From Deferrisomatales bacterium (GTDB lineage: Bacteria; Desulfobacterota; Deferrisomatia; Deferrisomatales; JARGFW01), in the NCBI GenBank assembly GCA_029211085.1, contig JARGFW010000023.1:1-36894 (forward strand): DNA of 36,894 bases, given 5' to 3'. Made by a program: the position numbers and the translations under genes. Each line of letters begins with the position of its first letter. Within the stretch, counting starts at the first letter, position 1. Below the pieces are notes generated by a model, which saw only the letters and a program-made list of their open reading frames with translations, had not been told where the DNA came from and searched no databases. Below, piece after piece: positions 1-36,894 of the stretch.

Positions 1-369
1 TGGGCACAGATGATTACCCCAAATCTGTGTCCAAGAAAACCGGCGGCGCCATACAGCGAGCAGGATCTGCGTAAGGGGAAGCGCGCGGAGAAGATGGTCG
101 AGTTCAGGGACTACGTGGAGAGTCTGACCAAAAAGTACTTTAGCGATCTCGGGCCGAACGGCTATGCCGCCTTGAACGTCCTGACGGACTTCGCCACCCG
201 GCCTGTCCTATACATCTCGCAGGCTAACATGGTGAATACGCTCCAAACTCGGAGCGCTGACTGGATTTCCGCTTTCTTGGCCGAAATCGAGAAGAAGGAC
301 TTCGCCTTTGATTCGTACTTGGCAGAGCACAAGCAATCGGCAGAGCTGTTGCGTGGCCTAGCTGCGTAG
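1..369 (+). CDS. C-terminal part of a DUF932-like mobile-element protein (5' end outside window)
   Basis: The reading frame is open from the first base of the window to a TAG at 367-369. The first ATG is at 10, but three sense codons precede it and no ribosome site is visible, so I treat it as the tail of a longer gene. The visible 120 or so residues contain a stretch around GYAALNVLTDFATRP followed by alternating charged helices. From memory this resembles the C-terminal part of DUF932 (phage/plasmid-related) proteins, which are common on integrative elements; their biochemical role is unknown. A GC-rich hairpin follows 23 bases after the stop. The family assignment rests on one motif and is tentative; that the frame is coding is more secure. 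Confidence 0.55.
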   Translation, partial: WAQMITPNLCPRKPAAPYSEQDLRKGKRAEKMVEFRDYVESLTKKYFSDLGPNGYAALNVLTDFATRPVLYISQANMVNTLQTRSADWISAFLAEIEKKDFAFDSYLAEHKQSAELLRGLAA

Positions 370-392
370 AGGGTGAGTCGGAGTCAAGAGCG

Positions 393-419
393 GGGGCGAC
401 CATCGTCGTTGGTCGCCCC
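393..419 (+). terminator. GC-rich hairpin after the DUF932-like gene
   Basis: A perfect 10-bp stem (GGGGCGACCA at 393-402 with TGGTCGCCCC at 410-419) closes a 7-base loop, 23 bases after the stop of the preceding gene. No T-run follows, so it is a weak or Rho-assisted terminator at best. Confidence 0.45.
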
Positions 420-523
420 GCCCGAGTTCCGCGTGACACTTTTCTGCGACGCCTTGGCTGCTACCTCGAAAGCCGACCCGGCCGCCACCTGCTTCGATGG
501 TGTGGGAAAATGCAATGGTCAGC

Positions 524-561
524 AAAAAAGCGGAAGCCCCCGGTGTTGGATGGGGGCTTCC
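524..561 (-). terminator. Rho-independent terminator of the minus-strand zinc-finger gene
   Basis: On the minus strand a 10-bp stem (GGAAGCCCCC, arms at 561-552 and 541-532) closes a 10-base loop. After one further base pair-free C it runs into six Ts (the A-run at 524-529). This is a textbook intrinsic terminator, 83 bases downstream of the stop of the gene at 644-826, and supports that small gene being transcribed. Confidence 0.8.
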
Positions 562-643
562 TGGTTGAGGTGGGTTGCTTCGCCAACAGGGACCTGGGGG
601 GTTCACCTAGCGTGTTGCCAGCTTCCTCTGAGGGTCCGGGTCG

Positions 644-826
644 CTATCCGAGCTTCGCTCCACACTCGTCGCAGAAGTAGAGCGAGTCATCGTCTCGCTC
701 CAAATCGTCACGAGTGAAGAGGTCGCGGCTCGTCACAGCGCCCCAGTCGTCTCCGAGGTGTGCCGTGCACACCAGCCGTCCATCGTCCATCCGCACAGCG
801 ATTACGTCCGACTTCTCTATCAACAT
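644..826 (-). CDS. Small acidic protein with a C-terminal CxxC zinc knuckle
   Basis: This 60-residue protein starts at ATG 826, led by AGGAGA seven bases upstream, and ends just before an intrinsic terminator; together these make a real small gene likely. The N-terminal two thirds are acidic with a beta-like pattern (VIAVRMDDGRLVC); the C-terminus ends in YFCDECGAKLG. That CDEC could bind zinc together with the Cys in RLVCTAH, giving an incomplete zinc-ribbon look. I do not recognise the family. Small proteins of this kind are common cargo on integrative elements and could bind DNA or a partner protein, but nothing in the sequence proves it. Confidence 0.65.
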   Translation of the reverse strand: MLIEKSDVIAVRMDDGRLVCTAHLGDDWGAVTSRDLFTRDDLERDDDSLYFCDECGAKLG

Positions 827-971
827 GGCTTTTCTCCTAAATGGTGTTGTCTGACAACGACAGGCTTCTCCAACACCCCTTGATTTGCCTCGCCATGCCT
901 CGCCGTGCTCGAATCGTCCCTCCAGTGGCCTCCGCCCACGTCACCTCAACGCGTCCGTTTCGATCAGACAG

Positions 972-1195
972 GATTGTCTGGGGCGTTCGTGGGTCACCAC
1001 GAACGCCCAGGCTCTGCTCTGCCTTATCGGCAGGCGCGCCGGCTGTTTTGACGTTTGTCCGCCCATTCTGGGTTGAGCACCAGCGATAAGGGCTGAAGCC
1101 CGGTGCTGTCAACGCGACCTGCCGGGTGTCCACCGGCTGGCCGGTTGGGCGCGCAGGACTCCTCCTCCCGGGCCAGGAGACAGCCGTCAGGTCGG
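972..1195. other. Cluster of strong inverted repeats between two small genes
   Basis: Several perfect hairpins lie close together. The first has a 12-bp stem with a 4-base loop (GGGCGTTCGTGG at 981-992 with its complement at 997-1008). The second is a nested hairpin at 1072-1112 (GTTGA/GCACC outer arms with a 2-base bulge, and GGGCT-GA-AGCCC inside). The third is ACCGGC-TG-GCCGGT at 1133-1146. A 7-bp outer pair joins CGACCTG near 1114-1120 to CAGGTCG near 1189-1195. No T-run marks any of them as a terminator on either strand. The arrangement suggests a structured RNA, a single-strand or transfer origin, or a protein-binding region of a mobile element. I cannot choose between these. Confidence 0.45.
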
Positions 1196-1528
1196 CCAGT
1201 CGCACCGGAGACCTTCCCAGTGCTTCACCCCGTCTGCACTTTTGGTCTCCGTCACACCCGGGATCTTCCGCAAGGCCTGCTCCAGCCGCGCCCGCGTGAC
1301 CGCTTTCACCACTTTTCGGCGACACCAGGCGCGGTAGCAGGCGTAGGCTGAGGTGCTTTCCGCACTGCCCCAGTGGGACGGCTCGACCTGCTTGCGGACG
1401 AACTCCGCGAGCTGGGCTTCGATTTCGTCCTGCTGCTGCTCCTCCGGTGGCAGATTGGGGCCCTCGTCGGTGAAAGACACCCCTAAGGAAGGACCTGCGC
1501 CAGAGGAAGCCAAAACGGTGATAGGCAA
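1187..1528 (-). pseudogene. Possible remnant of a phage/plasmid primase-helicase C-terminal domain
   Basis: The frame encodes up to 113 residues but has only a TTG start (1528), no ribosome site, and an in-frame TGA ten codons upstream. Residues about 32-110 run EIEAQLAEFVRK..., YRAWCRRKVVKAVTRARLEQAL, then a VTETKSADGVKHW-like strand. The order of acidic helix, YxxWC, helix-turn-helix and G-V strand resembles the winged-helix C-terminus of P4/D5-type primase-helicases, where it follows the ATPase domain. No ATPase domain is encoded nearby, so I read this as a decayed or truncated fragment. It could instead be a small stand-alone winged-helix protein. The assignment is by pattern only. Confidence 0.4.
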
Positions 1529-1558
1529 ACGCCGAGCAGGGGGCCTCGCGACAAATCA

Positions 1559-1976
1559 CTTGCTGACCCCCGAGCTACCACCTCGGCTGAGCGGCCGCCA
1601 GCGTCCATGTCCCGCAGAATCTAGGCCAGGAGCCAAAAACACCCGGCCGATGGAGCGGGCCGCTGACTGTTCCGAGCGGGTACTGCGACCGTAAAGGAAG
1701 CCAGCGGCGAGGAGGAGAAACACTGGCCCCCTGTTGAGCGGTCATGGGTCGCGGCCGAGGCGTGGGCGCCAGTTGTGTCGCTCGGCATCAAACCCAAACC
1801 GTTTGCCGGCTAGGGTGAATCCGTTGACCCCGCGAAGCACCGTTCAAGCTGGCTCATCCCGGCGACCCGTCACTAGAGAGTGCTCAACTCCTGACCGCCC
1901 TTCACGTTGTGCGACTCCGGGGTCGATGAGAGCCCCAGACTTGGGAGGGAATGACTCCTTTCCAACACGCACTTGC
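1559..1976. other. Stretch without a recognisable gene
   Basis: About 420 bases with no frame supported by a ribosome site or protein-like composition on either strand. I see no terminator or repeat in it. It presumably holds the promoter of the small membrane protein that follows. Confidence 0.4.
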
Positions 1977-1990
1977 CAGGAGGGCGGACG

Positions 1991-2284
1991 ATGAATCGGT
2001 TCAAGGTTATCGGTATCGGGATCGGATGTGTGGTAGGCACAGCAGTGGCAGTCTTTGCCGCCCCCGTTGTTCTGCCGGCCATGGGTGCAGCGGGTCTCTT
2101 GGGTGCTGCAAGCACCGGAACAGCAATCGCATCGCTGAGCGGGGCAGCGCTCACCAGCGCCTCGTGCGCGGCGCTGACGGGCACTATTGCGGGGACCACA
2201 GCGGTCGTCGGCGGCGCCGGAGCGGTCGCCGGTGGCGCAGCGGGCTATGGGGCGTCTCGAATACTGTCAAAAGACAAATCGTAG
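1991..2284 (+). CDS. Small glycine/alanine-rich membrane protein (glycine-zipper type)
   Basis: The chosen ATG at 1991 has a strong AGGAGG at 1979-1984, seven bases upstream; an in-frame ATG at 1973 lies before that site and is rejected. The 97-residue product begins MNRFKVIGIGIGCVVG and is almost entirely hydrophobic with Gly, Ala, Ser and Thr, ending in a basic/acidic tail (SRILSKDKS). One or two transmembrane helices near residues 5-30 and 60-85 contain GxxxG-like spacing (TTAVVGGAGAVAGGAAGYG), typical of glycine-zipper helices that pack or oligomerise in membranes. Proteins of this look include small bacteriocin-like or membrane-disrupting peptides and phage membrane proteins. No function can be assigned. 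It stands alone just outside the left 39-bp repeat. Confidence 0.65.
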   Translation: MNRFKVIGIGIGCVVGTAVAVFAAPVVLPAMGAAGLLGAASTGTAIASLSGAALTSASCAALTGTIAGTTAVVGGAGAVAGGAAGYGASRILSKDKS

Positions 2285-2383
2285 ACAAGTGAACCACGAG
2301 GAGCCTAGTTGTACGTTCCGGGCACCCGGCGGAGGCATCGCGCGGTGCCGCCACCCCAGGGAGAGTGATCAGTGTTGTAGGGG

Positions 2384-2422
2384 GCGTGAGAAGTCTGGGC
2401 GAAATTCACCGACCGCCAACGG
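2384..2422 (+). repeat. Left copy of a 39-bp direct repeat bracketing the defence cassette
   Basis: The sequence from GCGTGAGAAGTCTGGGC to CCGCCAACGG recurs in the same orientation at 22218-22256 with 35 of 39 positions identical; the mismatches are at repeat positions 18, 19, 26 and 29. It lies 205 bases before the first cassette gene. It could be the end of a decayed insertion sequence or a recombination site used to move the cassette. Confidence 0.75.
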
Positions 2423-2489
2423 GCCACCGCCTGGAAGGTTGGTTTGAGGTCGAAGATGCTCGGCCGCTGAGGCGGGCCGCACCGGCGTG

Positions 2490-2507
2490 TTGGCACGGGC
2501 TTGAGGG
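2490..2507 (+). promoter_or_regulatory. Weak candidate sigma-54 -24 element before the plus-strand unit
   Basis: TTGGCACG at 2490-2497 is an exact -24 box, the same as in the strong promoter at 20032-20049. The position where GC should sit (-12) is AG, so the promoter is defective by consensus. It lies 130 bases upstream of the GTG at 2628. Confidence 0.2.
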
Positions 2508-2627
2508 CGGCCGGGGGCACCGGCACCACTGGCGCACTCAGCAGTCGGCAGTTCTTCCGGCCCACCCCCTCGAACACCTGGTCGTCCCGCCAATACCCTC
2601 GGGTTCACGCAGCGAGGAGGCACACCT

Positions 2628-4292
2628 GTGGCCGCAACGACCGCCTGGATCAAGAAGACCTACCACACGAAGGGCCTGGACCCACTCGGCGCCCAGGCTC
2701 CCGCCATCAACATCTACGGCCAGCTGCTGCCGGGCATCACGAACGTGACCGACCGGGCGCGCTACTACTCCTTCTACCCGTGGATGGTCTGGGCCTACGA
2801 CCAGCTGCCAGGAGAGAAGACTCAAACTGACTTCGTGGAGTGGGTGCGGCGCGCGGACTGCCTCTTCACCATGATTGGGATCCGCCATCGATACACTTCT
2901 GGGGGTGAAGACCTCTCTCGACACGAGCAGGGCCTCGTCGGCAGCCAGACCCTGCACCAGGTCGTCGCGAACCTAGGCCCCTCCGACACTCTGCGTCTCT
3001 CCGACTACACCGTCCTCGAAGACGGCAACCCCCTGCGCTACTTCAAAAACCGACTGGGCGGCCTGAAGCAATACTACATCGGCACCTTCGACGGCCTCGG
3101 GCTCATGACCTCGAGAGGAGCTGGGGTGGCGTACACCGAGGAGGGTGGCAAGCCACTGGCCGAAGCCATGGACTCCTCCGTGAATCGCAAGCTGTTCACC
3201 GAGGCGGTGCGGGGGAACGAAATCACCGCGGCCCACCTCGACGCACTCACTTCCTTTTGCCCCTGCCAGCTACCATCCTCTCCCGCCGAACACGCCGCGC
3301 TGGTCAACCTCTTCTTCGAGCGAGGGCCTTCGCCCACCGAGGAGGGCCTCCAGCGGCGACACACGCTGGCCCTGATGCTCGACCTGGTGCGGACCATGGC
3401 CTTGGATGGGGACGGCAATGGGCCTAGGTTCGATCAGGCGGCCTACCGGGGCTGCGTGTATGCCGGTGCTTTGCCAGGAGGCAAGGCATGGGAACTGCCC
3501 TCCAAACTGGAGGCAACACGCATGCAGTGGCGCGCGTACCAGCGGCACGAACTGCTCTCCGTCGCGGTGCAGTGCCTGTTCTGGGTGGCGTTGGACTCCT
3601 TGTATACGGAGCGGCCTGAGCTGGCCTCGACGGAGGACTTCACGCGGTGGTTCGAGGGGCAGCCGTGGGTGGTGGCCGCCGCCAACGAGCTCGGTGGTGG
3701 CGACTGGGCCACGGCGGCGAAACGCACCAGGGACAATCTCCCGGCACTCTCCGATTGGCTGGATGAGGAGCACGAGATTACCCTCGCCCGAAAGGCGCTG
3801 GAGGCCTGCAGCGCCCGCGAGAAGCGAGAAGTCCGCGGCGAACTCCTTCAGGTGGCAGGGAAGCTCCTGCTGACCCTCGCCGCCCGGGACGACGGCGCGT
3901 CGCCGGCCTACGACCCTCTCACCTTTCCCGCCGACTACTTCACGCTCTACCCCATCAACCTCGAGTCGCTGCGCCGGCTGTCCAAAGACCATTGGCCCAC
4001 TCTATCCCTGCCACAGTGGCTCGCCTGGGTGGCTGGGCACTGGGGGATCGAGGCCCATTTGCGGGTGGCCCTGCGCAAGCTCCGCTATCAGACCAAGGAC
4101 ACCTTCCACGTGCTGCCCACGGACCAGGGTTTCACCGTAGCCGCCATGCCGGAGCCGACGTACACCAGCCCGCGCTTCTTCCAGGCGGTCCAGATCCTCG
4201 AGGATCTTGGGGCCATCGACCGGCGCGCCGGCGCCGGGGCGGTGACCCTAAACCCGCTCGGGGAGGAACTGTGGAGGGGCGCCCATGGCTGA
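2628..4292 (+). CDS. DUF6361-like protein of unknown function
   Basis: The GTG start at 2628 has AGGAGG seven bases upstream. The 554-residue product is soluble, with no signal peptide or membrane segment. Residues about 25-50 read LLPGITNVTDRARYYSFYPWMVWAY. From memory this resembles the N-terminal signature (PGxxxxxxRARYxxFxPW) of DUF6361-type proteins, which occur in prokaryotic defence neighbourhoods. The remainder is helical with many Trp and Arg and has no nuclease or NTPase motif I can recognise. The C-terminal ~80 residues (RYQTKDTFHVLPTDQGF, then AVQILEDLGAIDRRAG) look like a winged helix. The gene overlaps the phospholipase-D gene by 8 bp (ATGGCTGA), so the two products are probably made together and may form a complex. 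Confidence 0.8.
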   Translation: MAATTAWIKKTYHTKGLDPLGAQAPAINIYGQLLPGITNVTDRARYYSFYPWMVWAYDQLPGEKTQTDFVEWVRRADCLFTMIGIRHRYTSGGEDLSRHEQGLVGSQTLHQVVANLGPSDTLRLSDYTVLEDGNPLRYFKNRLGGLKQYYIGTFDGLGLMTSRGAGVAYTEEGGKPLAEAMDSSVNRKLFTEAVRGNEITAAHLDALTSFCPCQLPSSPAEHAALVNLFFERGPSPTEEGLQRRHTLALMLDLVRTMALDGDGNGPRFDQAAYRGCVYAGALPGGKAWELPSKLEATRMQWRAYQRHELLSVAVQCLFWVALDSLYTERPELASTEDFTRWFEGQPWVVAAANELGGGDWATAAKRTRDNLPALSDWLDEEHEITLARKALEACSAREKREVRGELLQVAGKLLLTLAARDDGASPAYDPLTFPADYFTLYPINLESLRRLSKDHWPTLSLPQWLAWVAGHWGIEAHLRVALRKLRYQTKDTFHVLPTDQGFTVAAMPEPTYTSPRFFQAVQILEDLGAIDRRAGAGAVTLNPLGEELWRGAHG

Positions 4293-6894
4293 GCTGATCG
4301 ATCTCCTCAGCGGCATCGCGGGCAAGGGTGGGGAGAGCTCCGGCCCCGGCAAACGGGGGAAGTTCGAAGCGTCGATTTTGACCACCTACAACGCCTATCT
4401 CCCGTTCTACGAGGATGTGGTTCTGCGCCGCCTGGTGGCCTCGGGCTGCCAGCACAACATCCTGCTGGTCGACGCTTCCGACCTATCCCGCAGCATGGCT
4501 TCTCCGACCGAGCGACCGCGGCTCGCGGGACGTGCTTACACGTTGGTCCCGATGCGCGCCGCGGGTGCCTTCCACCCGAAGGTGGCCCTCCTGGTGGGGA
4601 AGAAGCGCGCCCGCGTCTTCGTCGGGAGCCACAACGCCACGCTTTCCGGTTTCGGGCACAATCGAGAACTGACCACCCAGATTGACCTGGACAAGGGAGC
4701 CGAGGACCCCGATGCCCCGGTGGCACAAGCTGTGTGGGGCTTCGTGGAGGCCTGGCTCGAGCACCAGGGGGACGCCCTGCCGCCCTCCCTGCGCGAGGCC
4801 GTTGGCCGCGTGGCGACGACCTTCGCGCCGTGGCTTCGCCAACCTGCCGACCAGACCGGGGACGTGCGATTCGTGGGGGCCACCCCCACGGGACCGAGCC
4901 TGTGGGACCTCGTCCGTTCGCAGCTCCCGGAGCCCGTGGAGCGCGTGACCGTGCTGGGCCCGTTCTTCGATCGCGAGGGGGCCTTTCTCTCCACCCTCAG
5001 CCGGGAGCTGGCACCGAAGAGCATCGCGGTGGGGATCGAACCGCAGAAAGTTGCCCTCTGCCGGCTAGAAGAACTGCCGGAAGCTCTGCGCTTCCACGAT
5101 GCCAGCAGCCTCACCGACCGAGAAGGGTACCTGCACGCCAAGGCCCTCCTGGTGGAAGGCAGCAACAACCAGGCTGTCTTGATCTCGGGGAGCGCCAACC
5201 CGAGCAACCCGGCGTGGACGGCGGAACCGGCACGACGCAACGCAGAAGCCGTGATCCTGCACCGCGGTTCGGCGGTGCGCGAGTTGGCCGCCGAGTTGGA
5301 GCTCTCGAAGATCCCCTCTCTGCCGGAGATAGACCCTGCGGCACTGGAGGCCATCGCAAAGCAGCAGAGTGAGAGGCCGGATACCCAGCAGGCGGCGCCC
5401 GGCCGGGTCACCATGGCCGCCGAGGCCCTGCCCGAGGGGCTCTTCCTTCCTTGCCGCGGGGTAGAGGCCGACGCGGTCGAGAGCGCGTTGGTCACCTTGC
5501 GCGACCGCGTCGATCCCGTGAAGCCGGCCCGGGTCACCGCCGACAGCACGGGCCTCCAGCTTTTCTTGCCGCCCGAACAAGTCGGCGCGGCGACCTACGT
5601 GGAAGTTCGCCTGGCCAAGGGCCGAACGTTCGTCGCGTTCGTCCACCACCCGGCCTCCATCGCCAGGCTCACCCGCACTTCCTCCCAAGAGCAGTTCCAC
5701 AACGCGCTGAACGGCCTGAACGGTGAGAACCCCGATCTCGCGACCGTGATCCGGCTGGCCGACAAGCTGATCTTTGACGAAGTGGACGTGGCCAGGCAGA
5801 TGGCCAAGAAGTCCGCTCCGGCCTCGGGGGATGGCGGGGAGGAGAAGGGGGATGAAGAGCTAGGGCCCCTTTCCGTGGCGGTAGCTGAGACCAAACGCCA
5901 GCAGAGGAAGATCCGTGAGCTTCGCGGGGGCGACCTGGCGTGCGTGATTGACACCCTGATCTACCGCCTGGGCCAGGGTTTGTCGGAAGCCGCAGAGCAA
6001 TTGGTCGACCACGGGCCGAGCGAAGAGGAACAGGTGGGTGCGGAAGAAGACCTGCAGCCGCCACCGCCCGAGCCATCGCAGCCCGACCTCGCGAAGATCT
6101 GCCACGGCAAGGTCCGTACCCTGGTCACCCGCATGCTGAAGCAGCTGGACAAGGCAGACCCCAAGGCACCCAAAGCCCATCGGCCGGTGGAGCAGCTCTT
6201 GGCAGTCCTCGCCGTGCTCCGTGAGGTGCGTGCCCAGGACCGCCGCTTGGCCCCCGTAGCGGGAGGCGAGTCGCTGGTTCCGCTGGAACAGCGCAAACGC
6301 CTGCTCGAGGGCTGCCTGCCCGCCCTCTTCGGCCGCAAGAAGAGGCTCTTCGACGCCGCGGCGAAGCTCTTTGAGGACGACCCGAACAACGACCTGGCAC
6401 GCCTGCTCGGGCTGCTCATCTGGCTCGCCTGGGACAGCGGGCTCGACCTAAAGGGAAGGCCGACCGGCAGCAAATGGGATTTGGAAGCACGCCGGGAAGC
6501 GCTGGTGGAGATGGCCAAGCTCCTGGAGATCGCTGCTGTCGCCGGCCGGTATGTGGATGCCTTCGAGGAAGCAAAGGGAAGCGTTTGGCGGACGTGCAAG
6601 GAAGCCTCCCAGGGCAGCGCCAACCGATGGGTGTCGCAGTACCAGCTCTGGGCGCGCTCGTTGGCCGAGCTTCTGGATTCCCACGAGTCCTGGGAGTTCG
6701 ATCGGACGCCAGCACCCGGGGACTTTGCAGTGGCGATCAAGGAGCCCTTACCCCGGTTGCGACTCGTGCTCGGCGTGTCCAACGACGCGGTGCGCCTAGC
6801 GGAGTTTGGGGAAAAGAAGGGCGAGGTGACCTTTGGCCGGACCCACGTGCGGGCAGCGGCCCCGCCGTCCGTCGAGGCTGGGGGCAGCTGGTGA
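4285..6894 (+). CDS. Large phospholipase D-fold protein, putative nuclease of the plus-strand unit
   Basis: The 869-residue product has two HKD-like halves. The first, near residues 97-120, is HPKVALLVGKKRARVFVGSHN. The second, near 283-306, is HAKALLVEGSNNQAVLISGSAN. Each has the HxK and GSxN parts; the Asp usually found four residues after the Lys is not evident in either. HKD pairs form one active site that attacks phosphodiesters through a histidine intermediate, so nuclease or phospholipase activity is plausible. Residues 350-500 form an unassigned beta-rich region. Two acidic/proline-rich linkers follow (about 510-530 and 580-610), then a helical C-terminus of about 260 residues with no known family. 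Start ATG 4285 lies inside the end of the upstream gene. A short plus-strand frame (TTG 6899-7009, starting WLELGPVDLDGLSV) follows and might be a tail displaced by a frameshift. Confidence 0.8.
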   Translation: MAELIDLLSGIAGKGGESSGPGKRGKFEASILTTYNAYLPFYEDVVLRRLVASGCQHNILLVDASDLSRSMASPTERPRLAGRAYTLVPMRAAGAFHPKVALLVGKKRARVFVGSHNATLSGFGHNRELTTQIDLDKGAEDPDAPVAQAVWGFVEAWLEHQGDALPPSLREAVGRVATTFAPWLRQPADQTGDVRFVGATPTGPSLWDLVRSQLPEPVERVTVLGPFFDREGAFLSTLSRELAPKSIAVGIEPQKVALCRLEELPEALRFHDASSLTDREGYLHAKALLVEGSNNQAVLISGSANPSNPAWTAEPARRNAEAVILHRGSAVRELAAELELSKIPSLPEIDPAALEAIAKQQSERPDTQQAAPGRVTMAAEALPEGLFLPCRGVEADAVESALVTLRDRVDPVKPARVTADSTGLQLFLPPEQVGAATYVEVRLAKGRTFVAFVHHPASIARLTRTSSQEQFHNALNGLNGENPDLATVIRLADKLIFDEVDVARQMAKKSAPASGDGGEEKGDEELGPLSVAVAETKRQQRKIRELRGGDLACVIDTLIYRLGQGLSEAAEQLVDHGPSEEEQVGAEEDLQPPPPEPSQPDLAKICHGKVRTLVTRMLKQLDKADPKAPKAHRPVEQLLAVLAVLREVRAQDRRLAPVAGGESLVPLEQRKRLLEGCLPALFGRKKRLFDAAAKLFEDDPNNDLARLLGLLIWLAWDSGLDLKGRPTGSKWDLEARREALVEMAKLLEIAAVAGRYVDAFEEAKGSVWRTCKEASQGSANRWVSQYQLWARSLAELLDSHESWEFDRTPAPGDFAVAIKEPLPRLRLVLGVSNDAVRLAEFGEKKGEVTFGRTHVRAAAPPSVEAGGSW

Positions 6895-7074
6895 TACCTT
6901 GTGGCTCGAGTTGGGGCCGGTGGATCTCGACGGCCTTTCGGTCACCATCCAACTGGGAGCGGACTTGCTTGGTGCCCTCGCGTCCGGGACGACGGGAGGA
7001 AGCGCGTAACAGTTCTTGGAGGCGCATCAGGCATCGCCCCCGAGAGTACGCGGACAGACTCACCGAGTCATAGG

Positions 7075-9303
7075 TCAGCTCACCTGGCCGCACTCAGGGC
7101 ATGCGAAGCCCCACTGACCGTCTTGCTTGCGCGCCGGCAGTGCGAGGATGTCGCATCCATACACTCGGTCCTCCCAGCCGGGCCGTTGATCGTTGGTTTC
7201 CAGGAAGTCGCCGCTCGGGAGCATCACCGCGTACCGGTGTCCTTCGCCGCACAATCGGGTACCCCACTGTGTGCCGCAGCCGTGACACTCGCAGCAGAAG
7301 CAACCGCGGTCTAGCGGTTTGAAGTCGCGGGCAGGATCCGCGTTCACTGCGCAGGTTGGGCAACTGAGGAGAGCTATCGACCTCGCGTGGGCATCACGTA
7401 GTCTTTCGGCCAACGCATGCGCCGCTTGCTCTACTGTTTCGCATTGAAGCACCTCCTCGTGGGCGTCGTGCTTCTGTCGCACGAGCGATCCGGTCTTTCT
7501 TTGCCGCACGGCGTTGCGGAGCTCATCGTTGAGTCGCCGATGGTTGGAGCGGGCGGTCCGCAGATCAGCTTCGGCCGCTTGCACCATCGCCGCCACGTTC
7601 AGCGATTCCCACTCGAAGTCGTGCGGCGGCGTGTGCAGTTCGAGGGTGTTCCCCCCATCCTGGCTGCTGAGCCACCTCGCGTGTTCCTCCAGGTTGATAA
7701 GGTCGCGAACGTCCGGCGGGACATTTACACGCAGCGGGTAGTCGCCCAAGCGGGCACCGGAGAGGAACCACCGCAAGGCCCGAGCCACGCGCTCCGTGCT
7801 TCCGATTTCCCATGGCGAAACAGGGAGACAACCGCCACCCGCGAGCATGTTCCGTGGGTCATTCCCGACTGTGTGCAATGACGTGAGGAGCTCTAGGTCA
7901 GCCGAAGAGCGCTCGTCGTCGGACGCGAGGAACAGCACTAGCACATCGCCACGCTCCCGTTCGCTAGCCGCTTGCCGAATCCGATCGAGGCTCTCACGGA
8001 CCCGCTCATCCGCTCCTGCTCCGAGGTTGGAGATCAGCGCGACGATCGTAAGCTCCCGCTCGCCGAAGGCGATGCAAGTCGTGCCGTCGTCTCGCCAACT
8101 CAAGGTAACGTCCACACTGTCACCCCGAAGCGACAGCAAGCCTCCTGGCGCGAGCGGCATCTCGAGCGCCGTGTCGGAGGGCTCGTACCCCAACGTGTGG
8201 AGTGCTCTCACCGTCAGCAACATTACGAACGAGTCGAGGCCTCGGCAAAGGCGCTGTGCCTCGGCGTGGAGTTCAGACGGGCTCTGCGTTCGACCGGCTC
8301 CGGTCCTGGCCCACTCACGCCAAAGATCGGCGATGCGGCGGTAGTGCTGGTCGTTGGTCAGAATGTTGGTGCTCTTGAGGGTTGTAGGGACGTAGGCGCG
8401 TCGCGGGACATCTTCGTAGAGCGGGGAACCCAACAGCCCCATCACCTTGTACTTCAGCCACTCGAGTTCCCGCAGCGCGGCCTCCGCCTTTCTACGTCCT
8501 TCGTTCGCATCAATCGACTTCCCCCACAGCTCGCTTATTCGGTGCTCGCGCTGGTAGGTGCCAGCGACCGACGCTGAGTAATCCTCCTTTTCCTGGAACA
8601 CCTTAAGCAGTCTCCGCAACACGCGAATCCGTCGGTTCAGATACGCGCCAAGGTTGTCCAACAATCGAGCGACAACGCGGTTCTCATAGATGTCGACCTG
8701 GTCGTACCGTACCTCCGCAAGGATTCGCTTCGGCAGGATTCCACGGAGCAGAGGTCGGTCCCAATCCTCGGTGTGAGCCGCGAGATAGGAGACTGCAGCC
8801 GGCGGGACGCGCCGCGCCTTCGGCACCGGAACACGCTCTACTTCGACGTGCAGATGTGCACGGGGCTTCAGACAGGCCGCTTCGAGGTGGCCAAATTGCT
8901 CGCGAACCAGGATCTCCAGGGGCTGCAGATCTACCTGCTCAGAGATACCCGGGACCAGGGGAATCACCTCGATCCACTCGAACCAGGAGGCGCCCTTCAG
9001 GGTGAGATCCTTGAGCCTGTCGCCGATGGTGCGAACGCTCTCGGCCTCAAGGTCGTCCGGCACCTGCCCGCGCGACACAGCTCCACTGTCCCGCTGGCCA
9101 TCGCCGGTGAGCAAGTGCCACTGCCCCGAGGGTTCCGGCATGAGGAAGTCGCCGTGTTCTGCGCCGGCGGAGTTCATGAAGACGTCCTGGTCGCCGGCCT
9201 CCAGCACCCATCGGCCCATCAGCGTGCCGGTCAGAGGAGGGACCGGGGTTTGGCGCCCTGTGAGCCGATCCTTGAACAGGCTCTGGCGAGGCTCAGTCTT
9301 CAT
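7075..9303 (-). CDS. DUF2357 / McrC-like partner protein with C-terminal zinc ribbons
   Basis: I place the start at ATG 9303, whose codons overlap the stop of the upstream McrB-like gene (ATGAAGACTGA); this gives 742 residues. The centre carries the DUF2357 hallmark YDQVDIYENRVVARLLDNL (near residues 200-220) followed by a helical hairpin. DUF2357 proteins are the McrC-like partners of McrB-type motor proteins, and many carry a PD-(D/E)XK nuclease at the C-terminus. Here I do not find a clear nuclease core. The last 100 residues instead hold CPTC (about 648), CCECHGCG (about 671) and CPECG (about 737), i.e. two zinc ribbons likely to bind nucleic acid. It is the last gene of the minus-strand operon and converges on the phospholipase-D gene. 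Confidence 0.75.
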   Translation of the reverse strand: MKTEPRQSLFKDRLTGRQTPVPPLTGTLMGRWVLEAGDQDVFMNSAGAEHGDFLMPEPSGQWHLLTGDGQRDSGAVSRGQVPDDLEAESVRTIGDRLKDLTLKGASWFEWIEVIPLVPGISEQVDLQPLEILVREQFGHLEAACLKPRAHLHVEVERVPVPKARRVPPAAVSYLAAHTEDWDRPLLRGILPKRILAEVRYDQVDIYENRVVARLLDNLGAYLNRRIRVLRRLLKVFQEKEDYSASVAGTYQREHRISELWGKSIDANEGRRKAEAALRELEWLKYKVMGLLGSPLYEDVPRRAYVPTTLKSTNILTNDQHYRRIADLWREWARTGAGRTQSPSELHAEAQRLCRGLDSFVMLLTVRALHTLGYEPSDTALEMPLAPGGLLSLRGDSVDVTLSWRDDGTTCIAFGERELTIVALISNLGAGADERVRESLDRIRQAASERERGDVLVLFLASDDERSSADLELLTSLHTVGNDPRNMLAGGGCLPVSPWEIGSTERVARALRWFLSGARLGDYPLRVNVPPDVRDLINLEEHARWLSSQDGGNTLELHTPPHDFEWESLNVAAMVQAAEADLRTARSNHRRLNDELRNAVRQRKTGSLVRQKHDAHEEVLQCETVEQAAHALAERLRDAHARSIALLSCPTCAVNADPARDFKPLDRGCFCCECHGCGTQWGTRLCGEGHRYAVMLPSGDFLETNDQRPGWEDRVYGCDILALPARKQDGQWGFACPECGQVS

Positions 9304-11755
9304 CGTGCCCCAGGCGTTGAAGCTCCTGCCGGAGCAGCGCCAGGGAGCGAAGCGGCTCACCTTTCTTGTCCAGGAGGCTCCACCCGGTTTGGATGCGCTC
9401 GCGCAGCGCGATGATGTCCTCGGGGCGGTTGTCATGGCGGTCGCGGATTTTGCGGAGCAGCTTGGTGGCCAGAATGTGGTCGGTCGCCTCGCCGAGCGTC
9501 CCCTCGGCCGCCACGACCACGGGAACGTAGAAGCTCATCTGCCGTTCGAGCCGGTTGCCCCAGCCGACTCGGAACCGGCGCCGCAGGGTGTCCCCAAGCT
9601 CGGTCTGGAGGAAATCGTAGGCCTTGGCAGCTTCGCCTTGGTGGGCGTTCATGGCTACAGCAAAGGCCTGCTCGAGTGCGCTCAGGCTGACTGGGTTCTG
9701 CGGCTGATGGTCCTGCCGCTCGAACGCCTTGCGGATGCTGGGGAGTTCGATGACATGGGCTCGGTCGTAGGTTTTGTCCGCGAAATCCTTGGTCGTTTCG
9801 TCGTGGTTGGCCGTCCCGATGAACCAGACGTTCGGTGGGATCAACATCTTCGTCCCACCATCCGTCAGCAGGTTTGGAGCGGGGTCGACCGCGGCGGTCA
9901 TGAGCACGAGGCGTTGGCGATGCCGATCCTGCTCCAGGGCCGAGAGCAAGTCAGCGAAGTACTGCTCGGGGTGCGAAAGGTTCATCTCATCGAGCACGAT
10001 GATAAAGGGGGTGTCTCGGTAGAGCGGAGTGGATGCGCGGTACATAGCCTGGAGGAACTCTGACTCGTAGAAGCGGCGCTCGAACGTGTTGAAGTGGCCG
10101 ATGAGGTCCTGGCGATCCCGCCAGCCCGCCTGCACTTCGATGAGGGCGCTCCCAGCGCCGATCGCGCGGGCGAAGGCTAGAGGTAGACTTGTCTTTCCGG
10201 TGCCACTGATCCCCTGGAGCAGGTGGAGACGGCTCATGGCGAGCCCGCCGAGGAAGCTCCGCACATCCTCTGCCGAATAATAGAGCTCCTTCCCCGTTTT
10301 CGGGTCCCAAGCCATCCGATGGCGCACATACTCTGCGAAACCGGCAAGGTCAGGGAGCGTGTCCGTACTGGGTCGAGTCGCCTGAAGCTCGTTGCTCGAG
10401 TCCATAGCGCTGCACGACGGGAACGGACTCTTGCCTTCGACCCCCTTGACCAGCGCGTCGACTTCGGTCCGGAGTTGGCTATTCGCTTCATGGAGCAGAG
10501 CGTTCGCCGACTCGAGGGACCGCTTCTCGTCCCGCAGGGACTCCAACTCCGTCACCGCGATCCGCTTCCGCGCGGCCTCCTGGCGGGCCTCGCCGAGTTC
10601 GGCGAGCAACTGCAAGCGGTCGGACTCCCACAGTTCCTTCTGGCGTTCGAGCTCTTCGAGGCGTTGCGCCGCTTCGGCGCTGGGACGGCCACCCAGTGCC
10701 TTCCGTAGCTGCTCGCGCTCCTCCTCCAGAGCACGGAGCCTCTTCAGAACTTCCTCGGGTGTCTCCCCCCCGAAGCGGCGGTCTGCTTCTTCGCGGTCTG
10801 CTAGGAGCTGCGTGTAACGGTCTCGCTCTGCTCTCGCCACGTCGAGTCGCTCGGCCAGGGCCTGGATCTCGCTATCCTTCAGCTCGATTGCACGCGCCGT
10901 GCGCTGGGCGACCTTCTCATCGAGCGCCTTTCGGTCTTCATCCAGAAGTTCCCGGTCAAGATCAAGATCCGCCGCCAGTTTCCGAAGCCGCTTCGACTCA
11001 GAGGCGAGCCTACTGCTTTCCTTCGCCAGTTCTTCGCGCTGCGAGGAAAGCTCCGCGCGATTGGCCTCACGGTTCGCCGCTGCCTCCTGGGTGTCCTTCT
11101 CACGTTGGGCCTCGACCTCTGTCGCGAACTGGTCGCGCTTCTCTTGTAGGTCTCGCTCGAACGCTGCCCGCTCGTCATCGATCTGTTTCCGGTGACGAGA
11201 GAACTGCTCACGGAGCGCCTCCCCTTCGGCCTCCAACTGGGCGAGCGCCTCGCGGTTTCGGCGGCTGAATCCTGCATCGGCGTCGGCCTCTCGATGAGCG
11301 ATCTCCTCGTGGCGCCGGAGAAGATCCGCTTCATCCTCCTGGAGTGTCCTCTCGCGCTCCGAGACGGCGAGGTCCCGTTCGCTAAGGTCATCTTCCAGCG
11401 CCTTCACCTGAGCGCGATCGTCATCGGCTTTTTGCGCACGTGCGTCGATCTCTCTGGAGCGCTTGGTCACTTCGGCTTCCGCTGCCCCGACACGCTTTCG
11501 CTGCGACTCGAGTAGGGCTAACACCTCCGACGCGCGTTTGACGAGGTCCTCTTCGCGCTCGAGTGGCAGTGAAGCCGGAGCCGGAGCCGCCGCCATCGCC
11601 TCGATGTCGGCCTCGGTCGCTTGCGCCATCGCGGCCTCCTCAACGCTGGCAAGCGTCGCCGCCGGGGTTACGGCCGCCGGTGTGTTGGGGAGTGCCGGTT
11701 TCGCGGCCGGTTTGTCGTAGCGCTTCTTGTGCTGTTTCTTGCCCCGCTTAGCCAT
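9293..11755 (-). CDS. McrB-like AAA+ motor protein with long N-terminal coiled coil
   Basis: The start at ATG 11755 overlaps the preceding stop (ATGGCTAA) and has GGAG upstream; the product is 820 residues. A lysine-rich N-terminus (MAKRGKKQHKKRYDK) and an Ala/Pro linker lead into about 400 residues of heptad-like Glu/Arg/Leu coiled coil (about 70-470). The AAA+ domain follows: Walker A GISGTGKTS near residue 514, Walker B FIIVLDEMNL near 585, and the sensor-type GTANHDETT near 640. The LDEMNL and GTANH strings are typical of McrB-family motors, which in modification-dependent restriction hydrolyse GTP or ATP and drive an McrC-type nuclease. Its neighbour is indeed DUF2357/McrC-like. The coiled coil replaces the usual N-terminal modified-base reader, so target recognition must be elsewhere. 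Confidence 0.9.
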   Translation of the reverse strand: MAKRGKKQHKKRYDKPAAKPALPNTPAAVTPAATLASVEEAAMAQATEADIEAMAAAPAPASLPLEREEDLVKRASEVLALLESQRKRVGAAEAEVTKRSREIDARAQKADDDRAQVKALEDDLSERDLAVSERERTLQEDEADLLRRHEEIAHREADADAGFSRRNREALAQLEAEGEALREQFSRHRKQIDDERAAFERDLQEKRDQFATEVEAQREKDTQEAAANREANRAELSSQREELAKESSRLASESKRLRKLAADLDLDRELLDEDRKALDEKVAQRTARAIELKDSEIQALAERLDVARAERDRYTQLLADREEADRRFGGETPEEVLKRLRALEEEREQLRKALGGRPSAEAAQRLEELERQKELWESDRLQLLAELGEARQEAARKRIAVTELESLRDEKRSLESANALLHEANSQLRTEVDALVKGVEGKSPFPSCSAMDSSNELQATRPSTDTLPDLAGFAEYVRHRMAWDPKTGKELYYSAEDVRSFLGGLAMSRLHLLQGISGTGKTSLPLAFARAIGAGSALIEVQAGWRDRQDLIGHFNTFERRFYESEFLQAMYRASTPLYRDTPFIIVLDEMNLSHPEQYFADLLSALEQDRHRQRLVLMTAAVDPAPNLLTDGGTKMLIPPNVWFIGTANHDETTKDFADKTYDRAHVIELPSIRKAFERQDHQPQNPVSLSALEQAFAVAMNAHQGEAAKAYDFLQTELGDTLRRRFRVGWGNRLERQMSFYVPVVVAAEGTLGEATDHILATKLLRKIRDRHDNRPEDIIALRERIQTGWSLLDKKGEPLRSLALLRQELQRLGHDED

Positions 11756-13358
11756 GCGATTCTCCAGTGCTCTCAATCGAGGATTCGGACTCCGTGCTCG
11801 TGAGCCCCAGGAGGAGCGAGACGATGTCGTAGATCTTTTCCACGTGCTGCTCGGCAGCGTCGGGTGACACAGAGCCCCCATCGGCGTGGCCGGCCGCGCC
11901 GCCAGCGCTCGCGACCTCCTCAAGAGTGACAAGGAGCCCAGGCGAGGTTCGAGCTGCTCCAGCGAACGGGTGCGTCGGGTCTCGCTGCGCCAGCAGAGCG
12001 GTCGCAGTCACGAGTGGGCGCAGACGCCAGTTGTCCTGGTACTCGGCGACGGATCGGATGTGCCCAGGCCTCACGTTCAGGAGGGAGTTAGGGATCGGTG
12101 CCGCGAACCCAAGCGAGTGGAACGCGCCCTCGTAGATCGCAGCGAGGACGCTCCGGTCTTGCTGCTGCACGAGGCGTTGCGTCCCTGTCCAGCGATCGAT
12201 CTTTGGGACGTACACGCGCTTCCAGATGTCTCCGAGCGGGCGGGTAACCGCCAATGAGGAAAAGACGACCTCGAGCACCTTCACCCCTGCACGAAGGACC
12301 TCGTTGATCTTGCGCTCTGGACACTCCGGTCCGAGTGACCTCATCTCCAGTCGAGCCGATTCCATCGCAACGAACTGGTCGAATGCGGAGTGGTTTCGGA
12401 GGTTGACAGTCATTCGATGATCGATCGCGAGGCCGGCCTGCAAATGAATGGCTTCAAGCCAGCGCTGTTGGTCCTCGTAACCGGCGTGTAGTGTCTCCCC
12501 GACGAGGTGGTCGATGACGCCGAACAGGCCAGGGACATCGTGCATCACCGCCTCCAAGCGTCGACGGAGGCGCACGCTTTGCCCGAGCCCGAACGGGTCG
12601 CACGCGTACCAGTCCATCGCACCCGCGTCCGACTCTGGCACGTAGAGGTAGGTCATCAGGAAGATGGGCTGGGGTTTTTCTTCAACGAAGCTGACCCGAC
12701 TGATTTGGACGCCGGAGGCGACAAAGCTGCCGAGCGACTCATCTTCACTGTCGTCCGCGTCCTTGAATCGGAGTCCCTTTCGGTGACGGGCGACCGCTTG
12801 CACGACCGCGCTGGCGGTGGGGGTTGCGGGGGTGGTCTCGCTGCGCGGCAGCACAGTAAATGCGCGGTGGCGCCGAGGTCTCCCTGTCGGCCCCAGCAGG
12901 ATGGACGGAAACCCGCCCTCGTTGAATTCAAGCTCGCAATAGTCGAGCGCCTCCACGAAGCGTGGCCAGAGGTCCCCATTCCACGGGTCCTGGAAGACAT
13001 AACCGGCGACCATCTCTTGGGTCTCGAGTGCGTCCTCTTCGAGCACACGCAGCCCACCCTCGGTCGGAAGCCCGTGTTCGTCGAGGTGCCCTAGATCTCG
13101 TAGTTCGGTGATGATGAAAGCCGCAAGGTCGGTATGTACCGAAAGGTGGTCGGCAATGACGTCGGCCCGGCGCACTCCAACACGACAGAGGCCCATGACG
13201 GCGCGCTGTAGCAGGTTGAGCTTGCGCTGCCGAACCCGGGGGGCGACCACCCGGTAGGCCCATGCCGGCCAAAGCAAGAACTGTCGTGAGCTCCACCGCG
13301 CGTGGTGCCGCGGGCCAAAGTTCAGGGCCGGTCGCTCAGGCGTGAAGTTGAATGCCAT
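11748..13358 (-). CDS. Winged-helix protein of unknown function in the TerY-P/helicase operon
   Basis: I choose ATG 13358, preceded by a run of seven Gs that can act as ribosome site; GTG 13370 in the same frame is possible. The product is 536 residues. Residues about 40-115 (LLQRAVMGLCRVGVRRADVIAD, then HLDEHGLPTEGGLRVLEED) read as a winged helix of the kind seen in DNA-binding or protein-docking modules. The remaining sequence is a mixed fold with no motif I know; an acidic segment (KDADDSEDESLGS) sits near 200 and a Ser/Glu-rich tail ends the protein. It overlaps the helicase gene by 23 bp and the McrB-like gene by 8 bp, so it is an integral component of the operon. Bridging motor and target is a guess. 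Confidence 0.8.
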   Translation of the reverse strand: MAFNFTPERPALNFGPRHHARWSSRQFLLWPAWAYRVVAPRVRQRKLNLLQRAVMGLCRVGVRRADVIADHLSVHTDLAAFIITELRDLGHLDEHGLPTEGGLRVLEEDALETQEMVAGYVFQDPWNGDLWPRFVEALDYCELEFNEGGFPSILLGPTGRPRRHRAFTVLPRSETTPATPTASAVVQAVARHRKGLRFKDADDSEDESLGSFVASGVQISRVSFVEEKPQPIFLMTYLYVPESDAGAMDWYACDPFGLGQSVRLRRRLEAVMHDVPGLFGVIDHLVGETLHAGYEDQQRWLEAIHLQAGLAIDHRMTVNLRNHSAFDQFVAMESARLEMRSLGPECPERKINEVLRAGVKVLEVVFSSLAVTRPLGDIWKRVYVPKIDRWTGTQRLVQQQDRSVLAAIYEGAFHSLGFAAPIPNSLLNVRPGHIRSVAEYQDNWRLRPLVTATALLAQRDPTHPFAGAARTSPGLLVTLEEVASAGGAAGHADGGSVSPDAAEQHVEKIYDIVSLLLGLTSTESESSIESTGESHG

Positions 13359-16300
13359 GGTCCCCCCCACAGAGCTTCAAGAACTGGACGAGGCCCGGTA
13401 CTGCCCGTGCGGCCTGTTCGTCCTTCACCATCCCGCCGTCGCCGACGACGACCAGCAGGCGCTTCTGTCGGCTCATTGCCACGCAGAGTCGGTTCTCCAG
13501 CATAAGGTGCCCATACTTGCGCCGGAGCAGTTTCGGCTGGTCCGCAACGATGTCGTTCGATCTGGTCATCGACAACAGGACGATGTCGAACTCCTTTCCC
13601 TGGAAGGCATCGACGGTGCCCACGCGAAGCCGCTCAGTTAACTTCCCCGAGGCTCCCCTCGTTGTCTTCCAAGAATCGTGAATGCGGTACGATCCGTCCT
13701 CGAGCTGCTCGGTCATTCCGAGCGGCTCCATCTGACGCAGGACTTCGTTTACCTGGGCCGAGTAGAAGGAAATCACACCGACGCTCAGGTCTGGCCGCTC
13801 CGTCATGAGACGGTGCGCCTCTTGAGCAATCCACTTCGCCTCAGCAGTTCGGCTCTTGCTCTGCCCACGTCGCTCGGCTCCGTGCCCCAAGGGAACGTCT
13901 ACCCACGCCGCGACTGCTCCTTCGTAACTCGTCAGGTTGTGTGCGAACTCCTCGGGTGGTCGGCCGGAACTGAAGCCCTCGCCGTAGGGTGCATAGAATG
14001 TGTCGCTCACAAAGTCCCCAAGAACAGGGTGCATTCGGTATTGCACGTCCAGGGTGACGGTGCGTTTGATGCCGTCTGATCGCTCTCGTTCTTGCAGTTG
14101 CGCAAACAGGCGCTGGAAGAGACTCGTCCGTAGCATCTCCTGCGTTTTCGCAGACACATCTGCATCGAGGTCGTTCTCGATCTCGTGGTCGAGGATGTGA
14201 GGCAGCTGACGGTGGTCACCGACTAGGATGATCCGCCGCTCTGCCAGTGCCATCGGGATGAAGAGGTCGAGTGGGTTCGCGCGCGCGGCTTCGTCAACGA
14301 CGACCGTCTCGAAGACGTTGCTCTCCCCCTTTCGTAGGCTCATCTGGTAGCCGACGGCTTGTTGGCAGGTCGCGGCGAGGACCACTGTGTACTTTTCAAC
14401 CGTGTCGCGAGTGCCCGCACGGTCGTTCTCCAGGTCGTCGCAGAATTCGTGGAGGACCGCTTCGACCCTCCCGGGCGAGGAACTAACCGCCTCTCGGAGC
14501 GCATCGACAACTGCTCCGAGTGCCACCTCCACATCCTCACTGACCATTGGTGCGGACGCGGGGCGCTGGTCAGGCATTAGTCGGTCAATGAGGATCCCTT
14601 GAAGCTCGCAAAGATCCGGGAGAAAGCCCGGCTCGTCCTCGACGTCCCACGACGCTGCCTGTTCCAGAAGAGCCTCCTCATCGGGGTGGAGCACCGCTAG
14701 GCGCTGGAGGCGTCGTAACGCCTTCCGCGCCTGGGTGTAGCCGTCGTCGGAGAAAGCCGCGGTCGAGCATCGGAGACCACGAACCGCTTTCAGTGTCTGC
14801 TCGACGTCCGGGTCCGCTTCTCCGCCAGTTTGTGTGGGGCGGCGCAGCTGTTGTGTGAGTTCGAGGAGCCGGTCGGACACAACTGGGGGCACGTGGGGAG
14901 CCGCGATGTCCCGAACTGTAGTCAGCAGATTGGATACGTCCTCGGCTCTTGATGGCGCCTGCAAGTATCCAACGGCGAGGTCGCGACACCGCCGGAGCGC
15001 CACGGCTGCGGGCAACTCGTCGCCCATAGCAAGCTTCGCGCGCACAGCGTCGACCCGTTCCTGTCGCCACCGCTCGAACCCATCCGCTTCGTCGGTCTGC
15101 CCTCGTTTCCGGCCTACCTTGATGGCGGGGAGACCGAAGACCTGCGTAGCACTGGCGACGTTCTCCACGGCGTCGTGCTGGTAGCTGGTGAGCAGGTAAC
15201 GGCCTGAAACCCCATCCGTGTCCTCAGAGAGCTCGGACAGGCGCGCTTGCAAGGCGGCGATTGTCCTGGTCTTTCCCGTGCCGGGTGGACCCTGGATCAG
15301 CGTGATGTCGGGGGTGTTGAGTGCAATCTTGAGTGCCTCCACCTGACGGCCGGTGGGCTCACCACCAAAGGCCTCCCGAGCCGTCGCGGAGAGCGGCTTC
15401 TCCATCCGCCGCCTTCGCTCAGGGACAACTTTGCCCTCGATCAGCAGGCCCAGCTGGGGCATGGGGCACTCGGCGGACGCGATGAGGGCCTGCGCCTTCT
15501 TGCGCCGCTCGAGGCGCGTTCGGTCCCCGCCGAGGCTCATGAACAACACGCCCTTGTCGGGCGGCGGGTTCCGATCCTCGTCATTCCAGGCCGGTAGGCG
15601 GAGATCGAGGGTGAGGCGCCGACGGTCGTGGCCAACGCACTCCCCCGCGAAGATGCGATGACGGCCGTTGGACGTGTCTGCGGGTTCGGCGCCCAGATCG
15701 GTCGCTTCGGTGAGCTCGGCAGGCGGAGACGCCGCTGCCTCCAGGTCTACGGATTCGGTTTCCTCGAGCGAGCGCATGCAGTCCTCCAGGCGCTCGTCGT
15801 CCTCCAGGTGGAATCGCCAGCGGCCATCCGCGAGCGGTTGCCGCGAGTGGTAGCTCAGCCAGCCGAACTCACGCGCGCGGCGCTGGATGCTGCGGCGCTC
15901 GAGTTTATTGTACTCCCGCCAGATAGCGAGGTAGCTGTCAGCCTCTGCAACGATCTGGTCGAGTTCACTGCGGGCGGTGCCGCGGAAGCGGCCGGCCATT
16001 GTGTAATCCACGAACCGGAACTGCCCTCGAACGAGCAAGACCGGGCGCCGCTCGTCATCGTTCTGTGCGCGTTTGGCCTCCACGACTCGGGTAACCTGTA
16101 GTCGATCGTCGGTATCTCGTGCCACGTCTATGGCCCAGCCCCTACCGTACAAGCGAAACGCGCTACGCTGGTCTGCCTGGGGGTTGGGGCTACCCGAGAG
16201 CAACACCCGCGCGGAGCCGCCGGCGTCCTTCACCAGGATCTGCTCCTCAAGCCAGGCGATGACGTCGCTGATCGAAGTCAGGCTCCTGCGCTTTCCACGA

Positions 16301-16671
16301 ACGTGCTCGACGATCTTCTCATCAACGCCAAGGTCTACGGGTTGCGGCCAGACGTTCTCTGAGGGGAATTCTCGAACCTCAATGACGAGGGATGTCGCAG
16401 CGACCTTCTCGTCGTTCGGGTGACGAGCCGCGATCCACGCGACACGGGGGAGGGCTCGAAGGAGGACGCCTTCCAGCAACTCCTGCTGGTGCGCATTCGC
16501 CCCGTCGATCGCCCAAGCCGCTTCGCCCACCCGAATCAGCGCCTCGGACTCGAGACCGCTCGAGAAGAGCTCCACCTCGGTCATGGCCGTGAGGGGGCCA
16601 AAGTCGCCTTTGGAGGCCGGCACCACCTCAAGGGCGGTGGGCTTCCCACGTTGGACGTCGCTGATCCTCAC
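13336..16671 (-). CDS. Superfamily 1 helicase, DNA2/UPF1 (AAA_11-AAA_12) type
   Basis: GTG 16671 overlaps the kinase stop (GTGA) and has GGAGGGAG upstream. The 1111-residue product has a complete SF1B helicase core in its C-terminal half: motif I QGPPGTGKTRT near 459, motif II VVVDEAA near 790, motif III GDHRQLP near 817, motif V TVDAFQGKEF near 1022 and motif VI ENRLCVAMSRQKR near 1064. This family unwinds DNA or RNA 5' to 3' using ATP. The N-terminal 450 residues are specific to this system, with a beta-rich region (SDVIAWLEEQ..., VRGQFRFVDYTM) and an OB-like segment before motif I. The long insertion between motifs I and II (about 520-770) is helical. By context it is the nucleic-acid-remodelling arm of the defence complex. 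Confidence 0.92.
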   Translation of the reverse strand: MRISDVQRGKPTALEVVPASKGDFGPLTAMTEVELFSSGLESEALIRVGEAAWAIDGANAHQQELLEGVLLRALPRVAWIAARHPNDEKVAATSLVIEVREFPSENVWPQPVDLGVDEKIVEHVRGKRRSLTSISDVIAWLEEQILVKDAGGSARVLLSGSPNPQADQRSAFRLYGRGWAIDVARDTDDRLQVTRVVEAKRAQNDDERRPVLLVRGQFRFVDYTMAGRFRGTARSELDQIVAEADSYLAIWREYNKLERRSIQRRAREFGWLSYHSRQPLADGRWRFHLEDDERLEDCMRSLEETESVDLEAAASPPAELTEATDLGAEPADTSNGRHRIFAGECVGHDRRRLTLDLRLPAWNDEDRNPPPDKGVLFMSLGGDRTRLERRKKAQALIASAECPMPQLGLLIEGKVVPERRRRMEKPLSATAREAFGGEPTGRQVEALKIALNTPDITLIQGPPGTGKTRTIAALQARLSELSEDTDGVSGRYLLTSYQHDAVENVASATQVFGLPAIKVGRKRGQTDEADGFERWRQERVDAVRAKLAMGDELPAAVALRRCRDLAVGYLQAPSRAEDVSNLLTTVRDIAAPHVPPVVSDRLLELTQQLRRPTQTGGEADPDVEQTLKAVRGLRCSTAAFSDDGYTQARKALRRLQRLAVLHPDEEALLEQAASWDVEDEPGFLPDLCELQGILIDRLMPDQRPASAPMVSEDVEVALGAVVDALREAVSSSPGRVEAVLHEFCDDLENDRAGTRDTVEKYTVVLAATCQQAVGYQMSLRKGESNVFETVVVDEAARANPLDLFIPMALAERRIILVGDHRQLPHILDHEIENDLDADVSAKTQEMLRTSLFQRLFAQLQERERSDGIKRTVTLDVQYRMHPVLGDFVSDTFYAPYGEGFSSGRPPEEFAHNLTSYEGAVAAWVDVPLGHGAERRGQSKSRTAEAKWIAQEAHRLMTERPDLSVGVISFYSAQVNEVLRQMEPLGMTEQLEDGSYRIHDSWKTTRGASGKLTERLRVGTVDAFQGKEFDIVLLSMTRSNDIVADQPKLLRRKYGHLMLENRLCVAMSRQKRLLVVVGDGGMVKDEQAARAVPGLVQFLKLCGGDHGIQLHA

Positions 16672-18068
16672 GGCTCCCTCCCCGGCTGAAGCTCAAAGCT
16701 GAGGACACGATGAAGGCGACTCTTGTCACCAAAGTGGAGGCGCCAGGACGCTTGTCCCGCAGCGAGGCGCACCGTCTGCGGCCGGTCGGAAACGGTCGTC
16801 TGGCGACCGCCCGAGGCCGAGAAAAGCGGGTATTGTTCGCCGTCCAGGCTCCTGATCGAGATGCAGTCACTGGTGAGCGACGCTTCGACCACCGACTCGT
16901 CCGCCCCCGGTCCCCTCTGGTCAAAGGCGAGACGACGCGTCACGGTGAACGGGGTCACCGATGTCACGGCCCCGTGGCCGACGATGACGGGCCGAACCGA
17001 ACCTTGTTGGGGCTTTGTGAGAATGCCGCCGCTGGCACCGTGACCCGGGTCCCAGAGGTGGAAGGCCGCGATGGCGAATGTAGGTCGAGCGTTGTCACAC
17101 CACGTACACTGGTGTTGGTTGAAGTAGAAAGTGCCTCCGCAATTCGGGCAGCAAATCGTCGCGTCGGCGGCGGCGAACAGGCGCGCGGCCCACTCGGCTG
17201 CCCCAGGCCTCGCCGATGGCATCAGGCGGCCAGTCCCAAAGGTCTTATGGAAAGCTTCTGCAAGACGAGCGGACAACACCCACTCGCGCGGAACGCCGAA
17301 GTCCGCGCGATTGCGGTCGTCGTCGGCGTCGTCGATCCACGGGAGCAGACCAGAGAACGCTTGCTCCTCGAGCTCGGGCCCCCCGTCGTTGACAAGGTCG
17401 CCGATCAGCGGGTGCGCTAGCGTCAAGGCTTGGAACGCTGTGACCGCGAACGCGTGTATGTCGGTCAGAGTGGTGACGCCCGACCTGCCCTGGACGAGCT
17501 CTGGTGCGCCGTATCCCGGAGTATAAACGCCCGCAAGCGATCCTGGCGCCGACTCGTAGCGCAGGTTGTCCGTGTCGATAAACCACACTTCGGCGAAGGA
17601 CGGGTCGTCAGAAATGAAGATGTTGGTGGGTGACGGGTCGGAGTAGGCGAGACCTTTCCCGTGCAGTTGCGCGAGGACGTGCGCAGCTCGGCCCAGCACA
17701 AGCAGGCGCCGGCGAAGTCCCCCGCTACTCAGATACCACTCGACGTTCGACGCCTCGCCCTTGGGAGGAGCGAGCAGACGCTTGATCGGCGCCATGCCCG
17801 TCAGTAACTCCATCACGTAGCCGGTGTGAGGCGGGCGAAGCATCTCGAGCGGCTTCGCGAGGGGGAGCTCGCTGAAAGGCAGCCGCCTGACGTGGGTGAG
17901 CTGGTTCCGCATCCGCTCGCGGTGCTCCTGACCCTGCCCTGCCACAAGTTTCACGGCGAGGCGCCCCCCCTTCACCGCGTACACAGCACCCTGGCCCCCA
18001 CGGCCGAGAAGTTCGACGAGTTCATACCGAACGCCGTTTGCGTCTATGACGGACCTGACCTTGCTCAT
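16668..18068 (-). CDS. TerY-P type Ser/Thr protein kinase with zinc ribbon
   Basis: The 466-residue product starts at ATG 18068, overlapping the phosphatase stop (ATGA). The kinase domain (about 15-290) has a glycine-rich loop GRGGQGAVY at 22-30, Lys40 in LAVKLV, a catalytic loop AYSDPSPTNIFI near 142 and the metal-binding IDTDN near 163. The HRD and DFG motifs are thus replaced by YSD and DTD. The catalytic Asp, Asn and metal-binding Asp are kept, which I recall as usual in the kinases of TerY-P triads. A zinc ribbon (CCPNCGGTF...CTWC, about 306-326) and a beta-sandwich-like tail, perhaps FHA-like, follow. It should phosphorylate a component of this system and be opposed by the adjacent PP2C. 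It is cytoplasmic. Confidence 0.88.
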   Translation of the reverse strand: MSKVRSVIDANGVRYELVELLGRGGQGAVYAVKGGRLAVKLVAGQGQEHRERMRNQLTHVRRLPFSELPLAKPLEMLRPPHTGYVMELLTGMAPIKRLLAPPKGEASNVEWYLSSGGLRRRLLVLGRAAHVLAQLHGKGLAYSDPSPTNIFISDDPSFAEVWFIDTDNLRYESAPGSLAGVYTPGYGAPELVQGRSGVTTLTDIHAFAVTAFQALTLAHPLIGDLVNDGGPELEEQAFSGLLPWIDDADDDRNRADFGVPREWVLSARLAEAFHKTFGTGRLMPSARPGAAEWAARLFAAADATICCPNCGGTFYFNQHQCTWCDNARPTFAIAAFHLWDPGHGASGGILTKPQQGSVRPVIVGHGAVTSVTPFTVTRRLAFDQRGPGADESVVEASLTSDCISIRSLDGEQYPLFSASGGRQTTVSDRPQTVRLAAGQASWRLHFGDKSRLHRVLSFELQPGREP

Positions 18069-18802
18069 CTCGTCCCCTCGGAAGATGGTGCTGGAGCGTG
18101 AAGGACAGCAAGGGTCTTGTCATCAAGGTGTCCTGGCGTCGGCCAGTCTCGCAGCTCAGCAGTCAACGTGCGCCAACGCTCGGTCGGCGTCAGGGGCTCA
18201 AACGTGTCGATGAGCCAGTCGCAAAACTCGTCGAAGCGCTTTGGGACGAGGTCATCCGCAACGCCGTCGGTCGCCAGTACGGCGATACGTGTGCACTCGG
18301 CGGGGGGGAGTTCTGCCAGGGTCCAGGCTCGTGGTCCCTTCGACGCACCTAGTCCCACCGTCTCGTTTGCGAAACCCTCCCCCCTGTCGCCAATGATGAC
18401 CCGCAAATCCGATCCCGACCGGGTGAGCGCGAGTCCGTCCCCGAGGCCTCCGACGACCCACGTACCCATGGGGGTCGCGAGCGCGAACAAACAAGTGGTC
18501 GCTGCACTCGCCGGTTCCATGGGGTGCACGCGCAACCGCCACAGGACCTCGATGAGATAGGAGAGATAGGAGACGGGGGCGCCGGTGGCTTTGGCCCAAC
18601 GGGACACCGCCTCCTTAACCGCTGCGCACGCCGCTTGCGAGCCAACGCGGGCGTTCGGTTTCGACCCCATCCCGTCGCACACCACCGCCAATGCCCCGAA
18701 GGGGCCCACGGCTCGCAACCATGCGTCCTCGTTCGGCTGCCCCTCCTTGCGGTGGAGCGGCCCCCGGACCGAGGCGCCGAAGCCGTAGGTGTGGTGAGTC
18801 AC
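18065..18802 (-). CDS. PP2C-family protein phosphatase of the TerY-P triad
   Basis: The 245-residue product has the PP2C metal and catalytic motifs in order: PNEDAW near 23-28, VVCDGMGS near 41-47, GGLGDG near 117, VLATDGVADD near 176 and LDDKTLAV near 228. All the aspartates that bind the two metal ions are present, so it should be active on phospho-Ser/Thr. It lies 12 bases after the VWA gene and overlaps the kinase gene by 4 bp. The tight pairing implies that it reverses phosphorylation made by that kinase. It is shorter than many PP2Cs and has no regulatory extension or signal peptide. Start ATG 18802 is preceded by GGGGG (in GAGGGGGGCAAGTG), a workable ribosome site. Confidence 0.9.
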   Translation of the reverse strand: MTHHTYGFGASVRGPLHRKEGQPNEDAWLRAVGPFGALAVVCDGMGSKPNARVGSQAACAAVKEAVSRWAKATGAPVSYLSYLIEVLWRLRVHPMEPASAATTCLFALATPMGTWVVGGLGDGLALTRSGSDLRVIIGDRGEGFANETVGLGASKGPRAWTLAELPPAECTRIAVLATDGVADDLVPKRFDEFCDWLIDTFEPLTPTERWRTLTAELRDWPTPGHLDDKTLAVLHAPAPSSEGTR

Positions 18803-18814
18803 TTGCCCCCCTCG

Positions 18815-19618
18815 TCAGAAATCGAAGTCGTCGAGGTCGGTCGGCTCGACCATGACCACGCTATTCGGGTTGGTGCTTCGGGAACGCGTCGCGACGCTCA
18901 TCGTCACCCAGCGGAAGAAGTTCTTGATCTCCCGCGCCTCGTGCGCCCCGAAGACCCGCCCCTCGTCATTTGCGAGAAAGGCGGTGAGCGTTTCATGGTC
19001 AGCGTCGGCGCCAATGCCCATCGCGAATCTTGTGGCCTTCGAAGCGCGCTCTGACTTGAGGAGTTCCGCGAGGGGGCCGCGCCAGTCGTCTGTTGGGACG
19101 CCATCAGAGACGAGCACGAGCGTCGGCCGGTAAGCGCGGCTCGGGATTGTGTTCCGGTCCTCGACCATGGTTCGCACCAGGTCGAACGCCTCGCCCATCG
19201 GTGTTCGGCCGGAGGCCTCCATCGGCACCCACAACGTCTCGCGTGCGGGACGAAGCGATGTGTGAATCGACGCACCGCCCCGCCCGAAGGCGATGACGCT
19301 CACATGGATCTCTGCCCGGGAGTCGTCCTCCTCAGCAAAGGTCGTGACCATCTCGGAGACCGCGTCATTTAGCGCGTCGATCTTACCGTTGGCGCTCATA
19401 CTGCCGCTGACATCAGCGAGGACGATGACCGGCAGCGGTCGCGCCGTCGACATCGTGAACTCCTTGAGTTTGGTCATCTGTTCCTCCTGTTTCGGGGCCG
19501 CGGCCCCGATTTCCCGTTCCGCGACTGCGCTGGCCGGCGGCTTGCCCCCGGCTCGTCCCCAGTAGTTGTCGTTGACCCAACGGCTGACAATGTCTTCTTG
19601 GTACTTGGCCCAACCCAT
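18815..19618 (-). CDS. terY-like: TerY-like von Willebrand factor A domain protein
   Basis: The VWA domain begins with PVIVLADVSGSMS, a complete DxSxS metal-ion-dependent adhesion site. The MIDAS Thr is in GRTPMGEAF, and LVLVSDGVPTDDW supplies the last Asp. TerY-type VWA proteins form triads with a PP2C and a kinase, and both are next in this operon. The start is unsure. ATG 19618 gives 267 residues, with a protein-like N-terminus (MGWAKYQEDIVSRWVNDNYW), but only a weak ribosome site. ATG 19477, preceded by a perfect AGGAGG six bases away, gives 220 residues and starts just before the VWA domain. I annotate the longer form and note that both may be made. The acidic C-terminus ends DLDDFDF. 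Confidence 0.85.
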   Translation of the reverse strand: MGWAKYQEDIVSRWVNDNYWGRAGGKPPASAVAEREIGAAAPKQEEQMTKLKEFTMSTARPLPVIVLADVSGSMSANGKIDALNDAVSEMVTTFAEEDDSRAEIHVSVIAFGRGGASIHTSLRPARETLWVPMEASGRTPMGEAFDLVRTMVEDRNTIPSRAYRPTLVLVSDGVPTDDWRGPLAELLKSERASKATRFAMGIGADADHETLTAFLANDEGRVFGAHEAREIKNFFRWVTMSVATRSRSTNPNSVVMVEPTDLDDFDF

Positions 19619-19640
19619 GGCTCGTCTCACTCTCCACTGA

Positions 19641-19973
19641 CTAGCAGGAGTGTCGTTGAGCGCTGCGACGACGCGGGCGCAGACCACGGAAGTCGCGGTT
19701 GCGATACACCGTCATGATCAAACCGCTGTCGCTGCACACGACCTGGACACCCTCTACTCCCGAGAGGTCGATGCCGTCGCGCTCGAAACGCTTGACCTCC
19801 TTGCGGCCCACCGCGTAGATCGTCGCCCCGCGGACATACGCGACCCTCCCGAAGTTGATGACGCGCCGGACGGCGTCCGGGGAGAGCCCACGTCCGCTCA
19901 TGCGCTCCCACGCATGGCGACTGACGTCGTAGTTGCTGTGGATGTTGAGGTTGTTGTGAACCGTTGCGCCCAT
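19641..19973 (-). CDS. DUF4258 family protein (RelE/BrnT-like fold), first gene of the sigma-54 operon
   Basis: ATG 19973 has AGGAG seven bases upstream; longer in-frame starts to 20084 give an unlikely Trp/Arg-rich sequence across the promoter and are rejected. The 110-residue product contains DVSRHAWERMSGRGLSPDAV near residues 15-35 (the SxHAxxRMxxRGI signature of DUF4258), then VAYVRGATIYAVGRKEV and VEGVQVVCSDSGLIMTVYRN. DUF4258 proteins share the small alpha-beta fold of RelE/BrnT mRNA-cleaving toxins, but many have no proven toxicity and no antitoxin is encoded beside it. As the first gene after the promoter it will be the most strongly induced. It may be an RNA-binding or RNA-cutting part of the response. 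Confidence 0.8.
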   Translation of the reverse strand: MGATVHNNLNIHSNYDVSRHAWERMSGRGLSPDAVRRVINFGRVAYVRGATIYAVGRKEVKRFERDGIDLSGVEGVQVVCSDSGLIMTVYRNRDFRGLRPRRRSAQRHSC

Positions 19974-20031
19974 GGGTCTGCTCCTGGATCTCCTCGCTGG
20001 CAGCCAATCCGCCTGCGTTTGGATCCAGGTA

Positions 20032-20049
20032 TTGCGAGGGCCGTGCCAA
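20032..20049 (-). promoter_or_regulatory. Sigma-54 (-24/-12) promoter of the defence operon
   Basis: On the minus strand the sequence reads TTTGGCACGGCCCTCGCAA. It has TGGCACG, four bases, then TCGCA, against the consensus TGGCACG-N4-TTGCW, with GG and GC separated by exactly 10 bases. Transcription would start near 20022, about 50 bases before the ATG of the DUF4258 gene and directly downstream of the sigma-54 activator gene. Confidence 0.85.
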
Positions 20050-20073
20050 ACTCGCCAGGTCGAGGTGGCTGTT

Positions 20074-20150
20074 GTCCATAACATGCTGTAAATACATAGA
20101 AAAATAGGGCGACGTGGTCATGTCCGGCACACGGCACATGAGTTATGGAC
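20074..20150. promoter_or_regulatory. Inverted repeat, candidate upstream activator sites
   Basis: GTCCATAAC at 20074-20082 and its exact complement GTTATGGAC at 20142-20150 face each other across 59 bases, about 52-60 and 120-128 bases upstream of the predicted start. A second dyad, CATGT-N12-ACATG, lies at 20119-20140. These are the right place for binding by the enhancer-binding protein encoded next door. The distal half overlaps its stop codon. Confidence 0.5.
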
Positions 20151-21837
20151 CCTCGCATTCGGCAGCAGGCTTCCGTGCGCCGGCAGAATTCTTCCGAGTA
20201 GTTTGTGTCTTCGCCCACTCACGGAGAGAGCGCTCGGATACGTCGCAAAGATCACAGGCCTTCGCACCGCTCTGTGACCCGATGCGCCGCAGCTCGTTGG
20301 CGAGGAACGCTTTGAAGTCCGCCAGAACGTCCGCGGTGCAGAGCGTACCGTTCGCCGCAACCACATCATCGATCACCGCCCCGTGGGCGAAAGCCGCCGC
20401 AACGGTTCGCGACATCGAGACGGTCGTTGTCCCGGCTGGGCCAGTAATGGATTCAATACCGTACGCAACAGCGTCTGCCGGGGACATCGGATCGCCGGCG
20501 TCGTTCCTGGCTGCGAGAATGCGGTAGGCGACACGGAAGAGGTCACGGAGGTTGCCAGGGAGCGGGTGACGCCCGAGGCTCACCACCACCTTCGCGTGGT
20601 GTTGATCGCTCAGCGCTGCCCGACTCTTCGTAACCCCGGCTCGACCAGCGGCCGCGGAGTAGACAGCCTCCCAAAGCCAGGGTATCTCGTCCGGGACGTC
20701 CCGCAGCGGTGGCAACGTCACGCTGAGCAAGCTGATACGGTCGAGAAAGTCGGGGGCAATCCGTGTCCTGAGTTCGCGGTCGTCGATGTTCGTCGCTGTC
20801 AGGAGGCGGAAGTCACTCTCGCGCGGTGCGTCGTCGCCGAGGGCGAAGTAACGCTTCTCCTCGATGGCGCGGATCAGGAGTCGCTGCAGGTCTGGGCTGA
20901 CGTCACCAACCTCGTCGAGAAATAGGGTGTCACGGTGCGCGGCTTCCAGGAGCCCAGAGCGGTCAGACGTGGCCCCGGTGAACGCACCTTTCTTGTATCC
21001 GAAGAGTTCGGCCCGCATCGTCTCGGGGCTGTACTGACCGCACGCGACGCTTGGCCAACGATCGTCCTGCTCGTCCCTCTTGAACGGGCTGTTCGACCGA
21101 ATCCAGTTGGCGAGGGTCGTCTTCCCTGTCCCGCGCTCTCCGCGAATGAGCACTGGGACCTTCAGCTGGGCGAAGCGCCTCGCCTCGGTGAACACGCGCT
21201 TCATCGCGTCCGTACGAAAGCGGCGTGGATCCCAAATGACGACTTGGTCCTCAGAACCTACCTGCAGGGGGCGAGACGACTTGTACACCTTGTAGAACGT
21301 CTCGATGCCAAGCTCGACTGGGACAATCGCCGGACGCCCACGCCTCTCGGCGCGACGATATGACTTCACAACCGTGAACGGTGGTTCGATGAACCCTGTC
21401 TCGGCCATCAGCACCCAGATGGTTTGCATTGATGGTGTGCCAGGGCTGATGTGCAGGACGAGTTCGCGCCCCGGGAATTGACGTCGCAACTCCGGCAACT
21501 TGTCACGGAGAAACTCGAACACTCCGCGGTGGTCTGTCGGGTCATCTCCATCCCACGCTTCAGCGTGTACGCGGAAGGAGCGGTCCCGAAGAGCTGAGGT
21601 CAGCTCTTGAAGAGCTCGTTGTTCGCGCCCAGTCGCGCGGTTGTCCGGGGAGCGATGAAGGAGTACGACATCGGTGATGCGACCGCAGTAGGTGGACTCG
21701 TCATCACAGAGCAGCGTCAAGGTCGGGCCCGGGACAAACCCGCCGACACCCATGCGGGGGTCTCCAGTCTCGTGGTCGCGCTCGAACGGGTCGTTGTTCA
21801 CAGCGACCCAGGTGACGAGGACCGGGGCGGCGCTCAT
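20143..21837 (-). CDS. rtcR-like: RtcR-like sigma-54 activator with CARF-type N-terminal sensor
   Basis: The 564-residue product starts at ATG 21837, overlapping the HTH gene stop (ATGA). The N-terminal ~180 residues include ELVLHISPGTPSMQTIWVLMAE, which matches the region of RtcR and other CARF proteins (HITTGTHxxQ-like) that holds the ligand loop. The AAA+ domain follows: Walker A RGERGTGKTT near 230, the sigma-54 contact loop GAFTGA near 282, and Walker B TLFLDEVGD near 304. The C-terminus (CDLCDVSERSLREWAK) looks like a DNA-binding helix-turn-helix. RtcR itself responds to RNA with 2',3'-cyclic phosphate ends and activates rtcBA; no rtcA or rtcB is present here. The likely target is the sigma-54 promoter immediately downstream, so this protein should be the inducer of the operon. 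Confidence 0.9.
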   Translation of the reverse strand: MSAAPVLVTWVAVNNDPFERDHETGDPRMGVGGFVPGPTLTLLCDDESTYCGRITDVVLLHRSPDNRATGREQRALQELTSALRDRSFRVHAEAWDGDDPTDHRGVFEFLRDKLPELRRQFPGRELVLHISPGTPSMQTIWVLMAETGFIEPPFTVVKSYRRAERRGRPAIVPVELGIETFYKVYKSSRPLQVGSEDQVVIWDPRRFRTDAMKRVFTEARRFAQLKVPVLIRGERGTGKTTLANWIRSNSPFKRDEQDDRWPSVACGQYSPETMRAELFGYKKGAFTGATSDRSGLLEAAHRDTLFLDEVGDVSPDLQRLLIRAIEEKRYFALGDDAPRESDFRLLTATNIDDRELRTRIAPDFLDRISLLSVTLPPLRDVPDEIPWLWEAVYSAAAGRAGVTKSRAALSDQHHAKVVVSLGRHPLPGNLRDLFRVAYRILAARNDAGDPMSPADAVAYGIESITGPAGTTTVSMSRTVAAAFAHGAVIDDVVAANGTLCTADVLADFKAFLANELRRIGSQSGAKACDLCDVSERSLREWAKTQTTRKNSAGARKPAAECEGP

Positions 21838-22046
21838 CTGCCACCTTCCTCGTCATCGCGTGTGGCCCCCGCCCGTTCAACCTGGTCTCGGATCCACGTG
21901 TCGATGTCGGCCCGCCGGAAACGCCACTGCCCACGGACCTTAAACCCCGGAAGATCGCCCGACTGCGCCATCGTGTAGGCCGTCTTTTCCCCAATCTTCA
22001 GGAGGGTGGCGACCTCTCGGATGGTGAGGATCTCGTCGTCAGGCAT
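21834..22046 (-). CDS. Excisionase-family (MerR-like) helix-turn-helix protein
   Basis: ATG 22046 has GGGAGAAG eight or so bases upstream; the longer in-frame ATG at 22094 is rejected. The 70-residue protein is a single winged HTH: ILTIREVATLLKIGEKTAYTMAQSGDLPGFKVRGQ, then WRFRRADIDTWIRDQ. This is the HTH_17 / excisionase pattern (helix, turn, helix, R-W-R-F-R wing, D-I-D-xWI). Such proteins act as recombination directionality factors or as small regulators. Its 4-bp overlap with the rtcR-like gene favours a local regulator, perhaps repressing the HTH-rtcR promoter. A role in excision of the surrounding element is the alternative. Confidence 0.85.
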   Translation of the reverse strand: MPDDEILTIREVATLLKIGEKTAYTMAQSGDLPGFKVRGQWRFRRADIDTWIRDQVERAGATRDDEEGGR

Positions 22047-22084
22047 CGTCTCTTCTCCCGCATAGTGCATTCTTGATCCGGGAA

Positions 22085-22113
22085 GAATTACCAATCATTG
22101 CCAGAATACACAA
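22085..22113 (-). promoter_or_regulatory. Possible sigma-70 promoter of the HTH-rtcR pair
   Basis: On the minus strand TTGTGT (22113-22108) and TAATTC (22090-22085) are separated by 17 bases, about 40 bases before the HTH start codon. The match is modest, particularly in the -10 box. Confidence 0.3.
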
Positions 22114-22217
22114 GGAGAAGCCAGGACGACGCCTGGTGAGCTTGTCCTGAAAAGCTACACCGAGGACCGAGACGGGGGCACACACTGGAAGGTGCGGCCC
22201 ACCTCGTTCTTCGGGCA

Positions 22218-22256
22218 GCGTGAGAAGTCTGGGCAGAATTCATCGGCCGCCAACGG
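22218..22256 (+). repeat. Right copy of the 39-bp direct repeat
   Basis: Same orientation as the copy at 2384-2422, with 35 of 39 bases identical. It lies just upstream of the HTH-rtcR pair, outside all cassette genes, so the two copies enclose 2423-22217. Similarity does not extend clearly beyond the 39 bases on either side. Confidence 0.75.
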
Positions 22257-22540
22257 TCATCCCCGCTCAACGCTGGCAGGGCGCGTGTGGAACGCGGCCG
22301 CTGGCCTGGGACGGTGACCAGGATTTGGAGGCGGTTAGCGGACCTGGAAGGGTGGGGGGATGAGCCTTGTGACGGCGTCGGCACGGAACCGCCTCTTGAG
22401 GTGACCTCATTGGTGCACGGTGGTGGGTCGATACTACACACTGTGGCAACAGACCACCCACTCCCTGTGGGCTCTGCCGGGGTGGGACTCCCCCCAACCG
22501 GCCTGACGTGAAAAGGGATCACCCGAAGGAGGAAAGTAAG

Positions 22541-23146
22541 TTGAACTGCGATGCGATCGAAAGGCTGAAGGCGTACCTGGGCGGAATGGAGCCTGGGCCC
22601 ATTCGGGAGGAGCAAGAACTGACGGCCCTCTTGTCGGATGCTTGGCCCCAATTGGCGAACAGCAGCGACGGGGGGATGAAGCCAGACAAGCTCTTCGGGC
22701 GCATGGAGGACCTGTGCTGGGCCCCCCTGACCAGTGCTCTGAGCTTCCGGATCGAGCGCCACGGTGGTTTGGTGAATGGATCGACGCGCGCGGAGATCCA
22801 GAGCTGGAATGTGAACCTGGCGGCGCGCAGTGCGGAGTGCCGGGAGACTGGCCACCGTCAGTTCCTGCCGATGAGCAAGCGCTTCGACGCCAAAGCCCTT
22901 GCCGTGGACGTGGCCTCCCTGGTGGAGCGACGGCTGGAGGCGCCCGGCCTCAAGTGGCACCCGGACGGCCGCGTCAAGATTCTCATCGGCGAGTTGGTGC
23001 CCGAGGGCAACGCCCAGCGAACCATGACCGGGAGGCGTAAACGCTTCAGAGTCGCACTGGAGTCCATTCTCGTGCCGAAGGGTTGGCAGCTGATCCGGCA
23101 CAACGAATTCGCGCCACCGGGAGCAGCAGACACGCAGCGGAGCTAG
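22541..23146 (+). CDS. Hypothetical protein, last gene before the att site
   Basis: I choose TTG 22541, which has a perfect AGGAGG eight bases upstream; ATG 22508 in the same frame lies before that site. The product has 201 residues. Residues 10-60 are helical and acidic (ERLKAYLGGMEPGPIREEQELTALLSDAW). A central part (LSFRIERHGGLVNGSTRAEIQSWNVNLAARS) looks like beta strands. The C-terminal third is basic (GRRKRFRVALESILVPKGWQLI). I do not recognise it. It is soluble and has no signal peptide. It lies outside the right 39-bp repeat and 500 bases before the tRNA fragment, so it belongs to the mobile element but probably not to the defence operon. A small palindrome TGAGGT-G-ACCTCA at 22397-22409 upstream could be an operator. 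Confidence 0.6.
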   Translation: MNCDAIERLKAYLGGMEPGPIREEQELTALLSDAWPQLANSSDGGMKPDKLFGRMEDLCWAPLTSALSFRIERHGGLVNGSTRAEIQSWNVNLAARSAECRETGHRQFLPMSKRFDAKALAVDVASLVERRLEAPGLKWHPDGRVKILIGELVPEGNAQRTMTGRRKRFRVALESILVPKGWQLIRHNEFAPPGAADTQRS

Positions 23147-23650
23147 ACAGACGGTGGGGCTGGCGAGGGTCCTGCAAATCCCGGCAGCCCTGACGGTTAT
23201 GGGTTGGGCCGGGCGACCGATCCCCGTTGACCAAGGATCAGCTTCTTGCCACCGCCCGATTTCTGCCCCCTAAAACTGTGCTGTTTCACCGGCCGGCAGC
23301 GGCTCTCGTGCTGAAATGCGGACTGGGAGCCGGGAAGACGCGGTCGCTGGATCTGGCCGGGGGGCGCTGTCGTCGGGGTCGGTGAGGTGGGACCGGGGTG
23401 CGGCCGAAAATGCCGGCTGTCCGCTGGCTGTCCCGTTGGGGGTGTCCGACTCGTCTCCGCCGCGGCCCCCGACTTGCCCGGGTGTCCTTACCGGTCTTGG
23501 TCTTCTGTTGGGTTTGGGATTCGCTTCTTGCTGCCTGGGTTCTGCGGTGCCGTTCGCGACACCCCCCGGACACCGATTTCGATGCCCGGCATGGAGAATC
23601 CTTGTGCCACATAATGTTTCGTAAGTGCCCGTAATCATTGCTGAATACGG
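23147..23650. other. Non-coding approach to the att site
   Basis: About 500 bases with no gene I can support on either strand and no integrase. It contains CCGGCTGTCCGCTGGCTG at 23413-23430, repeated exactly at 23765-23782 on the other side of the tRNA fragment. Confidence 0.4.
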
Positions 23651-23705
23651 CTCAAAATCCAGTGGGGTAACACCCGTGTCGGTTCGATTCCGACCTCCGG
23701 CACCA
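23651..23705 (+). other. 3' fragment of tRNA-Leu(CAA): candidate attachment site
   Basis: The fragment begins in the anticodon loop (CTCAAAA, anticodon CAA at 23653-23655) and carries the 3' anticodon stem TCCAG, a long class-II variable arm (GGGTAACACCC), a perfect T arm (GTCGG-TTCGATT-CCGAC), the 3' acceptor strand CTCCGGC and ACCA. The 5' half is absent: the bases before 23651 do not pair as an anticodon stem. A tRNA gene cut at the anticodon loop is the classic product of tyrosine-recombinase integration. Given the plus orientation, the element lies to the left and the intact tRNA should be beyond the left edge. Confidence 0.85.
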
Positions 23706-23713
23706 AATGATTT

Positions 23714-23754
23714 CGAGGGGTTACGCGAAACCGCGTAGCCCCTCGTTTCATCTT
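23714..23754 (+). terminator. Intrinsic terminator behind the tRNA-Leu fragment
   Basis: A 14-bp stem with a single G-T wobble (arms 23714-23727 and 23732-23745, loop AAAC) is followed by TTTCATCTT. It is placed as the native terminator of the tRNA gene, now separated from its promoter and 5' half. Confidence 0.75.
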
Positions 23755-23970
23755 GCCCCCCTCTCCGGCTGTCCGCTGGCTGCTCTTCGGCGTAAATCGA
23801 GTGTCTAACTGATCTCGGGCGCGGGGGAGCCCATCACGGGACCGGGGCCCGGACAAACCGAGGAAGCTTCTCGACCCGGCGGGCGGGACCAGATCGTCCC
23901 TTTTACGGTGATCAGATCCTCCCCGGAGTGGCGCGGGAGGGCGTTGCATGGGCCCAGCCCCGGCTCTCCC

Positions 23971-24131
23971 TCCGAATCGGCATGCAAACCTGACCCACCT
24001 GCGGGTCTGATCGGCGTCCAATCATGACCCACCCGAAGACCTTGAAAGCTTTCCACCGCACGGATTTGCGGTGCTTTGAGGTGGGTCTTTCTGCACGCCG
24101 ATTCTGGGTCAAAGTTGGGCGCCGATCCACA
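23971..24131. mobile_element. IS21-type terminal repeats without transposase (MITE-like), copy 1
   Basis: Two direct 24-bp units at 23976-23999 and 24010-24033 (pattern ATCGGC-TGCAAA/TCCAAT-TGACCCACC) face two inverted units at 24080-24102 and 24103-24126. Only about 45 bases lie between them, including a hairpin (CACCGCA-N6-TGCGGTG). The right edge reads ...GATCCACA, the complement of TGTGGATC. Repeated ~20-bp binding units at both ends are typical of IS21-family elements. No transposase is present. Confidence 0.6.
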
Positions 24132-24211
24132 GCCGGAATGCACGTTGGCGGGAATTCCGCCTTTCTGGCGTTTGTGGCGGGGCTGAGACTCCACAGGGTT
24201 CTCTCGTGCCG

Positions 24212-24276
24212 ATGTGCGACGTTTCAACGCAGCATCTATTGTAATCGTATAGATACTGTGCTGAAATGTCGCACAT
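24212..24276. promoter_or_regulatory. Large palindromic operator of the abiE operon
   Basis: Arms at 24212-24239 and 24249-24276 are inverted copies, 24 of 28 positions identical, separated by 9 bases. The right arm runs over the predicted -10 box (TATAGA at 24248-24253) and the ATG at 24266. AbiEi antitoxins are known to bind inverted repeats and repress their own operon, so this is the likely autoregulatory site. Confidence 0.75.
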
Positions 24277-24916
24277 GGACATGTCACTGCGTAGGAGAAT
24301 CGGGCGGGAGGAGTTCGACTACACGGCGCTGATGGCGACGCTGTCGGGCTACGCCAATCCGCACCGCAAGATCACAACGTTGTTGCGCGACGGCGTCATC
24401 GTCCGGGTGAAGAAGGGGCTCTACGTCTTTGGCGAGGAGTATCGCCGCCGTTCCTACAGCCGTGAGCTACTGGCCAACTTGGTCTACGGTCCCTCCTTCG
24501 TCTCGCTCGACTACGCGCTCTCTCTCCACGGTTTGATCCCGGAGCGGGTGTCGCAGGTAACGTCGGTGACGACTGGGAGGGGAAGGGTGTTCACTACACC
24601 CGTCGGCACCTTCGTCTACCGCCCTGTGCCGTCTGACTCGTTCCACCTGGGAATGACCCGGGTGGCGCAGGGCGAGATCTCCTACCTCATTGCCACTCCG
24701 GAACGTGCCCTTGCTGACAAGGTGCGGGAAGACCGGGCAGCGACGGTGCGTTCGCTGGGCGACGCGGAATTCTACCTCTTCAGCGACCTGCGGGTTGGTG
24801 AGACCGCCTTCCGGGGGTTGGATCGAAAAGCACTTCGAGAAATCGCCCGGGAGCTGGGATCAAGGAAGGCCATCCTCTGTGCCGACCTACTGGACAGGAT
24901 GGAAAGGGGACGATGA
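24266..24916 (+). CDS. abiEi: AbiEi-type antitoxin of a type IV toxin-antitoxin system
   Basis: The 216-residue product begins with a winged helix (YTALMATLSGYANPHRKITTLLRDGVIVRVKKGLYVF, about residues 20-60). It continues with the AbiEi C-terminal region: SFVSLDYALSLHGLIPERV near 85, the VFTTPVGTFVYRP strand and ISYLIATPERALADKV near 140. The N-terminal domain binds operator DNA; the C-terminal domain neutralises AbiEii. There is no ribosome site before ATG 24266, 24275 or 24281. With a -10 box at 24248 the mRNA would begin only a few bases before 24266, suggesting leaderless translation. It overlaps the toxin gene by 4 bp (ATGA). It lies just right of the att fragment and next to an IS21-like remnant. 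Confidence 0.88.
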   Translation: MSHMDMSLRRRIGREEFDYTALMATLSGYANPHRKITTLLRDGVIVRVKKGLYVFGEEYRRRSYSRELLANLVYGPSFVSLDYALSLHGLIPERVSQVTSVTTGRGRVFTTPVGTFVYRPVPSDSFHLGMTRVAQGEISYLIATPERALADKVREDRAATVRSLGDAEFYLFSDLRVGETAFRGLDRKALREIARELGSRKAILCADLLDRMERGR

Positions 24917-25788
24917 ACCCGGCGCTCCAGGAGATGCTATCCAGGTACCCACGTGGCAGCGCCGACGAGAGCGTGAACGCGCTGCGCGAGGTGCTCCAGG
25001 AGCTGGCGCTGCTCGGGCTGTGGCGCGGGAAGTTCTTTGAGCAGGCCGCGTTCTACGGCGGCACGGCGCTGCGCATCCTCTACGGGCTCGACCGGTTCAG
25101 CGAGGATATGGACTTCTCGCTGCTCCAGCCCGACGCCAACTTTTCCCTGGAGCGCTATCTGCCCTACGTTGAGCGGGAGCTCCAGTCCTGGGGCTTCCAC
25201 GCATCGGTGGAGGCGAAGGCGAAGACCGTCGACAGCGCCATCGAGTCGGCCTTCCTCAAGGCCAACACCCGGGAGCAGCTCCTGGTGATCGAAGCGGAAG
25301 AGGAGGTGGCCGCGGGCGTCCACCCCGGCCAGGTGCTGCGGGTGAAGTTCGAGGTCGACACCGACCCGCCGCCCGACTTCTCCACCGAGACCAAGTTCTG
25401 CCTGCAGCCGATCCCCTTCTCGGTGCTCACCTACTCGCAGCCCTCGCTCTTCGCGGGCAAGATGCACGCCCTGCTCTGTCGCACCTGGGGCCGCCGGGTG
25501 AAGGGCAGGGATTGGTACGACTTCGTCTGGTATGTGGGCCGCGGCACGGAGCTCGACCTTCATCACTTGGAGGCGCGCATGCGGCAGAGCGGGCACTACG
25601 ACGACGGGGCTCCACTCACGGAGTCTCGGTTCCGGGAAATCCTCGCGGAGAGGATCGCCTCGTTGGACGTTGCCCGGGCCAAGGCGGACGTGGTGCGGTT
25701 CCTCCCGGATGCCTCCTCGGCGGAAGTGTGGTCGAGGGAGTTCTTCACTGCCGTGGCCGACAAGGTCGAGGTTGCCCCGCTCCCGTGA
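24913..25788 (+). CDS. abiEii: AbiEii-type nucleotidyltransferase toxin
   Basis: The 291-residue product carries the AbiEii nucleotidyltransferase motifs. GGTALR near residue 50 is the nucleotide-binding loop. RFSEDMDFSLL near 60-70 is the DxD metal site. VKFEVDTDPP near 140 supplies the third acidic residue, and GRDWYDFVWY near 200 is the conserved lysine/aspartate helix. Enzymes of this group transfer nucleotides to tRNA or other targets and stop growth or phage development. Length is typical for the family. GGA lies before ATG 24913 inside the antitoxin's end, and the 4-bp overlap gives coupled translation. With the operator upstream this forms a complete type IV pair that can act as phage abortive infection or stabilise the locus. 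Confidence 0.9.
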   Translation: MNPALQEMLSRYPRGSADESVNALREVLQELALLGLWRGKFFEQAAFYGGTALRILYGLDRFSEDMDFSLLQPDANFSLERYLPYVERELQSWGFHASVEAKAKTVDSAIESAFLKANTREQLLVIEAEEEVAAGVHPGQVLRVKFEVDTDPPPDFSTETKFCLQPIPFSVLTYSQPSLFAGKMHALLCRTWGRRVKGRDWYDFVWYVGRGTELDLHHLEARMRQSGHYDDGAPLTESRFREILAERIASLDVARAKADVVRFLPDASSAEVWSREFFTAVADKVEVAPLP

Positions 25789-25862
25789 CCTGAACACAGA
25801 ACCTCAGTTTCGCGGCCCCGAGCAGATGCGGGTCCATCTCCCGTGCCGAATTGGAGGAAATG

Positions 25863-25925
25863 TGTGAATCGGCATGCAAAACTGACCCACCTGGAGGCCT
25901 GATCGGCGTCCGCAGTTGACCCACC
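25863..25925 (+). mobile_element. Solo IS21-type end (two 24-bp units), copy 2
   Basis: The edge TGTGAATC at 25863 is followed by two direct units at 25868-25891 and 25902-25925, both ending TGACCCACC, nearly the same as the left end at 23971. No opposing end is found before the histidine kinase gene ends at 25975, so it is a truncated remnant. Confidence 0.6.
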
Positions 25926-25974
25926 GAAGCATCCTCCATCAGCGTGCGGCGAACCCGCAGCCGAGAGGGAGACG

Positions 25975-28491
25975 TCACGCGTCCAGGACCTCCCGCACCT
26001 TCGCGCTGAGTTCGCCGGAAGAGAACGGTTTCCCGACGAAGTTCACACCCTGCTTCAGGATGCCGCGCTCGACGATGACGTCGGCGGTGTAGCCTGAAAC
26101 GTAGAGGGTCCGCAGCCCGGGGCGCGTGTCGGCGATGCGCCCCGCGAGATCCTTGCCGCTCATCCCCGGCATCACCACGTCGGTGAGCAGCAGGTCGATC
26201 GTCCCTGGAAATTCCTCGGAGATCCGTAGCGCCTCGGCCGGGGTGGGCGCGCCCAGCACCGTGTAGCCCTGGCCCCTCAGGACCGTTGCCCCCAGCTCGA
26301 GGATCGCCACCTCGTCCTCGACGAGCAGGATCGTCTCGGTCCCCGTCGGGTTGGGCGGCGTGGCCGCCCGTGCCGGTCGTGCCGGTCGCGCGGGCACCTC
26401 GCCGGCGTGGGCCGGCAGGTAGACGCGGAACGTGGTGCCTTGGCCCGGTTCGCTGGTAACGCTTATGAAGCCGTCGTTCTGCTTGACGATGCCGTGCACC
26501 GTCGCGAGCCCAAGCCCCGTGCCCTGGCCGGCATCCTTGGTGGTGAAGAACGGCTCGAAGATGGCGTCCAGCTCCTCGCTGGGAATACCCCTTCCGCTGT
26601 CGCGTACCGTGAGCAGCACAAACCGCCCGGGCCGGGCCTCGGTGTGGGCGCGACAGTACCCGGCATCGAGCTCCACGTTGGCGGTCTCGATCGTCACCTG
26701 CCCCACCCCGCTGATGGCGTCGCGGGCGTTGGTGGCGAGGTTTGCCAGGATCTGGTCGATCTGGGACGGGTCCATGAAGACCCGCCACAGGCCCGCGTGG
26801 GGGCACCAGTTGAGGTCGATGTCCTCGCCGATCAGTCGGCGCAGCATCTTGAGGATGTCGTCGACCGCCTCGTTGAGGTCGAGGACTTTGGGCCTGGCTA
26901 CCTGCTTGCGCGCGAAAGCGAGGAGCTGTCGGGTGATCGCCGCCGAACGCTCGGCTGCGCCCTGGATCTGCTCCAGGTGCCCGCGGGTCTCGGCGTCGAA
27001 TCGGGCGTTCTTGAGGAGCAGGAGGTCGGTGTACCCGAGGATGACGCCCAGCATGTTGTTGAAGTCGTGTGCCACGCCGCCGGCCAGCCGGCCGATGGCC
27101 TCGACCTTCTGGGTCTGGCGCAGTTGCTCTTCGAGACGCAGCCGCTCCTCCTCGGACTCCTGGAGGCGGGTGATGTCGCGGGTGATCCCTTCGACACCCA
27201 TGAACTCGCCGGCCCCGTCGCGGATCACCCGGGCATTGGTGGACACCCAGCACAGCGAACCGTCCTTGCGGCGGATCTGCGCCCGGAAGTCCGTCACTTC
27301 GCCGTGGGCTGCGAGTTCCTGCAGGAACGCATCCCGCCGATCCGGACCGGCGTAGAAATCCCGGATCGGTCTTCCCAAGACCTCCTCCTGGGCGAAGCCG
27401 AACAGCCGTTGGCACGAGGGGGACATGATCTCGATGCGCCCCTCTCGGTCCGTGCGGTACGCCACGTCGATCATCCCCTCGAAGAGCCTCCGGTAGCGTT
27501 CTTCCTGCTCGCGGAGTTGTCTCGCGGCCGCCCTCTCTGCGGTAACGTCGATATCGATTCCGCCGACGAACGCCACCTCGCCCCCGGAACCCCGTATGGG
27601 GAACTTGACGACCAGATGATCGTGCAGCCCCCCATCGGGGTCGACCACCTTCGTGTCGATCGTGATCGTCTGCCCCGTTTCCACCACCTGACGATCCTGG
27701 GCGAGGTAGCCCTCTACGTACTCGGTGTCGCCGTGGATCTCCTGGCTGGTGCGGCCCGTCGGCCCCCCCCCGTTTAACTCGAAAAACCTGGTGAAGGCCC
27801 GGTTGGCGAGGACGAAACGCCCTCGGGTGTCCTTGATGAAGAGGATGAAGGGCGAGGCGTCCAGGAACGCCTGGAACCGATTCCGCTCCTCCTGGAGGGC
27901 TGCCTCCGTGCGCTGCTTGGTCTGCCTGCCGGCAAGCAGCGCCCCCAGGAGCATCGTGGCAACGGGGTAGACGAGGAGGACCGGAAGCGCCAGCCTGGCC
28001 AGCGTCGGGTAGACCATCTCTTGGGGCAGCAGGAACATGCACAGGACCATGACGGCGTGCACGACGACCCCGAGCCCGTACAGCTCGGGCAGCGAGTACT
28101 CCCCGGTAAGCGCCGGCCTGCGTTTGCGCCACGCCAGGCCGATCAGCCCGGCGCTGGCGATGGTGGCGACGCCCATGAGAGCGCCGTGTCCGCCCAGGTG
28201 GTAGCGGTAGACGCCTGCGAGGGCCAAGGCGAGGAGCGTCTCGATCGAGCCAAAGAACAACCCCGCTACGGCGAGGAGCACGGTCCGGGTGTCGAAGATG
28301 ATCCCGGAGGCCCACGGCACGGGGTTCAGCATCACGGCTACGGCGATGATCCCCAGGAGGGCGCCGGTGGCGACACGCATCGGCAGCTTCCTGGGCGAAC
28401 CGCCTTTGGCCCCGAGCACGTCGTAGACGAGGCACAGCGCCAACAGCAGCGCCGCGTTGTTCACCAAGCCGATGAGGATGGGGTCTCTCAC
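25975..28491 (-). CDS. Hybrid sensor histidine kinase: 5TM, PAS-PAS, HisKA-HATPase, receiver
   Basis: The GTG start at 28491 has GAGG seven bases upstream; the product is 838 residues. Residues 1-190 hold five to six transmembrane helices resembling the LytS-type 5TM region (LLLALCLVYDVLG, FDTRTVLLAVAGLFFG). Two PAS domains follow: FQAFLDASPFILFIKDTRG near 215 and YRRLFEGMIDVAYRTDREG near 335. The H box is LAGGVAHDFNNMLGVI near 472; the N box NARDAI is near 588 and the G boxes DSGRGI and GQGTGLGL are near 630-650. A receiver domain starts at ILLVEDE (about 720), with phospho-Asp in LLLTDVVMPGMSG and Lys in VGKPFSSGE. No response regulator gene lies beside it, so it is an orphan hybrid kinase; its stimulus cannot be read. 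Confidence 0.92.
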   Translation of the reverse strand: MRDPILIGLVNNAALLLALCLVYDVLGAKGGSPRKLPMRVATGALLGIIAVAVMLNPVPWASGIIFDTRTVLLAVAGLFFGSIETLLALALAGVYRYHLGGHGALMGVATIASAGLIGLAWRKRRPALTGEYSLPELYGLGVVVHAVMVLCMFLLPQEMVYPTLARLALPVLLVYPVATMLLGALLAGRQTKQRTEAALQEERNRFQAFLDASPFILFIKDTRGRFVLANRAFTRFFELNGGGPTGRTSQEIHGDTEYVEGYLAQDRQVVETGQTITIDTKVVDPDGGLHDHLVVKFPIRGSGGEVAFVGGIDIDVTAERAAARQLREQEERYRRLFEGMIDVAYRTDREGRIEIMSPSCQRLFGFAQEEVLGRPIRDFYAGPDRRDAFLQELAAHGEVTDFRAQIRRKDGSLCWVSTNARVIRDGAGEFMGVEGITRDITRLQESEEERLRLEEQLRQTQKVEAIGRLAGGVAHDFNNMLGVILGYTDLLLLKNARFDAETRGHLEQIQGAAERSAAITRQLLAFARKQVARPKVLDLNEAVDDILKMLRRLIGEDIDLNWCPHAGLWRVFMDPSQIDQILANLATNARDAISGVGQVTIETANVELDAGYCRAHTEARPGRFVLLTVRDSGRGIPSEELDAIFEPFFTTKDAGQGTGLGLATVHGIVKQNDGFISVTSEPGQGTTFRVYLPAHAGEVPARPARPARAATPPNPTGTETILLVEDEVAILELGATVLRGQGYTVLGAPTPAEALRISEEFPGTIDLLLTDVVMPGMSGKDLAGRIADTRPGLRTLYVSGYTADVIVERGILKQGVNFVGKPFSSGELSAKVREVLDA

Positions 28492-28756
28492 TGCAAACCT
28501 CGGTCAGGGAGCGCGCCGGGTCGGGATCGCAAGCATAGCCCCGGAGGCGTATGCGAGAAAACAGCAGAACTCCCGGGGCCAGGCTCATGCCTGGTCAGGG
28601 CGCGACCCGGTGGGGAGTAGCCGATTCGGGCAGCACCAGGGGACAGCCCGCAGCGGGGACTCGGCCGCGGCGGGCTGCCGCCGGGGCGGGGTGGCTGGCG
28701 CTGTGGGGAATCCGGGACGCGTCGGAAGCGGAAGCAAGCACGTTACGAGACCCCAG

Positions 28757-28916
28757 TGTGCATCGGCATTCCAAACGGTCCCACCCAGGGGCCTGATCGG
28801 CGCCCCATCGGATCCATCCAGGTCCCTGGCAAGGTCAGTTCGGCAAGGGTGTGCTGGCCATGGAGGTGGCTCTGTCTGCGTGCCGACCACCGGTCAAGAT
28901 TGGACGCCGACCCACA
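28757..28916. mobile_element. IS21-type terminal repeats without transposase (MITE-like), copy 3
   Basis: The left edge TGTGCATCGGC is followed by units at 28762-28785 and 28796-28819. Inverted units lie at about 28865-28887 and 28891-28910, and the right edge GACCCACA mirrors TGTGGGTC. At 160 bp it matches the size and layout of the element at 23971-24131 but has diverged more in the units. Confidence 0.55.
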
Positions 28917-28959
28917 CCATCAACTCCCTCGCAGCGGGTGTGCGGGGGCGGGGGCCCCC

Positions 28960-31005
28960 TCACGGGCGTTTCGCGTCCCGGGTCTCGTCGATGACGGGCA
29001 GATCGGGCCAGGCCGCCCACTCCGTCCAGCCCGCGTCGTACCAGCGCACGTTGGTGTACCCCAGCAGGTGCGTCAGCACGAAGTAGGTCTGGCTGGCCTG
29101 GTGCCCGGTGCGGCAGTGGACGATGACGTCCGTTGCGGTGGACGCAATGAGCTGTCGGTAGGCGGCGGCCAGCACGTCGGCCGGTTTGAACATGACGGCC
29201 TTATCCTCGCCCGTCACCACGTCCTCGGCGAAGGGTCGGTTGACCGCGCCCGGGATGTGGCCGGCCCGGGCTTCGTCGGATTTCCTGCCTGCGTAGAACT
29301 CCGCCGGCCGCACGTCGAGGATCACGGTGCCCGGGGCGCCGACCGCGGCTGCCACGGCCCGGCGGTCCACGGTGAAACGGTCGGAGGCCCTCCCGGCCGG
29401 GTAGTCCGAAGAGGTCACGGCGGGCAGGGCGGCGTCCACGGGGCGGCCCTCCCGGACCCATTTGGTGTGTCCCCCGTTGAGGACGGCGTAGGGGCCGTGC
29501 CCGAGCCGCTCGAACGCCATCCCGGCCAGGGTCGCGTCGTGGAACTTGTCTCCGGCCACCAGGACGACGGTGTCGGAAGGGGTCAGGCCCAGGAGCGAGA
29601 ACTGGGCCGCCAGCAGGGGCGCGGGCAGGAGCATGGACGGGACGCCCCCGACGTTGCCGCGCAGGCTCTCCACGTTGAGGCTGAGCGCCCCGGGGATGTG
29701 GGCGGTGTTGTACTCCGGCTGGGGGCGCAGGTCGAGGACCCTGACGCCGGGCGCACCGAGTGCGGCCTGCAGTTCGTCGGTCTCCGCAGCCCGGGGCAGG
29801 GGACCGGCCAGCCCGGCTCCCGAGGCGTCGGCCGCCGAGGTGTCGGTCGTTGCCGCCGGCACCGGCCCCGCGAAGAAGGCGCGCCAGGCGTTGACCCGGG
29901 CGGCGGCGGTCGCCGAAAGGGGCTCGGTGCGCAGGGATACCGGCTTGAGGCAGCGCTCCCGGAACCCCTGCAGGCCGTCGGTGAGCAGGTAGACCCGCTG
30001 GAACCCCTGGCGTTGGAGCGAGTCCCGGGCCTGGGCGGGGTGGGTCATGCCGTTGGAGTACAGGACGATCAGCCCCGTGTGCTTGTGGGGCTGGAGGGTT
30101 TCCGCCAGTTCGGCCAGGGGCACGTTGACGGCGCCCCGGATGTGGAAGGCGTGGAACTCGGCCGCGGGCCGAACGTCGGCGAGCACGAGGCCGGGTTCCC
30201 CGGCCATCAGGCGGTCGGCCAGTTCCTCGGGCTCCATGTGGTCGAGGGCGGCTTCGATGTGGGCCAGGAGGGCCTGCTCGTCGAGTGGCGTCACGACGCC
30301 AGCGCCCGTGCGCCGTGCGGACGTCGCCGTGGAAGCCGGGGAGAGCACGAACAAGCCCAGGGCCGCCGCCGCGAACGCCAGGCTGAACGCCTTGAGGAAG
30401 GGGGAACCCAGGTACGTCGAGCGCCCCGTGCGCGCCTTCTCGACCCACTCCACCGACCAGAAGGCGGCCACCCCGGCCAGGGCAAACGCCAGGACGAAAG
30501 CGTTGTGCGACCAGCCCAGCGCGTCGTTCGCCAGCCGGACGCCCCGGTCCCCGGCGCCGTAGAGCCCGCCGATCACGGGGAAGAGCTCGTTGAACAGGAT
30601 ACTGCCGCCGACGGTGCCGACCAGGAAGACGAGGGCATCGATCCGGCCCGCAGCCACGCCGGCCGCGGCCGTGCCGGGGCACCAGCCCCCCATCACGAAG
30701 CCCACGCCGAAGAGGAGACCGCCCACGATCTGGGCGCCGTAGATGGTCGGCATGAGGAAGATCTGGTCCATCTGGATCCACCCGAAAGCAACCAGATAGG
30801 ACAGACCCAGCATGGCCGTCAGGAGCGCCGAGAACATCACCTTCACCACTGCCATGTCGGTGAAGTAGAAGACTCCGGCCAGGCGGCGCGAACTGCTGAA
30901 GCCCGCCCGCTCGAGGGCGAAGCCGAACCCGACCCCGACGAGCAGCGCGAGGAAGAAGGCCGTGGGGGTCCCCAGGGTGTCGAGGCCGTACAGCGTCTCA
31001 ATCAT
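28960..31005 (-). CDS. YeeE/YedE sulfur transporter half fused to three rhodanese domains
   Basis: The 681-residue product begins with about 225 residues of YeeE/YedE (DUF395) membrane domain containing GGWCPGT near residue 107, the cysteine motif of thiosulfate/sulfur-compound carriers. Three rhodanese-like domains follow at about 240-340, 385-500 and 520-675. Only the third has an active-site cysteine (VHCRTGHQAS, near 632). The first has LYSNGMTH and the second VAGDKFHD at that place, so these two are probably structural or binding domains. The protein should take up a reduced sulfur species and hand it to a rhodanese. It overlaps the upstream YeeE gene by 8 bp and is the last gene of the operon. 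Topology decides which side the rhodaneses face and I cannot settle it. Confidence 0.88.
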   Translation of the reverse strand: MIETLYGLDTLGTPTAFFLALLVGVGFGFALERAGFSSSRRLAGVFYFTDMAVVKVMFSALLTAMLGLSYLVAFGWIQMDQIFLMPTIYGAQIVGGLLFGVGFVMGGWCPGTAAAGVAAGRIDALVFLVGTVGGSILFNELFPVIGGLYGAGDRGVRLANDALGWSHNAFVLAFALAGVAAFWSVEWVEKARTGRSTYLGSPFLKAFSLAFAAAALGLFVLSPASTATSARRTGAGVVTPLDEQALLAHIEAALDHMEPEELADRLMAGEPGLVLADVRPAAEFHAFHIRGAVNVPLAELAETLQPHKHTGLIVLYSNGMTHPAQARDSLQRQGFQRVYLLTDGLQGFRERCLKPVSLRTEPLSATAAARVNAWRAFFAGPVPAATTDTSAADASGAGLAGPLPRAAETDELQAALGAPGVRVLDLRPQPEYNTAHIPGALSLNVESLRGNVGGVPSMLLPAPLLAAQFSLLGLTPSDTVVLVAGDKFHDATLAGMAFERLGHGPYAVLNGGHTKWVREGRPVDAALPAVTSSDYPAGRASDRFTVDRRAVAAAVGAPGTVILDVRPAEFYAGRKSDEARAGHIPGAVNRPFAEDVVTGEDKAVMFKPADVLAAAYRQLIASTATDVIVHCRTGHQASQTYFVLTHLLGYTNVRWYDAGWTEWAAWPDLPVIDETRDAKRP

Positions 31006-31531
31006 GCCATTGCCCCCTGACGAACCAGGCGGCGGCGTAGCCGCTGGCGAAAAGACAGAGCATGAACACGAGGCTTCCGGTGAGCATCAGCGCGCCGCCG
31101 CTCAGGGCCTGGCCGGACGTGCAGCCCTGGGCCAGGCGGCTCGCGAAGCCGACCAGCACCCCGCCGGCGAGGGCGTATCCCAGGCGCCGTCCCACGGACG
31201 CGGCAGCGCCGCGCTCGACCTGGATGCGCGCCCGGTTGGCCAGCAGCGCGGAGAAGAGGGCGCCGGCCACCGTGCCCACGAACATGAACACGAGGTAGTA
31301 GTCCAGGGGCTCGGCGCCCCACCGGCCGAAGTATTGGCTGCCCAGAGTGTGGGAGTTCGCAACCCCCAGGGAGACCCAGGCCGCGATGCGGGCGATGCCC
31401 CCCGAGGCCCCCAGGCCGGCCCCGAGGGTCACGAACGAGGCCAGGAGCACGAGCCCGAGCAGGATGCCCGCCAGGTAGGGGTTTGCGTAGGGTTTGGGGC
31501 CGCCCTGGGGGCCGTTGGCGTCAGCGCTCAT
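30998..31531 (-). CDS. YeeE/YedE family membrane protein (second half-transporter)
   Basis: The 177-residue product has about four transmembrane helices: PYLAGILLGLVLLASFVTLG, YYLVFMFVGTVAGALFSALL, LGYALAGGVLVGFASRLAQGC and TGSLVFMLCLFASGYAAAW. It carries the conserved RLAQGCTSGQALSGGA near residue 130, with the family cysteine. Half-size YeeE/YedE proteins usually occur as pairs; its partner is the membrane part of the next gene, which it overlaps. Together they likely form a thiosulfate-type or sulfide-derived sulfur carrier in the inner membrane. It starts at ATG 31531, three bases after the stop of the persulfide-dioxygenase-like gene, with GCGC rather than a strong ribosome site in front. 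Coupled translation is therefore likely. Confidence 0.9.
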   Translation of the reverse strand: MSADANGPQGGPKPYANPYLAGILLGLVLLASFVTLGAGLGASGGIARIAAWVSLGVANSHTLGSQYFGRWGAEPLDYYLVFMFVGTVAGALFSALLANRARIQVERGAAASVGRRLGYALAGGVLVGFASRLAQGCTSGQALSGGALMLTGSLVFMLCLFASGYAAAWFVRGQWHD

Positions 31532-31534
31532 GGC

Positions 31535-33568
31535 TCAGCACCCCGCGCTCTTCTTCTTGGGCGTTTCCGGTGTGGCCGGCGGAGCGGGCGAGGGAGTGGC
31601 CGGGCCGACGCCGGGAGCCGGTGGCGGGGGAGAGCCGGCCCGGGGGGAACCGGCCGGGGGCATCGGCGCGCTCGATTCGTTCCAGTACGCATCCAGCCCG
31701 CCGAACAGCACCTTGATGGTCCGGGGGGTCTTCTGGGCGAGGATCCCGCCCACCGCCATGGCCAGGGAACCGTCCCGGTCCACGATGACCAGCGGGGCCG
31801 CTCCGTTGAGGTACGACGGGTTGGCGATCACGTCGGCGATGTCCGCGTTCATCGAGCCGGGGAGGTTGAAGTCGGCGAACTGCGCCGGGGGCCGCACGTC
31901 CACGACCTCGAAGGTTCCGGGCAGGTCCATGAGCATACGCTTGAGATCCGCGGAGGAGATGCGGTCGGGCAGCCGAATGGCCCGGGCAGGCGCGGCGGCC
32001 GCTGCGTGTCCGGCCCCGGTGGCGCTCAGGGTCGGCAGACCGGCGGCGATCCACGCCTCCCCGCCGCCTTCCAGGTTGAGCACGTCCTTGAAGCCCAGCT
32101 TGCGCAGGACCGAGGCGCCCATGCTGGAACGGTAGGCGGAGTTGCACACGGCGAGCACCGGCATGTCTTTGGAGAGCCGCCGGCTGTCGATGAACAGCCG
32201 GTTCAGGGGGATGTTGAGCACATTGCCGATGCGCAACCCCATCCACTCGCTGGGCAGGCGAACGTCCACGATGACCGGTGCGGTTCCGGCCTGCATCTGC
32301 TGGTAGAGTTGCCGGGGGGCCACGAGCTTGAGGGAGCCCACGGGCAACCCGGCCTGTTTCCAGGCGTCCAGACCGCCCTGCAGGGACCCGGCGGGAGAGT
32401 CGTACCCGACCCGTTTCAGGCGGAAGGCTGCCTCGCGGACCTCGTCGTCGGAGCCCACTAGGACGAACGGATCACCCCAGGGGATCATGATGCCGGTCCA
32501 GGTCTCGAACCGTCCCCGGATGCCGATGTTGATGGCGTTCTGGGGGTGGGCCGCGGCGAAGGCCTCGGCGTCCCGCACGTCGATCAACCACGCGCCCTGC
32601 CGCCCTCGGGCGAGGACGTCGGCGGCCGGCAGGGCCGTCGGGGCCTTGTCCCACGCCACCAGGGGCGGGCCGTCGTGGTTCAGCTTGGCGTTGTGCTTGA
32701 AGTACTGGGGCGCGTCGGGGAGGCCGTCGATCACCGCCATGACGTAGGCCGCCAGGTCCTTGTGCTGGAGGTAGACGTTGTCCCTGCGCTGCTCGCCGAT
32801 GGTGGAGACGGGCTCGTCGCTGAGATGGGCGCCGCACAGCGATCCCGCCCCGTGGGCCGGGAAGAACCGGGTGTCGTCGGGGAGCTTGGAGAGTTTGTCG
32901 GTCCAGGAACGAAAGCCCATCTCGGCCAGGCTGGCGGCGCTCATGCCTTCGCCCATCAGGTCGGGGCGGCCCACGCTGCCGATGAACAGCGTGTCGCCGG
33001 TGAGGACGAGGGTGGGGTTGGTTCCGGCACCCGGGCCGTACACGTACAGGCAGGTGCCGTCCGGCGTGTGGCCGGGGGTCGTCACGACCACGCCGCGGGC
33101 CTTGCCGAGTACGACGGTGTCCCCGTCCCGGACCGGCTTGTGGGGGTAACCGGCCCCGGTGGCCTCGTTGACGACGATCTCCGCGCCAGTGGCCTTGGCC
33201 AGTTCCCGGTGCCCCGCGACGAAATCGGCGTGGGAGTGGGTCAGGTACACCTTGGTGATCTTCAGGCCCAGTTCCTGGGCGTCTTTCAGATACCGGCTGA
33301 CGTCGCGGGCCGGGTCCACGATCAGGGCTTCCCCGCCGCTGCCGATGAGGTAGGAGTAGTGGGAAAGCACCGCCAGGTTGTATTGGCGGAACACGAAGTC
33401 CGAGCCCTTCTGCTCGGTCTCTTTGACGAGTTGGACGCTGGCGGCCTCATCGCCGTGGGTGGCCGCTTCCGCGTCACCGGGCAGGGGTGTCGACGCCCGG
33501 GCCCCGGTCACCGCCAGGACCCACACGAGTGCCGTCAGACCCAGCCATCTTTCCAGGTTGCCCTTCAT
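31535..33568 (-). CDS. Secreted persulfide-dioxygenase-like metallo-beta-lactamase/rhodanese fusion
   Basis: ATG 33568 has GGAGG eight bases upstream. The 677-residue product opens with a signal peptide (MKGNLERWLGLTALVWVLA, cut after ARA), so it should act outside the cytoplasm. The MBL domain (about 45-300) has THSHADFVAGH near 106, PGHTPDGTC near 165, LTGDTLFIGSVGRPD near 190 and PAHGAGS near 237, the ligand set of ETHE1/CstB-type non-haem iron persulfide dioxygenases. The His after HAD is Phe, but it is not an iron ligand in ETHE1. Three rhodanese domains follow; only the middle one has a cysteine (AVCNSAYRSS). The tail is Pro-rich and ends KKKSAGC, a conserved-looking cysteine end. It likely oxidises persulfides and passes sulfane sulfur to the YeeE pair downstream. 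Confidence 0.88.
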   Translation of the reverse strand: MKGNLERWLGLTALVWVLAVTGARASTPLPGDAEAATHGDEAASVQLVKETEQKGSDFVFRQYNLAVLSHYSYLIGSGGEALIVDPARDVSRYLKDAQELGLKITKVYLTHSHADFVAGHRELAKATGAEIVVNEATGAGYPHKPVRDGDTVVLGKARGVVVTTPGHTPDGTCLYVYGPGAGTNPTLVLTGDTLFIGSVGRPDLMGEGMSAASLAEMGFRSWTDKLSKLPDDTRFFPAHGAGSLCGAHLSDEPVSTIGEQRRDNVYLQHKDLAAYVMAVIDGLPDAPQYFKHNAKLNHDGPPLVAWDKAPTALPAADVLARGRQGAWLIDVRDAEAFAAAHPQNAINIGIRGRFETWTGIMIPWGDPFVLVGSDDEVREAAFRLKRVGYDSPAGSLQGGLDAWKQAGLPVGSLKLVAPRQLYQQMQAGTAPVIVDVRLPSEWMGLRIGNVLNIPLNRLFIDSRRLSKDMPVLAVCNSAYRSSMGASVLRKLGFKDVLNLEGGGEAWIAAGLPTLSATGAGHAAAAAPARAIRLPDRISSADLKRMLMDLPGTFEVVDVRPPAQFADFNLPGSMNADIADVIANPSYLNGAAPLVIVDRDGSLAMAVGGILAQKTPRTIKVLFGGLDAYWNESSAPMPPAGSPRAGSPPPPAPGVGPATPSPAPPATPETPKKKSAGC

Positions 33569-34371
33569 GCTGTTTCCTCCCGTTTGCCAGCCGATGCCGA
33601 ACACCAGTCCGCTTGTCGGGGCACTCGCCCCTCGAGCGCCCCTCGAGCGCCCTTCGCCGGTCCGGAGTCGGGGTGGGGGACGATGGGGTCCTCCAACGGC
33701 GTCCCTCCAAACCGCCAAGGAAGAGGATCGGCCAGGAGAGTGGACCCGTCGGCGCCACCCGTGCCGGTGCGGCGACGACCGCGTGGTGTGTGCGAAAACG
33801 TAACGGGAGGACGCGTACCGTTTCCCGTCCCACGGCCCAAGAGCCACCAAGGGACTCCCTTCGGGAGAGCCCCGGTTCCGCTTCCCCGTTTCTACCTCCA
33901 GACTTGTGAAATGGCAAGCCACGAAACACGTTTCTAGGAGTGGAACACCGTCCTTGACTCCGGGAGCAACGAGGGATTCAAGAGAAACTGCCGAGCGATT
34001 GAGAGGGGCGGGGTTTGGTGTGTTTGGTTTTCGGGGACGGCGGGAGAGGAGACAGGACGGGTTCGAGTACCTGCTGGCCGAGGAACTGCTAGAGATCCGC
34101 GGCGAGGCGCGGGCCCTGGTTGGAAGGTGCGGGAGGTGGACCCGTCCAGCTGTCCCAGGTGCGAAGGGGGAATGAACGTGGTGCCGCGCCAGGAGAAGAC
34201 AGCCGGGCCGGGCTGGGTCCACGGCCCGCAGACGACGGCGGCCCCGGCTGGAGTGACGACCTACCGCCGACCAGCCCTCGATGTCCGGCCATTCACACCA
34301 GATGACAACTGTGTATCAGCGCCCAAATCTGGCCACGAATCGGCGCCGGACTATTCCGGAATCCTGATGAC
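33569..34371. other. 800-base intergenic region upstream of the sulfur operon
   Basis: I find no gene with a credible start or composition here. It holds a short tandem repeat (11-bp unit CGCCCCTCGAG, two full and one partial copy, 33626-33656) and must contain the operon promoter, which I cannot locate. No sigma-54 consensus was found in it. Confidence 0.4.
34310..34360. mobile_element. Possible diverged IS21-type end
   Basis: TGTGTATCAGCGCCCAAATC, then TGGCCAC and a second GAATCGGCGCC unit, recall the two-unit ends at 25863 and 23971, but the TGACCCACC part is lost. It sits 12 bases after the stop of the gene at 34372. Confidence 0.25.
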
Positions 34372-34794
34372 CTACTCGGGAAACTTGAGGGTGACGGTGT
34401 CGCAGCCCTTTTCCCTCTTGGCCTTTACCCTGAGATCAAGACTCTCGTTTCCCCACCCGAATGCAAGTCGTTGCTTGTCCTTGTCTTTCTCCAGGTCGAC
34501 CATGCTCCGGAGGAACTCGATAGCCTTCTCTCCAACGGGGCCTCCGGGAGACGGCAGAAAGTGTTTGCGGTACTCCGCCAGCACTGAAACCGTACCGTCT
34601 TCGGTGCGGCGAATGCTCACCGACTCGGCGTTGGAGTTCACGCCGTGCAGTATCGCCAGCGCGATCCACTTCAAGGCACCTTCCTCCGGGTTCTGGTCTT
34701 CGGAGACCACGCTCATTTCCCGCAAGTAGTCCGTGCTCTTGTAACAGTTCGCCATCTCCTGGGCTTTGAGGTGCAGGCTCTTGCTGTCTCGCAT
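34372..34794 (-). CDS. Small cytoplasmic protein of unknown function
   Basis: ATG 34794 has GGAGG eight bases upstream; in-frame ATG 34812 lies in front of that site and is rejected. The 140-residue product is helical in its first half (KSLHLKAQEMANCYKSTDYLREM, then GALKWIALAILHGVNSNAESVSI) and ends in strand-like segments (GNESLDLRVKAKREKGCDTVTLKFPE). Two cysteines are not arranged as a metal site. There is no signal peptide or membrane helix. I do not recognise the family. It stands alone: upstream is the UbiD-family gene in the opposite direction, and downstream is the sulfur operon's leader region. Confidence 0.7.
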   Translation of the reverse strand: MRDSKSLHLKAQEMANCYKSTDYLREMSVVSEDQNPEEGALKWIALAILHGVNSNAESVSIRRTEDGTVSVLAEYRKHFLPSPGGPVGEKAIEFLRSMVDLEKDKDKQRLAFGWGNESLDLRVKAKREKGCDTVTLKFPE

Positions 34795-35257
34795 GGTCAA
34801 ACCTCCTGCCAACGGTGAGAAATACGATCACTGTCAGGACCCTAGCACCGGGGTCCGGCGTGTCAATCGATCCGGCGCTGCCGGGGCGCTTGATGGATCG
34901 GGCATGCCGAACGGAACGGCGCGCATGGACTTCCTCGACCGGGGCCAGTCCCGGTCTTCACCGGGCGACGGAACGCGACACCGAATGGCCACCGCCTTGG
35001 GGCGTCGGACAACCCATCGAGCGGTGCTCTCGTGGTTTCACATTCCTGATCGCCTGGGCACTGCAAGAACGCCACTCCTGCGAGGTTTCCCGGAATTTCC
35101 CTCCAGCCCCCCCTGACGGCGCAACTGGCGGCATCTGTGAGGACGCAGCCGCAAGGTCTGGTTTCCATTTTCGATCCGTGAAATCCTGCCACGCAGACAG
35201 CCCGATCGAGGCCCTTGTCGGATGCTCTTGGTTCCGTTCCATTCCATGGAGGAAGAG
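34795..35257. other. Intergenic region between divergent genes
   Basis: About 460 bases between the small minus-strand gene and the UbiD-family gene, expected to hold both promoters. I see no repeat, hairpin with T-run or coding frame that I can defend. Confidence 0.4.
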
Positions 35258-36628
35258 ATGGCGTACGAAGATCTGCGCAGTTTCCTGGATGCCCTCGGCT
35301 CGGATCTGTTGCGGGTAAATCAGGCGTTGGATCCGAAGTTCGAGATGGCGGCGCTGTTGCGCGAGGTGCAGTCGGGCGGCCAGGCCGTGCTGTTCGAGAC
35401 GGTGACGGGGTGTCCCGGTGCGCGGGTCGTCGGCAATATTCTGTCCAGCCGCCGCGCCCTGGCCCTGGCGTTGGGCACGGCCCCGGAAGACCTGGCCCAG
35501 ACCTACCGGCGCAACAAGGCGCGCAGCCTGCCCGCAGTTCTGCTGGGGGGCGCCGCGCCGGCCCAGGAGGTGATACACCGGGGACCGGAAGACCTACTGT
35601 CGATCCTGCCGATCCTCACCCATCACGACAGGGATGTCGCCCCGTACATCACCTGCGGGCTGGTACTGGCCAAGGACCCCGAAACAGGCCGCCGGGCCAT
35701 GGGTATCCACCGCGTCATGTGCCCGCGCGGCAAGCGATTGGGGATCCTGCTGGGGGGCCCGCCCTTCACCCGGCTCCATGGTGCGGCCGAAGCCCAGGGG
35801 CGCCCGTTGGAGATCGCGGTGGCACTCGGTGTGGACCCGGCTACGCTGCTGGCGTCGGTGGTCAAGATCGGCCCCCTCGGCCCGGACAAGTTCGACATCG
35901 CCGGGGCGTTGCGCGGCCTGCCCCTGGAGTTGGTCCGCGCCCGGTCGGTGGATCTGGAGGTTCCCGCCCGGGCGGAGATCATCATCGAAGGGCACGTGCT
36001 TCCGGGCGTACGCGAACCAGAGGGGCCGTTCGGGGAGAACACGGGGTGCTACTTCACCAATAGCAGCCCGGTGGTGGAGGTCACGGCGGTCACCCACCGG
36101 CGCGACTTCATCTACCCCGGCCTGTGCCCGTGGACGGTGGAGGTGGATCACCTTCTGTCCCTGGCGGCGGGCACAGAACTGCTCGGGCAACTGCAGGCGC
36201 AGACCTACGGCGTTCTGGATCTGGAGATGATCGCGGGTACCTGCGCCTTCTCCGCCGTGATCTCCGTCCGGGGCTGCAGACCCACCGAGGTGCGGCGCGT
36301 GATCCTGTTGGCCCTGGCCCTGGACCGGCGGCTGAAATCGGTGACGGTGGTGGACGAGGACGTCGACATCCGCAGTCCCCGGGAAGTGGCCTGGGCCCTG
36401 GCGACCCGCTGCCAGCCGGACCGGGACACCGTGGTTCTGCGCGGCGTGGAGGGGTACGTCATCGACCCTTCCACCCTGGGCGGAGACACAGGTTCGAAGA
36501 TCGGCTTCGACGCCACCCGGGGCCCCGGAGCAGCGTTCGACAAGGTGACCGTTCCCGCGGCGGCGCGGGCCAAAGCCCGGGCGGTGGTGGCCGAACTGGA
36601 GGTCCGGAAGAGGGCCGGGTCGCTCTAG
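35258..36628 (+). CDS. ubiD-like: UbiD family (prenylated-FMN-dependent) decarboxylase
   Basis: ATG 35258 is preceded by GGAGG within seven bases; an in-frame ATG 36 bases earlier has no ribosome site. The 456-residue product starts with the usual DLRSFLDAL helix. Residues near 145-155 read MGIHRVMCPRGKRLG, with the Arg expected at the prenyl-FMN site. EPEGPFGENTGCY near 253-265 holds the two catalytic glutamates (E-x-P/E-GPFGE-xTG), and VDEDVDIRSPREVAWALATR near 370 is the C-terminal signature. These enzymes reversibly decarboxylate aromatic or alpha,beta-unsaturated acids and need prenylated FMN made by UbiX; no ubiX is in the window. The substrate cannot be deduced: ubiquinone precursor, menaquinone precursor or an aromatic-degradation acid are all possible. 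Confidence 0.9.
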   Translation: MAYEDLRSFLDALGSDLLRVNQALDPKFEMAALLREVQSGGQAVLFETVTGCPGARVVGNILSSRRALALALGTAPEDLAQTYRRNKARSLPAVLLGGAAPAQEVIHRGPEDLLSILPILTHHDRDVAPYITCGLVLAKDPETGRRAMGIHRVMCPRGKRLGILLGGPPFTRLHGAAEAQGRPLEIAVALGVDPATLLASVVKIGPLGPDKFDIAGALRGLPLELVRARSVDLEVPARAEIIIEGHVLPGVREPEGPFGENTGCYFTNSSPVVEVTAVTHRRDFIYPGLCPWTVEVDHLLSLAAGTELLGQLQAQTYGVLDLEMIAGTCAFSAVISVRGCRPTEVRRVILLALALDRRLKSVTVVDEDVDIRSPREVAWALATRCQPDRDTVVLRGVEGYVIDPSTLGGDTGSKIGFDATRGPGAAFDKVTVPAAARAKARAVVAELEVRKRAGSL

Positions 36629-36894
36629 GAGGAACGGGAGCCCGAGGGGTATTGCTGAGCGTGGGAGGAAACAGGACCGGGTGAGAAACCGTCCTTTCCG
36701 GACCGACCTGCCCTCCGACAACTGAACCACCGGCTCACGGTCCGCGCCCCGGCCTGTTCCGGTGAATTCAAGGACGCTGCATCGGTTCACAACTCGAGGG
36801 CACTCAATGTCCCGGAGCTAAAGGGCCACACGTTTTTTTAGGTTCATCCGGGGAATGCCGGGGTGAGGTGCGTTGGGAATGACGTAGGAGCGAT

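Follow-up and report, generated by a model that had tools for sequence, protein, structure and literature searches.

A Type II CoCoNuT locus of a Deferrisomatales bacterium with an RtcR-like activator, a predicted sigma-54 promoter and an arginine-less HEPN-type site

Introduction

CoCoNuTs are widespread. The Type II CoCoNuT, named in Bell et al. 2024, comprises CnuH, CnuE, CnuB and CnuC, usually together with TerY-P genes; an RtcR homologue and a BrnT-like gene often accompany it, and its induction through RtcR/CARF is a proposal of the same authors (PMC11090510). In these systems CnuH carries an SmpB-like OB-fold and a RelE-like domain, an inactivated CnuC nuclease is normal, and the HEPN RxxxxH motif of CnuE is conserved in most, not all, members (PMC11090510). 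Promoters are only touched on in that work, and a sigma-54 promoter before the CoCoNuT is not located there (PMC11090510). In the literature searched, no experimental study of any CoCoNuT was found.

Here, we analysed 36,894 nucleotides of contig JARGFW010000023.1 from a Deferrisomatales bacterium (the window), whose genome is a draft bin with an estimated contamination of 8.5%. The original prediction for this DNA, a TerY-P, helicase and McrB/DUF2357 module under an RtcR/CARF sigma-54 switch, had regarded such inducible control as not described in detail. This part has to be given up because Bell et al. 2024 (PMC11090510) already set out the arrangement of the Type II CoCoNuT including its link to RtcR, and proposed RtcR/CARF induction. 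New in comparison to that study are the promoter evidence, a two-promoter layout and a lineage with an Arg-less HEPN-type site.

Identity of the locus

Judged by the encoded proteins, the locus is almost certainly a Type II CoCoNuT, cnuH-cnuE-cnuB-cnuC with the TerY-P triad (Table 1). Upstream of these genes lie a DUF4258 gene, which is BrnT-like, and the gene for a CARF-AAA-HTH regulator. The ten genes form a minus-strand cluster from 22094 down to 7075, with the HTH_17 gene first and the DUF2357 gene last in the order of transcription. All genes named in the original prediction were confirmed on this strand by Pfam, PADLOC and motif evidence. The overlaps described there were found at six of the nine junctions (4-23 bp), and the PP2C and VWA genes lie 12 bp apart. 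The DUF4258 gene is flanked by two sizeable gaps of 163 bp and 169 bp, the latter of which, on the rtcR side, contains the predicted sigma-54 promoter. For this gene, the overlapping ORF 19627-20139 was rejected as a wrong frame in favour of 19641-19973. Except for how far some frames extend, the original description holds.

Table 1 Features of the CoCoNuT locus in the order of transcription.
Feature	Position	Strand	Evidence
Small HTH_17 protein	21834..22094	-	Pfam HTH_17 E=4.6e-17; PADLOC mad1 E=1.1e-7
rtcR-like gene, CARF-AAA-HTH sigma-54 activator, RtcR_PspF1 subfamily	20143..21837	-	PADLOC RtcR_PspF1 E=1.3e-151
Predicted sigma-54 -24/-12 promoter, TTGGCACG-GCCC-TCGCA	20033..20049	-	Consensus match and conserved position in relatives
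DUF4258 (BrnT/RelE-like) protein, first gene past the promoter	19641..19973	-	Pfam 22.1 bits, just under the 25-bit cut-off
TerY-like VWA protein	18815..19477	-	VWA_2 E=3.4e-9; MIDAS DVSGS
PP2C phosphatase	18065..18802	-	PP2C_2 E=2.2e-32
Ser/Thr kinase, C-terminal zinc ribbon	16668..18068	-	Pkinase 31.6 bits vs cut-off 31.7; CPNC, CTWC
CnuH, SF1 UPF1-like helicase	13336..16671	-	AAA_12 E=7.6e-33; AAA_11 E=3.6e-27; homologues in 78 loci
CnuE, wHTH and C-terminal helical (HEPN-type) region	11748..13358	-	wHTH fold match, AF2, alignment
HEPN motif position in CnuE, GGAAGH vs R[ND]xxxH (Arg lost, His491 kept)	11886..11903	-	Alignment with homologues
CnuB, coiled coil and McrB-like GTPase	9293..11755	-	AAA_5 E=8.2e-8; Walker A, NxD (GTANHDE)
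CnuC, DUF2357, inactivated nuclease region, C-terminal CxxC pairs	7075..9303	-	DUF2357 22.2 bits, just below cut-off

The assignment to Type II follows from CnuB, which combines the NxD motif with a coiled coil, from the helicase CnuH, and from CnuC with DUF2357, zinc-binding motifs and a dead nuclease. The NxD motif is present in all 61 resolved CnuB homologues, the coiled coil gives SMC/Rad50-like matches, and CnuH also matches the IGHMBP2-family model. The nuclease region of CnuC has no invariant acidic or Lys residue. The original prediction had passed over the NxD motif, the dead CnuC nuclease, the HEPN-type region of CnuE and the sigma-54 promoter. An Hsp70 unit, the mark of Type III-A CoCoNuT, was not found by Pfam in the window, nor were any RNA families by Rfam.

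A scan with CnuH returned 78 loci from several phyla, which are related and not independent. The order VWA-PP2C-STK-CnuH-CnuE-CnuB-CnuC is kept in nearly all of those long enough to judge, and because the same order recurs across several phyla, the cluster is not a chance arrangement. By our judgement, a role of the operon in anti-phage defence is predicted with good confidence. The combined description, an RtcR-associated Type II CoCoNuT acting as a predicted RNA-directed anti-phage system through the steps proposed below, is probably correct.

The operon is bracketed, together with a Zac-like gene pair, by a 39-nt direct repeat at 2384-2422 and 22218-22256 (35/39 identical, 90%), which has only these two copies in the genome and possibly delimits a mobile defence island. 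The pair consists of two overlapping plus-strand genes at 2628-6894, of which the latter encodes a PLD-like domain (Pfam E=6.7e-9), and is probably another defence system; its PADLOC matches are weak (ZacA E=0.0012, ZacB E=4.5e-18). An AbiEi/AbiEii toxin-antitoxin pair (24266-25788, plus strand; PADLOC E=5e-59 and 5e-111) lies beside the CoCoNuT. A 60-nt repeat occurs between genes at 23974-24033, 25866-25925 and 28760-28819, its three copies being 70-85% similar, and the genome has more of them on contigs C432 and C190. Further along are a hybrid sensor histidine kinase (5TM-5TMR, PAS, HATPase, receiver; 25975-28491, minus strand), which uses a different frame from the longer and spurious ORF 25745-28588, a separate sulphur-metabolism cluster of sulphur transport, multi-rhodanese and metallo-beta-lactamase genes (28960-34222, minus strand) and, past it, a UbiD decarboxylase gene (35222-36628, plus strand).

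The RtcR-like activator and a predicted sigma-54 promoter

In the activator, Walker A, Walker B and GAFTGA are intact, the GAFTGA loop being located at aa 284. It reached 503.9 bits with the PADLOC model RtcR_PspF1 vs 145.4 bits with RtcR, and 188.6 bits with NCBIfam RtcR, for which the cut-off is 650. An identity as RtcR proper was rejected on account of these scores and of the lack of rtcBA neighbours and of rtcA. The genome contains one rpoN and one rtcB, and rtcA is absent from the draft. Since E. coli RtcR requires RtcAB (PMC9650030), the ligand of the activator may differ from that of RtcR. Across the loci of relatives, two RtcR-like subfamilies, PspF1 and PspF2, occupy the same place. 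The HTH_17 gene upstream probably starts at 22046, and a gene of this type also lies upstream of rtcR in locus L010. As a separate observation, altered GAFTGA loops (GAFTDA, GSFTDA, GAFTSA) occur among the CoCoNuT-linked RtcR homologues of L036, L060, L034 and L022, with sigma-54 boxes nearby.

Promoters were called by consensus matching, with a score of at least 10 of 13, strict GG and GC, and a position in the 400 bp that precede the first gene of the operon. In the window, 93 bp separate the rtcR stop from the box, and the DUF4258 start follows about 60 bp further on. Taken alone, this box is no better than chance expectation, and it was accepted because its position is conserved across loci. 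Boxes just upstream of the operon were found in 41/67 loci, and in 31 of the 41 the distance from the box to the first start codon is 30-90 bp. A scrambled consensus gave a mean of 1.6 and a maximum of 4 of 67 loci, and the reverse strand gave 0 of 67. Random windows drawn from these loci had a box in 5.4% of cases, and shuffles in 3.7%. In L011-L014, the box is retained while the preceding spacer diverged; in L034 and L060, where the DUF4258 gene stands ahead of rtcR, the box moves with DUF4258, whose start it precedes by 54 and 52 bp. No box precedes the operon in the Cyanobacteriota and Bacteroidota loci tested, and none lies directly before it in the RtcR loci L026, L028, L040, L071 and L075. 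An enhancer (UAS) footprint was sought by aligning the DNA upstream in four PspF1-type loci, and apart from the box nothing was clearly shared.

The original prediction of a CARF-type sigma-54 control is backed by comparative genomics, that is by the conserved -24/-12 box and by the co-occurrence of rtcR, which is not absent from most homologous loci. In 60 loci, 5 kb or more of DNA precedes VWA. The fetched flank includes an RtcR-like gene in 30 of them; in another 15, such a gene is located 10-28 kb upstream, on the contig and strand of the CoCoNuT. Presence of RtcR is associated with presence of the box (Fisher p=0.002), a value that overstates independence because the loci are related. What a sigma-54 pair requires is in place: a box with its GG and GC a fixed distance apart, a GAFTGA activator and rpoN in the genome. 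We conclude that the operon is very probably under sigma-54/RtcR control. With a promoter that is conserved and exactly placed, the proposed induction by RtcR becomes testable by a two-base change.

Loss of the HEPN-type arginine in CnuE

The product labelled 'wHTH protein' in the original prediction does contain a wHTH; the protein is CnuE, and the C-terminal HEPN RNase motif of its homologues had been overlooked. The AF2 model (pLDDT 89) matched a MarR-type wHTH in Foldseek (prob 1.0), and Csm6 came first among the hits but was not significant (E=0.24); no match of CnuE reached E <= 0.001. A C-terminal R-[N/D]-x(3-4)-H is present in 60/78 scored homologues. In the other 18/78, window included, the Arg is replaced by G, A, V or C, and the His is kept in 78/78. 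The loss of the Arg amounts to one change on a CnuH tree of 80 rows (a quick tree with some weak branches), and due to this single change the Arg-less CnuE looks like an old and stable state. The missing Arg has no bearing on the membership in Type II because Bell et al. allow exceptions (PMC11090510). HEPN families with His and without Arg are known; some use substitute basic residues, and others are seen as RNA binders (PMC3710099). At position 359, 15/18 Arg-less CnuE proteins have R (R-x3-E363), and the Arg-bearing ones mostly Q. As a substitute for the lost Arg, R359 was rejected for the window, which has V at this position.

With the Arg of CnuE lost and the CnuC nuclease dead, killing by a HEPN RNase cannot be assumed here, and the Arg-less lineage raises the question of the true effector. 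The DUF4258 protein is a candidate. Its invariant residues are H20, R24, R28 and R91, and fold searches gave weak colicin D-like matches, none at E <= 0.001. DUF4258 is commoner in Arg-less loci (11/13) than in Arg-bearing ones (15/47; p=0.001). A role as specific stand-in for the dead HEPN site was rejected, as the loss of the Arg is one event on the tree and gives no independent support.

Alternative explanations

The layout of the promoters bears on the published idea of a timer that leads from DNA restriction to RNA-based suicide. According to Bell et al. 2024, RtcR would drive one long transcript on which upstream DNA-restriction genes come first and the CoCoNuT last, and the CoCoNuT would stop the cell by its HEPN RNase only upon failure of DNA restriction. 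The genes are indeed co-directional and closely spaced (PMC11090510), and L040, L071 and L075 have a box only after rtcR. However, in the loci with a distant rtcR (10-28 kb upstream), a box lies directly before the CoCoNuT in 12/15 and one no more than 14 bp after the rtcR stop in 11/15; both are present in 8/15 and at least one in 15/15. In the window, moreover, no restriction genes stand between rtcR and the CoCoNuT, and the CnuE lacks the HEPN Arg. Because 8/15 of the distant-rtcR loci have two boxes, the predicted pattern makes a delay of the CoCoNuT by gene order alone less likely, while it fits control by RtcR. We consider the timing model unlikely. Alternatively, the activator might regulate other genes, the CoCoNuT being constitutive or under another promoter. 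In favour of this, the box of the window, taken by itself, does not exceed chance, about 29 sigma-54-type AAA matches in the genome could act at such boxes, and loci in some lineages, e.g. Cyanobacteriota, keep the operon without rtcR and without box. Against this stand the conserved position of the box in relatives, which tracks the presence of rtcR, and the direct adjacency of rtcR and box in the window, so that we regard this explanation as quite unlikely.

It could further be argued that the sub-lineage is decaying and the system no longer works, as 18 loci are without the catalytic Arg and the nuclease region of CnuC has no conserved catalytic residues. However, the loss is one change on the tree and widely spread, the frames are open, His491 is invariant in 18/18, and Walker A and NxD are intact. 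This pattern fits long-term constraint, and a dead CnuC nuclease is normal for Type II. Decay therefore appears very unlikely.

Proposed mechanism

We favour an RtcR-controlled, functional operon. Gene content, promoter sites, the loss of the Arg and the dead CnuC nuclease are read directly from the DNA. As known for RtcR-type proteins, which activate sigma-54 transcription, the activator would drive sigma-54 polymerase at the -24/-12 promoter just past rtcR, a site predicted by sequence, and would do so in response to a ligand that we infer. The operon DUF4258 - TerY - PP2C - kinase - CnuH - CnuE - CnuB - CnuC would then be expressed. Family knowledge assigns GTPase and helicase functions to CnuB and CnuH; the NxD GTPase CnuB, CnuC, the CnuH helicase and CnuE may act on translation-linked or foreign RNA, presumably in defence, and the kinase/phosphatase/VWA triad may set the state of these four proteins by phospho-gating. 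In the sub-lineage, the HEPN-type site of CnuE does not look competent, and nor does the nuclease of CnuC, so that cleavage, if any, might speculatively be carried out by the induced DUF4258 protein, the toxin-like domain of CnuH or an altered HEPN site.

We hypothesize, tentatively and with less than even confidence in the statement as a whole, that an ancient sub-lineage without the Arg and with the His is a sigma-54-induced machine in which RNA would be cleaved by DUF4258, the toxin-like domain of CnuH or a rebuilt HEPN site, and that a private promoter in many RtcR-linked CoCoNuTs would allow induction with, and not after, upstream restriction genes.

Comparison with known systems

The closest described system is the Type II CoCoNuT (PMC11090510), with which the locus shares genes, order and associations including TerY-P, the BrnT-like gene and the RtcR-like CARF activator; it differs in the HEPN-type site of CnuE, which is without Arg. 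The activator resembles RtcR of E. coli, the activator of rtcBA (PMC9650030), in its CARF-AAA-HTH architecture and GAFTGA loop, whereas rtcBA does not adjoin it and the genome is without rtcA. Similarity to Mokosh is seen with the PADLOC MkoA model, whose helicase part is matched by CnuH (E=2e-90) and whose N-terminal part is weakly matched by the kinase (E=3e-5). In contrast to Mokosh, kinase and helicase are separate genes in the window, and PP2C, VWA, CnuE, CnuB and CnuC are added. Like McrBC Type IV restriction, the window encodes an McrB-like GTPase with a DUF2357 partner; unlike McrBC, it has an NxD instead of an NxxD motif, a long coiled coil and no active PD-(D/E)xK nuclease.
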